A stretch of DNA of 64,000 nt, taken from contig JAPLQE010000073.1 of NCBI GenBank assembly GCA_026399835.1, positions 1 to 64,000 of the forward strand. Direction: 5' to 3'. The stretch comes from Burkholderiales bacterium. GTDB lineage: Bacteria; Pseudomonadota; Gammaproteobacteria; Burkholderiales; Burkholderiaceae_E. How positions within the stretch are numbered: the first letter of the stretch is position 1; each line of letters opens with the position of its first letter. The position numbers and the translations under genes were made by a program. Under the pieces are notes generated by a model that was given only the letters and a program-made list of their open reading frames with translations, was not told the origin of the DNA and did no database searches. Of the stretch, positions 1 through 64,000 are shown piece by piece.

Positions 1-13
1 CCCTCAGCCTCAA

Positions 14-36
14 CAAAAACGTTCCCGCGGGAACGT
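14..36 (-). terminator. Intrinsic terminator downstream of greB
   Basis: A perfect 18-nt palindrome (positions 19-36, arms ACGTTCC/GGAACGT around CGCG) is followed, on the minus strand, by a run of five T (plus-strand A at 14-18). It lies about 100 nt past the greB stop, in the right orientation to end the greB transcript. Seen directly; termination activity is inferred. Confidence 0.65.
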
Positions 37-55
37 CGCGCCGAGCCGCCTTCGC

Positions 56-85
56 GCTGCGGCGGCGACACACCGCCGCCGCAGC
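56..85. repeat. 12-bp perfect GC hairpin in the greB 3' region
   Basis: The arms GCTGCGGCGGCG (56-67) and CGCCGCCGCAGC (74-85) are exact inverted repeats around a 6-nt ACACAC loop. It sits between the greB stop and the T-tailed terminator at 14-36. It has no T-run of its own, so it may be an mRNA 3'-end stabiliser, a Rho pause site or a short intergenic repeat. Confidence 0.5.
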
Positions 86-134
86 GCCGCATCAACGCCG
101 TTGCCTGGTGCGAAAGTGAATGGTTCACGCCTTC

Positions 135-689
135 TCAGCCGGCTGGAACATATCGCACGTCGAGGATCTCGAGGCCGAGTCGCCCTGCGGGCGTCATCAA
201 GGTGACCGTGTCGCCCTCGCGCGCCTTGATGAGGGCCTTGGCGACCGGCGAGATCCAGCTGATCCGGCCGTTGAGCGGATCGACCTCGTCGACCCCGACG
301 ATGGTCACCGTGCGCTCGACGCCGTCGGACTGCAGGTAGTGCACGGTCGCGCCGAAGAAGACCTGATCGTTGCCGGCCTGCTGCAGCGGATCGACGACCT
401 CGGCCCGGTCGAGGCGTCGCGTGAGGAAGCGGATCCGCCGGTCGATCTCGCGCAGCCGCTTCTTGCCGTACAGGTAGTCGCCGTTCTCGGAGCGGTCGCC
501 GTTCGAGGCCGCCCAGGACACGATGCGCACCACCTCCGGCCGCTCGACGTCGAGCAGCTGCAGCAGCGCGGCCTTCATCCGGGCGTGACCTGCGGGCGTG
601 ATGTAGTTCCTCGGCGGCGGACCGGCCGGCTCCGGCAGCTCGGGCTCGTCATCGTCGTCGCTGTCCTCGCGCACGAACGCCTTGTTCAT
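135..689 (-). CDS. greB: Transcription elongation factor GreB
   Basis: GreB binds the RNA polymerase secondary channel and stimulates cleavage of backtracked nascent RNA. The 184-residue product has an N-terminal coiled coil containing the family signature NGDYLYGKKRLREIDRR, with acidic tip residues just before it, followed by the FKBP-like C-terminal domain (FFGATVHYL to the end). I chose the ATG at 689, giving MNKAFVRED, because this is the usual GreB start and AGG lies just upstream; an ATG at 776 in the same frame only adds unconserved residues. The protein is longer than E. coli GreB (158 aa) because of an acidic, proline-rich insert at about residues 8-30 (EDSDDDDEPELPEPAGPPP). It is divergent from the small gene at 755. 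Confidence 0.95.
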   Translation of the reverse strand: MNKAFVREDSDDDDEPELPEPAGPPPRNYITPAGHARMKAALLQLLDVERPEVVRIVSWAASNGDRSENGDYLYGKKRLREIDRRIRFLTRRLDRAEVVDPLQQAGNDQVFFGATVHYLQSDGVERTVTIVGVDEVDPLNGRISWISPVAKALIKAREGDTVTLMTPAGRLGLEILDVRYVPAG

Positions 690-754
690 CGGACCTGCCG
701 CCGCGTGTGACGTCTTTCGCAGCGCAGCTCCGGACGTCGGTGGATGATCGTTGC

Positions 755-1069
755 ATGAGCACCGAGACCGACGCACAGCGACGCTGCGAACGCCTTCTCG
801 CCCTCCTCGCCGAGGCGATGGAGATGGAGCGCGCCGTCAACGACCGCGCCCTGCAGATGGACGCGAGCCCGCGCAGCCTCCTCAGACCCATCCTCGAGGA
901 GGCGCTGATCCGTCTGGAGCCGCTGCTGCGTCCCTCGCCCGCGCTGCCGCTGAACCGATGGATCAGCGAGATGACCGATCTGGAGCTGCAGCTCGACGCG
1001 GCGCTCTCGCACCGGGGCTGGCGCGTGCTCGCGCGCGACACCGAGCCGCCGCACGCCGATCACGGCTGA
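755..1069 (+). CDS. Small helical protein of unknown function
   Basis: I do not recognise this 104-residue protein. It is rich in Leu, Glu and Arg and looks mostly helical (for example RRCERLLALLAEAMEMERA near residues 8-26), with no signal peptide or membrane segment. Third codon positions are strongly G/C, as in neighbouring genes, which supports real coding. The ATG at 755 (MSTETDAQ) was chosen because the in-frame ATG at 707 would extend toward the divergent greB promoter with poor coding character. The 65-bp gap to greB must hold promoters for both directions. Confidence 0.6.
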   Translation: MSTETDAQRRCERLLALLAEAMEMERAVNDRALQMDASPRSLLRPILEEALIRLEPLLRPSPALPLNRWISEMTDLELQLDAALSHRGWRVLARDTEPPHADHG

Positions 1070-1125
1070 GCCTCGCGCGACCGGCCGTCCGGGCGTCGCT
1101 GCCGCCGGTCCGGCGCCATCGCGCG

Positions 1126-2463
1126 TCAGCCCGCCACCGACATCTGCTCGATGAGCACCGAGCCCGTGCGCTTCGTGCCGCGCACGATCTCGTCGGCGCC
1201 CACGGCGACGATCGAGCGGAACATGTCCTTCAGGTTCCCGGCGATGGTGATCTCCTCGACCGGGTAGCGGATCTTGCCGCCCTCGACCCAGTAGCCGCTC
1301 GCGCCGCGCGAGTAGTCGCCGGTCACGCCGTTGACGCCGTGGCCGAGCAGTTCGGTGACGAAGAGACCGGTGCCGAGCTTGCGCAGCATCGCGCGCAGGT
1401 CGTCGCGGGGACGGGTCTCGCGGCTCGAGAGCCGCAGGAAATGCGAGCCGCCGGCGTTGCCCGTGGTGCGCATGCCGAGCTTGCGCGCCGAGTAGCTCGA
1501 CAGGAACCAGCCGCCGAGCACGCCGCCGTCGATCACGCGGCGCGGCGCGGTGGCGACGCCCTCGTCGTCGAAGGGGGTGCTGCCGAACTCGCCCGGCCGG
1601 TGCGGGTCCTCGTCGAGGTCGATGTGCGGCGAGAACACCGGCGTGCCCAGGGCGTCGACCAGGAAGCTCGCCTTGCGGTAGAGCGCACCGCCGCTGGCGG
1701 CCTGCACGAAGTGGCCGATCAGGCCGGCGGCGAGCGGCGACTCGAAGAGCACCGGGACCTTGCGCGTGCCGAGCTTGCGCGCCCCCAGCCGCGACAGCGC
1801 GCGCTCGGCCGCGTAGCGCCCGACCGCCTTCGGATCGGCCAGGCCGTCCGGGTGGCGGGCCGACGAGTACCAGTCGTCGCGCTGCATCGCGCGTCCGCGA
1901 CGCGCGATCGGGGCGCAGGCGATCGAATGGCGGCTGTACGGATAGCCGCCGACGAAGCCCAGGCTGTTGGCCGACACGAAGTGACCGTGGCTGAGCGAGA
2001 CGCTCGCGCCCTCGGAGTTGACGATCGCGCGGTCGGTGGCGAAGGCGGCCCCCTCCATCTCCCGCGCGATCTCGATCGCCTCGGCGGCCTCGATGGTCCA
2101 CGGGTGGAAGAGGTCGAGGTCCTTGGGCTCGCGGACAATGGTGTCCGGATCGGGCAGGCCGGCGAACGGGTCCTCGCCGGTGAAGCGGGCGATCTCGAAG
2201 GCGGCACGCACGGTCTGGTCGATGGCCCGCTCGCCGAAGTCGCTGGTGCTGGCATGGCCGCGTCGGCTGCCGATGTGCACCGTGACCCCGAGGCCCTTGT
2301 CGCGGGTCTGCTCGATGGTCTCGACACGGCCCTTGCGGACGTTGACCGACAGGCCGGCGCTCTCGGACACGTCGGTGGCGGCCGCGGTCGCGCCGAGCCG
2401 GGCGGCCCGGTCGAGCACCGAACGGGCGAGTTCCTCGAAGCGTGCGCGGCTGTGATCGAACAT
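1126..2463 (-). CDS. pmbA: PmbA/TldE, subunit of the TldD-TldE metalloprotease
   Basis: PmbA (TldE) forms a cytosolic heterodimer with TldD, a zinc protease that trims unfolded peptides, matures microcin B17 and degrades the CcdA antitoxin. The 445-residue product matches the family along its length: RYxxSPDPfaG-like FTGEDPFAGLPDPDT, LDLFHPW, the HSIAC segment, GHFVQAASGGALYRKASF, and the C-terminal GDYSRGASGYWVEGGKI and EITIAGNLKDMF blocks. It lacks the HExxxH zinc site, which belongs to TldD. The start at 2463 (MFDHSRARF) gives a length close to the 450 aa of E. coli; upstream in-frame ATGs at 2499 and 2532 are possible but the last would run into the divergent gene. tldD is not in the window. 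Confidence 0.93.
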   Translation of the reverse strand: MFDHSRARFEELARSVLDRAARLGATAAATDVSESAGLSVNVRKGRVETIEQTRDKGLGVTVHIGSRRGHASTSDFGERAIDQTVRAAFEIARFTGEDPFAGLPDPDTIVREPKDLDLFHPWTIEAAEAIEIAREMEGAAFATDRAIVNSEGASVSLSHGHFVSANSLGFVGGYPYSRHSIACAPIARRGRAMQRDDWYSSARHPDGLADPKAVGRYAAERALSRLGARKLGTRKVPVLFESPLAAGLIGHFVQAASGGALYRKASFLVDALGTPVFSPHIDLDEDPHRPGEFGSTPFDDEGVATAPRRVIDGGVLGGWFLSSYSARKLGMRTTGNAGGSHFLRLSSRETRPRDDLRAMLRKLGTGLFVTELLGHGVNGVTGDYSRGASGYWVEGGKIRYPVEEITIAGNLKDMFRSIVAVGADEIVRGTKRTGSVLIEQMSVAG

Positions 2464-2491
2464 CGGGCGAACCGGGGTCGGATGGGGTCGG

Positions 2492-2502
2492 GCTATCATA
2501 GC
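2492..2502. promoter_or_regulatory. Shared pmbA/darP promoter region with small palindrome
   Basis: GCTATCATAGC is a palindrome (arms of 5) in the 47-bp divergent gap. On the minus strand it contains TATGAT, a good -10 for pmbA with its start about 30 nt downstream; on the plus strand it reads TATCAT upstream of darP. No convincing -35 is visible for either. Confidence 0.35.
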
Positions 2503-2510
2503 AAGGCCCC

Positions 2511-3122
2511 ATGAAAGCTCCGCCCTCCCCACCGCCCGCCCCGCCCGCGCCGCCGCCGGTGATCCACGGCCGCGACGAAGACGCGCCCTACGACGGTCCG
2601 AGCAAGTCGCAGCGCAAGCGCGAGATGCACATGCTGCAGGATCTCGGCGAGCGCCTCGTCGCGCTCCCGCCGTCGCAGCTCGAGCGCCTCGAGCTGCCGT
2701 CGGACCTCGTCGACGCGATCGTCATGGCCCGCAAGATCACCGCCCGCGAAGGACGGCGCCGCCAGCTGCAGTACGTCGGCAAGCTGATGCGCCACACCGA
2801 CGCCGACGCGATCCTCGCGAAGCTCGACCTCGACGACGCCGGCCACCGGCTCGAGACCGCCGTGATGCACGCCGCCGAGCGCTGGCGCGACGCGCTGCTC
2901 GAGTCGCCCGACCGCGTCGCCGAGTTCACCGCCCGCTATCCGGCGGCGGCCCGCACGCTGCATCCGCTGGTGCGCTCGGCCCGGGCCGAGCACGCCAAGC
3001 AGCAGCGCGGCCGCCACTATCGCGATCTGTACCGCGAGCTGCGCGACGTGCTGCTCGCCGATGCGGCACCGCCCGCGGCCGACCCGGACCACGACACCGA
3101 ACTGCCCGCCTCCGATGCCTGA
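2511..3122 (+). CDS. darP: Ribosome-associated protein DarP (YjgA, DUF615)
   Basis: DarP binds late 50S precursors and helps mature the peptidyl-transferase centre. This 203-residue protein carries the family core: SKSQRKREMHMLQDLGERLVALP near residues 31-53, then the IV..ARKITAREGRRRQLQYVGKLMR block that gives the family its recognisable helical bundle. The first 28 residues are a proline-rich, probably disordered tail (PPSPPPAPPAPPPV), and the C-terminus is acidic. It starts 48 nt from pmbA, reading away from it, and overlaps mog by 8 nt (ATGCCTGA), so darP and mog are probably co-transcribed and translationally coupled. Confidence 0.93.
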   Translation: MKAPPSPPPAPPAPPPVIHGRDEDAPYDGPSKSQRKREMHMLQDLGERLVALPPSQLERLELPSDLVDAIVMARKITAREGRRRQLQYVGKLMRHTDADAILAKLDLDDAGHRLETAVMHAAERWRDALLESPDRVAEFTARYPAAARTLHPLVRSARAEHAKQQRGRHYRDLYRELRDVLLADAAPPAADPDHDTELPASDA

Positions 3123-3732
3123 GCTCCCTGTCGCCGCCACCGACTCGAACCCGCTGCGCATCGGGCTCGTCTCGATCTCTGACCGCGCCTCGGGCGGCGT
3201 CTACACCGACGCCGGCGTCCCGGCGCTGCAGGACTGGCTGGCCCGGGCCCTCGCCTCGCCCTGGGTCGCCGAGACACGCCTGATCCCGGACGAGCGGCCC
3301 GTCATCGAGCGCACCCTCGTCGAGCTGGTCGACGCCGCCGGCTGCCACCTGGTGCTCACCACCGGCGGCACCGGTCCGGCGCGGCGCGACGTCACGCCCG
3401 AGGCGACGCTCGCCGTCGGCGACAAGGAGATGCCCGGGTTCGGCGAGCGGATGCGCCAGATCAGCCTGAACTTCGTGCCCACGGCGATCCTGTCGCGCCA
3501 GGTCGCGGTGATCCGCGGCGGGGCGCTGATCGTCAACCTGCCCGGCCAGCCGAAGTCGATCCAGGAGACGCTCGAGGGCCTGCGCGACGCCGAGGGCCGC
3601 TCGACGGTAGCGGGCATCTTCGCCGCGATTCCCTACTGCCTGGACCTGATCGGCGCGCCCTTCGTCGACACGCACGAGGCGGTCTGCAAGGCGTTCAGGC
3701 CGAAGTCGGCGCCCCGCCCGGCCGCCGGCTGA
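3115..3732 (+). CDS. mog: Molybdopterin adenylyltransferase Mog
   Basis: Mog adenylates molybdopterin with ATP, activating it for molybdate insertion by MoeA. The 205-residue product shows the MoCF_biosynth fold: RIGLVSISDRASGGVYTDAG at the N-terminus, the MPT/AMP-binding TTGGTGPARRDVTPEAT loop, the conserved MPGFGERMR and the GALIVNLPGQPKSIQE loop. The start at 3115 (MPELPVAATD) overlaps the end of darP; an in-frame ATG at 3061 would only add low-complexity sequence read out of frame with darP. No other molybdenum cofactor gene lies nearby, which is common for the darP-mog pair. Confidence 0.95.
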   Translation: MPELPVAATDSNPLRIGLVSISDRASGGVYTDAGVPALQDWLARALASPWVAETRLIPDERPVIERTLVELVDAAGCHLVLTTGGTGPARRDVTPEATLAVGDKEMPGFGERMRQISLNFVPTAILSRQVAVIRGGALIVNLPGQPKSIQETLEGLRDAEGRSTVAGIFAAIPYCLDLIGAPFVDTHEAVCKAFRPKSAPRPAAG

Positions 3733-3761
3733 GCGGCCTGCCCGCCGCGTGCGGGCTCAGC
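3728..3761. terminator. Possible bidirectional terminator hairpin between mog and the methyltransferase
   Basis: GCTGAG (3728-3733) pairs with CTCAGC (3756-3761), and the inner CCCGC (3741-3745) pairs with GCGGG (3751-3755). The structure spans both convergent stop codons. There is no T-run, so Rho-independent activity is uncertain. Confidence 0.35.
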
Positions 3762-4509
3762 GCCTGACCAGGGTGCAGCGCACCAGCGACGAGCCGAACT
3801 CGCGCACCGCGTGATGCTTGAGCCAGGCCATGCCGCGGATCGGCACCGTGTCCATCTCCGCGATCCGCATCGGACCGGCGGCCACGATGCGCTCGAACTC
3901 GGCGATGGTGATCTGGTTCAGCCCGCCAGCCACCTCCGAGAAGCGGGTCGCGCCGTCGTGCTTGAAGTCGGCACGCCAGCGGATCAGGGACCGTTCGGTG
4001 AACACCAGATGCGACCACGGGAATACCGAGAACAGGTGCCCGCCGTGGGGATGCAGCCAGGTGGGTCCGAACGAGGCGAGCACGCGCCCGCCCGGCCCGA
4101 GCAGCCCGTCCATGATCTCGATGATCGCGCCCGGGTCCTCGAAGTGCTCGAAGGCGTCCTTCGACAGCACGATGTCCGCGGGCTCGTCGGTCCGCTTGGC
4201 GAAGGTGCAGCGATCGGCAACGCCTTCACGCTCGGCGAGCGCCCGCGCCCGCTCGAGTGCGCTGTCCTGGATGTCGATGCCGATCACCCGGGCGGCACCG
4301 CGCAGGGCGCAGACCACCGCCTGCTCGCCCCCGCCGCAGCCGAAGTCGATCACCGTCAGGCCGCGCAGCCGCTCGAAGATGTCGGCGCCGAAGCACTCGA
4401 TCATGCGTGCGTCGCCGAGCGGCCCGGGGGCGTGCGGCACCGACCGTCCGACCTCCCCGCCGATCGCGCGCAACATCCGGTAGCCGATCTCGCCGCCGAT
4501 GATGCCCAT
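3757..4509 (-). CDS. Class I SAM-dependent methyltransferase
   Basis: This 250-residue protein has a Rossmann methyltransferase core: motif I VIDFGCGGGEQ at about residues 53-63, the acidic VIGIDIQD that binds the SAM ribose, DIVLSKDAFEHF as motif IV, and GGRVLASFGPTW after it. It shares this layout with small-molecule and glycan methyltransferases. Its start codon overlaps the stop of the epimerase gene by 1 nt, making it the last gene of a three-gene minus-strand operon with two nucleotide-sugar enzymes. I infer that it methylates the sugar or a glycan built from it; the substrate cannot be read from sequence. It converges on mog. Confidence 0.8.
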   Translation of the reverse strand: MGIIGGEIGYRMLRAIGGEVGRSVPHAPGPLGDARMIECFGADIFERLRGLTVIDFGCGGGEQAVVCALRGAARVIGIDIQDSALERARALAEREGVADRCTFAKRTDEPADIVLSKDAFEHFEDPGAIIEIMDGLLGPGGRVLASFGPTWLHPHGGHLFSVFPWSHLVFTERSLIRWRADFKHDGATRFSEVAGGLNQITIAEFERIVAAGPMRIAEMDTVPIRGMAWLKHHAVREFGSSLVRCTLVRR

Positions 4510-5570
4510 CAGATGCTCCGTGAATCAGGGCGCGCATCGCGCGCCGCATACCAGGCCATGGTGATCTCGAGCCCGCTGGCGACGTCGTGCGTCGGCGCGT
4601 AGCCGAGCAGTTCGCGTGCCTTGGAGATGTCCGCGAGCGAGTGCCGCACGTCGCCGTCCCGGAACGCGCGGTGCTCGAGCCGCGGCGCGACCGGGCGCCC
4701 GAGCAGGCGCTCGAGCGCCGCGCGCATCGCCTCGGCCATCTCGACCAGCGTGGTGCGCGCGCCGACCGCGACATTGAAGACCTGATGGCCCTCGGGCAGC
4801 GGCGCACCGAGCGCCGCGCGCAGGTTGGCCTGCACCACGTTCGCGATGTAGCAGAAGTCGCGCGAGGTGCTGCCGTCGCCGTTGACCCAGAGCGTCTCGC
4901 CGCGCAGCAGTGCGCGTGCCCAGCGCGGCACGACCGCGGCATAGGCCCCCTCGGGGTCCTGGCGCGGCCCGAAGACGTTGAAGTAGCGCAGCCCGGCGAG
5001 CTGCATGCCGTAGGTCCGCGCGTACGTGCCCGCGAGCAGCTCGTCGATCGCCTTGGACGCCGCGTAGGGCGACAGCAGGTTGCCCGTCACGGCCTCGACC
5101 TTGGGCAGTGCCGCATGGTCGCCGTAGACCGAACTCGACGAGGCGTAGACCACGCGCTGCAGGCCGGCCTCGCGGGCCGAGGTGAGCAGCTGGGCGAAGC
5201 CGGCGGCGTTCGCCCTGAACGTGCGCATCGGCTGTTCGATCGAGCGCGGCACGGAGCCGAGCGCCGCCTGGTGCAGCACATGATCCACGCCCTGCAGCGC
5301 ACGGGCGCAGGCGAGCGGATCGCAGACGTCGCCCTCGATCAGCTCGAAGCCGGCCCAGGCCGCCTCGCCGACAGTGGTACGCACGTCGTCGAGATTGTGT
5401 TGCGCCCCCGTGGAGAAGTCGTCGAGCCCGACCACCCGCTGGCCATGACGCAGCAGCGCCTCGACCAGGTGCGAGCCGATGAAGCCGGCGGCACCGGTGA
5501 CCAGCCAGCGGGCAGATCCCCGGCCGCGCAGCAGCCCCGCCAGCGCCTCGTCGGCGCTCAGAGCCGCCAT
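4509..5570 (-). CDS. wbpP: UDP-N-acetylglucosamine 4-epimerase (WbpP/TviC type)
   Basis: An extended short-chain dehydrogenase that should interconvert UDP-GlcNAc and UDP-GalNAc, or their uronates, with bound NAD. The 353 residues start with VTGAAGFIGSHLVEALL (NAD loop), continue with HQAALGSVPRSIEQP, a stretch very typical of WbpP and TviC, then the catalytic Ser region ASSSSVYGDHA and the YxxxK pair in SPYAASKAID. RYFNVFGPRQDPEGAYAAVVP and GDGSTSRDFCYI line the substrate pocket. The start at 5570 overlaps the upstream dehydrogenase by 13 nt. Together the two enzymes give a UDP-GalNAcA-type precursor, as in Vi antigen and Pseudomonas O6 synthesis. Homology is from memory of those proteins, not a search. 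Confidence 0.9.
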   Translation of the reverse strand: MAALSADEALAGLLRGRGSARWLVTGAAGFIGSHLVEALLRHGQRVVGLDDFSTGAQHNLDDVRTTVGEAAWAGFELIEGDVCDPLACARALQGVDHVLHQAALGSVPRSIEQPMRTFRANAAGFAQLLTSAREAGLQRVVYASSSSVYGDHAALPKVEAVTGNLLSPYAASKAIDELLAGTYARTYGMQLAGLRYFNVFGPRQDPEGAYAAVVPRWARALLRGETLWVNGDGSTSRDFCYIANVVQANLRAALGAPLPEGHQVFNVAVGARTTLVEMAEAMRAALERLLGRPVAPRLEHRAFRDGDVRHSLADISKARELLGYAPTHDVASGLEITMAWYAARDARPDSRSI

Positions 5571-6838
5571 ACCGAGTAGCCGAGCTTCTCGAGGGCCGCG
5601 CGGTCGTACACGCTCTTGATGTCGGCGAACACGCCACCGCGGGTCAGGCGAGCAGTCAGCGCGTCGAGCGGCATCTTGCGGTACGCCTCGTGCGCGACCG
5701 CGCCGATCACCGCCCTGGCCGGCGGCAGGTCCTCCCAGGGCGTGAGCGCGATGCCGTACTCGTGCTGCGCGTCCGAGGACTCGGCGATCGGGTCGTGGAC
5801 GTGCACCTTCATGCCGTACGACTGCAGCTCGCGGACGATGTCGACCACCTTCGAGTTGCGCAGGTCCGGCACGTCCTCCTTGAAGGTCAGGCCCAGGACG
5901 ATCGCCACCTGGTTCGACACCGGCTGCGCCTCCTGGATGAGGCGCTTGACCACCTGCTCGGCGACGAACTTGCCCATGCCGTCGTTGATGCGGCGGCCGG
6001 CGAGGATCACCTGGGGGTGGTAGCCGAGCATCTCGGCCTTGCGCGTCAGGTAGTACGGATCCACGCCGATGCAGTGCCCGCCGACCAGGCCCGGCCGGAA
6101 GGGCAGGAAGTTCCACTTGGTGCCGGCGGCCCTGAGCACCTCGGCGGTGTCGATGCCGACGCGCTCGAAGATGATCGCGAGCTCGTTCATCAGCGCGATG
6201 TTCAGGTCGCGCTGGGTGTTCTCGATCACCTTGGCGGCCTCGGCGACCTTGATGCTGCTGGCTCGGTGCACGCCCGCGGTGACCACGGCCTCGTAGAGCG
6301 CCGCGACGCGGCCGAGCGTCTGCTCGGAGTCGCCGGCGACGACCTTGACGATGCGCGTGAGCGTGTGTTCGCGGTCGCCCGGGTTGATGCGCTCGGGCGA
6401 ATAGCCGACGAAGAAGTCCTTCTTCCAGCGCTTGCCGCTCGCTGCCTCGAGCACCGGCACGCAGACCTCCTCGGTCGCGCCCGGGTAGACCGTCGACTCG
6501 TAGATCACCAGCGCGTCGGCCTTGAGGTTCGCGCCGACGAAGCGGCTCGCCGAGATCAGCGGCCCGAAGTCGGGCTGGTGCGCCTCGTCGACCGGCGTGG
6601 GCACCGCGACGACGATGCAGTCGGCGTCGCGCAGCGCCGCCGGGTCGGCGGTGACGCTCAGGCGGGTCGCGGCGGCGAACTGCTCGGCGCTCACTTCCCC
6701 GGTGGTGTCGACGCGGGCGGCGATGCGCGCGACCTTCTCGGCCGAGAGGTCGAAGCCGATGGTGTCGAAGACGCGCCCGAACTCGACGGCCAGCGGCAGG
6801 CCGACATAGCCCAGGCCGATCACGGCGACAGTGGTCAT
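5558..6838 (-). CDS. tviB: Nucleotide-sugar 6-dehydrogenase (TviB/WbpO type)
   Basis: NAD-dependent two-step oxidation of C6 of a UDP-N-acetylhexosamine to the uronic acid. The 426-residue protein has the GLGYVGLP Rossmann loop at residues 8-15, AVPTPVDEAHQPD after it, YESTVYPGATEE, the GYSPERINPGD block, the central-domain Lys/Asn segment KVAEAAKVIENTQRDLNIALMNE (within about 197-219), and the catalytic Cys256 in VGGHCIGVDPYYL. The ATG at 6838 matches the usual N-terminus of the family; an upstream in-frame ATG only adds arginine-rich sequence. Downstream is the 4-epimerase with a 13-nt overlap. A second, different sugar dehydrogenase lies at 50163. Confidence 0.92.
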   Translation of the reverse strand: MTTVAVIGLGYVGLPLAVEFGRVFDTIGFDLSAEKVARIAARVDTTGEVSAEQFAAATRLSVTADPAALRDADCIVVAVPTPVDEAHQPDFGPLISASRFVGANLKADALVIYESTVYPGATEEVCVPVLEAASGKRWKKDFFVGYSPERINPGDREHTLTRIVKVVAGDSEQTLGRVAALYEAVVTAGVHRASSIKVAEAAKVIENTQRDLNIALMNELAIIFERVGIDTAEVLRAAGTKWNFLPFRPGLVGGHCIGVDPYYLTRKAEMLGYHPQVILAGRRINDGMGKFVAEQVVKRLIQEAQPVSNQVAIVLGLTFKEDVPDLRNSKVVDIVRELQSYGMKVHVHDPIAESSDAQHEYGIALTPWEDLPPARAVIGAVAHEAYRKMPLDALTARLTRGGVFADIKSVYDRAALEKLGYSVWRL

Positions 6839-6997
6839 GGTCCCGAATGCTCGATGAAGGGTTCCGGCGCAGCATACGGACGCCGGTGGACGGGGTCGCG
6901 GCGGGACGCCTGCCGGCATCCGCTTGCGTTGCGGGCACCGACGAACGGCGCGCCGTGCGCGCACGCCCCCGTCAGGCCGATGCTGCCACGACTGCGC

Positions 6998-9328
6998 TCA
7001 GCGCCTGCGGCACTCGATCACACCTTCGACGTCACGGACCGCGACCAGGGTCCGCTCCAGCTGCGGGACGGACGGGACCTCGACGGTGAACTGCATCTGC
7101 GCCACGCCGACGCGGCTCAGCGTCTGGACCGCGACGACGTTCAGGCGGTCGCGGGCGAAGACGTCCGAGACGTCGCGCAGCAGGCCCTGGCGATCGCGGG
7201 CGCGCAGCACCACGTCCACCGGGTAGGCGGCGCGCGGCGCCGCCCCCTTGGCGGGCGCACCGCCCGCCTCCCAGTCGCCCCAGGCGGTCTCGAGCACCCG
7301 CTCCGGTGCGCGCCGCGCCATGTCGGCGAAGCTGCGGCAGCCGCCGCGGTGGACCGACACACCGTGGCCGCGGGTGACGAACCCGACGATGCGGTCGGGC
7401 GGCGCGGGACGGCAGCAGCGCGCGAGCTGGGTCATCAGGAAGTCGACGCCGACCACCAGGACGCCGCTGCCGGTGCCGGCATCGCGGCGCGGCCCGCGTG
7501 CGCCCCGCAGCGTCGCGCCGTCGCCCTGCAGCGCCGCCGCGGCGTCGGCAGCCGCGGCGCGCGCGCCGTCCGACGGTCCGCGGGCGGCCTCGGAGCCGGC
7601 GCGGATCGCCTCCTCGAGCATCCGCGGGCCGACCTCGTCGCGGCCGACCGCGAAGAACAGCTCGTCGGGACGCGGGAACCCGAGGCGGCGGGCCAGCTCC
7701 TCGTGAGAGAGCGCCGTGCGGCCCTCGCGCTGCAGCATCCTCTCGACCTTGTCGCGGCCGGCGGACACATCGTGCTCGAGCTCGAGCGCATTGAACCACT
7801 GACGGACCTTCGCACGCGCCCGCGGGCTGCGCACATACCCGAGCTGCACGTTCAGCCAGTCGCGCGACGGCCCCTCCGAGCCGCTGCCCGCCCGGGCGGC
7901 GACGATCTCGACCGTCTGGCCGTTGCGCAGCACGGTGTTGAGCGGAACCATCTGCCCGTCGACCCGCGACCCGCGGCAGCGGTGACCGAGCAGCGTGTGC
8001 ACGTGATAGGCGAAGTCGACCGGGGTCGACCCCGCCGGCAACTCGACCACCCGCGCCTGAGGCGTCAGCAGGTAGATGCGGTCGGCGTCCTCGCCGGTGC
8101 CGGTGGCGATGCGCCCGCCCAGCGTCGCACCGACCTCCTGCTGCCACATCAGCAGCTGGCGCATCCATTCGACGCGCTCGTCCTGGGCGACCGCGGGCTT
8201 ACCGACTTCGGCGGCTCGGCCCTTGGCGCGGCGCACGGCACCGGGTGCGGGGCTGCCGGCCAGTCCGACCGAGGTCTCCTTGTAGCGCCAGTGCGAGGCA
8301 ATGCCGAACTCGGCGTGCCGGTGCATCTCGCGGGTCCGGATCTGGACCTCGAGCGGCCGGTCGTCCTCGGCGATGACCACCGTGTGCAGCGACTGGTAGC
8401 CGTTGGCCTTGGGCCGCGAGATGTAGTCGTCGAACTCGCGCGGGATCGGCGGCCAGATCTGATGGACGATGCCGAGCACCGTGTAGCAGTCCTTCACATC
8501 GTCGACCAGCACGCGGAAGGCCCTGAGGTCCTGGACCTCGGAGAAGGGCAGCCCCTTGGTCCGCATCTTGTTGTAGATGCTGTGGATGTGCTTGGGCCGG
8601 CCGGTCACCTCGGCGGCGATCCCCTGGGCGCGCAGGTCCTCGCGCAGGCGCTCGACGGCGGCGCGCACGAAGCCCTCGCGCTCGACGCGCCGCTCCTCGA
8701 GCTGGCGAGCGATGCTCTTGTAGAGATCGGGCTCGAGGAAGCGGAACGCCAGGTCCTCGAGCTCCCACTTGAGCTGGCCCAGGCCCAGCCGGTTGGCCAG
8801 CGGCGCCAGCACCTCGAGCGTCTCGTGGGCGATGCCGGCCTCGGGTGCACGTCGGGCCTCGGCATGCCAGCGCAGCGACTGCAGCCGCGAGGCGAGCCGC
8901 AGCAGCACGACCCGGATGTCGCTCGCCATCGCCAGCGTCATCCGGCGCAGCGTCTCGAGCTGCCCGCCCGAACTGGAGGCGTTCGCACGCAGCGTCAGGT
9001 CCTTCAGGCGAAGCAGCTGGCGCATGCCGTCGACCAGCGTGCCCACCTCGTCGCCGCAGCGGGCGACGATCTCGTCGAGCGGCACCGCGTCGCCCACGCC
9101 GAACAGCACCGCCGCGACCCGGGTCGGCTCATCGACGTTGAGGGCCTCGAGGATCGCGAGCGTGCCGCGCGCATGCGCGACGATCGGCTCGCCGCTGCCG
9201 CCCTGCGCCGCACCCAGCCGCGCCTCGGCGAGCGCGAGCGCCTCGGACACGGCGCTGCCGCCCGCGGGCGGGGCGGCGCCGGCGGTTGCCGGATCGGCAG
9301 CGTGTGAGGCGGGGTCTGGGGTAGCCAT
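6998..9328 (-). CDS. relA: RelA, (p)ppGpp synthetase
   Basis: RelA binds stalled ribosomes and makes (p)ppGpp from ATP and GTP/GDP in the stringent response. The 776 residues run as a degenerate HD hydrolase domain, a synthetase domain (RPKHIHSIYNKMRTKGL, DLRAFRVLVDDVKDCYTVLG, FDDYISRPKANGYQSLHTVV, EVQIRTREMHRHAEFGIASHW), a TGS domain and a C-terminal ACT domain. The HD motif of SpoT is replaced by AVLFGVGDAV, and the later metal-binding Asp region reads LASRLQSLR, so hydrolysis should be lost. The acidic EFDD motif marks a synthetase-only enzyme. An Ala/Pro/Gly-rich tail of about 27 residues precedes the fold. It is divergent from mtfA. Confidence 0.95.
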   Translation of the reverse strand: MATPDPASHAADPATAGAAPPAGGSAVSEALALAEARLGAAQGGSGEPIVAHARGTLAILEALNVDEPTRVAAVLFGVGDAVPLDEIVARCGDEVGTLVDGMRQLLRLKDLTLRANASSSGGQLETLRRMTLAMASDIRVVLLRLASRLQSLRWHAEARRAPEAGIAHETLEVLAPLANRLGLGQLKWELEDLAFRFLEPDLYKSIARQLEERRVEREGFVRAAVERLREDLRAQGIAAEVTGRPKHIHSIYNKMRTKGLPFSEVQDLRAFRVLVDDVKDCYTVLGIVHQIWPPIPREFDDYISRPKANGYQSLHTVVIAEDDRPLEVQIRTREMHRHAEFGIASHWRYKETSVGLAGSPAPGAVRRAKGRAAEVGKPAVAQDERVEWMRQLLMWQQEVGATLGGRIATGTGEDADRIYLLTPQARVVELPAGSTPVDFAYHVHTLLGHRCRGSRVDGQMVPLNTVLRNGQTVEIVAARAGSGSEGPSRDWLNVQLGYVRSPRARAKVRQWFNALELEHDVSAGRDKVERMLQREGRTALSHEELARRLGFPRPDELFFAVGRDEVGPRMLEEAIRAGSEAARGPSDGARAAAADAAAALQGDGATLRGARGPRRDAGTGSGVLVVGVDFLMTQLARCCRPAPPDRIVGFVTRGHGVSVHRGGCRSFADMARRAPERVLETAWGDWEAGGAPAKGAAPRAAYPVDVVLRARDRQGLLRDVSDVFARDRLNVVAVQTLSRVGVAQMQFTVEVPSVPQLERTLVAVRDVEGVIECRRR

Positions 9329-9372
9329 GGCGGCGACTCGGGCCCTCGGGGGGCCAGCGCGGGATCGTGGGC

Positions 9373-9378
9373 ATTATA
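9373..9378 (-). promoter_or_regulatory. Candidate -10 element of relA
   Basis: The minus strand reads TATAAT, a perfect sigma-70 -10 hexamer, about 45 nt before the relA ATG. The sequence 16-18 nt upstream shows no good -35. Seen in sequence; promoter function inferred. Confidence 0.4.
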
Positions 9379-9472
9379 GGCGGCGCGTGCACCGGGCCTG
9401 CGGGCTTCGGTGCATGCCCGCGGCCGCCGGTCCGCCTCGCCCCCCACTCACGTTCCCGTCCCCGCCCCTGCG

Positions 9473-10285
9473 ATGATCTGGCCCCTCGGCCCCCGCCGCG
9501 CCCTCGAGATCGACACCTCCACCTGGCAGTCGCTGAGGGCGTCGCTGCCCTACCTGCGCGCGCTCGACGACGCCGACTCGGCGCGCATGCGGGAGCTCAT
9601 CGCGGCCTTCCTGTCCGGCAAGACCTTCAGCGGCACCCACGGCCTCGTGCCCGACGACACGATGCGGCTGACGATCGCCGCGCAGGCCTGCCTGCCGGTG
9701 CTGCACATCGGGCTCGATCCCTACGACGACTTCGTCGAGATCGTCGTCTACCCGTCGGCCTTCGCCGTGCGGCGCAAGGTCACCGACGACGACGGCCTCG
9801 TCCACGAGTTCGACGACGTCCTGGCGGGCGAAGCGATGGACGGCGGACCGGTGGTGCTGTCCTGGGACGATGTCGCCGGGCCGGAGCGCGCGCCCGCGGC
9901 CAACGTCGTGATCCACGAGTTCGCCCACAAGCTCGACCTGGCAGACGGCGAGGCCGACGGCTGCCCGCCGATGCCGCGAGCGGCCCGCAGCCGCTGGCTC
10001 GAGACGCTGCACGCGGCCTACGACACCTTCGTCGACGCGCTCGAGGCGATCGAGGACGGGCTGCCGCCGGACATCGACCCTGAGGGCGAGGAGGCCGACG
10101 CCTGGTACGCCCGGCTGCCGCTCGACCCCTATGCCGCCACCGACGAGGCGGAGTTCTTCGCGGTCGCCGCCGAGGCCTTCTTCGTCGAGCCCGGCCCGCT
10201 CGCCGAGGCCTACCCGGCGCTCTATGCATGCTTCGTCGGGTACTTCCGGCACGACCCGTTGCACGGGGGGCGCGAGCGCGACTGA
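9473..10285 (+). CDS. mtfA: MtfA, zinc aminopeptidase / Mlc titration factor
   Basis: MtfA-family proteins are cytosolic zinc peptidases; in E. coli MtfA binds and inactivates the glucose repressor Mlc. The 270-residue product has the zinc motif HEFAHKLD with HEFAH at residues 148-152, and a later Glu-rich helix EFFAVAAEAFF that supplies the third ligand. The upstream TFSGTHGLVPDDTMRLTIAAQACLPVL block (in pieces at about 51-77) is also typical. I chose the ATG at 9473 (MIWPLGPRR) because the ATG at 9410 adds only Pro/Ala-rich residues inside the divergent relA promoter region. It stands alone and leads into the exopolysaccharide locus about 100 bp later. Whether Mlc exists in this organism cannot be seen. 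Confidence 0.92.
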   Translation: MIWPLGPRRALEIDTSTWQSLRASLPYLRALDDADSARMRELIAAFLSGKTFSGTHGLVPDDTMRLTIAAQACLPVLHIGLDPYDDFVEIVVYPSAFAVRRKVTDDDGLVHEFDDVLAGEAMDGGPVVLSWDDVAGPERAPAANVVIHEFAHKLDLADGEADGCPPMPRAARSRWLETLHAAYDTFVDALEAIEDGLPPDIDPEGEEADAWYARLPLDPYAATDEAEFFAVAAEAFFVEPGPLAEAYPALYACFVGYFRHDPLHGGRERD

Positions 10286-10386
10286 CGCGGCCCCGCCACG
10301 GACGCGGCCGGCGGGCCGTCCGCGGCGCCCGGCCGTGCGGTAGTTCCTTCGCGAAGAGCGGGCGCGCCGGCGAGCATCGTCGCGCC

Positions 10387-11760
10387 ATGATCCGATTCTT
10401 CAATCACTACCTCTCGATCCGGCTCCTGATGCTCACGGGGCTCGAAGCCCTCGTGCTGTTCCAGTCGGTGGTGCTCGGGTTCGAATTGCGCATGGCCGAG
10501 CCCGGCGGGCAGTCCCCGCTGCTCGAGGCGGGTTCCTTCACTTTCGTGATGCTGATGGCGATGTCGGCGCTGGGGCTCTACCAGACGCAGGCCGAGCCCT
10601 TCCGCACCACCGTGCACCGGGTGCTGATCGCCTACGGCCTGTCGCTGCTGGTGATCAGCCTGGTGTTCTACCTGGTGCCCGAGACCTACATCGGCCGCGG
10701 GGTGCTCGCGTGGAGCTCGGTGCTCGCGCTGTGCAGCGTGCTGCTGATCCGGGTGGTCTTCTTCCGCCTGACCGACGTCGGCCTGCCCAAGCGACGCGTG
10801 ATGGTGCTGGGCAACGGCACCGAGGCCGAGGAGGTCATCGAGCACCTTCACCAGCCGACGCTGCGGCACTCGGTGCAGTACGCCGGGCTGTATCCGGTGA
10901 TGACCGACCGCGATGCCCTGGGCCGCGAGCGGCCGCTGAACCACGACGCGCTGCTGCGCACCGTCAGAGAGCTGAAGGTCTCCGAGGTCATCGTCGCGGT
11001 CAAGGAGCGCCGTGGCGGCGTGCTGCCGCTGCGCCAGCTGCTCGACTGCAAGCTTCGTGGCGTGCGGGTGATGGGCCTGCAGTCGTTCTACGAGCGCGAG
11101 CAGGGCGTGCTGCGCATCGACACGATGCGCGCGAGCTGGATGATCTTCGGCGACGGCTTCGACCAGGGGCTGGCGCGCGACGTGGTCAAGCGCCTGTTCG
11201 ACCTGGTGGTGAGCCTGGTGCTGCTGGTCGCGACCCTGCCGCTGATCGTGCTGGCCATGATCGCCGTCGCGCTGGAGAGTCGCGGCGGCGTCTTCTATCG
11301 TCAGGAGCGGGTCGGCGAGGCCGGTCGGCACTTCCGCATCGTCAAGCTGCGCACCATGCGCGTCGACGCCGAGGCCGACGGCACGCCGCGCTGGGCGGGC
11401 ATCAACGATTCGCGGATCACCCGGGTGGGCGCCTTCCTGCGCAAGACCCGGATCGACGAGCTGCCGCAGCTCTGGAACGTGTTCAGCGGTGACATGAGCT
11501 TCGTCGGGCCCCGCCCGGAGCGGCCGTTCTTCGTCGAGCAGCTCACCGAGCAGATCCCGTTCTACCAGGTCCGCCACTCGGTCAAGCCGGGCATCACCGG
11601 CTGGTCGCAGGTCCGCCATCCGTACGGCGCGTCGATCGAGGACGGCCTGGCGAAGCTGCAGTACGACCTCTACTACGTGAAGAACCATTCGCTCTTCCTC
11701 GACCTGCTGATCCTCGTCGAAACGCTGCAGGTCGTGGTGCTGGGCAAGGGAGCGCGCTGA
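10387..11760 (+). CDS. XrtA-locus undecaprenyl-phosphate sugar phosphotransferase (EpsB-like)
   Basis: A membrane enzyme that starts the polymer repeat by moving a sugar-1-phosphate from a UDP-sugar to undecaprenyl phosphate. The 457 residues comprise an N-terminal part with several hydrophobic helices, a CoA-binding-like Rossmann region ([19 protein letters not shown]) and a C-terminal bacterial sugar transferase domain from about residue 265: [10 protein letters not shown] membrane anchor, [20 protein letters not shown], the catalytic [14 protein letters not shown] and [11 protein letters not shown]. It is the first gene of the plus-strand XrtA exopolysaccharide region and is immediately followed by prsK. 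In known XrtA loci the same gene sits at this place. The start at 10387 ([14 protein letters not shown]) fits; upstream in-frame sequence is non-coding in character. Confidence 0.92.
11746..11752 (+). promoter_or_regulatory. Strong ribosome binding site before a non-ATG prsK start
   Basis: AAGGGAG lies 4 nt before CTG (11757) and 7 nt before ATC (11760). No ATG, GTG or TTG occurs in the prsK frame between about 11700 and the ATG at 11886, whereas the sequence after 11757 encodes a membrane helix. This site is the main reason for placing the prsK start here. Confidence 0.5.
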
Positions 11761-13892
11761 TCGCCCCGCCGCAGGTCGGCTTCGCCGGGTACGCGCTCGC
11801 CGCGACCGCGTGGCTGGGGCTGGCGGCGCTGCTCGGAGCGCGCGGAGCCGGACACGGCGCGGGCCGCTGGCTGCTCGCGGCCGCCGTGCTCGAGGCGGGC
11901 TGGGCGCTCGCGCTGGCCGCCTCGCCGGGCATTCCGGGCGAGCCGATGCCGATCGGCGCGGCGCTCGCCGAGGCGCTGCGCCCGCTGGCCTGGACGCTGA
12001 TGCTGCTGGCGCTGATGCGCGACGGCGTGACGGCCGTGCGCCCCGGCCCGCCGCGCGCCCCGCGCGCGGCCGACCTGCCGCAACGGCTGCGGCCGCGCCA
12101 TCCGTACCTGGTGCCCGCGCTCGCGGTGGCGCTCGCGCTGGCCTCGTTCCACGGCAGCGCGTTCGGCGCCGACGCCGCGCAGCCCGGCCTGGCGGGGCTG
12201 CTGGCAGCGATGCTCGCGCTCGTCTGCGTCGAGCAGGTCTACATGAACACCGATGCCGCCCACCGCTGGGCGGTCAAGCCGCTGTGCCTGGCGCTGGCCG
12301 CGTCGTTCGCCTTCGACATCGTGCTGATCGCCGACACGCTGCGTACCGGCGCGGCCGACGCCGGCGCCTGGGCCGCGCGGGGCTTCGCGCACGCGCTGCT
12401 GGTGCCGCTGGTGGCGATCGCGGCGGCCCGGAACCGCGACTGGCAGCTCAAGATCAAGCTCTCGCGCGAGCTGGTGTTCCACGGGACGGCGCTCGTCGGA
12501 TCGGTGGGCTTCGTGCTGGCCTTCGCGGTGCTCGGCTGGGCGGCACGGGTCGCCGGGCCGCATTGGGCCGGGGTGCTGCAGGCGCTGCTGCCCTTCTGCG
12601 CGGTGATCGCCGCCGGCGCGATGCTGTCCTCGGACGCGCTGCGTGCGCGGTTGCGGGTCTGGGTGGCCCAGCACTTCTTCTCCTACCGCTACGACTACCG
12701 GGACGAGTGGCTGCGACTGACGCGGATCGTCTCGACACCCGACGCCGAGGCCGGTGCCGGCGCCGCGGATGGCCTCGGCGGGCGGGCGCTGCGCGCGCTG
12801 TGCGACCTGGTCGAGAGCCCCGGCGGCACGCTGTGGGTGCAGTCGGCCGACGGCGACTTCGTGCGCGACGCCCACCTCGGCGACGCCCGACCGGGGCCGC
12901 TTCGCGCCGACGAGCCGGTGCTCGCCTGGCTGCGCACGCGCGCCTGGATCATCGACATCGACGAATGGCGACGCACGCCGGTCCGCTACGACGGCCTCGC
13001 GCTGCCGGCGCAGGTGGCCGACGACCCCGGCGCCTGGCTGCTCGTGCCACTGCTCGGGCAGGACACGCTGGCGGCGGTCGCCGTGCTCGCGCGGCCGCGT
13101 GCCGCGGTGCCCGTCGACTGGGAAGTGCGCGACATCCTGAAGGCCGCCGGCCGCCAGATCGCCGGCTACCTCGCACTGCGCGAGGCCGGCGAGCGGCTCG
13201 CACAGGCCGGTCGGTTCGAGTCCTTCAACCGGATGTCCGCCTTCGTCGTCCATGACATGAAGAACCTCGTCGCCCAGCTCTCGCTGCTGCTGCGCAACGC
13301 CTCGCTCCACCAGGCCGACCCGGAGTTCCAGCGCGACATGCTCGCGACGGTCGCGAACGTGGTCGACCGGATGCAGGGCCTGACACGACAGCTCGGTGGC
13401 GGCCCCCGCACGCAGCCCCGCCGCACCGACGTGCCGCTCGCCGCAGCCCTCGAGTCGGTGGTGCGCGCGCGCGATGGCCAACGACCGGCACCGGCGCTCG
13501 AGCCGATGGATGCGGAGCTGCTCGGACGGCATGTGCTCGCCGACCCCGAGCGGCTCGAGCGCGTCTTCGGTCACCTGCTGCAGAACGCGATCGAGGCGAC
13601 CCCGCCCGACGGCCGCGTCAGCGTGCGTGCGCGGCGCGACGGCGATCACGCGCTCGTCGAGGTCAGCGACACCGGCCACGGCATGAGCGAGGCCTTCGTG
13701 GAGACACGGCTGTTCCGGCCCTTCGCCTCGACCAAGGGCCACGGACTGGGCCTGGGCAGCTTCGAGTGCCGCGAGTACCTGCGCGAGGTCGGCGGTCGCG
13801 TGGACGTGCGCAGCGCACCCGAGGCGGGGACCACAGTGACCGTGCGCCTGCCTCTGGTCGGCCTGTGCGCACCGGCACTGCAGGAGGGATGA
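11757..13892 (+). CDS. prsK: XrtA-system sensor histidine kinase PrsK
   Basis: PrsK is the membrane kinase that partners PrsR in exosortase A loci. The predicted 711 residues hold a multi-helix membrane region to about residue 290, a GAF-like sensor region, the H-box FVVHDMKNLVAQLSLLLRNA, and a HATPase domain with N-box NAIEATPPDGR, VSDTGHGMSEAF and GHGLGLGSFECREY. The only canonical start is ATG 11886, which gives 668 aa but cuts off a hydrophobic segment (VGFAGYALAATAWLGLAALL) encoded without a stop from 11757. I placed the start at CTG 11757, overlapping the upstream stop (CTGA) just after AAGGGAG; ATC 11760 or a base error are alternatives. The stop overlaps the prsR start region. Confidence 0.85.
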   Translation: MIAPPQVGFAGYALAATAWLGLAALLGARGAGHGAGRWLLAAAVLEAGWALALAASPGIPGEPMPIGAALAEALRPLAWTLMLLALMRDGVTAVRPGPPRAPRAADLPQRLRPRHPYLVPALAVALALASFHGSAFGADAAQPGLAGLLAAMLALVCVEQVYMNTDAAHRWAVKPLCLALAASFAFDIVLIADTLRTGAADAGAWAARGFAHALLVPLVAIAAARNRDWQLKIKLSRELVFHGTALVGSVGFVLAFAVLGWAARVAGPHWAGVLQALLPFCAVIAAGAMLSSDALRARLRVWVAQHFFSYRYDYRDEWLRLTRIVSTPDAEAGAGAADGLGGRALRALCDLVESPGGTLWVQSADGDFVRDAHLGDARPGPLRADEPVLAWLRTRAWIIDIDEWRRTPVRYDGLALPAQVADDPGAWLLVPLLGQDTLAAVAVLARPRAAVPVDWEVRDILKAAGRQIAGYLALREAGERLAQAGRFESFNRMSAFVVHDMKNLVAQLSLLLRNASLHQADPEFQRDMLATVANVVDRMQGLTRQLGGGPRTQPRRTDVPLAAALESVVRARDGQRPAPALEPMDAELLGRHVLADPERLERVFGHLLQNAIEATPPDGRVSVRARRDGDHALVEVSDTGHGMSEAFVETRLFRPFASTKGHGLGLGSFECREYLREVGGRVDVRSAPEAGTTVTVRLPLVGLCAPALQEG
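13882..13888 (+). promoter_or_regulatory. prsR ribosome binding site
   Basis: AGGAGGG ends immediately before the first of two overlapping ATGs (13889, 13892). The spacing favours the second ATG at 13892. Confidence 0.5.
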
Positions 13893-15241
13893 TGGACGCC
13901 GAGCGCCCCGTCCTGCTCGTCGTCGAGGACGACCCCGGCCTGCGCAAGCAGATGCGCTGGAGCTTCGACGCCTACGAAGTGGTGTTCGCCGAGGACCACG
14001 ACAGCGCGATCACCGCGCTGCGCCGCGCCGAGCCCGAGGTGGTCACCCTCGACCTCGGGCTGCCGCCCCATCCGGACTCGGCCGACGAGGGCTTCCGGCT
14101 GCTCGGCGAGATCCTGTCGCTCGCGCCGGAGACCAAGGTGATCGCGCTCACCGGCCAGGACGACCGCGCCAATGCGGTCCGGGCGATCGGCATGGGCGCC
14201 TACGACTTCTTCGAGAAGCCGTTCGATGCCGAGACCCTCGGGCTGACGATCGCCCGCGCGTACCGGCTCGCCGCCCTCGAGCGGGAACACGCCCGGCTGC
14301 TCGAGAGCCGCGGCAGCGACGCCGTCGCCGGTCTGCTGACGCGCGACCCCGGCATGACCAAGCTCTGCCGGCAGATCGAGAAGATCGCGCCCACGCAGGC
14401 GAGCGTCGCGCTGATCGGCGAATCGGGCACCGGCAAGGAGCTCCTCGCGCGTGCGCTCCACCAGGGCTCGCCGCGCCGCGCGGCTCGCTTCGTCGCGATC
14501 AACTGCGCGGCCATTCCCGACGCGCTGCTCGAGTCGGAGCTGTTCGGCCACGAGCGCGGCGCCTTCACCGGCGCGGTCAAGTCGACCCCCGGCAAGGTCG
14601 AGCTCGCCGACGGCGGCACGCTGTTCCTGGACGAGATCGGCGATCTGCCGATGCCGCTGCAGGCCAAGCTGCTGCGCTTCCTGCAGGAGCGGGTCGTCGA
14701 GCGCATCGGCGGACGCACCGAGATCCCGGTCGACGTGCGCGTGGTCTGCGCGACGCACCGCAACCTGCGCGAGCGCATCGAGCAGGGCAGCTTCCGCGAG
14801 GACCTGTTCTACCGACTCACCGAGATCGTGCTGACCATCCCGCCGCTGCGCGACCGGGGCGGCGACGCCGCGCTGCTCGCCCACGCCTTCGTGCAGCGCT
14901 TCGGCAAGCAGAACGGCCGCGAGCGCATGGTGCTGCGCGAGGACGCACTCGATGCGATCGCCGCCCACCGCTGGCCGGGCAACGTCCGCGAGCTGGAGAA
15001 CGCGATCAAGCGCGCGGTGATCATGGCGCAGGAGCGAACGATCGCCGCCGAGGACCTCGGCCTGACGCCGGCCGAGGAGCCACCGCTGCTGAACCTGAGG
15101 CGCCTGCGCGACGATGTCGAGAAGCGCGCGGTGCTCAACGCGATGGCCCGCAGCGACGGCAACATCGTGCGGGCGTCGGAACTGCTGGGCGTGAGCCGGC
15201 CGACGCTCTACGACCTGCTGCGGCGTTTCGGCCTGCGCTGA
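13892..15241 (+). CDS. prsR: XrtA-system sigma-54 response regulator PrsR
   Basis: PrsR is the cytoplasmic, NtrC-like activator paired with PrsK; in other bacteria it switches on exopolysaccharide or PEP-CTERM genes from sigma-54 promoters. The 449 residues include a receiver domain ([12 protein letters not shown], phospho-acceptor Asp54 in VTLDLGLPP, Lys in FFEKPF), an AAA+ domain with Walker A GESGTGKE (176-183), the sigma-54 contact loop GAFTGA (223-228), [13 protein letters not shown] and a Fis-type helix-turn-helix at the C-terminus ([20 protein letters not shown]). The receiver loop after Asp54 is longer than usual ([10 protein letters not shown]), as in this subfamily. The start at 13892 follows AGGAGGG and overlaps the prsK stop codon. 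Confidence 0.95.
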
Positions 15242-15254
15242 TCCGACGTCCGCC

Positions 15255-17615
15255 ATGCCCGCCCGCGCCATCACGGCCGCCGTCCTCGCGCTCGCGGTGC
15301 TGGCCGGCTGCGGCGACTCGCCCGAACAGCTGCTGGCCCGTGCGACGGCCGCCCGCGAAGCCCGCAACGACGCCGAGGCCGAACGCCATCTGAAGGCTCT
15401 GCTGCGCCGCACGCCGGACTCGCTCGAGGCGCGACTGATGCTGGCCGCCCTGCACGCGACCCGCCACGACGCGCCGTCGGCTGCCAAGGAATGGCTGCGC
15501 GCGCTCGAGCTCGGCGCCCGGCCCGAGCGCGCCCTGCCCGGCCTCGTCGCCGCACGGGTGATGGCGGGCGATGCCGCCGGCGCGCTCGCGGCCTCCGAGT
15601 CGGCCCGGCTCGAGACGCCGGCAGCGCGGACAGTGCTCGCCTACTGGCGCGGGCGGGCGCACGAGACGCTCGGCCAGCGTGCGCAGGCCGAGCGGGACTG
15701 GCAGGCCGCGCTCGCTGACGATCCGCAGAACCTGCTCGCGCGCGTGGCCCTGCTGCGCCTGCAGGCCGAGCGCGGCGACGCCGCCGGCGCCCTCGCGGCG
15801 CTCGACGCGATCCTCGCGCGCAAGCCCTCGCAGCCCGAGGCCTGGACGCTCAAGGCCGAGCTCGCGCTCGCCCGCGGCGATACCGCCGTCGCCCGCCAGG
15901 CGCTCGAGCGCGCCGTGGACGGCGACGTCGAGGCACCGCTCGCGCGCACGCGGCTGGTGTCGCTGCTGATCGACCTGGGCGCCAACGAGGACGCGCGCGC
16001 GCAGCTCGTCGTGCTCCAGCGCCTCGCGCCGGGGCGGCCGGCAACCCTGCACCTGCGGGCCCGGATCGACCTGAACGAAGGCCGGCTGCAGGCGGCCCGC
16101 GACGGCGCGCAGCGCATCCTCGCGACCAACCCCGACTTCCTGCCGGCGGTGGCGCTCGCCGCCACGGTCGCGCTGCGCGAAGGGGCGCTCGAGCAGGCCG
16201 AGCGCTATGCCCACCAGCTGCTCGACGAGGCCCCCGGCTCGGTGCAGGGCGCACGCCTGCTGGCGGCCACGCAGCTGCGCCGCGACGAGCCCGCCCGCGC
16301 GCGCGCGACGGCCGACGCGGCGCTCGCCCGCGGCGTGCGGGATGCGCCCCTGCTCGGCATCGCCGGCGAGGCGGCGCTGCGCATCGGGGACCTGGCCGCC
16401 GCCACCACCTACTTCGAGCAGGCCAGCCGCATCGATCCCGACGATCCGTCACGACTCACCGGCCTGGGCCTCGCGCGGCTGAGCGCCGGTCAGCAGGTCG
16501 CCGGCTTCGAGGCGCTCGAGCAGGCCGCCGAGCGCGATCGCGGCTCGCCCCGCGCCGACCTCGCGCTGGTCACCGCACGGCTGCGCGCAGGACAGTTCGA
16601 CCGAGCGCTGGCAGCGGTCGAACGCATGATCGCGAAGGAACCCGGTGCGCCACTCGGCCACAACCTGCGCGGCACCGTGCTGCTCGGGCGCGGTGACGTG
16701 GCGGGCGCGCGTGCGGCATTCGACCGTGCGCTCGCCCTGGACCCCACCTTCTTCGCGGCGTCGGCGAACCAGGCGCAGCTCGACCTGAGAGAGGGCCGCC
16801 CCGACCAGGCCCGCCTGCGCTTCGAGGCGGTGCTGCAGAGGGACCCGCGCAACGTCGCCGCGCTCGGCGCCCTCGCGAGGATCGCGACCCAGGCCGGCCG
16901 CCCCGACGAGGCCTCGGCGCTGCTGCAGCGGGCGAACGCGGAGGATCCGACGGCGCTCGAGCCCGCGCTCGCGATCGCGTCCGAGCGGCTCAAGGCCGGC
17001 CGGCCCGCGCAGGCGCTGGCCCCGCTGCAGGCCGCTGCCGTGCGCCACGGCGCCGACCCGCGGCTGCTCGACCTGCTGGCGGAGGCCCTGCTGCGCTCCG
17101 ATCAGGCCCAGCAGGCTCTCGATGTGCTGGAGCGCCACCTGCGCCTCGAGCCCCGGTCCGCCGCCCTGCAGACGCAGGTCGGCGCGGTGCGGGCCGTGGC
17201 CGGCGACGTGGAGGGCGCGATCGCCGCGCTGCGTCTCGCCGGCGAGCTCGATGCGGAGGCTGCGACGCGGCTGACCGCGCGTGTCGTCGCCACCCTCGGC
17301 ACGGCTCGGCGCGACGACACCGAACGCATGGCGCGCCTGCTGCGCAGGCAGGCGCCCATGAACCCGATCGGCGCAGCGCTCGAGGCCGATCTGGCCGTGT
17401 CCGAGCGGCGCTGGCCCGACGCGGCCGCGGCCTGGCGCAACGCGATCGCGATCCGGCGCACTGCCTGGCTGACCGCCCGGCTGCACGGTGCGCTGCGCGA
17501 TGGCGGCCGGGCCGACGAGGCCGCGGCCGCGCTGCGCGAGGGCCTGCAGGCGCTGCCCGGAAACACCGAACTGGCCGCCTACGCCGCCTCCGCCGAGGCC
17601 CTCGCCAGGCGCTGA
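15255..17615 (+). CDS. prsT: XrtA-system TPR lipoprotein PrsT
   Basis: PrsT is a long tetratricopeptide-repeat lipoprotein tied to the PEP-CTERM/exosortase A system; its role is not settled, and it probably scaffolds export or assembly in the periplasm. The 786-residue protein has a lipoprotein signal with lipobox LAGC (VLALAVLAGCGDSPEQ) and then almost entirely helical 34-residue repeats, such as AERDWQAALADDPQNLLAR and ARAAFDRALALDPTFFAAS. It is somewhat shorter than the roughly 900 residues I recall for the family. It starts 13 nt after prsR, so kinase, regulator and TPR protein form one unit. Confidence 0.88.
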   Translation: MPARAITAAVLALAVLAGCGDSPEQLLARATAAREARNDAEAERHLKALLRRTPDSLEARLMLAALHATRHDAPSAAKEWLRALELGARPERALPGLVAARVMAGDAAGALAASESARLETPAARTVLAYWRGRAHETLGQRAQAERDWQAALADDPQNLLARVALLRLQAERGDAAGALAALDAILARKPSQPEAWTLKAELALARGDTAVARQALERAVDGDVEAPLARTRLVSLLIDLGANEDARAQLVVLQRLAPGRPATLHLRARIDLNEGRLQAARDGAQRILATNPDFLPAVALAATVALREGALEQAERYAHQLLDEAPGSVQGARLLAATQLRRDEPARARATADAALARGVRDAPLLGIAGEAALRIGDLAAATTYFEQASRIDPDDPSRLTGLGLARLSAGQQVAGFEALEQAAERDRGSPRADLALVTARLRAGQFDRALAAVERMIAKEPGAPLGHNLRGTVLLGRGDVAGARAAFDRALALDPTFFAASANQAQLDLREGRPDQARLRFEAVLQRDPRNVAALGALARIATQAGRPDEASALLQRANAEDPTALEPALAIASERLKAGRPAQALAPLQAAAVRHGADPRLLDLLAEALLRSDQAQQALDVLERHLRLEPRSAALQTQVGAVRAVAGDVEGAIAALRLAGELDAEAATRLTARVVATLGTARRDDTERMARLLRRQAPMNPIGAALEADLAVSERRWPDAAAAWRNAIAIRRTAWLTARLHGALRDGGRADEAAAALREGLQALPGNTELAAYAASAEALARR

Positions 17616-17708
17616 GGGGTCGCACGCGGCACGAAGCGGTCGGCCACGCCCGAACGGGCCGCAGGCCGGCATCGCAGACGCCTGCGATCCGACGAATCGT
17701 TCCTTTTC

Positions 17709-17732
17709 GGCGACGGACGGTCGCCCTACAAT
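17709..17732 (+). promoter_or_regulatory. Candidate promoter with inverted repeat upstream of the transglycosylase
   Basis: TACAAT (17727-17732) is a good -10 about 34 nt before the ATG at 17766. Directly upstream, GGCGAC (17709-17714) and GTCGCC (17720-17725) form an inverted repeat in the spacer, where a repressor could sit. The -35 is weak. Confidence 0.35.
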
Positions 17733-17765
17733 CGGCGCACCCTGGCTGAAGCGTCACCCGGCACG

Positions 17766-18956
17766 ATGGTCGTCGACCTCACCGGCACGCGACGCGCACG
17801 CGACCGCGTGCGGCGCGTCCGCCTTTGTCTCGCGCCCCTCCCGCTGTGCCTCGCACTGGCGGCGGGCGGCGCGTGGGCGACCGACGGCGACGCCACTGCG
17901 GCCGTGCCGCAGCCCGTGCTCTCTGCGCATGACCTGCTCCCTGCGCAGAACGCGGCCTCGCAACAGGGTGCGGCCACGCCGTTCGTCGCGGACACCGCCG
18001 ACGCGGGTTCACCCACCCCCGTCCCCACCGCCGCGGCCGCACCGCCCCTGTCCGAGGCGGTTCGGCTCACCGAGCTCGGCAAGTACTTCGATCTCTCCGA
18101 GCCGCCTTCGCAGGACCTCGACAAGGCCCGCGACCTGTACTGCCGAGCGGCCGCGCTCGGGCATCCCGAGGCGGTGCAGCGGCTCGGCTGGCTCTATTTC
18201 AAGGGCCGCGGCGTGGCCGCGGACGAGGCCGTCGCGGCCACGCTCTTCAAGTGGGCCGGCGCCCTCGGCGACACCCGTGCCGCCGGTGCCTCGCGCGCGG
18301 TCGGCTCGCTGTCGGAGGTGCCGGCACCCTGCCTGTCGCGGCTGGGCGTGACCACGCTCGATGCGCTGCGGGCGCGCCAGCGCGCCGCCACGCCCATCGC
18401 CCGGCCCGCGCCCTCCGCCGTCATCGAGCAGCCGGTCCAGTTCCGCACGACGCCCGCCCCCGCCGAACAGCGCCGGATCGTCGCCATGGTGCTGCAGCAC
18501 GCGCGCGCCTTCCACCTCGATCCGCGCCTGGTGCTCGCGATCGTGCGCGCCGAGTCGAACTTCGACGCCGCGGCGCTGTCGCCGAAGAACGCGCAGGGCC
18601 TCATGCAGCTGATCCCCGACACGGCGCGGCGCTTCTCGGTGGAGAACGCGTTCGACCCGATGGAGAACCTCAAGGGCGGCATGGCCTACGTGCGCTGGCT
18701 GCTCGCGTACTACCGCGGCGACGTGACGCTGACGCTGGCCGCCTACAACGCCGGCGAGGGCGCGGTCGACCGCTTTCGCGGCGTGCCGCCCTACGCGGAA
18801 ACACTCTCCTACGTTCAGCGCATCCGCGCGTTCTATCCCTTCGACCGGCATCCGTACGTCACCCGCGTGCTCGCCGCGGGCGAGCGCTCCTGGATCGCGA
18901 ACGACGTCGCGGCATCGAGTGGCGCGGACCCCACGGTCACGACACGTTCCCGGTGA
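17766..18956 (+). CDS. Lytic transglycosylase with Sel1-type repeat
   Basis: Cleaves peptidoglycan glycan strands, forming 1,6-anhydro ends; here it may open the wall for the polysaccharide export machine. The 396-residue protein has a signal sequence (LCLAPLPLCLALAAGGAWA), a Sel1-like repeat at about residues 115-165 (RAAALGHPEAVQRLGWLYFKGRG), and a C-terminal SLT domain from about residue 235: catalytic Glu263 in IVRAESNFDAAALS, NAQGLMQLIPDTARRF, and AAYNAGEGAVDRF. It has its own candidate promoter and lies between prsT and the export lipoprotein gene. SLT proteins are frequent neighbours of secretion and capsule systems, but a specific link here is inference. Confidence 0.88.
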   Translation: MVVDLTGTRRARDRVRRVRLCLAPLPLCLALAAGGAWATDGDATAAVPQPVLSAHDLLPAQNAASQQGAATPFVADTADAGSPTPVPTAAAAPPLSEAVRLTELGKYFDLSEPPSQDLDKARDLYCRAAALGHPEAVQRLGWLYFKGRGVAADEAVAATLFKWAGALGDTRAAGASRAVGSLSEVPAPCLSRLGVTTLDALRARQRAATPIARPAPSAVIEQPVQFRTTPAPAEQRRIVAMVLQHARAFHLDPRLVLAIVRAESNFDAAALSPKNAQGLMQLIPDTARRFSVENAFDPMENLKGGMAYVRWLLAYYRGDVTLTLAAYNAGEGAVDRFRGVPPYAETLSYVQRIRAFYPFDRHPYVTRVLAAGERSWIANDVAASSGADPTVTTRSR

Positions 18957-18971
18957 ACTAGTACCGCGCCC

Positions 18972-18991
18972 GTCGGACCCAACCGTCCGAC
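18972..18991. terminator. Hairpin after the transglycosylase gene
   Basis: GTCGGAC (18972-18978) and GTCCGAC (18985-18991) form a 7-bp stem with a 6-nt loop, 15 nt after the stop codon. No T-run follows, so this is a weak terminator candidate or an operator for the next gene. Confidence 0.3.
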
Positions 18992-19092
18992 AATCCTCGA
19001 CGAGCGGGCACCCCCCACCGATTGACGTACCGTGATCCGGCGAATGCGTCGTTTCGAGGGCGTCTTGCGCCCGCCGCGTTGGGAGTACCAGG

Positions 19093-19701
19093 ATGTCGCT
19101 GCGTCAATTCAGCCTCGCGTTCGTCGCGACGGCGGCCTTCCTCACGGGCTGCGCGTCGGGCAGCCTGCCGCCTGCACCGCAGAAGGCGGCCAGTGCCGGC
19201 TACCGTTACCAGATCGGACCGGGCGACCAGCTGGAGATCAGCGTCTGGCGCAACCCGGAGCTGTCCGCGAAGGTGCCGGTGCGCCCAGACGGCAAGATCA
19301 CCACGCCGCTCATCGAGGACCTCCAGGCGGTCGACAAGAACCCCGCCGAGCTAGCCCGGGAGATCGAGGCGCGCCTGGCCAAGTACATCCGCGATCCGTC
19401 GGTCACGGTGCTGGTGACCAGCTTCGTCGGCAACGCCACCGAGCAGATCCGCGTCGTCGGGCAAGCCGCACGCCCCGCCGCCCTGCCCTACCGGCAGAAC
19501 ATGACGCTGCTCGACGTGATGATCACCGTCGGCGGGATCACCGAGTTCGCCGCCGGCAACCGCGCGGTGCTGATCCGCCAGGCCGAGAACAACAAGCAGT
19601 ACTCGATCCGGCTCAAGGACCTGCTCAAGGGCGGCGACGTCAGCGCCAACGTCGAGGTCGTGCCCGGCGACGTGATCATGATTCCGGAAGGCATGTTCTG
19701 A
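19093..19701 (+). CDS. Outer-membrane polysaccharide export lipoprotein (Wza-related, XrtA type)
   Basis: Forms or lines the channel that takes the polymer across the periplasm and outer membrane. The 202-residue lipoprotein has signal and lipobox ending in LTGC (Cys20), a Poly_export domain (YRYQIGPGDQLEISVWRNPELS, PVRPDGKITTPLIEDL) and one SLBB-like domain (RVVGQAARPAALPYRQNMTL, VGGITEFAAGNRAVLIRQ). It is far shorter than E. coli Wza (about 380 aa) and lacks the C-terminal amphipathic helix that builds the outer-membrane barrel, as is usual for the short XrtA-associated type. It is followed within 16 nt by the chain-length gene. Confidence 0.93.
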   Translation: MSLRQFSLAFVATAAFLTGCASGSLPPAPQKAASAGYRYQIGPGDQLEISVWRNPELSAKVPVRPDGKITTPLIEDLQAVDKNPAELAREIEARLAKYIRDPSVTVLVTSFVGNATEQIRVVGQAARPAALPYRQNMTLLDVMITVGGITEFAAGNRAVLIRQAENNKQYSIRLKDLLKGGDVSANVEVVPGDVIMIPEGMF

Positions 19702-19717
19702 GGCGGATGCGATACCG

Positions 19718-21271
19718 ATGATCCAGGTCTGGACCACCGTCTCCTCGCTGCTGCCGGGCCTCTGGCGCTACCGCTGGCAGGGGCTTGCCGCGACCGCGGC
19801 CACCGGCGTCGTGGGCGCTGCGATCGTCATGCTGATGCCCAACCGCTACGAGGCCAGCGCGCGCGTCTACGTCGACACGCAGTCGATCCTCAAGCCGCTG
19901 ATGCAGGGGCTCGCGGTGCAGCCGAACCTGGATCAGCAGGTCCAGATGATGGCGCGCACGCTGATCAACCGTCCGAACGTCGAGCGCGTCGTGCGCATGG
20001 CCGATCTCGACCTGCGCTCGAAGTCGCCCCAGGAACGCGAGCGTCTGGTCGACATGCTGGTCAAGGAGATCCAGGTCAAGCCCGCAGGAGGCCAGAACCT
20101 CTACGCGATCTCGTACAAGGGCGACACCACCGACTCGGCGCAGAAGGTCGTGCAGTCGCTGCTGTCGATCTTCGTGGAGTCGAACCTGGGTGACAAGCGA
20201 CGCGACGCCGAGCAGGCCAAGCGCTTCATCGACGAGCAGCTCGCCATCTACGAGAAGAAGCTGCTCGACGCCGAGGCCGCGCTCAAGGAATTCAAGGTCC
20301 GCAACATCGCGGTGATGCCCAACCTCGCACAGGACTACGTCGCTCGCAGCGCGGACCTGCAGAAGGAAGGCGACGGCGCGCGGCTCGAGCTGCGCCAGCT
20401 CGAGAACTCGCGCGAGGCCCTGCGCCGGCAGCTCGCCGACGAGACGCCCTCGCTCCTCGGCAGCGAGGGCGCCACGCCGGCCCGCGTCCCGACCGAGACC
20501 GAGCAGCGGCTCGAGGCCGCGCGCAAGCGGCTCGACGAGCTGGTGGTGCGCTACACCGACGCCCATCCGGACGTGGTGCATGCCCGCTCGATCGTCGGCG
20601 AGCTGCAGGTGCAGCGCGACATCGAGCGCAAGCGCGAGGCCGAGAGCGGCCTGCGCTCGAACGGCGCGAGCGTGATGATCCCGAACAAGGTCTACCAGGA
20701 CCTGAAGGTCGCGCTGGCCGACGTCGAATCGAAGCTCGCCTCGGCGCGGGCGCGGGTGGCCGAGTCCGAGCGCCGCCTGCTGCTGGCCCGCGACGCGGCC
20801 CAGACGGTGCCGAAGGTGGAGGCCGAGTACCTGCAGCTCACGCGCGACTACGAGGTCAACAAGAAGAGCTACGAGCAGCTGCTCACGCGCCGCGAGTCGG
20901 CGCAGATCTCGGGCAGCATGGACAACTCGGGCGCCAGCGAGCTGCGCGTGGTCGATCCGCCGCGGGTCAGCCCGATGCCGAGCAGTCCGAACAAGCCGCT
21001 GCTGCTGATCGCCGTGCTGCTGGTCTCGCTGGCCGCCGGCGTGGCCACCGCGCTGCTGCGGGCCCAGGCGGCCGCCGCGTTCTTCGATGTGCGCACGCTG
21101 CGCACCCGGCTCGGCGCTCCCGTGCTCGGCGCCGTTTCGATGGTGCTCGACGCCGATGCCATGAAGCGCCGCCGCGACGGCGCGATCGTGTTCTCCGCGT
21201 CGGTCGGCGCCTACACCGTGCTGTTCGTCGGGCTGGCCGCCTGGCTGCTGCTGCGAACCCTCGCCGGCTGA
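19718..21271 (+). CDS. XrtA-locus polysaccharide chain-length determinant (Wzz/GumC-like)
   Basis: An inner-membrane polysaccharide co-polymerase that sets polymer length and links synthesis to export. The 517 residues show an N-terminal Wzz domain with a membrane helix (GLAATAATGVVGAAIVMLM), YEASARVYVDTQSILKPLM, a long periplasmic coiled coil (about 180-400), the GNVR-like EAEYLQLTRDYEVNKKSYEQL segment, a proline-rich DPPRVSPMPSSPNKP stretch and a second helix, then a cytosolic tail with an extra hydrophobic helix at the C-terminus. It lacks a fused kinase domain; the kinase is the separate next gene, 16 nt downstream. Confidence 0.92.
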   Translation: MIQVWTTVSSLLPGLWRYRWQGLAATAATGVVGAAIVMLMPNRYEASARVYVDTQSILKPLMQGLAVQPNLDQQVQMMARTLINRPNVERVVRMADLDLRSKSPQERERLVDMLVKEIQVKPAGGQNLYAISYKGDTTDSAQKVVQSLLSIFVESNLGDKRRDAEQAKRFIDEQLAIYEKKLLDAEAALKEFKVRNIAVMPNLAQDYVARSADLQKEGDGARLELRQLENSREALRRQLADETPSLLGSEGATPARVPTETEQRLEAARKRLDELVVRYTDAHPDVVHARSIVGELQVQRDIERKREAESGLRSNGASVMIPNKVYQDLKVALADVESKLASARARVAESERRLLLARDAAQTVPKVEAEYLQLTRDYEVNKKSYEQLLTRRESAQISGSMDNSGASELRVVDPPRVSPMPSSPNKPLLLIAVLLVSLAAGVATALLRAQAAAAFFDVRTLRTRLGAPVLGAVSMVLDADAMKRRRDGAIVFSASVGAYTVLFVGLAAWLLLRTLAG

Positions 21272-21287
21272 GGCCGAAGGACTCCCC

Positions 21288-22382
21288 ATGAGCCTGATCG
21301 AACGCGCGGTCTCCCGCCTCGGTGACGAGACCACGCCCGTGCGCGGATCGGTGACCAACCTGTCCGCCTACGCCGAGCGGCCCGCCTCGCGCGCCCGCCG
21401 ACCGGCGCCGGTCGATGGGTCGCCGCTGCGGCCCGAGCCGTCGGAGGCGCCCGATGCGCCGGACCCAGCGCCGCTCCGCCCGCCGCGCGAACGTGCGGGG
21501 CCCGCGACCGTACCCCGGCTCCAGCCCGCCGAGGTGCAGCCCGCTGCCGAGCCGCGATCCGCCACGCCGCGTCCTGCCGCACCGCGCGCCGCTGCACCGC
21601 GGGCCGAGTCCCTGGCCGCGGCCCCGCCCCATCGGGCAGGTACCGCCCGTCCGGTGCGCCTCGACGTCAAGGCCCTCGCCGCCCGCGGCTACGTGACCCC
21701 GGACAGCCCGGCGACCCGACTGTCCAACGAGTTCCGCGTCATCAAGCGACCGCTGATCGCCAATGCGTCCGGCCGCGGCCGCACGCAGGTGCCGAACGGC
21801 CGGCGCGTGATGGTCACCAGCGCGAATCCCGACGAGGGCAAGAGCTTCTGCGCGGTGAACCTCGCGCTCAGCATCGCCGCGGAGCGCGACCTGCAGGTGC
21901 TGCTGATCGACGCCGACGTCGCGCGCCCGTCGCTGCAGCGCGAGCTGCGACTGCCGGAGGGCCCCGGCCTGATGGACCTGCTCCTCGACCCGTCGCTGCC
22001 GCTCGAGGCGGCCGTGCGCGACACCGACATCGACAAGCTCGCGGTGATGACCGCGGGCACCCTCTCCGACAACGCCAACGAGCTGCTCGCCAGCGATTCG
22101 ATGGAAGCGCTGCTCGACCTGATCTCCGAGCGCTACCCGGACCGCATCTTCATCTTCGACGCGCCGCCGCTGCTGCCGACCACCGAAGCCCGCGTGCTCG
22201 CCGGCCTGATGGGCCAGATCGCGCTGGTCGTCGAGGCCGGCGTGACACCCCAGGGCGCGGTCGAGGAGGCGCTGGCGACGATCGAGGCCTGCCCGGTGGT
22301 CGGCGTGATCCTGAACAAGGCGGACGAGCGCAGGGCGGGCGGATATGGCTACGGTTACGGATACGGCAATGGCAGCAACTGA
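21288..22382 (+). CDS. XrtA-associated tyrosine autokinase (BY-kinase)
   Basis: A cytoplasmic bacterial tyrosine kinase that cycles with the chain-length protein to control polymerisation. The 364 residues begin MSLIERAVSRL, followed by a long Pro/Ala/Arg-rich, probably disordered linker (about 25-120), then a P-loop ATPase: VTSANPDEGKSFCAVNLALS (Walker A), LLIDADVARPSL (Walker A'), DRIFIFDAPPLLPTTEA (Walker B). The C-terminus GGYGYGYGYGNGSN is a tyrosine cluster, the expected autophosphorylation tail. The disordered linker is unusually long. The next coding frame begins inside the DNA encoding the tyrosine tail. Confidence 0.93.
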   Translation: MSLIERAVSRLGDETTPVRGSVTNLSAYAERPASRARRPAPVDGSPLRPEPSEAPDAPDPAPLRPPRERAGPATVPRLQPAEVQPAAEPRSATPRPAAPRAAAPRAESLAAAPPHRAGTARPVRLDVKALAARGYVTPDSPATRLSNEFRVIKRPLIANASGRGRTQVPNGRRVMVTSANPDEGKSFCAVNLALSIAAERDLQVLLIDADVARPSLQRELRLPEGPGLMDLLLDPSLPLEAAVRDTDIDKLAVMTAGTLSDNANELLASDSMEALLDLISERYPDRIFIFDAPPLLPTTEARVLAGLMGQIALVVEAGVTPQGAVEEALATIEACPVVGVILNKADERRAGGYGYGYGYGNGSN

Positions 22383-24078
22383 TCGCCCCGCCGCGGATCG
22401 CCCTGCCTCGCGCCTCACCCTGCCGATGGCGGCGCTCGCGGCCGCACTGGCCGCCATCGGGGTGCCTGCGAGCGCGCAGGTGAGCGCGCCGCTCACCGGG
22501 CCCGGCGGCGCCGGCTGGGACGGCATGCGTCCCCAGCGCACCAGCGGCATCGCCACCGACGGCCTGACGCCGATCGGCACGGGCGCAGGGGCCGCGGCCG
22601 GCTCGCCGGACACCGCTGCCGCGCCGCGCCGCACGTCGATCACGCCCGGGCTGTGGACGCAGTTCACCTTCAGCGACAACATCGACCTGTCGCCCCGCGG
22701 CCAGGAGCGCACTGGCTCGCTGTTCGAGGTCTCGCCGTTCGTGCAGGCCGAGCTCAACTCGCCGCGCGCGGTCGGCTCGGCCTTCTACGCGGCCCGTGGC
22801 CTGGTCTACGGCGGCAACACCAGCCGCGACAACGAGCTGCGCCACGACCTGCGCGCCAACGCCGACTTCCGCATCACCGACCAGGCGCTGCGGCTGAACG
22901 CGCAGGCCTACGTCTTCGACGTCAACCGCAGCCCGTTCACCGCGTCCTCGTTCGACCCGGGCGCGCGCTCGACCACACGCACCACCTACCAGCGCTTCGA
23001 CCTGGCGCCCTACGTCGTCGGGCGCGCGGGCAGCAACGACTACGAGCTGCGCTACCGCGTGAGCTACGTCGATCCGGGCGCGGGCTTCGTGAGCAACGTC
23101 GGCAACGGCGTCACCTTCAACGCCGGCACCTCGCCGGGCAGCTCGCGCTTCGGCTGGCTCGGGCGCGGCGACGTGGCGCGCTACGCGTACGAGAACGGCT
23201 TCGACTACACCAACAGCCTCGTCGAGGTGCTGGGCACGTGGTCGCCGACGCCGCTCGTGCGGCTGGGCGCCGGCGTGAACTATGCGGCCAGCAGCGTGCT
23301 GGCCGATGCAGACGGCCGCCGCAGCGGCGTCGGACCGAGCGCCGCCATCGACTGGCGGCCCGATCCGCGCACCCAGGTGGCCGCACGCTGGACCGGCACC
23401 TACTACTCGAACATCCTCTCCGCCGCCGCCGCCCACCAGCTCGGTCGCATGCGGCTCGGCCTGACCTGGGACCGCGGCATCCGCGACGGCAACCAGGCCG
23501 GGCTGCTGTACTTCGACCCGACCCGGCTCTTCGCGACGCCCTTGACCAGCGCCGCCGCGCTCGCCGCGAACGCCTCGTCGAATGCGCAGACCGATTCGCT
23601 CGCCACCGGCGGGCCGACCGCCCGCGACCCCGCGACCACGGTCGGCACGCCGCTGGCCAGCACCTCGACGCAGAGCCCGATCGTGCGGGCCGAATCGGTG
23701 ATCGCCTCGCTGCAGGTTGCCGCGACGCGCAGCAGCGTGCTGCTGACCGCCTACATGACCGACCAGCGTCCGGCGCTGCGGATCCCCGGCTTCGACACGG
23801 TCGCCGACATCGACACCTGGGGCGTGCAGGGCCGCTACGACTACCGGCTCGATGCGCGAACCACGGCCATCGTGACCGCCGCCTACCAGCAGTCGAGCTC
23901 GGAGTCGACCGCGAGCGAGTCCCGCCTGACCGGCGTGACCCTGGGCCTGCGCTACCAGCTCACCCGCCAGGCCGCGGTGCTGGGCAGCGTGCGCAACGCC
24001 CGCCAGCGTGCCATCGCCGGCAACGCGGTCTCGTACGACGAGAACGCGGTCTCGGTGGCCGGCGAGTTCAGGTTCTGA
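22345..24078 (+). CDS. XrtA-locus outer-membrane beta-barrel protein (TIGR03016-like)
   Basis: A probable outer-membrane barrel that always travels with the exosortase A exopolysaccharide genes; it may help secrete or anchor the polymer. The 577-residue product has a signal peptide (PMAALAAALAAIGVPASAQ), and then many alternating hydrophobic/polar strands rich in Tyr, Arg and Asn, for example TQFTFSDNIDLSPRGQERTG, YELRYRVSYVDPGAGF and GVTLGLRYQLTRQAAVLGSV, ending in aromatic Phe (VAGEFRF), typical of barrel assembly signals. ATG 22345 overlaps the kinase by 38 nt; ATG 22369 is an equally possible start and gives a better-sized signal peptide. In other loci an ExeA-like ATPase gene lies next to it; none is present here. 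Confidence 0.85.
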   Translation: MATVTDTAMAATDRPAADRPASRLTLPMAALAAALAAIGVPASAQVSAPLTGPGGAGWDGMRPQRTSGIATDGLTPIGTGAGAAAGSPDTAAAPRRTSITPGLWTQFTFSDNIDLSPRGQERTGSLFEVSPFVQAELNSPRAVGSAFYAARGLVYGGNTSRDNELRHDLRANADFRITDQALRLNAQAYVFDVNRSPFTASSFDPGARSTTRTTYQRFDLAPYVVGRAGSNDYELRYRVSYVDPGAGFVSNVGNGVTFNAGTSPGSSRFGWLGRGDVARYAYENGFDYTNSLVEVLGTWSPTPLVRLGAGVNYAASSVLADADGRRSGVGPSAAIDWRPDPRTQVAARWTGTYYSNILSAAAAHQLGRMRLGLTWDRGIRDGNQAGLLYFDPTRLFATPLTSAAALAANASSNAQTDSLATGGPTARDPATTVGTPLASTSTQSPIVRAESVIASLQVAATRSSVLLTAYMTDQRPALRIPGFDTVADIDTWGVQGRYDYRLDARTTAIVTAAYQQSSSESTASESRLTGVTLGLRYQLTRQAAVLGSVRNARQRAIAGNAVSYDENAVSVAGEFRF

Positions 24079-24159
24079 CGTGGGCCGGGGCCTGACGTGG
24101 ACTTGACGCCGACGCACGGGCGGGCGCCGTGCCGCGGCCCGGGCCAGGCCTGAGGCGCG

Positions 24160-25635
24160 ATGCTCGCCGGGCTGCTGCGCCATTCGCTGAACTACGGTGC
24201 GGCGAGCGTGCTGGTCACGATCGCCGGCCTGGTCACGTTCCCGATCGTCACCCGGTCGCTGAGCGTCGCCGAGTACGGCCAGCTCACGCTCGTCGGCACC
24301 CTGCTCACGCTGTGGGTCGGGCTGTCGAAGCTGGGCGTGCAGCACGCGAGCCTGCGGACCTACGCCGAGATGGCCGCGGGACGGCTCGGCGTGGACGCCC
24401 TCACCTGGCGCTCCACGGTGCTCTTCGGAATGCTCGGCAGCGGCGCCGTCGCCGCCGTCCTGGCCGCCGCCGTGATCACCGCGCTGCCCGAGGACTGGCT
24501 CGCCGACCTGCCCCACGGGCTGCTGCTGGCGCTGGTGGCGGGGCTGGTCGTGGTGCGCACCGTCGAGAGCGCGCTGACCAACCCGCTTCGCGCGCAGGAG
24601 CGCAGCGGCGTGGTCTCGATCTTCAACGTCGCGCGCCGCTACCTCGCCCTGGTGCTCACCGTCGGCGTCCTGCTGGGCGTGTCGGCCAGCGTAGCCGGCT
24701 TCTTCGGCGCCACCCTCGCCGCCGAGGGACTGGCGATCCTCGCGCTGGCCGCCTGGATGCATCGGCGCATGCCCTTCTCGCCGCGCGCGGTCTCGCCCGC
24801 GCTGCTGCGCACGATGGTGGCATTCGGGCTGCCCCTGGTCGGCTACGAGGCGGCCAACGTGCTCCTGGTGCTCGGCGACCGGTACCTGATCCAGCATCAG
24901 CTCGGCAGCGAGCCGCTCGGGCTGTACGGCGCGGTCTGGAACCTGTGCGACTACCTGCGTGTCGCGGTCCTGCTGTCGCTCATCCAGACGATCGTCCCGG
25001 CGTACACCCGCTGCTGGGAGGAGTCCGGTGCGGCCGCCACCGAGTCGCTGCTGGCGCGCTTCACCGGCCTGTACGCGATGCTGGCGTTCCCGCTCGTCGC
25101 CGGCACGGCCGCGGTCGCGCCGATCGGCCTGCCGCTGCTGGCCTCCGAGCGCTATGCGTCGGGCGCCGGGATCGCGGGCTGGCTGCTGGCCGGGATGGCG
25201 ATCGAGAGCTGGATCGTGGTGGCGAGCGCCGGCGTCATGCTGCGCAAGCGCACGCGAACGCTGATGGTCGCGGTGGCGATCGCCGGTGTCGCGAATCTCG
25301 GCCTCGTGGCGGTGCTGCTGCCCTCGCTCGGCATCCTCGGCGCGGCGATCGCGTCGGTGGTCTCGATGAGCGCGCTCGCGGTCGCGGTGATGCGGCTGGG
25401 CACCTCGACGCTGCGCGTGTCGCTGCCCTGGCGCGCGCTGGCGGTGCATGCCACGGGCGCTGCGCTGATGTACGCGGTGATCGTGCGCCTCGACGCGGGC
25501 TCGCCGGTCGCGACGCTGCTGCTGCAGGTCGGCACGGGCACGCTGGTCTATGGCGCCTTCGAGCTCGTCTTCGACCTGCGGGCGCGCGAGCTCGCGCTCG
25601 CGGGCCTGGCGCGCGCGGGGCTGGCACCGCGATGA
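24160..25635 (+). CDS. Polysaccharide flippase (Wzx/MATE-like)
   Basis: Moves lipid-linked repeat units across the inner membrane. The 491-residue protein has about twelve to fourteen predicted membrane helices and the usual N-terminus of the oligosaccharide flippase family (GAASVLVTIAGLVTFPIVTRSLSVAEYGQL in pieces), with FGLPLVGYEAANVLLVLGDRYLI in the middle and SLGILGAAIASVVSMSALAV near the end. It opens the tight plus-strand operon running to 33165; its stop overlaps the next start as ATGA. The 81 bp before it contain no clear promoter, so transcription may continue from the exopolysaccharide genes upstream. Confidence 0.92.
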   Translation: MLAGLLRHSLNYGAASVLVTIAGLVTFPIVTRSLSVAEYGQLTLVGTLLTLWVGLSKLGVQHASLRTYAEMAAGRLGVDALTWRSTVLFGMLGSGAVAAVLAAAVITALPEDWLADLPHGLLLALVAGLVVVRTVESALTNPLRAQERSGVVSIFNVARRYLALVLTVGVLLGVSASVAGFFGATLAAEGLAILALAAWMHRRMPFSPRAVSPALLRTMVAFGLPLVGYEAANVLLVLGDRYLIQHQLGSEPLGLYGAVWNLCDYLRVAVLLSLIQTIVPAYTRCWEESGAAATESLLARFTGLYAMLAFPLVAGTAAVAPIGLPLLASERYASGAGIAGWLLAGMAIESWIVVASAGVMLRKRTRTLMVAVAIAGVANLGLVAVLLPSLGILGAAIASVVSMSALAVAVMRLGTSTLRVSLPWRALAVHATGAALMYAVIVRLDAGSPVATLLLQVGTGTLVYGAFELVFDLRARELALAGLARAGLAPR

Positions 25636-26438
25636 ACGCGCCCGGCCGTCCCGCGTCCGCACCGCTCGCGGTGCTGATGTACCACGCGATCGAGCCTGCG
25701 GGCGCCGACAGCGACGCGGACCCGCACTACACCGTGTCGCCGGGGGCCTTCGACGCGCAGCTCGATGCGTTCGCCGCCCTCGGTCGCGCGCCGCGCAGCG
25801 TGCGCGACCTGATGGCCGACGCCGCGGCGGGACGCACGGGGCCGCCGGCGGTGGCGATCACCTTCGACGACGGCCATGCGAGCAACGGCGCGGCCGCCGA
25901 GCAACTCGCCGCCCGCGGCGCGAGCGCCGACTTCTTCGTCAACCCCTCGCAGGTCGGCCTGCGCCACCGGCTGTCATGGCCCGAGCTGCGGGCGATGGCG
26001 ACGGCGGGCATGTCGATCCAGTCGCACGGCCATACCCACGATCATCTCGACGGCATGACCGAGGCCGAGGTGGCGGACAGCCTGCGCCGCTCCAAGGATG
26101 CGATCGAGGATGGGCTCGGCACGCCGGTGACGCTGTTCGCGCCGCCCGGCGGGCGCCTGCATCCTGCCCTGGCCCGGCTCGCCGCATCGACCGGCTACCG
26201 GGCGCTGTGCACTTCGCGCACCGGCACCTGGACGCCCGGTCGCGGCGACGCGGCAGTCCCGAGGCTGGCGGTGCTGGCCTCGAGCGATCTCGAGCGCGTG
26301 CGCCGCTGGGCGCAGGCCGATCCGCTGCTGATCGCGCGTGCGAGGCTGCGCGGCAGCGCGCTCGACGCGATGAAGTGGCTGCTGGGCAACGGCACCTACG
26401 AACGGCTGCGCGGCGCCGCGCTCGGGAGGCGCGGGTGA
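25632..26438 (+). CDS. Polysaccharide deacetylase (NodB family)
   Basis: Carbohydrate esterase family 4-type protein that removes N- or O-acetyl groups from a glycan. The 268 residues contain AVLMYHAIEP at the start, motif 1 ITFDDGHASN, metal-binding SHGHTHDHL (the HxxxH region) and a FAPPGGRLHPAL block corresponding to motif 3. There is no signal peptide, so the protein as read is cytoplasmic or acts on lipid-linked intermediates. It overlaps the flippase gene (ATGA) and the following glycosyltransferase (GTGA). It is one of three deacetylases in the window and differs clearly from those at 39494 and 43320. Confidence 0.9.
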   Translation: MNAPGRPASAPLAVLMYHAIEPAGADSDADPHYTVSPGAFDAQLDAFAALGRAPRSVRDLMADAAAGRTGPPAVAITFDDGHASNGAAAEQLAARGASADFFVNPSQVGLRHRLSWPELRAMATAGMSIQSHGHTHDHLDGMTEAEVADSLRRSKDAIEDGLGTPVTLFAPPGGRLHPALARLAASTGYRALCTSRTGTWTPGRGDAAVPRLAVLASSDLERVRRWAQADPLLIARARLRGSALDAMKWLLGNGTYERLRGAALGRRG

Positions 26439-27571
26439 CGGGGCTGGCCGCCTGGGTGTTCGCGCTGAGCGCCGGCTGGGTCGTCTGGACCTTCGTCGGG
26501 TATCCGGCAGCGCTCTGGGCCGTCGCCCGCCGGCGGGCCTGGCCGATCGCGCACGCCGCGATCGAGCCCGAGGTCACGATCGTCGTCGTCGTGCACAACG
26601 AGGCGGCGGGCATCCGCGCGAAGCTCGAATCCTGCGCGGCGCAGCGCTATCCCGCCCATCGCCTGCGTGTCCTGGTCGTCTCGGACGGATCGACCGACGC
26701 CACCGCCGAGGCCGTCCGCGCGTTCGGGGATCCACGGGTGCGCTGGCTGCACTTCGCGCAGCGCCGAGGCAAGGCGGCCTGCGTGAACGACGCGATGGCC
26801 GCGCTCGAGACGCCGGTCGTCGTGCTGACCGATGCCCGCCAGGCCCTGCATCCGGACGCGGTGCGCCATCTCGTGTCCAACTTCGCGGACCCGGCGGTCG
26901 GTGCGGCCAGCGGCGAGCTGGTCTTCCTGCTCGACGGCGCCAGCGGCTTCGCGCAGGGCGTCGACGCCTACTGGCGCTACGAAAAGGCGATCCGCAGGAT
27001 GGAAGGCGCGATCGACTCGGTGGTCGGGGTCACCGGTGCGCTCTACGCGCTGCGCCGCGAGGCCTGGACGCCGATCCCGGAGGACACCGTCCTCGACGAC
27101 GTGCTGATCCCGATGAATGCGGTGCGCGGTGGCTGGCGGGTGGTCTTCGAGGACCGCGCGATCGCCTACGACCGCCCCGCCAGCGAGCCGGCCCGCGAGC
27201 GCGTGCGCAAGATCCGCACGCTCGCCGGCAACTTCGGGCTGGTCGCGGCGCACCCGTGGCTGCTCGATCCGCGCCGCAACCGGATCGTGGTGCAGTACCT
27301 GTCGCACAAGGTCACCCGGCTGGTCGCGCCGCTGGCGCTCGCCGGTACGCTCGTCTCGAGCGCGGTGCTCGCGCCGGTGCACCCGCTCTTCGCCGCGGCG
27401 CTGCTCGCGCAGCTCGCGCTGTACGCGATGCCTCTGGTCGGCCGCGCCTGGCCGGCGACGGCGACGGCGCTGCCGGTGCGCATCGCGACCGCGTTCGTCG
27501 CGCTGAACTGGTTCGTGGTGCTCGGCTTTCGCGAGTGGCTGCTGAACCGCCGGGTACACGTATGGCGCTGA
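26435..27571 (+). CDS. Membrane glycosyltransferase family 2
   Basis: An inverting, processive-type GT2 that adds a sugar from a nucleotide sugar on the cytosolic face. The 378-residue protein has an N-terminal helix (AAWVFALSAGWVVWTFVGYP), the GT-A core VTIVVVVHNEAAGIRAKLES, DGSTDATAEAV, VVLTDARQALHPD (metal-binding DxD replaced by TDA), ASGELVFLL, and EDTVLDDVLIPM with the putative base, then two or three C-terminal helices. The GTG start overlaps the deacetylase stop (GTGA); its stop overlaps the next gene by 10 nt. The layout resembles GT2 enzymes of XrtA loci and of poly-N-acetylglucosamine synthesis. Confidence 0.88.
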   Translation: MTGLAAWVFALSAGWVVWTFVGYPAALWAVARRRAWPIAHAAIEPEVTIVVVVHNEAAGIRAKLESCAAQRYPAHRLRVLVVSDGSTDATAEAVRAFGDPRVRWLHFAQRRGKAACVNDAMAALETPVVVLTDARQALHPDAVRHLVSNFADPAVGAASGELVFLLDGASGFAQGVDAYWRYEKAIRRMEGAIDSVVGVTGALYALRREAWTPIPEDTVLDDVLIPMNAVRGGWRVVFEDRAIAYDRPASEPARERVRKIRTLAGNFGLVAAHPWLLDPRRNRIVVQYLSHKVTRLVAPLALAGTLVSSAVLAPVHPLFAAALLAQLALYAMPLVGRAWPATATALPVRIATAFVALNWFVVLGFREWLLNRRVHVWR

Positions 27572-28740
27572 ACGCCCCGCGCGACGAGCCCCGCCTGCGG
27601 GTGCTGCACCTGCGCTCGAGCGCGGGCCTGTACGGCGCCGAGCAGGTGCTGCTGACCCTGCTGCCGGCGCTGCCCGCGCTCGGCATCGAGGTGGTGCTGG
27701 GGTGCCTGCGCAACCCCTACCAGCCGCGGCTCGAGCTGCACGAGCGGGCGCTCGCGCTCGGCATCGACAGCCGGCTGGTGGCCTGCGACGGCCGCTTCGA
27801 TTCGAGCACGGTCGGCGCGATCCGCCGGCTCGCCGAGGACCTGGATGCCGACGCCGTGCACGTCCACGACTACAAGAGCGTGTTCCACGCGCGACTGGCG
27901 AACCGGCCGCGTCGCCCGCTCGTGGCCACGCTCCACGGCCACTTCGCCGACACCCCGGCGGTCCGGCTGTACAACTGGATCGAGCTCGCGCTGGTGCGCG
28001 GCGCCGACCGGGTCTGCATCGTCTCGGACGCGATGCGCGAGACGCTCGTGCGCCGCCGCATCGACCCGGCGCGCACGGTCACCGTGCCGAACGGCGTCGA
28101 CACCGGCCGCTACCGGCCCGACGACGCCGCACCGGCGCGCGCCGCGCTCGGCCTGCCGCCCGAGGCGCGGGTCTTCGGCACCGCGATGCGGCTGGCCGCA
28201 CCGAAGTTCCCGATCGGGCTGGTCGAGGCGTTCGCGGCGGCCCGGCCGCGGATCGCCGGGCCCGCCGTGCTGGTGATCGCCGGCGACGGCCCGATGCGCG
28301 CCGGGCTCGAGGCCCGGATCGAGGCGCTCGGGCTGGGCGGGTCGGTGCGCCTGCTCGGCGTGCGCGACGACCTCGAGCGGGTGTACCCGGCCTTCGACGC
28401 CTTCGTGCTGCCCTCGCTGTCCGAGGGTCTGCCGATGGCGCTCCTCGAGGCGATGGCCTGCGGCATCGTGCCGATCGCGACCGCCGTGGGCCGCCTGCCC
28501 GAAGTGATCGAGGGCGTGGCCTCGGCCCCCTTGCCGCCGGGCGATGTGGCAGCGCTCGCCGGCGCGCTCGCCGGCTTCGTGCCCGCCGGCCCCGCGGCGC
28601 CGATCCGCGAGGCGCTGCGGTCACGCGTGCTCGAGCGCTACGCCGCGGGATCGCTCGCCCGCGCCTATGCCGACGTCTACCGCGGCCTGGGCCGGCCCGC
28701 CGCCCTGCCCGCCCGTCCGCTCGCGAGCCCCGGCGGATGA
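27562..28740 (+). CDS. Glycosyltransferase family 4
   Basis: A GT-B retaining glycosyltransferase expected to add a sugar to the lipid-linked repeat. The 392 residues show the N-terminal LHLRSSAGLYGAEQVLLTLL acceptor loop, HVHDYKSVFHARLA, VPNGVDTGRY at the domain hinge, and the donor-binding C-terminal domain with VLVIAGDGPMRAGLEARI, VRLLGVRDDLERVYPAFDAFVLPSL and SEGLPMALLEAMACG (E-x7-E type motif). The start at 27562 overlaps the preceding gene by 10 nt, and the stop overlaps the next as ATGA. The donor sugar is not readable. Confidence 0.9.
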   Translation: MALNAPRDEPRLRVLHLRSSAGLYGAEQVLLTLLPALPALGIEVVLGCLRNPYQPRLELHERALALGIDSRLVACDGRFDSSTVGAIRRLAEDLDADAVHVHDYKSVFHARLANRPRRPLVATLHGHFADTPAVRLYNWIELALVRGADRVCIVSDAMRETLVRRRIDPARTVTVPNGVDTGRYRPDDAAPARAALGLPPEARVFGTAMRLAAPKFPIGLVEAFAAARPRIAGPAVLVIAGDGPMRAGLEARIEALGLGGSVRLLGVRDDLERVYPAFDAFVLPSLSEGLPMALLEAMACGIVPIATAVGRLPEVIEGVASAPLPPGDVAALAGALAGFVPAGPAAPIREALRSRVLERYAAGSLARAYADVYRGLGRPAALPARPLASPGG

Positions 28741-29981
28741 AGATCCTCGCGGTCACCACGAAGAGCCCGTACCCGCTGAACGAGGGCCGGGCGCTGCGCA
28801 CGTACAACCTGCTGCGTCAGCTGGCCCTGCACCACGAGGTCCATCTGGTGTCCTTCGTGCAGACCCGCGAGGACGTCGAGGGCCTGGAGGCGATGCGCGC
28901 CTTCTGCACGACGGTCGAGGCCGAGCCGCTGTACCTGGACCATGCGCGGCTGCGCCTGGCGGCGGACGCCTGCCTCGAGCTCTTCGGCCCGGTGCCGCTG
29001 CAGGTCATCAAGTACCGGACCGCGGGCATGCGCCGTCGCCTGGAGCGGCTGATCGGGCAGCATGCGTTCGACGCGGTGCACCTCGACATGCTGCACCTGG
29101 CCGAGTACCTGCCGATGTTCCCGCACGCCACGCGCGTGCTCACCGAGCACAACGTCGAGTCGGCGCTGCTCGCGCGCCGCGCCGACACCGAGACGCGCAT
29201 GCTGCAGCGCGACTACCTGCGCTACCAGACGGGCAAGCTGGCCCGCTACGAGGCGCGGGCCTGCGCGGCGGCCGACGAGGTGGTCGCGGTGTCGGATCCG
29301 GATGCCGCCCTGCTGCGCGCCATGGATCCGTCGATCCGCGTGACCACCGTGCCCAACGGCGTGGACACCGACTACTTCCGCGCCGAGCCCGGCATCGCAC
29401 CCGAGCCCGGGCGCATGGCCTTCGTCGGCGGCTTCACCTGGTTCCCGAACCTCGACGCGATCCGCTGGTTCGTCGACACCACACTGCCGCGGATCGCGGC
29501 CGCCGTGCCGCAGGCGAGGCTGACCGTGGTCGGCCGCCAGCCCGACACCGCGGCAACCCGGGCGATCGCGGCCGACCCGCGGGTCGTTCTGACGGGGGGC
29601 GTCGAGGACATCCGGCCGATCGTCTCGCGCGCCTCGGTGTTCGTGGTGCCGCTTCGCATCGGCGGCGGCACGCGCCTGAAGATCCTCGATGCGCTGTCGA
29701 TGGGCCGCGCCGTGGTCTCGACCACGATCGGCTGCGAAGGCCTCGCAGTCGAACCCGGCCGCTCGATCCTGATCGCCGACGACCCGGAGTCGCTGGCCCG
29801 CGAGACCGCCCGCGTGCTCGCCGACCCGGCACTGGCCGCGCGCCTCGGTGCCGAAGGCCGTGCCCTGGTCGAGCGTCGCTACGACTGGCGGGTGATCGCG
29901 CGCGACCTCGACCGCGTCTATCGCGCCCCCGCGCGCGGCGACGCCGCCCACCCGCGCGCCGCGGCGCCCTCGACACCATGA
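28737..29981 (+). CDS. XrtA-associated glycosyltransferase (TIGR03087-like)
   Basis: A second GT-B enzyme, of the type found next to exosortase A in many species. The 414 residues begin KILAVTTKSPYPLNEGRALRT, which closely follows the sugar transferase PEP-CTERM/Stp1 group, then LTEHNVESALLARRAD, VSDPDAALL, VPNGVDTDYFR, FVGGFTWFPNLDAIRWFV, LTVVGRQPD, and VVPLRIGGGTRLKILDALSMG for the donor site. It overlaps its neighbours on both sides by 4 nt (ATGA). Assignment to the XrtA subgroup is from family memory, supported by the locus. Confidence 0.9.
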   Translation: MKILAVTTKSPYPLNEGRALRTYNLLRQLALHHEVHLVSFVQTREDVEGLEAMRAFCTTVEAEPLYLDHARLRLAADACLELFGPVPLQVIKYRTAGMRRRLERLIGQHAFDAVHLDMLHLAEYLPMFPHATRVLTEHNVESALLARRADTETRMLQRDYLRYQTGKLARYEARACAAADEVVAVSDPDAALLRAMDPSIRVTTVPNGVDTDYFRAEPGIAPEPGRMAFVGGFTWFPNLDAIRWFVDTTLPRIAAAVPQARLTVVGRQPDTAATRAIAADPRVVLTGGVEDIRPIVSRASVFVVPLRIGGGTRLKILDALSMGRAVVSTTIGCEGLAVEPGRSILIADDPESLARETARVLADPALAARLGAEGRALVERRYDWRVIARDLDRVYRAPARGDAAHPRAAAPSTP

Positions 29982-31693
29982 CCCACCGACTGCCGTCCGC
30001 CACGCCCGCTCGCACACCCGACCGGCACTCGCCGCGCTCGCCGGGCTCGCCCGGGTCGCCCCCCGCCCTGCTCGGGCGGCTCGCCGCGGCCGCCGTGCTC
30101 GCGCTCGGCGTCGGCTGCTCGGCGGCCCAGCCGAATCCCGCCGCGGGCGAGAGCGGACGCGCCGCCGGCGGCGAGGGCACGACCTGGTACGTGCGGGCCG
30201 ACGGCGGCGCCCCCGGCCGCTGCGATGGGCGCACCGACGCGCCGGCCGCCGGCGCCTCGGGCCGCGCCTGCGCCTGGGCCCATCCGTTCCATGCGCTGCC
30301 CCCGGGCGGTCCGCCGAGGATCGCGGGTGGCGACCGGCTGGTGATCGGGGACGGCGAGTACATGATGGGCTACGGCGCACCGGGCGCGACCGCCTGCGCG
30401 CCCGAGTTCCCGTGGGACTGCCACATGCCGCCGGTCCCCTCGGGGCCCGACCGCGCGCGTCCGACCCGCATCCTCGGCGCCGGCCATGCGAGCGGCTGCG
30501 CGAGCCGGCCGCAGCTCTGGGGCACCGAGCGTGCCCGCACCGTGCTGAACCTGACCGGCTCGAGCAACGTCGAGGTCGCCTGCCTCGAGATCACCGACCG
30601 CTCCGAGTGCGTCGAGTTCCACAGCGGCGCGATCCGATGCCAGCGCGACCGGCCGCCCTTCGGCCCCTGGGCGGCCAACGGCCTGATCGCCAGCGATTCG
30701 CGCAACGTTCGGCTGGCGGACCTGGACATCCACGGGCTGGCGAGCGGCGGCGTGCGCGCCGGACGGCTCACTGACTGGGAGGTGGTGAACGTCCGGATCG
30801 CCGCCAACGGCTGGGTGGGCTGGGACGGCGACATCGGCGGCTCGGGCAGCTCGAACGCCGGCACGATGCGCTTCACACGCTGGGTGGTCGAATGGAACGG
30901 CTGCGGCGAGACCTGGCCCGGGCGCCAGCCGACCGGCTGCTGGGGGCAGACCGCGGGTGGCTACGGCGACGGCGTGGGCACCGCGAAGACGGGCGGCCAC
31001 TGGATCATCGAGGACTCGGTGTTCCGCCACAACACGTCCGACGGCCTGGACCTGCTGTACCTCGTGGGCGACGGCCGCCTCACGCTCGACCGCGTGCGTG
31101 CCGAGGGCAACGCCGGCAACCAGATCAAGGCTCGCGGGCCGACGACGATCCGCAACGCGATCGTCGCCGGGCACTGCGCGTTCTTCCGCGGCAAGCCGTT
31201 CACGCACAACGTCGACGACTGCCGGGCGATGGGCGACGCGGTCTCGCTGACGGTGGACCCCGGCCAGGTCGCCACCGTCACCAGCAGCACGATCTACGGC
31301 GAGGGCAACTGCCTGCTGGTGGCCGGTGGCGACGCCTCGAGCCGCGTCGTCGCGCGCAACACCATCTTTGCCGGCGGGCCCTTCGCCCTGCGGCCCTCGG
31401 ACACCAGCTGCTGGTACTACGCGGAGGGCGGCATCGTGCTGCAGACCGACTACCTGCTGGTCAACAGCCGCCGGGGCCCGGCCTGCCCGGGCGGCACGAG
31501 CCGCTGCGGCGTCGATCCGATGCTCCAGAGCACCCAGGCCGGCGCGTTCGACGCGCGGCTGCGCGCGGGCAGCCCGGCGCGCGACAGCGGCGCGCCGATC
31601 GGCGGTCCGGTGCCCGCGGTCGACGCGTTCGGCGCACCGCGTCCGGCCGGTGCGGGCCCCGACCGCGGCGCGGTCGAGATGCCGGTCCGCTGA
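29978..31693 (+). CDS. Secreted right-handed beta-helix protein
   Basis: A 571-residue exported protein. The N-terminus has a Ser/Pro-rich leader, then a hydrophobic stretch LGRLAAAAVLALGVGCSAAQ; the Cys could be lipidated, but the lipobox (GVGC) is poor. After it, TWYVRADGG opens a right-handed parallel beta-helix (about residues 80-540) with rungs such as NVRLADLDIHGLASGGVRAG, WEVVNVRIAANGW and HWIIEDSVFRHNTSDGLDLL. The repeats resemble pectate-lyase-like and alginate-epimerase-like proteins, so it could cut, epimerise or bind the polymer. It carries many cysteines for this fold. It is embedded in the glycan operon (ATGA overlap upstream). Catalytic residues cannot be assigned. Confidence 0.8.
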   Translation: MTHRLPSATPARTPDRHSPRSPGSPGSPPALLGRLAAAAVLALGVGCSAAQPNPAAGESGRAAGGEGTTWYVRADGGAPGRCDGRTDAPAAGASGRACAWAHPFHALPPGGPPRIAGGDRLVIGDGEYMMGYGAPGATACAPEFPWDCHMPPVPSGPDRARPTRILGAGHASGCASRPQLWGTERARTVLNLTGSSNVEVACLEITDRSECVEFHSGAIRCQRDRPPFGPWAANGLIASDSRNVRLADLDIHGLASGGVRAGRLTDWEVVNVRIAANGWVGWDGDIGGSGSSNAGTMRFTRWVVEWNGCGETWPGRQPTGCWGQTAGGYGDGVGTAKTGGHWIIEDSVFRHNTSDGLDLLYLVGDGRLTLDRVRAEGNAGNQIKARGPTTIRNAIVAGHCAFFRGKPFTHNVDDCRAMGDAVSLTVDPGQVATVTSSTIYGEGNCLLVAGGDASSRVVARNTIFAGGPFALRPSDTSCWYYAEGGIVLQTDYLLVNSRRGPACPGGTSRCGVDPMLQSTQAGAFDARLRAGSPARDSGAPIGGPVPAVDAFGAPRPAGAGPDRGAVEMPVR

Positions 31694-31717
31694 ACGAGCG
31701 ATGCCGAGGACCCGAGG

Positions 31718-32386
31718 ATGAACCCGAACGCCCCCGACGATGCCGCCCTGCGGCCGACCTGCGCCGTGACGCCGCACACGCCGGTGCCACCCGAGCGCTT
31801 CTGGCCGGAGCTGCGCGAGGACCTCGCGCGCTACCTGCCGGCCGGCCCCGGGCCGCACGGGCTGCGCGCGACCCTCGATGCGATGACCGATTACGGCTTC
31901 ATCGCGACCGCGATCTACCGCTACGGCCGGCTGTGCGGACGCATCCGGCCGCGCTGGGCATCGCTGCCGCCCAAGCTCGTCTACCACGTGCTGCGGATCT
32001 TCAGCGAGCTCGGCCTCGGGATCTACATGACATCGACCTCCCGGATCGGCCCGGGCCTGCACATCGGCCACTACGGCGGGATCTACCTCAGCTGCACGAT
32101 CGGTCGGCGCTGCTCGATCGCGCAAGGCGTGACCGTCGGCTACAAGGGCGCGGGCCGCTCGACCCGTCCGCCGGTCGTGGGCGACGACGTCTACATCGGC
32201 ACCGGCGCGGTGGTGGTCGGCGACATCCGGGTCGGCGACGGCGTGGTGATCGGCGCGAACACCACGGTGGTCAAGGACGTGCCGCCTCGGCACCGGGTCG
32301 TCAGCGCCGCGGTGCGCATGTCGCCGCTCGAGCCGATCGAGCCGCCGGCCGCACCGGCGCGCTCGGACCCGCCCGCCGGCCCGTGA
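31718..32386 (+). CDS. Serine-acetyltransferase-like hexapeptide acyltransferase
   Basis: A left-handed beta-helix acyltransferase of CysE type; in a glycan locus it more likely acetylates a sugar than serine. The 222 residues comprise an N-terminal helical part (FWPELREDLARYLP) and a hexapeptide domain: MTSTSRIGPGLHIGHYGGIYLS with the catalytic His, CSIAQGVTVGYKGAGRS, and VGDDVYIGTGAVVVGDIRVG. The C-terminal tail is proline-rich and lacks the usual cysteine-feedback motif of true CysE. It starts 24 nt after the beta-helix gene, and its stop overlaps the next start as GTGA. Confidence 0.85.
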   Translation: MNPNAPDDAALRPTCAVTPHTPVPPERFWPELREDLARYLPAGPGPHGLRATLDAMTDYGFIATAIYRYGRLCGRIRPRWASLPPKLVYHVLRIFSELGLGIYMTSTSRIGPGLHIGHYGGIYLSCTIGRRCSIAQGVTVGYKGAGRSTRPPVVGDDVYIGTGAVVVGDIRVGDGVVIGANTTVVKDVPPRHRVVSAAVRMSPLEPIEPPAAPARSDPPAGP

Positions 32387-33165
32387 TCTTCTTCGCCGGC
32401 ATCGCCGATGCGCTGGCGCCCAACGCGGCGCATGCCGCGCTGGGCGCGGCGATCGCCTGCGCGCTGGCGTGGCGGCGCGGTGCGCCGACCTGGCTGCGGC
32501 GCATGCGCCCGCTGCTGGCGCTGGTCACCGCCTGGATCTGGCTGGTCGCGTCGCCGCAGTTCGTCAACCGCGCGCTCGCGGCCACCGAGCACCCCCGCGA
32601 CGATCCCGCGAACTGCCGTATCGATGGCGGCGCCGCGCCCCTGTTCGTCGTTCTCGGCTCGGGCGAGCTGTGGAATCCGGACGGCACGCCGCGCGCCCGC
32701 CTCGACCTGGAGGGCATCCGGCGCGTGCGGCACGCAGCGGCGCTGTGGCGCCGGCACGGCGGCGCGCTGCTGATGGCGGGCGGGCCGGGCACCGGCGATG
32801 CCGACTCGCTGGCGGGCACGATGGCCGCGTTCGCCGCGGAGCTCGGCGTGCCGCGCGACGCGCTGCGCCTGGCCGGCGGCTCGCAGGACACCCGCGAGGA
32901 CGTCGCCGCGGCGGCCGGTGCGGTGCGCGCGCACGCGGGGCCGGCCGTGCTGGTGACCGGCGCGCTGCATCTGCCGCGCGCCCTGGCGGTCGCGGCGCGG
33001 CAGGGGCTGACGCTGGTGCCTTGCGCATCCGACTGGCTGCAGATCCCGGGGCTCGCGGTCAACCCCGCCACCGTGCTGCCCCATTCGGCGAGCACTGCGC
33101 GCAGCTACCTACTGCTGCGCGAATGGCTCGCGACGCTCGCCTACCGGCTGCGCGGCTGGACCTGA
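32383..33165 (+). CDS. YdcF family (DUF218) membrane protein
   Basis: DUF218 proteins are inner-membrane proteins with a SAM- or nucleotide-binding-like domain; relatives include ElyC, which affects envelope lipid carrier use. The 260-residue product has two N-terminal hydrophobic segments and then the domain APLFVVLGSGELWNPDGTPR, RRHGGALLMAGGPG, GGSQDTREDVAAAAG, VLVTGALHLPRALAVAARQG and a final HSASTARSYLLLREWLATL. GTG is the start (GTGA overlap). It is the last gene of the plus-strand operon and its stop is one base from the stop of the convergent glycosyltransferase gene. A role in polymer-lipid turnover is inference. Confidence 0.88.
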   Translation: MIFFAGIADALAPNAAHAALGAAIACALAWRRGAPTWLRRMRPLLALVTAWIWLVASPQFVNRALAATEHPRDDPANCRIDGGAAPLFVVLGSGELWNPDGTPRARLDLEGIRRVRHAAALWRRHGGALLMAGGPGTGDADSLAGTMAAFAAELGVPRDALRLAGGSQDTREDVAAAAGAVRAHAGPAVLVTGALHLPRALAVAARQGLTLVPCASDWLQIPGLAVNPATVLPHSASTARSYLLLREWLATLAYRLRGWT

Positions 33166-33166
33166 G

Positions 33167-34342
33167 TCAGTCCGGCGCGACGCCGCCGAGGACCACGGGC
33201 AGTCCGAGCAGCGTCCGGTACAGCGAGTCGTACTGGGCGGCCATCGCCGGGATCGAATGCGCACGCTCGATGCGCGCCCGGGCGCGGGCCCCGGCCGCCA
33301 GGCGCCACGCGGGGTCGGCGCAGGCGGCGAGCGCACGTGCCAGCGCGGCGCAATCGCGCGCCGGCACCAGGAAGCCTTCGGCCCCGTCGGCGACGAGCTG
33401 CGGATTGCCGCCGACCCGGGTGGCCACCACCGGCAGGCCGCAGGCCTGCGCCTCGAGGATGGCATTCGACATGCCTTCCGAATCCGAGCTCAGCACGAAC
33501 ACGTCCGCCGCGGCGAGCAGCGCGGCGACGTCGTCGCGCAACCCCAGGAAGCGTACCGAGTCGCCGAGCCCGAGCGCGGCGGCCTGGGTCTGGAGCGCCT
33601 CGGCCAGCGGGCCGTCGCCGGCCAGCAGCAGGCGGGCGCGCGGCAGCGCCGCCCGCAGCGCCGCGAAGCCCGCGATCAGGTCCTCGTGCCGCTTGATCGA
33701 GCTCAGGCTCGCCACGCACAGCACGACGAGTTCGTCGGGCGCGAGGCCCTCGCGGGCCCGCGCCGCCTCGCGCACCGCAGCGCCCGGCACCCGGAAGCGC
33801 GCGGTGTCGACGCCGTTCGGGATCTCGACCAGGCGCTCGGGCACCGCGTCCTCGTCGGCCACCAGGCCGTCGAGGATCGCGCGCGAGGGCGCGACGATGC
33901 GATCGAAGCGTTGGTTCAGACGGCGGAACAGGCCGCGCAGCCGGTCCGTCTTCTGGAAGCCCATGTCGCGACGGCTGGAGATCCGCACCGTGCCGCCGAG
34001 CGCGCGCGGCAGCAGCGCGTTCATCAGGTCCGCCTTCTCGTGCTGCGACTGGATCACGTCGTAGCCCGACGACGCGACGCGTGCGCACAGCCGCGCGAAC
34101 GCGGCCGTGCCGCGCCTGCCGTAGATCGCGCCGACCGGCCAGTGCACCAGCTGCACGTGCGGCACACCGAGCGAGGCCACGACCCGACGCTCGAGCGCCG
34201 GCTCGGGCTGCAGCTGCACGACGTCGATCGACCAGCACTCGGGCGGCAGCTGACAGACGAGGTTGCGCGTGAAGCGCTCGCTGCCGCCCGGCGCGAGCAC
34301 GGCGGTGTCGGTCAGCAGCAGCAGGCGCAGCGGACGGCTCAT
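33167..34342 (-). CDS. Glycosyltransferase family 4
   Basis: A GT-B glycosyltransferase of 391 residues. The N-terminal LLLLTDTAVLAPGGSERFTRN loop and SQHEKADLMNALLP belong to the acceptor domain; VEIPNGVDTARFRV is the hinge; VLCVASLSSIKRHEDLIAGF, LLLAGDGPLAEALQ, VRFLGLRDDVAALLAAADVFVL and SSDSEGMSNAILEAQACGLP form the donor domain. It is the last gene of the minus-strand exosortase operon and overlaps the ligase gene by 4 nt (ATGA). It resembles the second exosortase-A glycosyltransferase of related loci, but the donor and acceptor are unknown. Confidence 0.9.
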   Translation of the reverse strand: MSRPLRLLLLTDTAVLAPGGSERFTRNLVCQLPPECWSIDVVQLQPEPALERRVVASLGVPHVQLVHWPVGAIYGRRGTAAFARLCARVASSGYDVIQSQHEKADLMNALLPRALGGTVRISSRRDMGFQKTDRLRGLFRRLNQRFDRIVAPSRAILDGLVADEDAVPERLVEIPNGVDTARFRVPGAAVREAARAREGLAPDELVVLCVASLSSIKRHEDLIAGFAALRAALPRARLLLAGDGPLAEALQTQAAALGLGDSVRFLGLRDDVAALLAAADVFVLSSDSEGMSNAILEAQACGLPVVATRVGGNPQLVADGAEGFLVPARDCAALARALAACADPAWRLAAGARARARIERAHSIPAMAAQYDSLYRTLLGLPVVLGGVAPD

Positions 34343-35727
34343 GGCAGCGTCGCCCGGTCGGGCGCGATCAGGCGTCCGTCCCGATCGCGTGCGGCGCGCG
34401 CGGGGCGGCCGTCGCGCCCGGCCAGCCGCGCCGCGACGGATTCCACCGCGGGCGACTCCGCCTGCAGCTGCCGCATCCGCTCGATGGCCCCCAGCAGCAG
34501 GAAGAAGGTCGAGCCGAGCGCCAACTGCGAGAACCGGTCGCCGAATGCATTGGTCACCATGACCGCGATGATGCACCCCATTCCGCCGAAGCCCAGGCCG
34601 GCGGCGAACGGCGAGCGGGCGTCGCGCTGCAGCCGCCAGGCGGAAAACAGGAACGAGAGCAGCATGCCGAAGAGCAGCAGCAAGCCGACCACGCCCTGCT
34701 CGGCGGCGACCTTCAGGTAGTAGTTGTGCGGGTCGGTCAGCGTCTCGCCGGCGCGCGCGGTCATGAAGCCGTTCAGGCCGATCCCGAAGATCGGCGACTG
34801 CAGGAACAGCGTGCGGGCATGCTCCCAGACCTCGACCCGCCCCGCGGCGGACGCCTCGAGCTCGCCGTCCTCGCCCTCGGTCATCGTGATCCGGTCGACC
34901 ACCGATTCGGGCAGCACCACCTGCCAGACGACCATCAGCACCGCGACCAGACCGAGCAACCAGCGGTGCCTGACCACACCGAACACGCACAGCGCCGCGA
35001 GCACGCCGACGTAGGCCCCGCGCGAGTAGGAGAAGAGGAGCGGATACAGGCTGCCCGCGAATGCGGCCAGGTAGAACCAGCGGCGCACCGGATGCCGGTC
35101 GACCAAGCCGAGGCCGAGCGCGAAGACACCGATGTGCGCGACGAAGGCGCCGAAGTGGTTGGCATTCATGCCGACCACCCAGAACGGGCCGTTCGCGCGG
35201 CTGCCGTACGAGAACGAGGCGCCGGCCACGAAGCCATTCAGCTCGCGCTGCACCATGAAGAGCAGCACGCCCACCGAGAGGTTCACCAGCCACCGCACGT
35301 GCGTCTCGGTGCGGATCGCGTTGAAGGCGGCCACGTAGACCAGCAGCAACAGGACGTAGTTCTTCCAGTCGGCGAGGTACGGATTCGCCCGGGTCAGCGG
35401 CGAGTCCAGCCCGAAGCGAAGCGCCGTGTTCCAGAGCGCCGCATAAGTGTAGACCGCGATCGCGAGGATCCAGCCCAGGTGCGGGGTCCGCTGGAAGCCG
35501 CCCTTGTTGATCATCACGCCGAGCAGCGCCGAGACGATCAGCAGGTCCTGCGTGTCCTTGCCGAACACGAAGTCGTGCGTGGGATACCAGAGCGTCGGCA
35601 GCGGCGCGAGCACCGCGTACAGCAGCACGGGCAGCTCGGCCCGCCAGAGGATGCCGAGCAGCACGGCCGACAGCATCGTCAGCCAGATGGCCAGCGGCAG
35701 GATGAAGACCTTGAGCGCGCCGATCAC
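34339..35727 (-). CDS. Exosortase A-associated O-ligase-like membrane protein
   Basis: A Wzy/WaaL-type polytopic membrane protein that joins or polymerises glycan units in the periplasm; in XrtA loci it has been proposed to glycosylate PEP-CTERM proteins. The 462 residues hold about ten to twelve helices, with LPTLWYPTHDFVFGKDTQD early, a large loop with NANHFGAFVAHIGVFALGLG, SYSRGAYVGVLAALCVF (the conserved SxSRGA segment) and DPHNYYLKVAAEQGVVGLLL (the catalytic-loop His). The GTG start overlaps the xrtA stop (GTGA). The C-terminal tail of about 40 residues is charged and disordered. Confidence 0.88.
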   Translation of the reverse strand: MIGALKVFILPLAIWLTMLSAVLLGILWRAELPVLLYAVLAPLPTLWYPTHDFVFGKDTQDLLIVSALLGVMINKGGFQRTPHLGWILAIAVYTYAALWNTALRFGLDSPLTRANPYLADWKNYVLLLLVYVAAFNAIRTETHVRWLVNLSVGVLLFMVQRELNGFVAGASFSYGSRANGPFWVVGMNANHFGAFVAHIGVFALGLGLVDRHPVRRWFYLAAFAGSLYPLLFSYSRGAYVGVLAALCVFGVVRHRWLLGLVAVLMVVWQVVLPESVVDRITMTEGEDGELEASAAGRVEVWEHARTLFLQSPIFGIGLNGFMTARAGETLTDPHNYYLKVAAEQGVVGLLLLFGMLLSFLFSAWRLQRDARSPFAAGLGFGGMGCIIAVMVTNAFGDRFSQLALGSTFFLLLGAIERMRQLQAESPAVESVAARLAGRDGRPARAARDRDGRLIAPDRATLP

Positions 35728-37271
35728 CGCGCGGCCTCCGCAGGCAGTGCGCGGGGTCCGGTGTAGCCCGCGAGGAAGGCCTGGACCGTCCGCGAGCGCG
35801 CGGCGAGCGCTGCCCGGTCGTGCGCCGCGTCGTCGCTGGCCGCCACGGCGACCCAGGCGAGCGCGGCATGGTCGCCGCGGCCAGCCAGCGTGCCGCGCAG
35901 CGTCGCGAGCTTCGCGCCCAGCGGCGAGGCGGTGGCATCGCCGTCGGCGACGAACCACCACCAGCTGCGAACCCGGCCGGCGCCTGACCGGAGCAGCGTC
36001 TCGCGCACGTCGAGGCGCGGCGCACCGTCGGTGGGCGGCAGCCGGACACCGGTCTCGGCGAGCGCGACGATGCCGGCGCGCTCGGGCACGAGGCGGTTGC
36101 CGTGCGAGATCATCTCGGCGCCCGCCGACTGGCCGGCCCAGTAGGCGAGCGCGAACTCGACGCCGTCCTCGAAGCGACCGCGCACCGCGTCCCGGCTGCC
36201 GGAATAGGCCGGGACGGCGCCCGCGCCGACCGGCTCGTACGGGCCGAGCGTGCCGGCCGCCGCGCGCGAGAAGCCCTCGCGCGGCACGCCGTCGAGGCCC
36301 CCTTCGGACAGGTGGCGCGCCGCACCCGCGGCGAGCGTCATGGCGAGCGCCCCGGCCAGCACCGCACCGATCGGCGCCGTCGCCGGCGGGTTCGATGCGG
36401 CGGATCCGCCGATGAGCGCCGGCCGGGGCGAGACGTCTGCGAAGCGGCGGGCGAGCACGAACGCCGCCAGCATCACTGCACCGAACAGGCCCCAGCCGAG
36501 CAGCAGGTGCTCGTCGCCGGTGCCCCATCGCATCTGCGTGAGATGACCGGCGTAGACCGTGACGAACGCACGCAGCCAGTTCGCCGCCAGCGCGAGGCCG
36601 AGCATCGCGGCCGCGAACCCGACCCGCCGCAAGGGGGTGCGCAGAAACAGATGGCCGAACAGTGTCGCCAGCACCAGTGCGACGATCAGGTAGTGCAGTC
36701 CGCTGCAGGCCTCGACGACCGACCAGCGCCCGGTGGGGAGCTCGAGCAGCGTGCCCTGCTGCTCGACCGGCACACCGACCAGCCGCAGCGCAGCAGCGGT
36801 CGCGTCCGCGGTCCTGGCGGTCAGCGTCGGCACCAGCCCGTCGCCGGCCGGCACCATGAACAGCAGGAACGCCAGCGGGAAGGCCAGCGTTCGGGTGATC
36901 GCGGTGCCGTGGCGCCACAGCACGATCGCCGGCAGCATCGCCACCGCCGCCAGGTCGCAGGCGAGCTCGAGGCCGGCGAGCCGTCCGAACAGCCAGCCGC
37001 CGCAGGCGAGGACGAAGGCCGCGGCACCGCGCGCATCGGGGCGATCGGGCAGCCTCGCCAGTTCGCCGCGCAGGCGCCAGGCGAGCCCGGCGGCGATCGG
37101 CGCGATCGCAATGCCGTGCGCGTACGCGGGCGACAGCATCCACTGCCGCGCCATCGAGCTCCAGGCGTCGGCGAACACGAGCATCGCCGCAGCCAGCGCC
37201 ACCACGGTGCCGCCCAGCCTCAGCCAGGGGGCCGGTGACGAGGTCCGAGTGAGGGTCGCGTGGAGGGCCAT
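35724..37271 (-). CDS. xrtA: Exosortase A fused to EpsI domain
   Basis: XrtA is an eight-helix inner-membrane transpeptidase that processes proteins carrying a C-terminal PEP-CTERM signal. Residues 1-280 of the 515 form the exosortase with catalytic Cys189 in VVEACSGLHYL, Arg234 in AANWLRAF and His255 in GDEHLLLGW. After a linker, residues about 300-515 match an EpsI (DUF3485) domain, including YSGSRDAV, VEFALAYWAGQSAGAEMISHGNRLV and RSWWWFVADG. EpsI can be a separate gene, so this is a fusion. The ATG at 37271 starts just before the first helix; upstream in-frame sequence is arginine-rich and unconvincing. It begins the three-gene unit xrtA-ligase-glycosyltransferase. I found no PEP-CTERM protein in the window. 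Confidence 0.93.
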   Translation of the reverse strand: MALHATLTRTSSPAPWLRLGGTVVALAAAMLVFADAWSSMARQWMLSPAYAHGIAIAPIAAGLAWRLRGELARLPDRPDARGAAAFVLACGGWLFGRLAGLELACDLAAVAMLPAIVLWRHGTAITRTLAFPLAFLLFMVPAGDGLVPTLTARTADATAAALRLVGVPVEQQGTLLELPTGRWSVVEACSGLHYLIVALVLATLFGHLFLRTPLRRVGFAAAMLGLALAANWLRAFVTVYAGHLTQMRWGTGDEHLLLGWGLFGAVMLAAFVLARRFADVSPRPALIGGSAASNPPATAPIGAVLAGALAMTLAAGAARHLSEGGLDGVPREGFSRAAAGTLGPYEPVGAGAVPAYSGSRDAVRGRFEDGVEFALAYWAGQSAGAEMISHGNRLVPERAGIVALAETGVRLPPTDGAPRLDVRETLLRSGAGRVRSWWWFVADGDATASPLGAKLATLRGTLAGRGDHAALAWVAVAASDDAAHDRAALAARSRTVQAFLAGYTGPRALPAEAAR

Positions 37272-37422
37272 GTGGGAGCTCAGTCCGGGGCATTGCCCGC
37301 GGTGACGCGCCGTGTCGTCGAGCCTGCACCGTACGCGCTCGACCGGGCACGTGCGCCCCGCCGTGACCGAGCGGCCGCGCGACGGCGATCGGCGGCCCCG
37401 AGGGGTCGGGCCGCCGCCACGG

Positions 37423-39219
37423 TCAGGGCGTCGGCCGGGGCGCGCGCAGCACCGCGACGCCGTCGGTCTGGCAGACCGACTCGAAGCCATCGGGCACACC
37501 ACCGGCCGAGAGTGCCTCGTGGAAGGGGCTGCCGACGAAGGCCGGCGCGCGCCGCGGCAGCATCGTGCGCAGCACGACCGCCTCGCGCGCGCCGAACGAC
37601 GCCATCAGCGCCGCGACCGCCGCCGGCGTCCACTCGCGCCGGGTGTAGAAGCGCGAGGTGGTGCCGATCACCCAAGCCCCCGTCTCGAGCTGCAGCAGGT
37701 GCTCCTCGGTCGATAGGATGGGCAGCCCTGCCGCGCGCTGGTGCTCGATGCGCTGGCGTACCGTCTCCTCGCCGCAGCGCGCATCGAGCGCCCGGCGCAG
37801 CTCGGTGCGGGCCTCGGCCAGCGGCGTGGTGCTGCCGTGCACGCGCAGCGCGAGCCCCGCGGCGAGCAGCGCCACCGCGGCGAGCGCCACGCCCTGTGCC
37901 CGCGGCGACAGGCCCGCGCGGGTGCCGTCCGCCAGCGCCGCAACGAAGGCGACCACCGCGACCACGCAGAGCGGCAGCAGCGGCAGCAGGTAGCGCCACG
38001 AGGCGAACCAGGCGGCGACGGTCGCCGCGTTCCAGGCGAGGAAGGCGGCCTGGGCCGCGGCCCCGACGACGCAGGCGAGCACCACGCGGGCCGCGGCCTG
38101 CCGCCGCTCGGCGTCCGGGGCGCCGCCCCATCCGCCGCGCGCCGCATCCTGGCTTCGGCCGTCGCCCGCGAGCATGATGCGCACGGCCCAGGCCGTTGCG
38201 GCGAGCAGCGCGGCGACGCCCACCGCCAGCGCCGCGCCGCTCGCCCAGGGCACGGACGGCAGCCCTGCCGCCATCCGCATCGCGTCGAGCATCGCCGCGA
38301 GTGCCTCGCCCCAGCCGGGCGGCGACGGATGCTCGAACTGACCGCCGGACAGCCTTCCCGACAGCTGACGGTTGCGCACGAGCATCGCGACGGTGGCGAG
38401 CGCGGCCGGCAGCGCGAACACGGCGGCGAACCGAAACCGCCGCCACAGGCCACCGCCGTGGAACAGCAGCGCCACCACCGCGGCCAGTGCCGCGACATGG
38501 ACCGCGCCGATGTAGCGCAGCAGCACCGCCGCCGCCGCGGCGAGGCCGGCCGCCAGCAGCCAGGGCAGCGGCCGGTGCGCACCGCTCGCACGGACCACGC
38601 CGAGGGTCGCCAGCAGCCCCGCGGCGACATAGGCGGGCTCGGTGCTGCCGCTGCGCACCAGCTCCCAGATCCGGGGATGCGCGAGCCAGCCGAGCGCGAC
38701 CGCGACCGCGAGGGCCGGCGGGCAGCCAGCCGAGCGCAGCAGCCGGCGCATCGCCTCGACCGACACCAGCAGCGCGAGCAGCGCCACCGCCATCGGCGCG
38801 AGCGCAGCGGGCACGCCCAGCGCGAGCGCGGCCCGCAGCGCGAACGCGCCGCCGGGCGGGAAGATGGTCTGGGGCACGGGCAGCGTCGGCGCCGCGGCGT
38901 GCTGGAGCTCGTAGTACGGGATCGGCGAGGCGTAGCCGGTCCCGGCCGCGAGGCTCTGCGCCGCACCGAGCGCCTGGATCGCATCATGGTCGGGCGCGCT
39001 GTCGGCAAGCACCGACGCGAGCAGTGCGGTGACGAGCACGATGACGGCGACATAGGCGACGCGGGCCACGGACGCCAGCCCATCCGACCCGTCGCCACCA
39101 CGATCGATCGTCCTGCCCATCCCTGCCATACCGCTCGCCATCGCGCCGCGCACCCTCCGAGCCGCCCGGTCGGTATCGACACGACGCACCGGCGCCACCG
39201 CGGCGCCAGCCGGGAGCAT
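37423..39219 (-). CDS. Large polytopic membrane protein, possible GT-C glycosyltransferase
   Basis: I do not recognise this 598-residue protein with certainty. It has about eleven predicted membrane helices and, near its first loop, the pattern APDHDAIQALGAAQSLAAGTGY, which resembles the acidic loop and A.SLA.G.GY motif of GT-C transferases such as ArnT and PMT-like enzymes that use lipid-linked sugar donors on the outer side of the membrane. A soluble C-terminal part follows (about 490-598; TTSRFYTRREWTPAAVAALM). It lies 151 bp upstream of xrtA on the same strand. Start candidates are the ATGs at 39219, 39141, 39129 and 39120; the first helix begins after all four, so the true start is uncertain. 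Confidence 0.7.
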   Translation of the reverse strand: MLPAGAAVAPVRRVDTDRAARRVRGAMASGMAGMGRTIDRGGDGSDGLASVARVAYVAVIVLVTALLASVLADSAPDHDAIQALGAAQSLAAGTGYASPIPYYELQHAAAPTLPVPQTIFPPGGAFALRAALALGVPAALAPMAVALLALLVSVEAMRRLLRSAGCPPALAVAVALGWLAHPRIWELVRSGSTEPAYVAAGLLATLGVVRASGAHRPLPWLLAAGLAAAAAVLLRYIGAVHVAALAAVVALLFHGGGLWRRFRFAAVFALPAALATVAMLVRNRQLSGRLSGGQFEHPSPPGWGEALAAMLDAMRMAAGLPSVPWASGAALAVGVAALLAATAWAVRIMLAGDGRSQDAARGGWGGAPDAERRQAAARVVLACVVGAAAQAAFLAWNAATVAAWFASWRYLLPLLPLCVVAVVAFVAALADGTRAGLSPRAQGVALAAVALLAAGLALRVHGSTTPLAEARTELRRALDARCGEETVRQRIEHQRAAGLPILSTEEHLLQLETGAWVIGTTSRFYTRREWTPAAVAALMASFGAREAVVLRTMLPRRAPAFVGSPFHEALSAGGVPDGFESVCQTDGVAVLRAPRPTP

Positions 39220-39493
39220 GCCCCGGGCCCGCGCACTGTAGCGGAGCCTCCGGGACGCCGCGCCGCGCCGCCGACGAACCGGCTCGCAGAGCGAACCGGC
39301 GGGAGGTCCGCGCGACCCCTCATGCCTGCGCGCCTGAGGAAATCGTGACGGATTCGACGCGACCGGGAGGACCCGGCTGCTATATTCGCCTCGAGCGCGC
39401 GGCTCTCGGCCCTAAGCGCGGACCTTAGTCGATAACGAACCCGGCCGCGGTGCCATCACTCCAGGAGCGCCCCGCGGGGCAGTCGCAACGAGC
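39220..39493. promoter_or_regulatory. Divergent intergenic region
   Basis: This 274-bp gap separates the minus-strand membrane protein gene from the plus-strand deacetylase gene. TATATT at 39381-39386 is a plausible -10 for the plus strand, giving a leader of about 100 nt before the ATG at 39494; no good -35 is visible. I see no coding sequence or RNA gene here. Confidence 0.4.
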
Positions 39494-40561
39494 ATGATCC
39501 GCCTCATCGAGCGAGAGCTGAAACGCGCGGTCAAGGCAGTGCTGTCACCGGCGATCGAGGCCGCAGGCGTCAACGATCGTGCCCTCTCGGGCCCGCTGGC
39601 CGACACCGGCCGCTGGACGATCCTCACCTACCACCGCATCATCGAGCACGACGACGCGGACCCCTACCGGTCCGGCATGTCGGTGAGGGCAGACCGGTTC
39701 CGCGCCCAGCTCGAATACATCGCCTCGAGATTCGACGTGCGCCCGGTTCACGAGGCCGCTGCCCTGTTCTACGGCGGGCGGGCGGGTCCGAAACCGCTGC
39801 TGTCGATCTCCTTCGACGACGGTTACCTCGACAACCTCGAACTGGCGGCGCCGATCCTCTCGAGCGTCGGCCTGCCGGCCAGCTTCTACATCACCGTCGG
39901 CGGCCTCGATGCCCCCGTACCGTTCTGGTGGGACCGCCTGATCCATGCGGTGCGCACCGGCACGCGTCGCGAGCCGATCGGCGCGACCGAGCTCGGGCTG
40001 CCCGGCCCCGATCACCGCTGGTCGACCGCGCCGCTCGCGCGCGGCGACCTGATGCGAGCCCTGGTCGCGGCGATCTGGCAACTGCCCGAGGCCGAGGTCG
40101 AGCCGACCGTCGCGCGCATTCGAGCAGCTCTCGGTGGCGACGATGCGCCCGGGCCGACGCTGCCGCCGCGGATGGACCGCAACGGCGTGCGCGCCCTCCA
40201 TGCCCTCGGCTTCGAGATCGGCGCGCACGCGGTCAACCATGTGAACCTGTGCCTGCGCGATGGCGACGCCCTGCGCTCGGAGTTCGCCGACTCGCGGAGC
40301 GAACTCGAGGCCATGCTCGGGGTGCCGGTGCCCGGCTTCGCCTACCCCGGTGGCCGGCTCGACGCGCCCGTGGTCGAGTGCGCGCGCGCGCTCGGCTTCG
40401 CCTATTCGCTGACCACCGAATCCGGTCAGAACGACCGCGACGCCGACCCGATGCGGCTGCGCAGGATCGGGGCGCCCGATGCCCCGATGGCCGACTTCAA
40501 GCGCGCCTTCGCGCGGGCGCTCGCCCGCGAGGCGGCGCCGGCGGCCCGCAGCGCCGCCTGA
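39494..40561 (+). CDS. Polysaccharide deacetylase (NodB family)
   Basis: A 355-residue CE4-type deacetylase. TILTYHRIIEHDDADPYRSG and FRAQLEYIASRFDVRP open the domain, LLSISFDDGYLDNLELAAPI is motif 1 with the FDDGY acid residues, FEIGAHAVNHVNLCL is motif 2 with the metal histidines (HxxxH), and PGFAYPGGRLDAPV is motif 3. There is an insertion of about 80 residues between motifs 1 and 2, giving a subtype close to XrtA-locus and capsule deacetylases. No signal peptide is evident. It stands alone, flanked by a 274-bp gap upstream and a hairpin downstream. Confidence 0.9.
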   Translation: MIRLIERELKRAVKAVLSPAIEAAGVNDRALSGPLADTGRWTILTYHRIIEHDDADPYRSGMSVRADRFRAQLEYIASRFDVRPVHEAAALFYGGRAGPKPLLSISFDDGYLDNLELAAPILSSVGLPASFYITVGGLDAPVPFWWDRLIHAVRTGTRREPIGATELGLPGPDHRWSTAPLARGDLMRALVAAIWQLPEAEVEPTVARIRAALGGDDAPGPTLPPRMDRNGVRALHALGFEIGAHAVNHVNLCLRDGDALRSEFADSRSELEAMLGVPVPGFAYPGGRLDAPVVECARALGFAYSLTTESGQNDRDADPMRLRRIGAPDAPMADFKRAFARALAREAAPAARSAA

Positions 40562-40587
40562 GCGGACGCACCGGCACGGGCCCACAC

Positions 40588-40608
40588 GCCGTGCGGCCGA
40601 CGCACGGC
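40588..40608 (+). terminator. Hairpin downstream of the deacetylase gene
   Basis: GCCGTGCG (40588-40595) and CGCACGGC (40601-40608) form a perfect 8-bp stem with a 5-nt loop, 27 nt after the stop. There is no T-run. It may stop transcription with Rho. The rest of the 255-bp gap to 40817 shows only another 6-bp inverted repeat at 40676-40695 and no coding sequence. Confidence 0.4.
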
Positions 40609-40816
40609 ACCCGACCGCAGGCCCCGCGTCGATGGCCCTCGCCTGACCGGGATCTGTTGCATCCGGCACGCCCGCGACCGTCGTTCATCACGGTCGACTG
40701 ACCGGCCGACGGCTGTCCGACGGCCGGCTGCTCTATCAGGGGTCGGCCGACGTACGCTGGCTCGGGATGGCGCTCCTGCCGGCCCTAGACCCAGCCGAAC
40801 TTTTCACGCTTCTCGC

Positions 40817-41902
40817 ATGAACGCCCCGGTTCCGACCTCGCTCGCCCATCCGGATCCCACCACCGTCGACCGACGGCCGCTGGTCACGCTCGTGCTGCCC
40901 TGCTTCAACGAAGCCGGAGTGCTGCGCGAGCACTACGCCGAGATCGCGGCGTATCTGGAGACGCTCGTCGGGACCTGGCGCTTCGAGGTGCTGCTGATCG
41001 ACGACGGCAGCGTGGATGCGACCGGCGCGACCGCCCATGCCATCGGCGCCTCCGACATCCCGCTGCGGGTGATCCACCACCCGGGCAACTTCGGACTCGG
41101 CCAGGCGTTCAAGACGGCGTTCGCGGCCTCGCGTGGCGACTACGTCGTGACGCTGGACATCGACCTCAGCTACGCGCCCGAGCACATCGGCCGGCTGCTG
41201 GAGGCGATCCGCACGCAGCGCGCCAAGCTGGTCCTGGCCTCGGCCTACATGACGGGCGGCGTGGTCTCGAACGTCCCGTGGCTGCGCCGGACCCTGAGCC
41301 TCTGGGGCAACCGCTTCCTGCGGGTGTTCGCGCGCGGCGGCCTGTCGACGCTGACCTGCATGGTCCGCGCCTACGACGGCCCGTTCGTGCGCGCGCTGGT
41401 GCTGCGTTCGACCGGCATGGAGATCATGCCGGAGCTCATCTACAAGACGATGGTCATGCGCGGGCGCATCGTCGAGGTGCCCGCGGAGCTCGACTGGAGC
41501 CGCCAGCTGCAGGCCGGCCCGAGGCGCGTCTCGAGCATGCGGATCTGGCGGCACGTGCTGTCGACGATCGTCTCGGGCTTCATGCTGAGGCCCTTCGCGA
41601 TGATGATGGCGCCGGGCCTCGCCTTGCTCGTGCTGACGGCCGGCCTCGCCGGCAGCCTCGCCTGGCGGGTGGCCGCGCTGCGCGCCGGCGGGGCGGCGTC
41701 CTGGCAGGAAGCGCTCGCCGCGGTGCTCGCGGCGCATCCGCACGCGCCGCTCGCCTGCGCCACCAGCGCGGTGCTCGCGGTCCTGCTGCTCGGCCTTGGA
41801 CTGGTGGCGCTGCAGACCAAGCGCTACTTCGAGGACCTCTATCACCTCGGGGTGACGCTGCGAGCGGCGTCGCTGGGCGAGATCCGGCGGGAGCCCCGAT
41901 GA
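40817..41902 (+). CDS. Glycosyltransferase family 2 (polyprenyl-phosphate sugar type)
   Basis: A GT2 similar to dolichol- and undecaprenyl-phosphate mannosyl/glucosyltransferases (DPM1, GtrB, ArnC). The 361 residues carry VTLVLPCFNEAGVLREHYAE, VLLIDDGSVDATGATAH, FGLGQAFKTAFAASRGDYVV, TLDIDLSYAPEHIGRLLEAI (DxD-like), and two C-terminal helices separated by a short loop. It likely charges a polyprenyl phosphate with a sugar for use on the outer face, possibly by the GT-C-like protein at 37423. It is the first gene of the plus-strand run to 52861, and its stop overlaps the FAD enzyme start (ATGA). Confidence 0.88.
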   Translation: MNAPVPTSLAHPDPTTVDRRPLVTLVLPCFNEAGVLREHYAEIAAYLETLVGTWRFEVLLIDDGSVDATGATAHAIGASDIPLRVIHHPGNFGLGQAFKTAFAASRGDYVVTLDIDLSYAPEHIGRLLEAIRTQRAKLVLASAYMTGGVVSNVPWLRRTLSLWGNRFLRVFARGGLSTLTCMVRAYDGPFVRALVLRSTGMEIMPELIYKTMVMRGRIVEVPAELDWSRQLQAGPRRVSSMRIWRHVLSTIVSGFMLRPFAMMMAPGLALLVLTAGLAGSLAWRVAALRAGGAASWQEALAAVLAAHPHAPLACATSAVLAVLLLGLGLVALQTKRYFEDLYHLGVTLRAASLGEIRREPR

Positions 41903-43323
41903 GCGCACCCGTGATCACCGAGCGGCCCGCGACGGCCGACGGCCATGGGGTGCCGGCGGGCGCCGCGACCGGCGGACCCGGCTCGGTCGCGATCGCCGGC
42001 GGGGGCCTGCTCGGCATGGTGCTGGCGCTGAGGCTGGCGCAGAGCGGCCATGCGGTGACGCTGCTCGAAGCCGCACCCCGCGGCGGCGGACTGGCCGGCG
42101 CGCAGTCGATCGGCGGCCTGGACTGGGACCGCTTCTACCATGTGGTGCTGCTGTCGGACGGGCGCACGCGGGCGCTGCTCGACGAGCTCGGGCTCGCCGA
42201 CCGGCTGCACTGGGGGACGACGCGCACCGGCTTCTTCACCGACGGCGCCATGCACTCGATGTCGGACACGCTCGAGTTCCTGCGCTTCCCGCCGCTGTCG
42301 CTGCTCGACAAGCTGCGCCTGGGCGGCACGATCTTCGCCGCCTCGCGCATCCGCGACCACCGCCCGCTCGAACAGGTGAGCGCCGTGGACTGGCTGCGCC
42401 GCTGGTCGGGCCCGCGGGTCCTCGAGAAGATCTGGATGCCGCTGCTGCGCAGCAAGCTCGGCGACAACGCGCCGCTGGCGAGCGCGGCCTTCATCTGGGC
42501 GATCATCGCGCGCATGTACGCCGCGCGCCGCGCGGGCCTCAAGCGCGAGCTGTTCGGCTGGATCGACGGCGGGTACGGGATCGTGATCGAGGCGCTGCAG
42601 CGCCGACTCGACGCGGCGGGCGTGCGCACGCTGCACGATGCACGGGTCGCCTCGATCGAGGGTCAGGCCTCGGGCGCGGTCGCGACGATCGCCGACGGCC
42701 GCCGCATCGCCGCCGACCGGCTGGTGTCGACACTGCCAGTGCCGGTGTTCGCCGCGACCTGCAAGGGGCTGCCGTCCGAGCAGCGTGCCCGCCTCGACTC
42801 GGTCGTCACGCAGGGCATCGTCTGCGTGTCGCTGCTGACCGAACGGCCGCTGTCGACGTACTACGTGACCAACGTGACCGACCGCTGGGTGCCGTTCACC
42901 GGGGTCATCGAGATGACCGCGCTGGTGCCGCCGGCGCGCTTCGGCGGGCGGTCGCTGGTCTATCTGCCGATCTACCTGCCGCAGGAGGCCCCGCAGTGGG
43001 GCCACGACGACGCCGCGATCCTCGAGCCGTGCCTGGCCGCGCTCGAGCGCATGCACCCGCACTTCGACCGCACGCAGGTCGTGGACGCGAAGGTGGCGCG
43101 CGCCCGCCACGTGCTCGCCGTCTCCACGATCGACTACACCGGGCGGGCGATGCCGACCGTCGAGACCGGCGTGCCGAACGTGTTCCAGCTCAACTCGGCG
43201 CAGATCGCGCAGGGCACGCTCAACGTCGACGAGACCCTGGGCGTCGTCGAGCAGCGGCTCGCGGCGCTGCGGCGCGCGATGCAGGCCGGCACGGTGCCGG
43301 CCGCCCCGGAGACCCGGCGATGA
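41899..43323 (+). CDS. FAD-dependent amine-oxidase-fold oxidoreductase
   Basis: A flavoprotein of 474 residues in the protoporphyrinogen-oxidase/UDP-galactopyranose-mutase superfamily. It shows the FAD loop VAIAGGGLLGMVLALRLAQ, then VTLLEAAPRGGGLAGAQS, the DRFYHVVLLSD segment, an FAD-domain stretch DGGYGIVIEALQRRL and a C-terminal FQLNSAQIAQGTLNVDETL in place of the usual GD motif. About 25 non-conserved residues precede the fold. Relatives of this kind often sit in glycan clusters beside GT2 and deacetylase genes; the substrate is unknown. It overlaps both neighbours by ATGA. Confidence 0.85.
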   Translation: MSAPVITERPATADGHGVPAGAATGGPGSVAIAGGGLLGMVLALRLAQSGHAVTLLEAAPRGGGLAGAQSIGGLDWDRFYHVVLLSDGRTRALLDELGLADRLHWGTTRTGFFTDGAMHSMSDTLEFLRFPPLSLLDKLRLGGTIFAASRIRDHRPLEQVSAVDWLRRWSGPRVLEKIWMPLLRSKLGDNAPLASAAFIWAIIARMYAARRAGLKRELFGWIDGGYGIVIEALQRRLDAAGVRTLHDARVASIEGQASGAVATIADGRRIAADRLVSTLPVPVFAATCKGLPSEQRARLDSVVTQGIVCVSLLTERPLSTYYVTNVTDRWVPFTGVIEMTALVPPARFGGRSLVYLPIYLPQEAPQWGHDDAAILEPCLAALERMHPHFDRTQVVDAKVARARHVLAVSTIDYTGRAMPTVETGVPNVFQLNSAQIAQGTLNVDETLGVVEQRLAALRRAMQAGTVPAAPETRR

Positions 43324-44288
43324 GCGCGCCGCAGCGCATCGCGAGCGTCTCGCTCGACCTCGACAACCTCTGGTCGTACCTGAAGATCCATGGCGACGAG
43401 GGCTGGGCGCAGCGACCGTCCTACCTCGGCACCTTCGTTCCATACGTGCTGGCGCTGCTCGATCGGCTCGACCTGAAGATCACCTTCTTCGTAGTCGGCG
43501 CCGACGCCGCAGCGCCCGAGAACCGAGACGCGCTGCGGGCGATCGTCGCCGCCGGGCACGAGATCGGCAACCATTCGTACGAGCACGAGCCCTGGCTGCA
43601 CACCTACACGCCGCAGCAGCTCGACGACGAGATCCGCCGCACCGACGACGCCATCCACGAGGCCTGCGGCGTGCGGCCGGTGGGCTTTCGCGGTCCGGGC
43701 TTCAGCTGGTGCCCGGCGCTGCTCGAGGTGCTCGCCGCACGCGGCCACCGCTTCGACGCCTCGAGCCTGCCCACCTTCCTCGGTCCGATCGCCCGCGCGT
43801 ACTACTTCCGTACGGCCAAGCTGAGCGCCGAGGAGCGCGAACTGCGCGCCGGGCTGTTCGGCGCGTTCTCCGACGGCCTGCGACCGAACCGCCCGTACCG
43901 CTGGTCACTGCACGGAGGCGGGCGGCTGCTCGAGATCCCGGTCACCACGATCCCCGGCGTGCGCACCCCGTTCCACTTCAGCTACCTCGCCTGGCTGGCG
44001 ACCTGGTCGGAGCCGCTGATGGCGCTGTACCTGAACATCGCGATCGCGGGCTGCCGGGTGACCGGCACGCAACCGAGCTTCCTGCTGCATCCGCTCGACG
44101 TGGTCGGCGGCGACCAGCTGCCCGAGCTCGCGTTCTTCCCCGGCATGGACGTGCCGAGCGCACGCAAGGTGGCGCTGCTCGAGCGGGTGGTGAGCCGGCT
44201 GCGCCGGCACTGGACCCTGGTGCCGATGGGCGAGCACGCGCGCCGGCTCGAGGCCGACCCCCGACTGCCCGTGCGGCAGCCCGCCTGA
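43320..44288 (+). CDS. Polysaccharide deacetylase-like protein
   Basis: A NodB-fold protein of 322 residues. The N-terminus ASVSLDLDNLWSYLKIHGD carries the acid pair as DLDN rather than FDDG. ITFFVVGADAAAPENRDAL and AAGHEIGNHSYEHEPWLHTY supply the metal histidines (HSYEH), and GFRGPGFSWCPALLEVLAARG is the motif-3 region. The C-terminal part, LLEIPVTTIPGVRTPFHFSY, resembles WalW-like and peptidoglycan deacetylase relatives. The changed first motif may reflect a different substrate. It follows the FAD enzyme with an ATGA overlap, and the amidotransferase gene begins 10 nt later. Confidence 0.88.
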   Translation: MSAPQRIASVSLDLDNLWSYLKIHGDEGWAQRPSYLGTFVPYVLALLDRLDLKITFFVVGADAAAPENRDALRAIVAAGHEIGNHSYEHEPWLHTYTPQQLDDEIRRTDDAIHEACGVRPVGFRGPGFSWCPALLEVLAARGHRFDASSLPTFLGPIARAYYFRTAKLSAEERELRAGLFGAFSDGLRPNRPYRWSLHGGGRLLEIPVTTIPGVRTPFHFSYLAWLATWSEPLMALYLNIAIAGCRVTGTQPSFLLHPLDVVGGDQLPELAFFPGMDVPSARKVALLERVVSRLRRHWTLVPMGEHARRLEADPRLPVRQPA

Positions 44289-44298
44289 GGCCGCGGTC

Positions 44299-46185
44299 AT
44301 GTGCGGACTCGTCGCCATCCTGCAGCGCGCCGGCACGCCGGACGCTCGCGTGCTCGACGCGATGGCCGATGCCCTCGCGCACCGCGGGCCGGACGGCGCA
44401 GGCCGCTACCTGCACGAGGGCGTGGGCCTCGCGCACCGCCGGCTCGCGATCATCGATCCCGAGGGCGGCGCGCAGCCGATGCATGCCGACGGTGTGACGC
44501 TGGTCTTCAACGGCGCAATCGTCAACCACGTGGAGCTGCGCGAGACGCTGGTCGCGCTCGGCCACGCCTTCACCAGCCGCTCCGACACCGAGGTGCTGCT
44601 GCGCGCCTACCTGCAGTGGGGCGAGGCGGCGCTCGAGCGGCTCGTCGGCATGTTCGCCTTCGTGCTGCACGACGCGCGCCGGCACGGCTGCCTCGTCGCC
44701 CGCGACCACTTCGGCATCAAGCCGCTGTACTGGCGGCGCGAGGCCGGCCGCATCCTGTTCGCCTCCGAGATCAAGGCGCTGCTCGCGGTGCCGGGCGCAC
44801 CCCGCTCGATCGATCCGCAGGCGCTGGACGACTACCTGGCGCTGCAGGTGGTGCTCGGCGAGCGCACGCTGTTCGACGGCGTGCACAAGCTCGAGCCCGC
44901 GCACCTGCAGTGGATCGACCTGCGCACCCTCGAGACGCGCAGCCGCCGCTACTGGCGTCGGCGCTTCGACGAGACCGCGCCCGCCGACCCCGAGGCCCTG
45001 CGCGCGCGGGTGGCCGAGAGCGTGGGTCGGCAGCTGCGCAGCGATGCGCCGCTCGGCCTGTACCTGAGCGGCGGACTCGATTCGAGCCTCGTGGCCGCGG
45101 CCGCGGCGCGCGCGCACGCAGGCCCCCTGCATGCCTTCACCGGCGCGTTCCGCGAGGGCCCCGAGTTCGACGAGACCGTGCATGCGCGCGCGGTGGCGAG
45201 CCACGTGGGGGCCCGACTCGAGACCATCTGGCCGACCGAGGACGACTGGATCGAGCAGCTGCCCCGACTGGCCCGCACGATGGACGAGCCCGCGGCCGGG
45301 CCCGGCGTCTTCCCGCAGTACATGGTCTCGCGCCTGGCACGCGGCAGCGTCAAGGTCTGCCTCGGCGGCCAGGGCGGCGACGAGCTGTTCGGCGGCTACG
45401 CGCGGCACCTGGTGGGCGCGCTGGAGTCGGCGCTCGACGACGCGCTCGCCGGTCGCAGCGACCCGCTGCGCCCGACGCTCGCACAGCTCGAGCCCGGCCT
45501 GGCCACGCTCGGGCCGTACCGGCCGCTGCTGCGATCGGCCTGGCGCCACGGCATCGAGGGGCCGGCGTGGCAGCGCTACTTCAGGCTGATCGACCGCTCG
45601 GGCACCGACACCGACTGGCTCGCCGCCGAGCACCGCGACGCCGCCCGGCGCGCCCGGGTCGCTGCGCGCGTCGAGGCCCTCTTCGATGCGCCGCAGGGGG
45701 CCGGCCCCGTGCAGCGCATGCTCGAGTTCGACCTGAACGCCACCCTGCCCGCGCTGCTGCAGGTCGAGGACCGGGTCTCGATGGCGCACGGACTGGAGTC
45801 GCGGGTGCCGCTGCTCGACCCGGCGCTCGCCGAGGCCGCGGCCCGCGTGCCCGACGCCGCCCTGCTCGCCGGCGGCCGCCTCAAGGCGGTGCTGCGCGAC
45901 GTCGCCGCGCCCTGGCTGCCTGCGTCGGTGGTCGGGCGCACCGACAAGATGGGGTTTCCCGTGCCGATGCAGCAGTGGTCCCGCGGCCGCGGCCGCGACT
46001 TCGTGGCGGACGTGCTGGGCTCGCGGGCCTGCCGCGAGCGCGGCCTCTTCGACGCGGCCGCCCTGGGTCGCCTGATCGACGGCGAGCAGCCCTTCGGGCG
46101 TGCGCTCTGGGGCGCGCTGCAGCTCGAGCTCTGGCACCTGACGATGATCGATCCGCCCACCGGAGGACACGCCCTTGCAGCCTGA
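44299..46185 (+). CDS. asnB: Glutamine-dependent amidotransferase, AsnB family
   Basis: Transfers ammonia from glutamine to an acid activated by ATP. The 628-residue protein has an N-terminal glutaminase with catalytic Cys2 (MCGLVAILQRAG), ALAHRGPDGAGRY, NGAIVNHVELRE and RSDTEVLLRAYLQWG, then the synthetase domain with the PP-loop LYLSGGLDSSLVAA and CLGGQGGDELFGGYARH. Several Wbp-type loci use AsnB relatives to amidate the carboxyl of a uronic acid residue, and a uronic-acid sugar pathway follows directly here, so that role is more likely than free asparagine synthesis; this is inference. The C-terminus overlaps the following acetyltransferase by 11 nt. Confidence 0.9.
   Translation: MCGLVAILQRAGTPDARVLDAMADALAHRGPDGAGRYLHEGVGLAHRRLAIIDPEGGAQPMHADGVTLVFNGAIVNHVELRETLVALGHAFTSRSDTEVLLRAYLQWGEAALERLVGMFAFVLHDARRHGCLVARDHFGIKPLYWRREAGRILFASEIKALLAVPGAPRSIDPQALDDYLALQVVLGERTLFDGVHKLEPAHLQWIDLRTLETRSRRYWRRRFDETAPADPEALRARVAESVGRQLRSDAPLGLYLSGGLDSSLVAAAAARAHAGPLHAFTGAFREGPEFDETVHARAVASHVGARLETIWPTEDDWIEQLPRLARTMDEPAAGPGVFPQYMVSRLARGSVKVCLGGQGGDELFGGYARHLVGALESALDDALAGRSDPLRPTLAQLEPGLATLGPYRPLLRSAWRHGIEGPAWQRYFRLIDRSGTDTDWLAAEHRDAARRARVAARVEALFDAPQGAGPVQRMLEFDLNATLPALLQVEDRVSMAHGLESRVPLLDPALAEAAARVPDAALLAGGRLKAVLRDVAAPWLPASVVGRTDKMGFPVPMQQWSRGRGRDFVADVLGSRACRERGLFDAAALGRLIDGEQPFGRALWGALQLELWHLTMIDPPTGGHALAA
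46162..46167 (+). promoter_or_regulatory. Ribosome binding site fixing a TTG start
   Basis: GGAGGA is followed by a 7-nt spacer and TTG at 46175. No ATG occurs near enough in frame to serve the complete acetyltransferase fold, so this site supports the TTG start. Confidence 0.6.
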
Positions 46186-46771
46186 CTGGACCGCCCACCC
46201 GAGCGCCGTCGTGGACGAGCCCTGCCGCATCGGCAGCGGTACCCGCATCTGGCACTTCGCCCATGTGATGGCCGACAGCACGATCGGCGCGAACTGCGTG
46301 CTCGGCCAGAACGTCGTCGTCGCCCCGCGGGTGCGGATCGGCGACGGCGTGAAGATCCAGAACAACGTGTCGGTCTACACCGGCGTGGAGCTCGACGACG
46401 AGGTCTTCTGCGGCCCGTCGGTGGTGTTCACCAACGTCATCAACCCGCGCAGCCACGTCGAGCGCAAGCACGAGTTCCGCCGTACCGCGGTGGGCCGCGG
46501 CGCCACCCTCGGCGCCAACTCGACCATCGTCTGCGGCGTCACGCTCGGACGCTGGTGCTTCGTCGGCGCCGGCGCGGTCGTCACCCGCGACGTCCCCGAC
46601 TTCGCGCTCGTCCACGGCAACCCGGCGCGCCTGCGCGGCTGGGTGTGCCGCTGCGGCGTGTCGCTGCCGCTCGCCGCCAAGGGCACCGAGGGCGAACGCA
46701 CCGCCTGCCGCGCCTGCGGCGAAGGCTACCTCCGAACCGCCGACGGCCTGTCCCCGGAGCATCACGCATGA
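46175..46771 (+). CDS. wbpD: Sugar N-acetyltransferase (WbpD-like) with zinc ribbon
   Basis: Expected to acetylate the 3-amino group of UDP-GlcNAc3NA with acetyl-CoA. The 198-residue protein is a left-handed beta-helix acyltransferase: AHPSAVVDEPCRIGSGTRIW, HFAHVMADSTIGANCVLGQN, VKIQNNVSVYTGVELDDEVF, VGRGATLGANSTIVCGVTLG, VGAGAVVTRDVPDFALVHGN. After residue 155 comes a small zinc-ribbon-like tail with CxC (Cys158, Cys160) and CxxC (Cys178, Cys181), which occurs in some relatives. It starts at TTG. It overlaps the amidotransferase by 11 nt and the aminotransferase by 4 nt. The pathway role is inferred from the four genes that follow. Confidence 0.88.
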   Translation: MQPDWTAHPSAVVDEPCRIGSGTRIWHFAHVMADSTIGANCVLGQNVVVAPRVRIGDGVKIQNNVSVYTGVELDDEVFCGPSVVFTNVINPRSHVERKHEFRRTAVGRGATLGANSTIVCGVTLGRWCFVGAGAVVTRDVPDFALVHGNPARLRGWVCRCGVSLPLAAKGTEGERTACRACGEGYLRTADGLSPEHHA

Positions 46772-47952
46772 CCACCACCGTCGTCCGACCCGAGATCCCG
46801 CTGCTCGACCTCAAGGCGCAGTGGCGCGCACTGCGCGACGAGATCCTGCCCGCCATCGAGGCGGTCTGCGAGTCGCAGCACTTCATCCTCGGACCGAATG
46901 TCGCCGCGCTCGAGCGCGAGATCGCGGCCTACTCCCAGGCCGCGCACGGCATCGGCACCTCCTCGGGCACCGATGCGCTGCTGCTGGCGCTGATGGCGCT
47001 CGGCGTGGGGCCGGGCGACTCGGTGCTGACCTCGCCGTACAGCTTCTTCGCCACCGCCGGCACGATCGCACGGCTCGGCGCCCGGCCGATCTTCTGCGAC
47101 ATCGATGCCGACACCTGCAACCTCTCGCCCGCCGCGGTGCGCCAGACGATCGAGCGCGACTGCGAGCGGCGCGAAGGCGGCCTCTGGCACCGCCCGAGCG
47201 GCACGCGGGTGCGCGCGCTGATGCCGGTCCACCTGTACGGGCAGTGCGCCGACATGGAGGCGCTCGTGCCGCTGGCGAGCGCGCACGGCCTGGCGGTGAT
47301 CGAGGACGCCGCGCAGGCGATCGGCGCCGAGATCGGCGGCGGGCGGCGCGCGGGCTCGCTCGGCACCATCGGCTGCTTCTCGTTCTTCCCGAGCAAGAAC
47401 CTCGGCGCCTTCGGCGACGCGGGCCTGTGCACCGCGGCCGACGCCGAACTCGCCGAGCGCATGCGGGTGCTGCGCGTGCACGGCGGCAAGCCGAAGTACC
47501 ACCATGCGCTGATCGGCGCGAACCTGAGGCTCGACGAGCTCCAGGCCGCGGTCCTGCGGGTCAAGCTCGCCCACCTCGACCGCTGGACCGAGGCGCGGCG
47601 CACCAATGCCGCCCGCTACGACGCCGCCTTCCGCGCAGCGGGCCTGGCCGGCACGATCGGCCTGCCGCGCGTGCGCGAAGGCGACCGCCATGTGTTCAAC
47701 CAGTACGTGATCCGCAGCCCGCGGCGCGACGCGCTGCGCGCCCACCTCGCCACCGAGCGCATCGGCACCGAGGTCTACTACCCGGTGCCGCTGCACCTGC
47801 AGGCCTGCTTCGCATCCCTCGGGCACGTGCCCGGCGACTGCCCGCAGGCCGAGGCCGCCGCGGCCTGCACGCTCGCGCTGCCGGTGCATCCCGACCTGCA
47901 GCCCGAGCAGCTCGACGCCGTCGTCGCCGCGGTCGCCGCCTTCCACGAATGA
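46768..47952 (+). CDS. wbpE: PLP sugar aminotransferase, DegT/DnrJ family (WbpE-like)
   Basis: Expected to convert UDP-3-keto-GlcNAcA to the 3-amino sugar with glutamate. The 394 residues show IPLLDLKAQWRALRDEILPA, GTSSGTDALLLALMALG (PLP phosphate loop), PVHLYGQCADMEAL, VIEDAAQAIGAE (Asp contacting the pyridine N), and FSFFPSKNLGAFGDAG with the Schiff-base lysine. NLRLDELQAAVLRVKLAHLD and YYPVPLHLQ complete the fold. A small charged insert (RREGGLWHRPSGT) is unusual. It overlaps both neighbours as ATGA. Confidence 0.92.
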   Translation: MTTTVVRPEIPLLDLKAQWRALRDEILPAIEAVCESQHFILGPNVAALEREIAAYSQAAHGIGTSSGTDALLLALMALGVGPGDSVLTSPYSFFATAGTIARLGARPIFCDIDADTCNLSPAAVRQTIERDCERREGGLWHRPSGTRVRALMPVHLYGQCADMEALVPLASAHGLAVIEDAAQAIGAEIGGGRRAGSLGTIGCFSFFPSKNLGAFGDAGLCTAADAELAERMRVLRVHGGKPKYHHALIGANLRLDELQAAVLRVKLAHLDRWTEARRTNAARYDAAFRAAGLAGTIGLPRVREGDRHVFNQYVIRSPRRDALRAHLATERIGTEVYYPVPLHLQACFASLGHVPGDCPQAEAAAACTLALPVHPDLQPEQLDAVVAAVAAFHE

Positions 47953-49076
47953 GCGCACGCGTCGTCCACGTCGTCGGTGCCCGACCCCAGTTCCCGAAGC
48001 TGGGGGTGGTGCTGCGCGCGCAGGCGGCCGCCGGCGACGCCGAGCCGCTGGTGGTGCACACTGGCCAGCACTACGACCCGGCGCTGTCGGACGCCTTCTT
48101 CGAGGAGCTGGGGCTGCCGGCCCCGGTCGCCGCGCTCGCGATCGGCTCAGGCCCGCACGGTCAGCAGACCGGCCGGATGCTCGAGGCGATCGAGCGCTCG
48201 CTGATCACGCTGCGCCCCGATGCGGTCGCGGTCTACGGCGACACCAACTCCACGCTCGCCGGCGCGCTCGCGGCGACCAAGCTCGGCATCCCCTGCGCGC
48301 ATGTCGAGGCCGGCCTGCGCAGCTTCGATCGCCGGATGCCCGAGGAGCTGAACCGGGTCGCCGTCGACCACCTGTGCGACCTGCTGTTCGCCCCGACCGC
48401 GACCGCGCGCGAGCGCCTCGAGCTCGAGGGCCTGGGCGCGCGCGCCGTGCTGAGCGGCGACGTGAGCGCCGAGGCGGTGCTGCATGCCGAGCGGCTCGCC
48501 GAGGCGCGCTCCCGCATCCTCGAGACGATGGGCCTCGCGCCGGGGCGCTACGCGCTCGCTACGCTGCACCGGGCCGAGAGCACCGGGGAGGCGGCGCTGC
48601 CGGGCCTGCTGAGCGCCCTCGAGGGCGCCGCCCGGCGCCTGGGCATGCTGGTGCTGCCGATGCATCCGCGCACCGCCGCCGCGATCGACGCGCGCCGGCC
48701 CGGCTGGCCCGCGGCGGCTGCCGGCGCGGGCGTGCGCATCGTCGAGCCGCTCGGGCCCCTGGACTTCCTGCGCCTGGCCGGCCACGCGTCGATGGTGCTG
48801 ACCGACTCCGGCGGCCTGCAGAAGGAAGCCTTCCTGCTGGGCGTGCCCTGCGTGACGCTGCGCGCGAGCACCGAGTGGGTCGAGACGATCGACTGCGGCG
48901 CCAACCTCCTCGCCACCGACGCACTGTCGGTGGACGACGCGATCTCGCGTCACCTCGCCGCCCCCGGCGAGCGCGCCTCGCGGCGCGCCCTGGCACTCGA
49001 ACTCTACGGGGCAGGCCGCGCCGGTGCGCGGATCGCCCATGGTCTCGGAACCCTGAGCATGGAAGGACGGACATGA
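47949..49076 (+). CDS. wbpI: UDP-N-acetylglucosamine 2-epimerase family (WbpI/WecB-like)
   Basis: A non-hydrolysing 2-epimerase that makes a mannosamine-type sugar from the glucosamine form. The 375-residue GT-B-fold protein has HVVGARPQFPKLGVVLRAQ, VHTGQHYDPALSDAFFEELG, VYGDTNSTLAGALAA, HVEAGLRSFDRRMPEELNR, TLHRAESTGE and TDSGGLQKEAFLLGVPCVTL. In the surrounding gene set it would act last, turning UDP-GlcNAc3NAcA into UDP-ManNAc3NAcA; alternatively it acts on UDP-GlcNAc. It overlaps the aminotransferase (ATGA) and the oxidoreductase (ATGA). Confidence 0.92.
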   Translation: MSARVVHVVGARPQFPKLGVVLRAQAAAGDAEPLVVHTGQHYDPALSDAFFEELGLPAPVAALAIGSGPHGQQTGRMLEAIERSLITLRPDAVAVYGDTNSTLAGALAATKLGIPCAHVEAGLRSFDRRMPEELNRVAVDHLCDLLFAPTATARERLELEGLGARAVLSGDVSAEAVLHAERLAEARSRILETMGLAPGRYALATLHRAESTGEAALPGLLSALEGAARRLGMLVLPMHPRTAAAIDARRPGWPAAAAGAGVRIVEPLGPLDFLRLAGHASMVLTDSGGLQKEAFLLGVPCVTLRASTEWVETIDCGANLLATDALSVDDAISRHLAAPGERASRRALALELYGAGRAGARIAHGLGTLSMEGRT

Positions 49077-50131
49077 CGGCACGCGACACGGTCGGACTCG
49101 CCCTCGTCGGGATCGGCGGCTGGGGCCGCAACCTCGCCCGCAACATCGACGGGCTGCGCGACGCGCGGCTGCGCTGGATCTGCGACGTCGACGAGCGCAG
49201 GCTCGCCGAGGCCGCCAAGCAGTATCCGGAGGCGCGCACCACGCGCCGCCTGGGCGAGGTGCTGGACGATCCGGCGGTCGATGCGGTGGTGGTCGCCACC
49301 CCCGCGCCCACCCACCACGCGATCGGCAGGATGGTGCTGCGCGCGGGCCGCGACCTGTACCTCGAGAAGCCGATGGTGCTGGACCTGGCCCATGGCGTGG
49401 AGCTGCTGCGCCTGGCCGAGGCCGGCCGGCGCGTGCTGATGGTCGGCCACCTGCTCGAGTACCACCCGGTGGTCCGGCGCCTGCGCGACATGATCCAGGC
49501 GGGCGAGCTCGGCACCATCCACTACATCGCCACGCAGCGGCTGAACCTCGGGACCATCCGCGAGGACGAGAACGTGCTGTGGAGCTTCGCGCCGCACGAC
49601 GTGTCCTCGATCCTCTACATGCTCGGGCAGGAGCCGACCGACGTCTCGGCCCGCGGCCAGGCCTGCGTGAACCGCGGTGTCGAGGATGTCGCCTTCATGA
49701 CGATGCGCTTCGGCGACCGGTCGATGGCGCATGTCCACGTGAGCTGGCTCGACCCGCACAAGACCCGCAAGATGACCATCGTCGGCAGCCGGCGGATGGC
49801 GGTGTTCGACGACCTGGAGTCGACCGAGAAGCTGCGCATCTACGACAAGGGCGCCGACGTCCGCACCGACTACGACGGGTTCGCCGAGTACACCGGCCTG
49901 CGCTTCGGCGACATCCTGGTGCCGCACATCCCGTTCACCGAGCCGCTGCGCGTCGAAGTGCAGCACTTCGTCGATTGCGTGCGCACCCGTGCCACCCCGG
50001 TAAGCGACGGTCACGACGGGCTGCGCGTGCTGCGCGTGCTCGAGGCCGCCGAGCGCTCGCTGCGCAGCGGCGGCCAGCCGATGGCTCCGGCCGCGCTGCC
50101 CGAGCCGGCCCCCGAGACCCTCCCGGCCTGA
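49073..50131 (+). CDS. wbpB: Gfo/Idh/MocA sugar oxidoreductase (WbpB-like)
   Basis: An NAD-dependent dehydrogenase expected to oxidise C3 of UDP-GlcNAcA. The 352 residues comprise the Rossmann domain VGLALVGIGGWGRNLARNID, VVVATPAPTHHAIGRMVL, the conserved YLEKPMVLDLAHG with its catalytic lysine, and the alpha/beta domain with VGHLLEYHPVVRRLRDMI, THYIATQRLNLG-like HYIATQRLNLGTIREDENVL, and FAPHDVSSILYMLG. These blocks match WbpB/WlbA enzymes closely. It lies between the 2-epimerase and the sugar dehydrogenase genes. Confidence 0.9.
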   Translation: MTARDTVGLALVGIGGWGRNLARNIDGLRDARLRWICDVDERRLAEAAKQYPEARTTRRLGEVLDDPAVDAVVVATPAPTHHAIGRMVLRAGRDLYLEKPMVLDLAHGVELLRLAEAGRRVLMVGHLLEYHPVVRRLRDMIQAGELGTIHYIATQRLNLGTIREDENVLWSFAPHDVSSILYMLGQEPTDVSARGQACVNRGVEDVAFMTMRFGDRSMAHVHVSWLDPHKTRKMTIVGSRRMAVFDDLESTEKLRIYDKGADVRTDYDGFAEYTGLRFGDILVPHIPFTEPLRVEVQHFVDCVRTRATPVSDGHDGLRVLRVLEAAERSLRSGGQPMAPAALPEPAPETLPA

Positions 50132-50162
50132 CGCCCCGCCCCCCCAGACAGGAGCCCCGCCC

Positions 50163-51884
50163 ATGCCGCTTCGATTCACCTCCGAGCACGACGCCGACTG
50201 GTCGGTGCGCAAGATCGCCGTCGTCGGTCCCGGCATCGTCGGCATGCCGATGGCCGCGCTGCTCGCCCATGCGCGCATCCGCGAGGGGCACGACGCCCCG
50301 GCCCGCGTCGTCGTCGTGCAGCGCGACTCGCCCACCTCCGGCTGGAAGGTCGACGCGATCAACCGCGGCGAGTCGGTGATCGGCGGCGTCGAGCCCGCGC
50401 TCGACGCGATCGTGCGCGACTCGGTCGCCGAGGGCGTGCTGTCGGCCACCCACGACTGGAACGACGTCGCCGACGCCGACCTGGTGCTGGTCTCGGTGCA
50501 GACCGACCGCGATGGCGACGGCCCCGACTACGGCCCGCTGATGGAGGCGCTCGGGCACCTGGCCCGCGCGCTGGCCAGCAAGCCGGCGGGCAACGTGCCG
50601 GTGGTGGTGTTCGAGTCCACCCTGGCGCCGTCGACGATGGCCACCGTGATCCGCGAGCACTTCGCCCGCCACGGCCTGGTCGAGGGGCGCGACATCCTGC
50701 TCGGCAACAGCCCGAACCGCGTGATGCCCGGTCGCCTGGTGGAGCGGGTCGCCCGCTCCGACAAGCTGATCGCCGGCCTGCACCCGCTGACGCCGGTGCT
50801 GGTGTCGCGCATCTACGCGCGCATCGTCACCGAGGGTGTGCTGCACCGGACCAACAGCCTGTCGGCCGAGGTGGTCAAGACGCTGGAGAACGCCTACCGC
50901 GACGTGCGGATCGCGTTCGCCGCCGAGGTGGTCCGCTGGTGCGATGCGAACGACGTCGACTTCTACGCGGTGCGCGACGCGGTGAACGCGCGGATCGCGC
51001 AGGCCGACGACGCCTCCTCGTCGGCCACCGCCGTGCCCAGCGGGGGCGTGCTGGTGCCCACCATCGGCGTCGGCGGCCATTGCCTGCCCAAGGACGGCGT
51101 GCTGCTGTGGTGGCGCGCCCGCGAGGCCGGCATGGATGTCTCGCGCAGCCTGATCCTGCTGGCCCGCACGATCAACGACGAGTCGCCCGCCGCCTCGGTC
51201 GCGCATGCGGAGCGGCGCTTCGGGCAGGTCGACGGCCGTCGGGTCGCCCTGCTGGGGGCGGCCTACCGCTTCGACTCCGAGGACACCCGCAACGCGCCGA
51301 CGCTGGCGCTCGGCCGGGCGCTGCGCGCGCGCGGCTGCACGGTCACGATCCACGATCCGTACGTGAAGCCGGACGACCAGAACCTCGCGCGCACCGGGCT
51401 CGCCGACTGCTTCTCGAACGATCTCGGCGCGACGCTGGCCGAGGCCGAGTGGGTGGTGATGTGCACCGGCCACGGCGTCTACCAGCACGGGCTCGACGCC
51501 ATCCTCGCGGCCGCGCCGCGTGCGCGCGTGCTGCTCGACGGGGCGAACCTCTATCCGGCCTCGGCCTTCGCGGGACGTGCGATCGGGCACGTCGGCATCG
51601 GTCGCGGCGTCAAGGCGCCGGAGCCCGCGTTCGTCGCCTTCGTCGAGCGCTCGTTCCGCGCGATGGAGCACGGCGTCGGCAACGAGCTGGATGCGCTGCT
51701 GAGCTTCCTGAACGGGCGCTTCGCTCCGGACGGCTTCAACGCGGTCTCGCTCGACGAGGTCCGCCGCCTCGCCGACACCTGCCCGACCGGCTGCGCGATC
51801 GCGCCGCCTTCGGCGACGCTGGACGTGCCGGTGCATGCGGGCTTCTCGCTGCGGCTGACCCGCGCCGCCGCCGGGCTCGGGTGA
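50163..51884 (+). CDS. Nucleotide-sugar dehydrogenase with C-terminal extension
   Basis: UDP-glucose/GlcNAc/ManNAc dehydrogenase family; here it would make UDP-GlcNAcA as the first step of the diaminouronate pathway. The 573 residues have KIAVVGPGIVGMPMAALLAH (loop GPGIVGMP, 22-29), SVQTDRDGDGPDYGPLMEAL, FESTLAPST (150-158), LENAYRDVRIAFAAEVV, catalytic Cys307 in GVGGHCLPKDGVLLWWRA, and AAYRFDSEDTRNAPTLALG. The family is usually about 420-440 residues; the excess is a C-terminal tail of roughly 105 residues (FVERSFRAMEHGVGNELDAL and onward) that I do not recognise, plus a shorter insertion in the first domain. The stop overlaps the next start (GTGA). Confidence 0.88.
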   Translation: MPLRFTSEHDADWSVRKIAVVGPGIVGMPMAALLAHARIREGHDAPARVVVVQRDSPTSGWKVDAINRGESVIGGVEPALDAIVRDSVAEGVLSATHDWNDVADADLVLVSVQTDRDGDGPDYGPLMEALGHLARALASKPAGNVPVVVFESTLAPSTMATVIREHFARHGLVEGRDILLGNSPNRVMPGRLVERVARSDKLIAGLHPLTPVLVSRIYARIVTEGVLHRTNSLSAEVVKTLENAYRDVRIAFAAEVVRWCDANDVDFYAVRDAVNARIAQADDASSSATAVPSGGVLVPTIGVGGHCLPKDGVLLWWRAREAGMDVSRSLILLARTINDESPAASVAHAERRFGQVDGRRVALLGAAYRFDSEDTRNAPTLALGRALRARGCTVTIHDPYVKPDDQNLARTGLADCFSNDLGATLAEAEWVVMCTGHGVYQHGLDAILAAAPRARVLLDGANLYPASAFAGRAIGHVGIGRGVKAPEPAFVAFVERSFRAMEHGVGNELDALLSFLNGRFAPDGFNAVSLDEVRRLADTCPTGCAIAPPSATLDVPVHAGFSLRLTRAAAGLG

Positions 51885-52861
51885 GCCGCACGCGCACGCT
51901 CGTCTCGCTCGCGCTGGGGGCGCTCGCCAGCGCCGCCTACCTGGCGGTGGTGGCGCACGGCATCTCGCTCGAGGCCCTCGCACGGGCCTTCGCATCGGTC
52001 GACCCCCTGCCCTGCGCCCTCTACGTGGCGGGCTTCGCGGTCGTGATGCGGGCGCGCGCCGAGCGCCTGGCGGCCTCGCTCGCGCCGCTGCGGCCCACCC
52101 GCGCGGCGCAGGTCATGCCCTCGCAGATGGCCGGCTACCTCGCCAACTTCGTGCTGCCGATGCAGGCCGGCGAGCTCGCCCGGATCGCGGTCGCCGTGCG
52201 CGGGCTGGGCGTGCCGGCCGGCGCGATGGTCTCGGCGATGGCGCTCGAGCGGGTCGTCGACCTGCTGTTCGCACTCACCGCGCTCGCGCTGGCCGCGGCC
52301 CTGCTGCCGGCGCCGTCCGCACCGGTGCTCTGGCAGGTCGGCCTGGCGATCGGCGCCGCGGTTGCAGGGGCCCTCGGGGGCCTCGCCTGGGCGACGCTGC
52401 GGCCGGCCGCGATGCGCCGCACCGTCGCCGTGGTCGCCGCACGCCTGCCCGCCGGCCTGGGCGGCGTGCTGCGCAGCCAGGCCGATGCCTGCTGCGACGG
52501 CCTGGCCGTGCTGCGCGACCCGGCCTTCCTCATGCGCTATCTCGGCTGGTCGGTGCTGCAGTGGCTGGGCTGGGTGGCCAGCGTGGCCGCCACGCTCCTT
52601 GCGGCCGGCATCGAGGTCGAGGCGGCGACGACCGTCCTCTGCAGCGCGCTGGCCACGCTCGCGCTGGCGCTGCCCGCGGCCCCGGGCTACGTCGGCAGCT
52701 TCCAGCTCGCCTATCACTGGGCGCTGGCGCCGGCGGGTGTCGATCCCGCCGCCGGCTTCGTCGCCGCGACGCTGCTGCAGGTCCTGACGATCGGCTGCGC
52801 GCTGGTCACCGCGGCGGGCGTGGCCCTCGCGCCCCGGCTCAGCCGAGCGCGGCCCGTGTAG
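51881..52861 (+). CDS. Lysylphosphatidylglycerol-synthase-type membrane protein (UPF0104)
   Basis: A polytopic inner-membrane protein of 326 residues with about eight predicted helices, of the LPG_synthase_TM family that includes the flippase half of MprF and AglD-like proteins. SQMAGYLANFVLPMQAGELARI is the conserved N-x-x-P-x-x-x-G-E signature, and PAAPGYVGSFQLAYHWAL is the second family block. In glycan clusters it may move a lipid-linked product. It starts at GTG overlapping the dehydrogenase stop. Its 3' end overlaps the convergent DUF1839-like gene by 23 bp. Confidence 0.87.
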   Translation: MSRTRTLVSLALGALASAAYLAVVAHGISLEALARAFASVDPLPCALYVAGFAVVMRARAERLAASLAPLRPTRAAQVMPSQMAGYLANFVLPMQAGELARIAVAVRGLGVPAGAMVSAMALERVVDLLFALTALALAAALLPAPSAPVLWQVGLAIGAAVAGALGGLAWATLRPAAMRRTVAVVAARLPAGLGGVLRSQADACCDGLAVLRDPAFLMRYLGWSVLQWLGWVASVAATLLAAGIEVEAATTVLCSALATLALALPAAPGYVGSFQLAYHWALAPAGVDPAAGFVAATLLQVLTIGCALVTAAGVALAPRLSRARPV

Positions 52862-53843
52862 CCTGCAGCCCCTCGCCGCGGGCGCGCCCGATCGACTCGA
52901 GGGCCGGACGCGGATCCCAGGGCTTGCGGACGACGACCACGCGCGCGGCCTTGAGCACCATCGACTTGGTCTCGACCGAGACCCGCTCGAACGCCGCCGC
53001 CGCGTCGGCGAGCGGACCCGGGCGGCCGTCGGCGAGCCAGCCGAGGTGCAGCGCGCCGAGCTCGGCGGCGCTGCCGAGCTGGCGCAGCGTCGCGAACGCC
53101 CAGGCGTGATAGGCCTCGGGCCCCTCGTCCACCAGCGCCGCGAGGTCCGCGCCGATGCGCTCGGCGAAGGCTTCGACCGGATCGCGCGCCGGCAGCCGCT
53201 CGAGATGCGTGGCGAGCAGGCCGAGCGCCTGCGTGCGCAGCACGGCGTCCGGCCGACGCTCGCACCGATCGAGCCTCAGCAGCTCGGCGTACAGCGGCAG
53301 CGCGCGACGGGTCTGCGGCCCGCCCAGCCCGAGCGCGCCGTCGAAGTCCTCGCCCTCGAGCTCGAAGTAGCCGGCGTTGTGGAAATACCCCAGGCGCCGC
53401 GCCGCGGCGTCGACCGCGGCCACCACGATCGTCGTCTTCGCATGCTGGCGCCGGTAGTCGGTGCCGGCGACGTCGGGCAGATAGAAGGCGTCGGCCTCGG
53501 TGCTCACCAGGTGGCCGGCGCCCACGTGCTCGGCGAGGTGGACGTCGAGCGGACGCCAGAGGTTGAGCTCGCGCACGTCGATGCCGTAGAGCGCCCGGAC
53601 CTCGTCGTGCGAGGGCTTGTAGAAGGTCCACTGGTCGCCCTCGAAATCGAGCGCGAGCGTGGTGCCGAGCATGGCGCGCGGCTCGAGTCCGAGTGCGCCG
53701 AGCAGCTCGATCCAGACGTCGACGTAGCAGTTCTTCTCGACCCAGGTCCGCTCGGGCGCGTGCAGCGCGTGCGGGCGGTGCGCGGCGGTGTCGAGCGAGG
53801 GCAGCGCCGGATGGCGCGCGAGCGAGGCGGCGCTCACGGCCAC
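52839..53843 (-). CDS. DUF1839-like protein linked to aminoacyl-carrier-protein genes
   Basis: A 334-residue cytosolic protein of unknown function. HALHAPERTWVEKNCYVDVWIELLGALGLEP, in pieces at about 26-56, then DFEGDQWTFYKPSHDEVRALYGIDV, EADAFYLPDVAGTDYRRQHAKT and LGYFHNAGYFELEGEDFDGA are the conserved DUF1839 blocks, as I recall them. The cysteine, aspartate and histidine content of the NCYVD and QHAKT segments suggests a papain-like or transglutaminase-like acyltransferase fold, but this is a guess. It is the last gene of the minus-strand carrier-protein operon and overlaps the ligase stop by 10 nt, so it probably acts on the aminoacyl-carrier product. Confidence 0.82.
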   Translation of the reverse strand: MAVSAASLARHPALPSLDTAAHRPHALHAPERTWVEKNCYVDVWIELLGALGLEPRAMLGTTLALDFEGDQWTFYKPSHDEVRALYGIDVRELNLWRPLDVHLAEHVGAGHLVSTEADAFYLPDVAGTDYRRQHAKTTIVVAAVDAAARRLGYFHNAGYFELEGEDFDGALGLGGPQTRRALPLYAELLRLDRCERRPDAVLRTQALGLLATHLERLPARDPVEAFAERIGADLAALVDEGPEAYHAWAFATLRQLGSAAELGALHLGWLADGRPGPLADAAAAFERVSVETKSMVLKAARVVVVRKPWDPRPALESIGRARGEGLQATRAALG

Positions 53844-54739
53844 AGGCGTGCGCGCACGTCCGTCGGCCAGTCGCCCGTCTCGAAGCCGTGCGTGCGGAAC
53901 AGGGCCATCGTGACCCGCTCCAGCCCGTAGCCGATGCAGGCGGTGTGCGCCACCTCACCGTCGTCGCTGCGGATGTCGAACATCGCGCCGAACTTGTCGT
54001 GGTGCACGTTGAAGGAGCCGACCGCGGTCGGGCGCTCGGCCGAGATCACCGGCACCAGCAGCTCGTACTTGAGCTTCTGCTCCTGCTGGCTGGCGGCGAG
54101 GAAGCGCCCGGCGCGTCCGAAGAACGGGTCCGAGGCGACGTCCACGCGGATCGGCAGCCCGAGCCCGCGCAGCAGCGCCGTGCCGCGCTCGAGCCAGTCG
54201 TCGCGCCAGGCCATCACCTCGTCGGGCCGCCCCGCGCGCACGAACTCGCGCACCCGGTACGACTGCATGCGGGTCGGCTCGCGCGAGGGCTCGTGCCGAT
54301 AGACCCAGTTGGTCGCGGTGATCAGCCGCCCGCCCGCGGGCAGCGTGCCGGACAGCGTCGGATAGACCGGGTAGCAGGCCGAGGGGTTGAGCACCACCGA
54401 GGTGGCCCCAAGCAGATCCTCGTAGGGCTCGCCGGCGTGCACGCGATCGGACAGGCGGCGCGCGGCACGCTCGTCGCCGAAGAAGCTCTGCACGCAGCCG
54501 CACAGGTTCGGGAACGAGCCGAGGTAGCCGACGCGCTCGAGCAGCGTGCGGTCGATGACCGGCGGGAAGCAGGTCAGCTCGGGCACCTGCGGCGCGGCGG
54601 TGGCGCCCGCGAGCGCGTTGAAGCGCTCGAGCACGTCCTCGAACACCGCGCCGCGCCCGAACACGCCGGGCACCCCAGACGGCAGGATCAGCCGGTGCGC
54701 CAGGAGTCCCTGCAGGAACAGCTCGCCTTCTTCGTCCAT
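53834..54739 (-). CDS. Amino acid:carrier-protein ligase (SerRS-like)
   Basis: A stand-alone class II aminoacyl-tRNA-synthetase-like enzyme that activates an amino acid with ATP and loads it on the phosphopantetheine arm of a carrier protein, not on tRNA. The 301 residues hold a catalytic core with motif 2 (NWVYRHEPSREPTRMQSYRV, then REFVRAG) and motif 3 (IGYGLERVTMALFRTHG), but no tRNA-binding arm. Cys122 (NPSACYPVY), Glu165 or Glu150 and Cys268 (HTACIGYG) are candidates for the zinc site that, in archaeal-type SerRS and its carrier-protein ligase relatives, selects small amino acids such as glycine or alanine. The carrier protein gene lies 6 kb upstream in the same operon. The family is established in Bradyrhizobium and Agrobacterium. 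Confidence 0.9.
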   Translation of the reverse strand: MDEEGELFLQGLLAHRLILPSGVPGVFGRGAVFEDVLERFNALAGATAAPQVPELTCFPPVIDRTLLERVGYLGSFPNLCGCVQSFFGDERAARRLSDRVHAGEPYEDLLGATSVVLNPSACYPVYPTLSGTLPAGGRLITATNWVYRHEPSREPTRMQSYRVREFVRAGRPDEVMAWRDDWLERGTALLRGLGLPIRVDVASDPFFGRAGRFLAASQQEQKLKYELLVPVISAERPTAVGSFNVHHDKFGAMFDIRSDDGEVAHTACIGYGLERVTMALFRTHGFETGDWPTDVRARLWP

Positions 54740-54770
54740 CGTCGCTCCGCGTCGCGTCGCCGCGCGCCGG

Positions 54771-56018
54771 TCAGTCGTCCTTGTGGATCAGGAGCATCGT
54801 GGCGGTCTTCGACGCGATGCGCTCGTTGGCCACCATCAGCGACGCGGACAGCACGTCGCGGTACTGCCGACCCACCGCGTAGCGCGAGTCGTTGCGGTAG
54901 CCCTGGATGCCGATCACCTGCAGCGCACGATGCACGATCCGCGGAGCGGCCTCGGAGCTCGCGATCTTCAGGTTGTTCATCTTCAGCGCCCAGCCGAGGG
55001 TCGCCAGGCCGCCGCCGTCGCCCTCGAGGGCCAGGCGGTCGAACTCGCGGGCGAGCGACTGCCAGTGGTGGCGCATCGTCTGCAGCTCGACCGACACCTC
55101 GGCCAGGCGCGAGGCCATCGGCGGCACGGTGCCCGGCATGCGGCGCGCCTCGGCACGCACGAAGGCCGAGGCCCGCGCCACCGCGTCGGCGGCGATGCCG
55201 GTCCAGACGCCCGACCACAGGATGTGCGAGCTCGGCACCATGGTGAGCGCCGAGACGTCGGCATAGGGCACCGGCACGACCTGCTCCGGGCGCCCGTCGA
55301 AGCGCACCCGGAAGCCGGGGCTGCAGGTGCCGCGCATGCCCATCGGATCCCAGTTCGCGGTCCTCTCCAGGTGCAGCCCGGCGCGCGGGGCGTAGACGAT
55401 CACCTGGTCGCTCGAGGCCGCGTCGATGTCGCGGCGGGCAGTGATCAGCATCGCGTCCGAGTGCTCGGCATACGAGATGGTGGTCGCGTCCTTGTCGATG
55501 GCGATCGCGTCGCCGCTCGGGACGACCGCGCAGCGGCTGCTGCGGGTGTCGCCGCCGACGCCGACCTCGGAGGTCACCGACGCGAGCAGCAGCTGGCGCT
55601 CGCAGAGTTCGCGCAGCACGCCCGCGAAGTACGCCGAGCCCGCGGTGTGGCGAACCAGGCAGGCGACCTGGATGTGGTGCATCGCGAGCACCATGCCGCT
55701 CGCGCCGCAGCCCTGGGCGAGCGCAGCGCACTGGTCGGCGAGCGCAGCCATCCCGCAGCCCGAGCCGCCGTAGGCCACCGGCACGGCGGCCGACAGCGCG
55801 CCCGCCTCGCGCAGCGCGGCGAAGGTCTCCTCGGGGAAGCGCCCGCGCGCGTCGACGTCGGCCGAATGCTGCGCTGCCACCTCGGCCGCGATCGCGCGGA
55901 TCCGCGCGAGCAGCGTGTCGGCGTCGGGTGCCGCGGCAGCAGCGGTCGAGTCGTTCCGGCGCTGCGGTCCATGAGCCATTCGTTCGCGTCCTGACTGTGT
56001 CGACAAAACCATGTCCAC
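54771..56018 (-). CDS. Acyl-CoA-dehydrogenase-like flavoprotein
   Basis: An FAD-dependent acyl-CoA dehydrogenase relative of 415 residues, probably acting on an aminoacyl- or acyl-carrier-protein thioester. GRFPEETFAALREAGALSAA opens the helical domain, LASVTSEVGVGGDTRSSRC covers the flavin region, DPMGMRGTCSPGFRVRF the beta domain, and ALQVIGIQGYRNDSRYAVGR with QYRDVLSASLMVANERI the C-terminal helices. The catalytic-Glu loop of many family members (YEGTSEI) is replaced by MVANERI, so chemistry may differ or the base lies elsewhere. ATGs at 56018, 56012 and 55979 are all possible starts. The ligase gene starts 31 nt downstream. Confidence 0.85.
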   Translation of the reverse strand: MDMVLSTQSGRERMAHGPQRRNDSTAAAAAPDADTLLARIRAIAAEVAAQHSADVDARGRFPEETFAALREAGALSAAVPVAYGGSGCGMAALADQCAALAQGCGASGMVLAMHHIQVACLVRHTAGSAYFAGVLRELCERQLLLASVTSEVGVGGDTRSSRCAVVPSGDAIAIDKDATTISYAEHSDAMLITARRDIDAASSDQVIVYAPRAGLHLERTANWDPMGMRGTCSPGFRVRFDGRPEQVVPVPYADVSALTMVPSSHILWSGVWTGIAADAVARASAFVRAEARRMPGTVPPMASRLAEVSVELQTMRHHWQSLAREFDRLALEGDGGGLATLGWALKMNNLKIASSEAAPRIVHRALQVIGIQGYRNDSRYAVGRQYRDVLSASLMVANERIASKTATMLLIHKDD

Positions 56019-56058
56019 GGAGCTTCGCGAATGCGGCGCGGCGAAGCGATGACGGATC

Positions 56059-56736
56059 TCACGCCGGGGGCGACAAACCGCCTGTCGCGGCGTCGCGGAC
56101 CCGCCTGACGAGCCGGCGCAAGCCGCGCCAGGCGGCGAGCGGAATGGCGTGCCCGCCGTCGAACATCACCCGGTCGACCCGGGCCCCGGCGGCTTCCAGG
56201 TCGTCGGCGAGACGCCCGGCCGCCTCGGGCGCCAGGTCGGGATCATCGCGCCCGTGCGCGACCAGCACTGGACGACCGCGCAGCCGCGGCATCGCCGGCA
56301 GCCAGTCGTCGTACGTCAGGCGCGAGCCCGACAGCACCGCGAGTCCGTCGATGGGCCGTAACCCGCGTAGCGCATGGTCGCAGGCCAGCATGGCGCCCTG
56401 CGAGAAGCCGCCGACCACCAGCGGGCGGCCCGGATGCTCGGCGCACAACCGTGCCAGCGTGGCCTCGAAACGCTCGCGCGCCGCGTCCAGCCCGGCCGGC
56501 CGATCGGCGGCCAGGTCGCGCGGGCCCCGCGCCCGCGCCCGGCTGCGGGCCGCCTCGTCCACCCACCACCAGCCGTGCGTGCCGTCGGGCAGCTCGACCG
56601 GCCCTGCCGGGAAGACCCAGGTGCCGCCCGCGCCGATCGACGCGGCGAACGGCGACAGCGCCTGCGGCCGCATCGCCCAGCCGTGCAGCAGCACGACCAG
56701 CGGTCCCGGCCCGAGCTCGACGAGCGCCTCGCCCAA
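56059..56736 (-). CDS. Small serine esterase (phospholipase/carboxylesterase type)
   Basis: An alpha/beta-hydrolase of 225 residues: LVVLLHGWAMRPQALSPFA (oxyanion region), nucleophile elbow GGFSQGAMLACDHAL, VLVAHGRDDPDLAPEAAGRL (acid) and FDGGHAIPLAAWRGL (His). All triad residues are present, and the size fits the carboxylesterase/YpfH group. No ATG fits the fold: the next in-frame ATG (WAM) would cut the first strand. I chose TTG at 56736, which overlaps the preceding gene; CTG at 56751 is an alternative. It could release the product from the carrier protein (type II thioesterase role), which is inference from its operon. Confidence 0.82.
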   Translation of the reverse strand: MGEALVELGPGPLVVLLHGWAMRPQALSPFAASIGAGGTWVFPAGPVELPDGTHGWWWVDEAARSRARARGPRDLAADRPAGLDAARERFEATLARLCAEHPGRPLVVGGFSQGAMLACDHALRGLRPIDGLAVLSGSRLTYDDWLPAMPRLRGRPVLVAHGRDDPDLAPEAAGRLADDLEAAGARVDRVMFDGGHAIPLAAWRGLRRLVRRVRDAATGGLSPPA

Positions 56737-56747
56737 GGCCGGCCCGC

Positions 56748-58664
56748 TCAGCGCCCGGTCTCGAGCGCGGGCTCGCGCGGGGCGGCGGTGCCGGCGCCGC
56801 AGGTGCCGCCCGGGGCGCAGGGCGCGCCCGCGGCCGCGCATGCGGCGCAGGGCGTGCCCAGCCGCGCCGCGACGACCGGCAGCAGGCGCTCGCGGGCCGC
56901 ACGGCGCGTGAACGTGTGGTCGGAGTCGGGCAGTTCCTGGAGCGTCAGCGCGCCGCGCGCGGCGAGCCGCCGCGCGGTCGCGCCACCGCCGAACTCGAGC
57001 AGCGCCGGTCCGGGCTCGTGGGCGGCGAACACGAAGTGCATCGGCACGCCGCGGCGCGCGACCGCCGAGAGCTCGGCCTCGAGGTCGTCGCCGATCGGCC
57101 GTCCGATGCGGCGCGCCAGCGCGCGCTGCGCCTTCGCGAGCGAGCCGGCCGCCCGCCGCGCGACGATCGACGCGATGTCGGCGACCGCCACCTCCCCGCG
57201 CACCACCCGCCGCCACGCCCCGGGCTTCGCCGCCGCGGTCTTGAGCCGGACCGCGTCGGCGATCATGCGGTGCTCGGCCTCTGGCCCGTCGGCGGCATCG
57301 CCATGCCAGAAGAAGGTCAGCGGATTGATCGCGACGATGCCCTGCACAGGCAGCCCCGCGACTGCCGCCTTGAACGCGTGGTAGGCGCCCGAGCACAGGC
57401 CGACCAGCCGGCAGCCGTCGGCCTGCGGCCAGGCACGCATCCAGTCCACCGCGACCGCGACCGATTCGAGCGCATCGGGTGCGTACACCACGCCGTCGGG
57501 GTCGCCCGGACGTGCCGGGCTGTCGCCCAGGCCGGGCAGGTCCAGCCGCAGCACCGGATGGCCGAGCGCGGCCAGACGCCGCGCGAGCATCACGGACAAG
57601 CGGCTCGGGCCGACTCGGTGTGCGGCGCCAGCGTTCAGGATCACCACGCCGGCGCGCCGCACCGCCGCCCGGCCCTCGGCCGGCTCGGCCAGCACGCCGA
57701 CGAGAGCGCGCTCACGTCCGAGCCGCAGGACACGTTCGACGTGCACGACGCCATCGGGGCCGACGATGCGGGCGGCGTCCGGGCCGTCCTGCGCCACGCC
57801 GCAGACCCGCCTGGAGGGCGAGTCGGACGTCGCCGCGCCGCGCGATGCGGCGGCGACCTCGGCCGTCCAGCGGACCACCGTCGCCAGCATCGGATGCGGC
57901 ACCTCGACCTCGTGCGGGTCGCGCATCATCGCGTCGGCGCCCTCGAAGCCCTGTACCTCCAGCCGCGCGCCGCCCTCGGCCAGGCGGGCCGCCCAGGCAT
58001 CGAGCCCGGCGGTGCGCCGCGCCTCGAGCACCAGCACCCGCGGCGGCAGGCGGCCCTCGAACGCACCGACGTCGATCGCCGCGAGCGCCTGCCAGGCGGC
58101 CTCGTCGAAGGCGCAGCCGCCGACCTCGTGCAGGCCGCGCGGGTCCGGCTCGGACACCGGCGCCGCCGCCATCGAGAACGCGCGCAGTTCGCGCACGAAC
58201 GCGCGCCCCGACAGCACCGGTGCGACGGCCACCAGCGCATCCACGTCGTCGCGTCCGGCCGCGACCCGTGCGGCCAGCGCGGCACCGAGGCGCACGCCCA
58301 GCAGGATCCAGCGCGACACCCCGAGGCGCACGGCGCCCGCGGCCATCGCATCGCGCACCGTGCGCAGCCAGGCCTCGAGCCGGTCCGGGTCGAGCTCGTC
58401 GCCGGCGGCGTCGCCGGTGCCGTCGTAGTCGAAACGGATCGCCGGCAGCCCGGCGCGTGCGAGCCCCTCGGCCAGCACCCGCAGCGTCCGGTGCACGCCC
58501 ATCGCCTCCGGGCCCACCGGCCCGCAGAGCAGCACCCCGGTGGCCGCGGCCGGGCCATCCGCCGCGGCCGCCGGCGGCCGATGCACCCAGCCGAGCGACG
58601 GGCGACCGGCGGGACCGAACCAGCCCGGCTCGGGCTCGGGGAGCGGGGCGGGCATGGGGCTCAT
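56748..58664 (-). CDS. Double alpha/beta-hydrolase fusion (exosortase-A hydrolase 2- and 1-like)
   Basis: A 638-residue protein with two hydrolase domains. Domain 1 (about 20-270): LLCGPVGPEAMGVHRTLRVL, AIRFDYDGTGDAAG, and an elbow reading LLGVRLGAAL, where Arg replaces the nucleophile (GVRLG, 123-127). Domain 2 (about 310-600): VVILNAGAAHRVGPSRLSVM, VLRLDLPGLGDSPA, and elbow VGLCSGAYHAF with Cys424 at the nucleophile position (GLCSG). The two domains resemble, from memory, the separate hydrolases 2 and 1 found next to exosortase A loci and acyl carrier proteins. A Cys-rich tail (TPCAACAAAGAPCAPGGTC) follows. The start at 58664 overlaps the glycosidase stop (ATGA); the esterase start overlaps its 3' end or lies 12 nt past it. 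Confidence 0.85.
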   Translation of the reverse strand: MSPMPAPLPEPEPGWFGPAGRPSLGWVHRPPAAAADGPAAATGVLLCGPVGPEAMGVHRTLRVLAEGLARAGLPAIRFDYDGTGDAAGDELDPDRLEAWLRTVRDAMAAGAVRLGVSRWILLGVRLGAALAARVAAGRDDVDALVAVAPVLSGRAFVRELRAFSMAAAPVSEPDPRGLHEVGGCAFDEAAWQALAAIDVGAFEGRLPPRVLVLEARRTAGLDAWAARLAEGGARLEVQGFEGADAMMRDPHEVEVPHPMLATVVRWTAEVAAASRGAATSDSPSRRVCGVAQDGPDAARIVGPDGVVHVERVLRLGRERALVGVLAEPAEGRAAVRRAGVVILNAGAAHRVGPSRLSVMLARRLAALGHPVLRLDLPGLGDSPARPGDPDGVVYAPDALESVAVAVDWMRAWPQADGCRLVGLCSGAYHAFKAAVAGLPVQGIVAINPLTFFWHGDAADGPEAEHRMIADAVRLKTAAAKPGAWRRVVRGEVAVADIASIVARRAAGSLAKAQRALARRIGRPIGDDLEAELSAVARRGVPMHFVFAAHEPGPALLEFGGGATARRLAARGALTLQELPDSDHTFTRRAARERLLPVVAARLGTPCAACAAAGAPCAPGGTCGAGTAAPREPALETGR

Positions 58665-61189
58665 GCGTCGATGCGGACGCGCCGCTCGGCGTTCGCGGCC
58701 TGCACCGTGCCGCGCAGCGGCGCCCCCGCGAACCGCGGGCGCAGGCCGACGTGGATCTCGCCGCCCGGCGGCAGGTGGAAGTGGCTGTCGTCCGGAACGT
58801 GCTGCGCGATGCGCACCGCGACCCAGCGCGCCAGGCGCTGCGTCCGGATGCGCAGGCCCGGTCGACCGTCGGCCAGGGGCGCGACCTCGACCGACATGCC
58901 GACGTCGCGCTCGGGGGCGCCGAGGCGCGGCTCGCACAGGTGCACCACGCGGTCGATCGGCGTGCCGTCGGCCGCGCGCAGCGTCGCGACCACCGCCTCG
59001 ATCGCGCGCGGCCCGAACCGGTAGGCATGGTTCAGGTCCTCGAAGCCGTCGAGCATCGCGACCGCGTCGAGCGCCGCCGACCCATGGGGCGCGACCTCGA
59101 TGCCGCGGCTCGCCGGCGCGCCCAGCCGCTCGCCGTCGCGCACGCGCTCGAGCTCGAGGGTGGCCGTCAGCGGCTCGGGGCCGTCGTTGAAGACATGCAG
59201 CCGAAGGCCGTCGCCACCGTGATCGGTGACTGCGACCGCACGCGGGCGCAGCGCCGCGCGCAGCAGGTGCCAGGCCGCCTTGGGCTCGCCGAGCTCGTCG
59301 AGCAGCCCCCAGCCGGCGCCCGCCCACAGGTCGCGCAGCGTCCATACCAGGCCGCCGCCACAGCGGGCGCCCCCGGTGCGCCAGCGCACGAAGGTCGAGC
59401 GCATCGCCTCGCCGGTCACGATGCGGCCGAGCTCGAGGTAGCGGTCATGGTCCTCGCGCCGCAGCGTCACCGGATCCACGCCGAACACGCTCGCCAGGTA
59501 GGCGTCGCGCACGTCGTCGAAGTCCCAGCCCGCCCCCAGGTCGCGCGGCGTGCGCGCGGCCCAGCCGGGATGGTGGACCCGTAGCCCCGCCCCGCCCGGC
59601 ATGCGCTCGAGCGCCACGGGCTCGGGCACGTTCGCGAACCCCAGGCACTCGGTGGCGAAGCGCACGTCGGCGACGCTCGCGTCGTCGAGCGGCCGCAGGT
59701 AGGCGCCGACGCCGTAGAACGACGTGGTGCCGCGGCCCGCCTGGTGCGGGAACGCCCCGCCCCACGCGCTCGACGGCCAGTACGGCACGCCGGGCACGCA
59801 CTCGGCGGCGAGCGCCTGCAGCACCGTGCCGAAGAGCGGCGGCGACCAGGCCTCGCGCGGCGCGCCCAGCATCGCCGCCTGCTGCGAGACCTCGCTGTTG
59901 CCGCACACCACCGCGACGCACGGCCGTCCGCGCAGCCGCGCGAGCTGCTCGCGCACCTCCCGCTCGACCGAGGCGAGGAAGGCCGGATCGTCGCCGGGAT
60001 AGTCGAGGTTGGCGAACATCAGGTCCTGCCAGACCAGCAGGCCCGCCGCGTCGCAGGCGTCGTACAGCGCCTCGTCCTCGTAGACCGTCGGACCGCACAC
60101 GCGCAGCATCGTGAAGCCCGCCTCGCGCGCCTGCCCGACCGCCGCCCGGTAGGCCTCGGCAGGCGCCGACAGGGCGACCGGGTCGAGCGGCATCCAGCAC
60201 GCGCCGCGGCAGAACACCGGCACGCCGTTGACCACCACGCGAAAGCCCTCGTCGGCGCGGTCGATCTCGATCGTGCGAAAGCCCACGGTGCCCAGCGCCA
60301 CCGGCAGCCCGGTCGGCCGGCCAAGCCCGGCCGCCGCCTGCACGCTCACGCGATGCAGCACCGGCTCGCCGTAGCCGTTCGGCCACCAGCGCCGCGCCGC
60401 CGGCACGACGAGCGCGCCCGCGAGCGTGCCATCCGCATCGCGCACCAGCGGTGCCCGCCACACCTGCTCGCCGACCTCGACCACCAGCTCCAGCGGGCCC
60501 GGCGCATCGAGCCGCCCGTGCACGCGGACGTGACCCGCGTCGCCGACCAGGCTCGCATCGACCGCGAACCCGGGCATCGGCTGCCCGTCGCTCGCCGTCT
60601 CCAGCCGCACCGGCCGCCACGGCCCGACCGGCGCCGCCGGCGGCGACCAGCCGGGCGTGCGCCCGAGCAGCGTCGTGCGCACGCGCCGCAGCTTCTGGTT
60701 CTCGACCATCGGCGCCCGCCAGCGCGGCCGCTCGCGCACCGCGGCGAGCGCCGCGTCGAGCGAGCGGAAGCGCAGCACGAGCTCGCACTCGGGCGCGGCC
60801 TGCGCAGGCAGCCTCACGCGATGGACGACGAACATGTTGTCGCTCGCCAGCACGTGGACACCGTCGATCCAGACGTCGGCCAGCGTCGCGAGCCCGTCCA
60901 GGCAGAGCACCTCGTGCTGCCCGTCGGTCACCGGCGAGCGCTCGATCCGGATGCGGAACCACCAGTCCAGCGCGTCGAAGCGCTCGGGCGGCGACGCGAG
61001 ACTCCAGTCGCCGAGCGCACGCCGCGCCGCCGCGACGGTGCAGGGCACGGTGGCCGCAGACCAGGTGCCCGGCATCGCGTCGACGGCCGACGGCTGCGCG
61101 CACGCCCCCGCCGCGGTCGAGCGGAACGACCAGCCTGTGTCGAGCGCCCGGCCGGCGCTGCCGTCAGAGGGGCGGCCGCGTCCGTGCAC
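58661..61189 (-). CDS. Glycoside hydrolase family 2, beta-mannosidase-like
   Basis: An 842-residue GH2-type enzyme: N-terminal jelly-roll sugar-binding domain (about 15-190; DWWFRIRIE, LDGLATLADVWIDGVHV, VENQKLRRVRTTLL), immunoglobulin-like domain, a TIM barrel from about residue 310 (FRVVVNGVPVFCRGACWMPL, MLRVCGPTVYED, WQDLMFANLDYPGD) and a C-terminal beta region. Glu433 in VCGNSEVSQQ is the likely acid/base and Glu514 in FATECLGFANVP the likely nucleophile. The N-S-E context differs from the usual N-E or N-N-E. There is no signal peptide, so it should be cytoplasmic. It starts at GTG 4 nt after the carrier-protein gene and overlaps the hydrolase by ATGA. The VPEP inside it is not a sorting signal. 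Confidence 0.88.
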   Translation of the reverse strand: MHGRGRPSDGSAGRALDTGWSFRSTAAGACAQPSAVDAMPGTWSAATVPCTVAAARRALGDWSLASPPERFDALDWWFRIRIERSPVTDGQHEVLCLDGLATLADVWIDGVHVLASDNMFVVHRVRLPAQAAPECELVLRFRSLDAALAAVRERPRWRAPMVENQKLRRVRTTLLGRTPGWSPPAAPVGPWRPVRLETASDGQPMPGFAVDASLVGDAGHVRVHGRLDAPGPLELVVEVGEQVWRAPLVRDADGTLAGALVVPAARRWWPNGYGEPVLHRVSVQAAAGLGRPTGLPVALGTVGFRTIEIDRADEGFRVVVNGVPVFCRGACWMPLDPVALSAPAEAYRAAVGQAREAGFTMLRVCGPTVYEDEALYDACDAAGLLVWQDLMFANLDYPGDDPAFLASVEREVREQLARLRGRPCVAVVCGNSEVSQQAAMLGAPREAWSPPLFGTVLQALAAECVPGVPYWPSSAWGGAFPHQAGRGTTSFYGVGAYLRPLDDASVADVRFATECLGFANVPEPVALERMPGGAGLRVHHPGWAARTPRDLGAGWDFDDVRDAYLASVFGVDPVTLRREDHDRYLELGRIVTGEAMRSTFVRWRTGGARCGGGLVWTLRDLWAGAGWGLLDELGEPKAAWHLLRAALRPRAVAVTDHGGDGLRLHVFNDGPEPLTATLELERVRDGERLGAPASRGIEVAPHGSAALDAVAMLDGFEDLNHAYRFGPRAIEAVVATLRAADGTPIDRVVHLCEPRLGAPERDVGMSVEVAPLADGRPGLRIRTQRLARWVAVRIAQHVPDDSHFHLPPGGEIHVGLRPRFAGAPLRGTVQAANAERRVRIDA

Positions 61190-61193
61190 GGGC

Positions 61194-61451
61194 TCAGGCC
61201 CCGACGAGATCCGTCAAGGCGGCGCGGATCGAGGCGATGCTGTCGAAGACGCTGCGCTTGAGCATCGCGTCGGGGAACTCGACGTCGAACTCGGCTTCGA
61301 GCGCGAGCATCACGTTGACGCTCGCGTGCGAGGTCATGCCCGCCTGGTAGAGGTCGTCGGTGCTCGCCAGCGAGGCGGCGTCGCGCGAGAGCCGGGCGTG
61401 CTCGACGAGCACGGTTCGGATGCGCGGATCGAGGTCTTGCGGATCGTTCAT
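61194..61451 (-). CDS. Acyl (aminoacyl) carrier protein
   Basis: An 85-residue acidic four-helix carrier protein. DDLYQAGMTSHASVNVMLAL carries the phosphopantetheine site at Ser41, in the GMTSHAS context rather than the GxDSL of fatty-acid ACP. This context is typical, from memory, of the carrier proteins charged by stand-alone amino acid:carrier-protein ligases. LEAEFDVEFPDAMLKRSVFD forms helix 3. The start overlaps the acpS stop (ATGA), which means modifying enzyme and substrate are made together. Confidence 0.9.
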   Translation of the reverse strand: MNDPQDLDPRIRTVLVEHARLSRDAASLASTDDLYQAGMTSHASVNVMLALEAEFDVEFPDAMLKRSVFDSIASIRAALTDLVGA

Positions 61452-61852
61452 CGGGGCACTCGCTCTTCGGGGACTCGGTCTCGGCGATCGACGACGACGA
61501 CCGCAGCCGCGTAGTCGCCGTCGTGGGTGAGGCTCAGCGCGATTGCGTTGGCGCCGAGGGCATCGGCCTGACGTCGTGCGGCGCCGTGGAGCCGCAGCGT
61601 GCAGTGGCCGTCGGCCGCGCGGCGCACTTCCATGTCCGTCCAGGCGACACCGGTATCCGTCAGGCCGAGGGCCTTGATGGTCGCCTCCTTGGCGGCGAAG
61701 CGGGCGGCCAGGCGCTCCGGCATCCGCACCGGGTCGACGCCCGCATCGGCGATCTCGCCCGCCGTGTAGACCCGCGCCAGATACCGCTCGCCGAAGCGCT
61801 CGAGCGAGGCGCGAACACAGGGCACGTGGATGAGGTCGATTCCGGCTCGCAT
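61448..61852 (-). CDS. acpS: Holo-ACP synthase-type phosphopantetheinyl transferase
   Basis: Transfers 4'-phosphopantetheine from CoA to the serine of the carrier protein. The 134 residues show RAGIDLIHVPCVRASLERFG with the Mg-binding Asp6, ARFAAKEATIKALG with the second Mg-binding Glu, and ALSLTHDGDYAAAVVVV at the end, all features of the AcpS trimer fold. It is the first gene of the eight-gene minus-strand operon. Its position suggests a dedicated enzyme for the adjacent carrier protein; the usual acpS neighbours (pdxJ, recO) are absent, so a housekeeping copy probably lies elsewhere. Confidence 0.92.
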   Translation of the reverse strand: MRAGIDLIHVPCVRASLERFGERYLARVYTAGEIADAGVDPVRMPERLAARFAAKEATIKALGLTDTGVAWTDMEVRRAADGHCTLRLHGAARRQADALGANAIALSLTHDGDYAAAVVVVDRRDRVPEERVPR

Positions 61853-62035
61853 GGGCGTCGCGCAGGCCCGCGAACGGGCCGACTGGAGGAGGTGCGGCGA
61901 GTGTATCGACGCCCGACACAGCCGAGCGAGAACTGGGTCACGCCACGACGCCGCAGCGGCCGAGAACCCGTGCTTCAGGGGTCGCCCGGGATGGTAGAAC
62001 GGTCGCATCCGCGCGACGCGGCATGTCGAGAATGG
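61853..62035. other. Intergenic region upstream of acpS
   Basis: No coding sequence is visible. It must carry the minus-strand promoter of the acpS operon; TACACT (plus-strand complement at 61900-61905) is a weak -10 candidate about 50 nt before the ATG, without a clear -35. Confidence 0.3.
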
Positions 62036-62059
62036 AAACGGCGCCCACGAGGGCGCCGT
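62036..62059 (-). terminator. Terminator hairpin after the VOC protein gene
   Basis: ACGGCGCCC (62038-62046) and GGGCGCCGT (62051-62059) form a perfect 9-bp stem with a 4-nt loop. On the minus strand it is followed by a short TTTCC tail, about 25 nt past the VOC stop codon, in the right place to separate the carboxylase operon from the acpS operon. Confidence 0.55.
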
Positions 62060-62083
62060 CGACGCAACCCGCTCCCGGTCGAC

Positions 62084-62554
<471 letters not shown>

Positions 62555-62562
62555 GCCGGGCC

Positions 62563-64000
62563 TCACTCGAACTCGAGGATGATCTGGTCGACCGCAAGGC
62601 TGTCGCCCTTGCCGGCCGACACCTTCCTGACGACCGCGTCGCGCTGCGCGATGAGGACATTCTCCATCTTCATCGCCTCGATGACCGCGAGCCGCTCGCC
62701 CGCGCGCACCTGCTGCCCGACCGCGACCGCCACGTCCACCAGCAGCCCCGGCATCGGCGACAGCAGGAAGCGCGAGAGGTCCGGCGGCTGCTTGGCGGGC
62801 ATCAGGTCGTAGAGCGCGGCTGCACGCGGCGAGAGCATCCTCGCCACCACCTGCGCGCCGCCGTGCGAGACCACGTAGTCCAGCCCGCGGCGCTCGATCT
62901 GCGCATGGAAGGGACGGCCGTCGACCGTGCCCGACACGCCGATGTCGCGGATGGGCCCGTCGAAGCGGATCGCGTAGCGCTTCGTGGCGCCGACCGTCAC
63001 CGCCAGCGTCTCGCCGTCGACGTTCACCGTCACCGCGGTGTCGTCGCGCCCGCCCTCGGCGTTCTTCACCACCGCGACCATCTCCTGGGAGACCACCACC
63101 GAGCGGCCGTGCAGCTGGCCCTCGATGCCCGCCGCCCGCTCGAGCAGCCGGCGGTGCGCGGCCCCCGCGAGCGCCATCAGGAAGGCCGGGTCGTCGTGGC
63201 GCGCGCCGGCGGCCTGGTAGCCCTGCGGATAGTGCTCGGCGACGAAGCCGGTGTTGAACTCGACGGTGGCGAAGCGCGGATGCCCGATCAGCGCCGACTG
63301 GAAGCCGACGTTGGTCGAGATCCCGCGGATCACGAAGGCATCGAGCGCGCCGCGCATCGCCGCGATCGCCTCGGCGCGGTCGCGGCCCTTGACGATCAGC
63401 TTGGCGATCATCGAGTCGTACTGCATCGGGATCTCGCCGCCCTCGTAGACGCCGGTGTCCACCCGCACGCCCGCCGCCGGCACCGGCAGCGAGGCCTCCA
63501 TCGTGGTCGCCGGCGGCTGGAACTTCACCAGCCGGCCGGTCGACGGCAGGAAGCCGCGCGACGGGTCCTCGGCGTTGATGCGGCACTCGATCGCCCAGCC
63601 GTCGATCTTCACGTCGGCCTGGCCGAAGGCGAGCGGCTCGCCCGCGGCCACGCGGATCATCTGCTCGACCAGGTCCAGGCCGGTGATGCACTCGGTCACC
63701 GGATGCTCGACCTGCAGCCGGGTGTTCATCTCCAGAAAGTAGAAGCCGCGGTCCTTGCCGACCACGAACTCGACCGTGCCGGCCGACTGGTAGTCCACGG
63801 CGCGCGCGAGCTGCACCGCCTGCTCGCCCATGCGGCGCGCCGTCTCGCGGTCCAGGAAGGCGCTCGGCGCCTCCTCGATCAGCTTCTGGTGGCGGCGCTG
63901 GATCGAGCACTCGCGCTCCCACAGGTACAGGCAGTGGCCGTGGCCGTCGCCGAGCACCTGGATCTCGATGTGCCGCGGCTCCTCGATGAACTTCTCGATG
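62563..64000 (-). CDS. Acetyl/propionyl-CoA carboxylase alpha subunit, biotin-containing (partial)
   Basis: Only the C-terminal part is present, 478 residues; the coding sequence continues past the right edge. It carboxylates biotin with ATP and bicarbonate and feeds the beta subunit. Visible are the biotin carboxylase end ([80 protein letters not shown]), the BT linker domain and the biotinyl domain with the lysine in [15 protein letters not shown] long linker and biotinyl domain on one chain fit propionyl- or 3-methylcrotonyl-CoA carboxylase; the neighbouring VOC protein favours propionyl-CoA. Confidence 0.93.

Follow-up and report, generated by a model that had tools for sequence, protein, structure and literature searches.

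Iyer and Aravind described, in a note in proof of 2010, a gene neighbourhood around a SerRS-like ligase and predicted that a conserved unknown protein encoded there couples an amino acid with an amino sugar on the cell surface (PMC2922099). A comparable reaction is described for CcbD, which joins carrier-bound proline to the amine of an amino sugar in a ping-pong reaction via a Cys (PMC12945683). The DUF1839 family was assigned to the papain-like fold in 2023 and is described as having Thr/Ser at the usual place of the His and the His in exchange (PMC10318531). Besides PMC2922099, PMC10318531 and PMC9437257, the open-access literature on function or name of the cassette described here or of its parts yielded just mentions of expression: bll0957/bll0958 expression is stated to be raised in a phaR mutant (PMC10888616), and Atu2573 is listed as a co-expression hub (PMC11941606).

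We analyzed a stretch of 64,000 nt (the window), in which such a neighbourhood lies beside an amino-sugar module. The neighbourhood and the idea of amide transfer to an amino sugar are already contained in the note of 2010, thus the pathway is not undescribed, as the initial annotation had it (PMC2922099). ACP, redox enzyme, Atu2574, glycosidase, glycan genes and the predicted chemistry are common to that account and to the cassette. AcpS, the double hydrolase and the esterase go beyond its main text, and so do the division of the ligases into two groups, the affinity to Myxococcota and the structural matches of the DUF1839 model reported below.

Gene order and the loading half

The cassette consists of eight genes, all located on the minus strand at 61852-52839 of the window (Table 1). 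Intergenic distances range from -10 to +40 nt (+79 nt with the later start of the ACAD-like gene), confirming the tight co-directional packing noted initially. An XrtA exosortase gene and glycan genes are found to the left of the cassette.

Table 1. Genes of the cassette and of its surroundings in the window.
Feature	Position	Strand	Remarks
Holo-ACP synthase AcpS	61448..61852	-	PF01648; TIGR00516
Aminoacyl carrier protein	61194..61451	-	NF005480; 4-nt overlap with AcpS
GH2 beta-mannosidase-like glycosidase	58661..61189	-	N-terminal PF22666
Double alpha/beta hydrolase	56748..58664	-	hydr2_PEP-like and hydr1_PEP-like halves; 4-nt overlap with GH2
Carboxylesterase-like alpha/beta hydrolase	56059..about 56736	-	PF02230; TTG start, uncertain
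Acyl-CoA-dehydrogenase-fold flavoenzyme (ACAD-like)	54771..56018	-	PF02771/PF00441; alternative start 55979
SerRS-like amino acid--[carrier protein] ligase	53834..54739	-	NF005479
DUF1839 papain-like transferase, predicted	52839..53843	-	PF08893; 10-nt overlap with ligase
LPG_synthase_TM membrane protein	51881..52861	+	convergent with the DUF1839 gene, 23-nt overlap at the 3' end
Amino-sugar module adjoining the cassette	46211..51884	+	five genes
XrtA exosortase fused to EpsI domain	35724..37271	-	context, outside the cassette

The AcpS protein scores 66.8 with TIGR00516 (cut-off 59.8). It is the second copy in this genome, a better-scoring AcpS being encoded on another contig (C61), and it is probably dedicated to the carrier protein of the cassette. 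This carrier protein reaches 100.1 with NF005480 (cut-off 72) and matches the solved aminoacyl carrier protein 4h2w_C and Atu2571/2jq4; Ser41, its phosphopantetheine site, is kept in all 46 aligned rows. The ligase is above the NF005479 cut-off (381.8 versus 357 bits) and has the solved homologues 4h2w/3mey (E about 1e-77). Residues 13-297 of its 301 amino acids align with the solved ligase, and a tRNA-binding domain is absent. Cys122, Glu165 and Cys268 are present in every one of the 54 rows, including three that score below the cut-off; from the alignment to 4h2w we take them to be the zinc ligands of the aSerRS catalytic core. Ligase and carrier are therefore clear homologues of the pairs from Bradyrhizobium and Agrobacterium (4h2s-4h2y, 3mey, 2jq4), with zinc ligands and Ser intact, but in contrast to these the cassette pair is part of an operon of eight genes that includes an AcpS and an esterase.

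From these comparisons, amino acid loading and carrier arming are well-supported predictions, and the initial proposal that an amino acid is loaded onto the carrier protein is supported. AcpS would arm the carrier protein, and the ligase would adenylate a small amino acid, presumably of the glycine/alanine type as judged from homology, and then load it onto the carrier.

Flavoenzyme, glycosidase and hydrolases

The ACAD-like protein has Ile/Val at position 396 and Ser/Ala/Thr/Cys at position 264, each in 50 of 50 rows; reading the alignments, we assume that these are the catalytic Glu sites of the MCAD/SCAD and the IVD type, respectively. His265 is invariant. With the fold model, Foldseek places the monooxygenase DszC at the top rank, and monooxygenases and dehydrogenases are mixed in the ranking. 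Since both known dehydrogenase Glu positions are absent, oxygenation appears at least as likely as dehydrogenation, and the enzyme would oxidise the carrier-bound amino acid by N- or C-oxygenation or by dehydrogenation.

The closest solved relatives of the GH2 protein are the beta-mannosidases 5n6u and 2je8. Glu433 and Glu514 align with the Glu pair of the Bacteroides enzyme 2je8 (37 of 37 rows), whose members are presumably acid/base and nucleophile. No signal peptide was apparent in a simple hydrophobicity scan of the N-termini. The glycosidase would trim or transfer a manno-configured sugar in the cytoplasm, and its substrate could be a beta-mannoside or another beta-glycoside.

In the double hydrolase the N-terminal half lacks a nucleophile, and the C-terminal half carries Cys424-Asp/Glu550-His583 in 26 of 26 rows. 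The two halves are distant relatives of the exosortase-A hydrolases 1 and 2 (TIGR03100/TIGR03101), but their scores of 111 and 70.8 stay under the cut-offs of 168.45 and 202.75, and unlike those hydrolases they are fused into one protein. Among the loci examined, the esterase is restricted to the genus of the window (L009-L011) and Myxococcota (L013-L015). Editing or release of stalled acyl groups would be the task of the esterase and of the double hydrolase, which is Cys-dependent. What GH2 and the hydrolases do, and how the amino acid is oxidised, is inferred.

Predicted fold and conserved residues of DUF1839

The last protein of the cassette scores 329.7 with PF08893 (cut-off 22.5). Its AF2 model (pLDDT 75.8) was built on 9 sequences and contains weak loops near the active site. 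When this model was compared with Foldseek, all 17 matches at E<=0.001 were chains of CtaG (8), CcbD (6) and AziU2-U3 (3), and the next match followed at E=0.54. Rmsd values of these matches are 5.8-7.3 with an aligned-model identity of 9-17%, and a search of PDB chains with the sequence profile gave no solved structure at E<=1. CtaG acts in closthioamide synthesis, and CtaG and AziU2-U3 belong to antibiotic pathways.

Cys39, Thr138 and His155 are kept in 40, 40 and 42 of 42 copies, respectively, counting 40 alignment rows (those of less than 75% of the length of the window protein were excluded from residue counts) plus L043, in which all three residues are present, and the cassette copy of L055, a locus that stands in the alignment with its second copy. 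The cassette copies of the sister loci L040 and L055 lack Cys39 and Thr138, and both genomes contain a second DUF1839 copy with Cys39 and Thr138 retained. The canonical Cys-His-acid order is not followed, as Thr138 and His155 stand in exchanged places, and the protein is therefore filed as DUF1839 and not as a member of the CcbD family. Predicted fold, carrier-protein context and Cys nucleophile are common to DUF1839, CtaG and the lincosamide condensing enzymes CcbD/LmbD, whereas the swapped His/Thr places, the low model identity and the missing profile match set DUF1839 apart.

The modelled fold and the conserved residues support a role of DUF1839 in amide transfer, and the protein may work like a Cys transferase of the CcbD/CtaG type: as with CcbD in the synthesis of lincosamides, Cys39 would accept the acyl group and hand it to an amine, yielding an amide. 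If Atu2574, the conserved ORF of the 2010 account, is taken as DUF1839, the predicted fold match lends new support to the idea of an amide to an amino sugar put forward there (PMC2922099). With DUF1839 tied to carrier-dependent amide-forming enzymes, the question of its function narrows to a single reaction, for an assay of which two or three purified proteins would suffice.

Distribution of the cassette and its possible product

Altogether, 57 loci were examined, 54 of which are distinct (L049-L051 duplicate L009-L011). The set comprises 8 loci, all over-cut-off genome matches outside the genus, three sub-cut-off matches and 14 of 93 plasmid records. In this set, which was chosen from matches, is non-random and includes near-copies such as L060 and L105, ligase, ACAD, DUF1839 and GH2 are clustered together in 39 of 54 loci, and GH2 is thereby present in the cluster at 39 of 39 loci holding ligase and DUF1839 (cut by the contig end in four). 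Ten loci contain the ligase-ACAD part only, without DUF1839, and eight of these have a carrier-protein match on the opposite strand. The remaining five are L048 (cut by a contig end), the sub-cut-off ligases L052, L053 and L118, and a second DUF1839 copy, L117. Pairwise distance correlations among the four core proteins are 0.87-0.89 (36 loci), and among 300 genomes of the order the ligase is present in 7 of 7 DUF1839 genomes, the genome of the window included.

Clustering thus exceeds chance, given the four-gene core in 39 of 54 loci and the ligase in all seven DUF1839 genomes, and co-inheritance of the cassette is well supported. Scattering of the genes in relatives, which the initial annotation named as counter-evidence, was not the pattern of these 39 loci; however, ten loci keep just the ligase-ACAD part. 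The two ligase groups are separated by six alignment columns. In the group without DUF1839, of whose ten loci four were gene-called, the neighbours include AMP-binding enzymes, a PLP enzyme of Cys/Met metabolism and homoserine O-succinyltransferase, and we take this group as a different pathway that shares the loading half. The version of the window, with its own AcpS and esterase, groups with Myxococcota, and complete cassettes are also present on plasmids of Azospirillum, Rhizobium, Phyllobacterium and Caballeronia.

The adjoining amino-sugar module encodes an acetyltransferase, an aminotransferase, a UDP-GlcNAc 2-epimerase, a UDP-sugar 3-dehydrogenase-like protein and an NDP-sugar 6-dehydrogenase. 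Among 12 species of the genus, an ortholog (at least 95%) of its sugar dehydrogenase is found in 4 of 4 cassette species and in 0 of 8 others; since the four are close kin, this may represent one event. Synteny was seen in L049 and L050. Outside the genus no module homologues were found beside the cassette, the one exception being a UDP-sugar dehydrogenase in L043 that matches distantly.

We see an even chance that the cassette encodes a self-contained aminoacyl-carrier-protein pathway in which loading and oxidation are followed by transfer, as an amide, to an amino sugar. The initial proposal that the amino acid is later moved to a glycan or a small molecule is supported; acceptor and product are inferred. 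In the source genus, the surface-glycan pathway next door would most likely supply the acceptor, an amino sugar of the 2,3-diamino-uronic acid type. Against this reading, the acetyltransferase of the module could already block the amine of the sugar, and several plasmid cassettes have no glycan-synthesis genes annotated nearby. Through such a pathway, the fold of tRNA synthetases would be linked to the tailoring of glycans or natural products, both in Myxococcota and in Proteobacteria of soil or associated with plants.

The same chemistry could also serve to make a small molecule for secretion, a natural product of amide or glycoside type, instead of a decorated polysaccharide, with GH2 and the hydrolases unmasking or recycling the product; we consider this possible, though on the unlikely side. 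The plasmid cassettes point in this direction, having no glycan-synthesis genes annotated beside them (the annotation being incomplete) and MFS/ABC transporter genes of differing kinds in their stretches, one directly before the carrier gene, and so do the structural matches of DUF1839 (CcbD, CtaG, AziU2-U3), which come from antibiotic pathways. The cassette itself, however, contains no export gene; that of the source genus lies inside a polysaccharide locus, and the Myxococcota loci L013 and L014 contain glycan genes.

Decoration of a surface glycan in the manner of a lincosamide synthetase, with an oxidised amino acid and the free amine of a 2,3-diamino-mannuronic-acid-type sugar joined by DUF1839, is unlikely in this specific form. 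If true, an amino-acyl-amide polysaccharide would be made without tRNA or NRPS modules, and a relative of tRNA synthetases would load, for example, an N-hydroxylated or dehydro amino acid, replacing an NRPS domain.

It is improbable that DUF1839 is a thioesterase or deacylase, in a cassette that just oxidises and releases amino acids and carries GH2 as an unrelated passenger. Hydrolysis is also compatible with a papain-like fold, ten of 54 loci have ligase and ACAD but no DUF1839, the Cys is missing from two sister cassette copies, and a separate Cys triad is present in the double hydrolase; but the significant Foldseek matches are not proteases, and GH2 accompanies ligase and DUF1839 wherever both occur in the set and is co-inherited with them.

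Of the 12 species of the genus, 7 contain homologues of the window exosortase at E below 1e-50, and 4 of these lack the cassette; in one cassette species (75% complete) none was found at this threshold. None of the 12 species has a protein above the cut-off of TIGR03100, the model of exosortase hydrolase 1. The link to the exosortase drawn initially is thus weak, as exosortase presence does not follow the cassette, and a partnership as general role was rejected on these two counts. That the operon serves an exosortase-A system in the preparation of PEP-CTERM proteins or of the glycan anchor of these proteins is extremely improbable, despite the distance of about 15 kb to XrtA and the resemblance of the hydrolase halves to TIGR03100/03101, since these counts and the stretches of eight annotated plasmid records, in which no exosortase is annotated, stand against it. 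The exosortase of the window itself scores 253.6 with TIGR03109 (cut-off 208) and 63.4 with TIGR02914 (cut-off 42.8).

Gene order and distribution of the cassette

The initial annotation described eight genes in one operon, and this was confirmed: all lie on the minus strand with intergenic gaps of −10 to +40 nt. Placing the start of the acyl-CoA-dehydrogenase-fold (ACAD-like) gene at 55979 in place of 56018 makes one gap 79 nt, and the TTG start of the esterase gene at 56736 is uncertain. Ligase (NF005479), carrier protein (NF005480) and AcpS (TIGR00516, TIGR00556) score above NCBIfam cut-offs, and DUF1839 above the Pfam cut-off.

Relatives were collected from genome contigs (8 loci) and from the genus, class, order, a phylum sample and plasmids. 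Counting the own genome each time, positives were found in 4 of 12 genomes of the genus, 4 of 369 of the class (over the cut-off), 8 of 300 of the order (ligase search) and 21 of 299 of the phylum sample; 93 plasmid records matched, 14 of which were fetched. The 57 loci inspected include duplicates and represent 54 distinct loci. Ligase, ACAD-like, DUF1839 and glycosidase (GH2) genes form a single cluster in 39 of these, with GH2 cut by the contig end in four; the double alpha/beta hydrolase is present in 24 of the 39, four times on the opposite strand. Ten loci (L042, L107-L109, L111-L116) contain ligase and ACAD-like genes without DUF1839 or GH2, eight of them with a divergent carrier-protein match on the opposite strand, and are taken to represent another use of the same loading module. 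Five loci fit neither type. Seven of the 300 genomes of the order carry DUF1839, each with an over-cut-off ligase; the eighth ligase genome (L042) belongs to the group lacking DUF1839. Three of the four gene-called loci of this group (L042, L114 and, with Pfam assignment, L115) have a nearby PLP gene of the Cys/Met-metabolism type, and L115 additionally has a homoserine O-succinyltransferase.

The common order, seen on named Alpha- and Betaproteobacteria plasmids and in phylum genomes, is carrier, ACAD, ligase, DUF1839, GH2, double hydrolase. Myxococcota show ACAD, ligase, DUF1839, (GNAT), AcpS, carrier, GH2, (double hydrolase), esterase, whereas the window has the same gene set with the two halves swapped: AcpS, carrier, GH2, double hydrolase, esterase, ACAD, ligase, DUF1839. 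In a ligase and ACAD tree (50 rows, quick method, SH-aLRT as sole support) the window's genus groups with five Myxococcota/delta rows (SH-aLRT 99); next to join, on a long branch, is L045 of the same order, which also has AcpS. Compared pair by pair across 36 loci, the distances of ligase, ACAD, DUF1839 and GH2 give correlations of 0.87-0.89, to which shared species history contributes. The GNAT gene at the Myxococcota locus L014 (Pfam), between DUF1839 and AcpS, is without counterpart in the window operon; genes of similar size are present at L015 and L016.

Coordinates of features in the window and in related loci
Feature	Location	Description
Amino-uronic sugar module	46211-51884	five genes: NDP-sugar 6-dehydrogenase, 3-dehydrogenase-like, aminotransferase, acetyltransferase, 2-epimerase
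LPG_synthase_TM membrane protein gene	51881-52861	convergent with the operon
DUF1839 gene	52839-53843	minus strand
GNAT acetyltransferase gene	L014:11865-12506	Myxococcota locus
Tandem TIGR03100-like hydrolase matches	G002:C124:14900-16533	genus species without the cassette; 77 and 70 bits, sub-cut-off, separate frames

The cassette is a real, conserved pathway. In the initial annotation it looked undescribed; its product was not found in print in the literature searched, but the neighbourhood has been known since 2010. A note in proof lists ACP, redox enzyme, the conserved ORF Atu2574, glycosidase and liposaccharide genes, and predicts that the conserved ORF joins an amino acid to an amino sugar by an amide (Iyer and Aravind, 2010; PMC2922099). 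The eight-gene form, which brings an AcpS of its own and an esterase, is a variant.

Loading module and the DUF1839 protein

Ligase residues 13-297 align with amino acid--[ACP] ligase 1 (4h2w, E 1.2e-77), and the carrier protein aligns with Atu2571 and with 4h2w_C, an aminoacyl carrier protein of solved structure. Zinc ligands are present in 54/54 ligase rows and carrier Ser41 in 46/46. Such ligases reportedly load small amino acids onto carrier proteins (Mocibob et al., 2010), and given the close homology the ligase would very probably load the carrier here. A 2022 review calls the role of these ligases still unknown (PMC9437257). The phylum search also returned a second ligase-like group (e.g. 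L118 of genome G772, L082-L090) from several families, ~145-175 bits under NF005479 and mostly in open frames of ~400-480 aa. Other cassette genes were not found near the sub-cut-off ligases at L118 (the sole such phylum-search locus inspected), L052 and L053.

The main advance is a fold match for DUF1839. A model predicted from nine sequences (pLDDT 75.8, pTM 0.81), with a shallow alignment and low-confidence loops near the active site, gave 17 Foldseek matches at E<=0.001: eight CtaG, six CcbD and three AziU2-U3 chains (TM-scores 0.51-0.60, rmsd 5.8-7.3, identities 9-17%). The next match was Alr0975, a phytochelatin-synthase relative (E=0.54). CtaG, an enzyme of closthioamide synthesis, acts on acyl groups bound to a carrier; its residues C11, H128 and D144 (PDB titles) resemble C39, T138 and H155 of DUF1839 in spacing, with His and its partner swapped. 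CcbD takes proline from the carrier onto its own Cys and then hands it on to an amino-octose amine (PMC12945683). The predicted fold thus supports the 2010 amide prediction by a route that its authors, in the accessible text, did not use; the lack of a sequence-level match of DUF1839 to solved structures in the profile search counts against it, as do the shallow alignment and the low-confidence loops. Overall, DUF1839 is probably a carrier-dependent acyl/amide transferase. A 2023 survey assigns DUF1839 to the papain-like fold, gives its triad as Cys-Thr/Ser-His and guesses at glycan processing (PMC10318531).

Among 42 copies, Cys39 is kept in 40, Thr138 in 40 and His155 in all. The two exceptions sit in the cassettes of a pair of sister loci, L040 (from the same order) and L055 (Cupriavidus metallidurans CH34); they lost Cys39 and have Cys at the Thr position. 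In both genomes a further copy keeps all three residues (L117 in G534, the L040 genome; reverse strand of L055). Possible readings are that the two copies share the work between them, or that the second makes up for a loss in the first. The copies without Cys39 weaken a strict rule, yet every genome examined retains a Cys-bearing copy.

Flavoenzyme, glycosidase and hydrolases

In the ACAD-like protein, Glu is absent at the MCAD-type site (Ile/Val in 50/50 rows) and the IVD-type site (Ser/Ala/Thr/Cys in 50/50), as judged by our own reading of the alignments against the MCAD and IVD positions. His265, Trp268 and Trp272 are invariant. Profile matches to solved structures include dehydrogenases and amino-sugar nitrososynthases (DnmZ, 3mxl; KijD3, 3m9v), and for the predicted model (pLDDT 75.3) the monooxygenase DszC ranks first, with monooxygenases and dehydrogenases intermixed. 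The protein is therefore a flavoenzyme of this fold for which oxygenation is at least as likely as dehydrogenation, and it may well oxidise its substrate on the carrier.

GH2 Glu433 and Glu514 are present in 37/37 rows and align with a Glu pair of Bacteroides beta-mannosidase. The exosortase-A hydrolase likeness noted initially holds in that the double-hydrolase halves resemble hydrolases 2 and 1, but scores are far below both cut-offs. Its C-terminal half keeps Cys424, His583 and Asp/Glu550 in 26/26 rows; in the N-terminal half, Arg (19) or Gly (7) occupies the position expected of a nucleophile. Roles for GH2 and the hydrolases are guesses. Tandem hydrolase matches also occur in a genus species without the cassette (see table).

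Glycan context and the candidate acceptor

Left of the operon lie genes for XrtA exosortase, a Wzy-like protein, a glycosyltransferase, a bacterial sugar transferase, chain-length and deacetylase functions, and the amino-uronic sugar module. The Wbp pathway leads to UDP-ManNAc3NAcA through a free-amine intermediate. By analogy, the module would yield UDP-ManNAc3NAcA via such an intermediate, and its five genes seem enough to make a sugar of the UDP-2,3-diacetamido-mannuronic-acid type. Orthologs of its dehydrogenase (95-100%) occur in exactly the four of 12 genus species bearing the cassette; since these may be near kin, the four cases were treated as a single association. Synteny of the block is conserved in both cassette species with enough contig (L049, L050). 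Homologues of the window's exosortase (E below 1e-50) occur in seven genus species, four of them without the cassette, and none was found in one cassette-bearing species (75% complete).

Elsewhere, glycan genes accompany the cassette at two Myxococcota loci (GT2 and acyltransferase 3 at L013, a deacetylase homologue at L014), and the bacterial sugar transferase has homologues in six cassette loci (L013, L039, L040, L043, L055, L120). No glycan-synthesis gene is annotated beside the cassette on Azospirillum, Rhizobium, Phyllobacterium and Caballeronia plasmids. An amino sugar is a possible, tentatively proposed acceptor. Alpha-galactosidase and beta-glucosidase genes lie ~6-9 kb from the cassette in two Azospirillum records, and O-antigen ligase and GumC ~6-8 kb away in Shinella. 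In the window, the LPG_synthase_TM and DUF1839 genes share 23 nt, at the 3' end of the latter.
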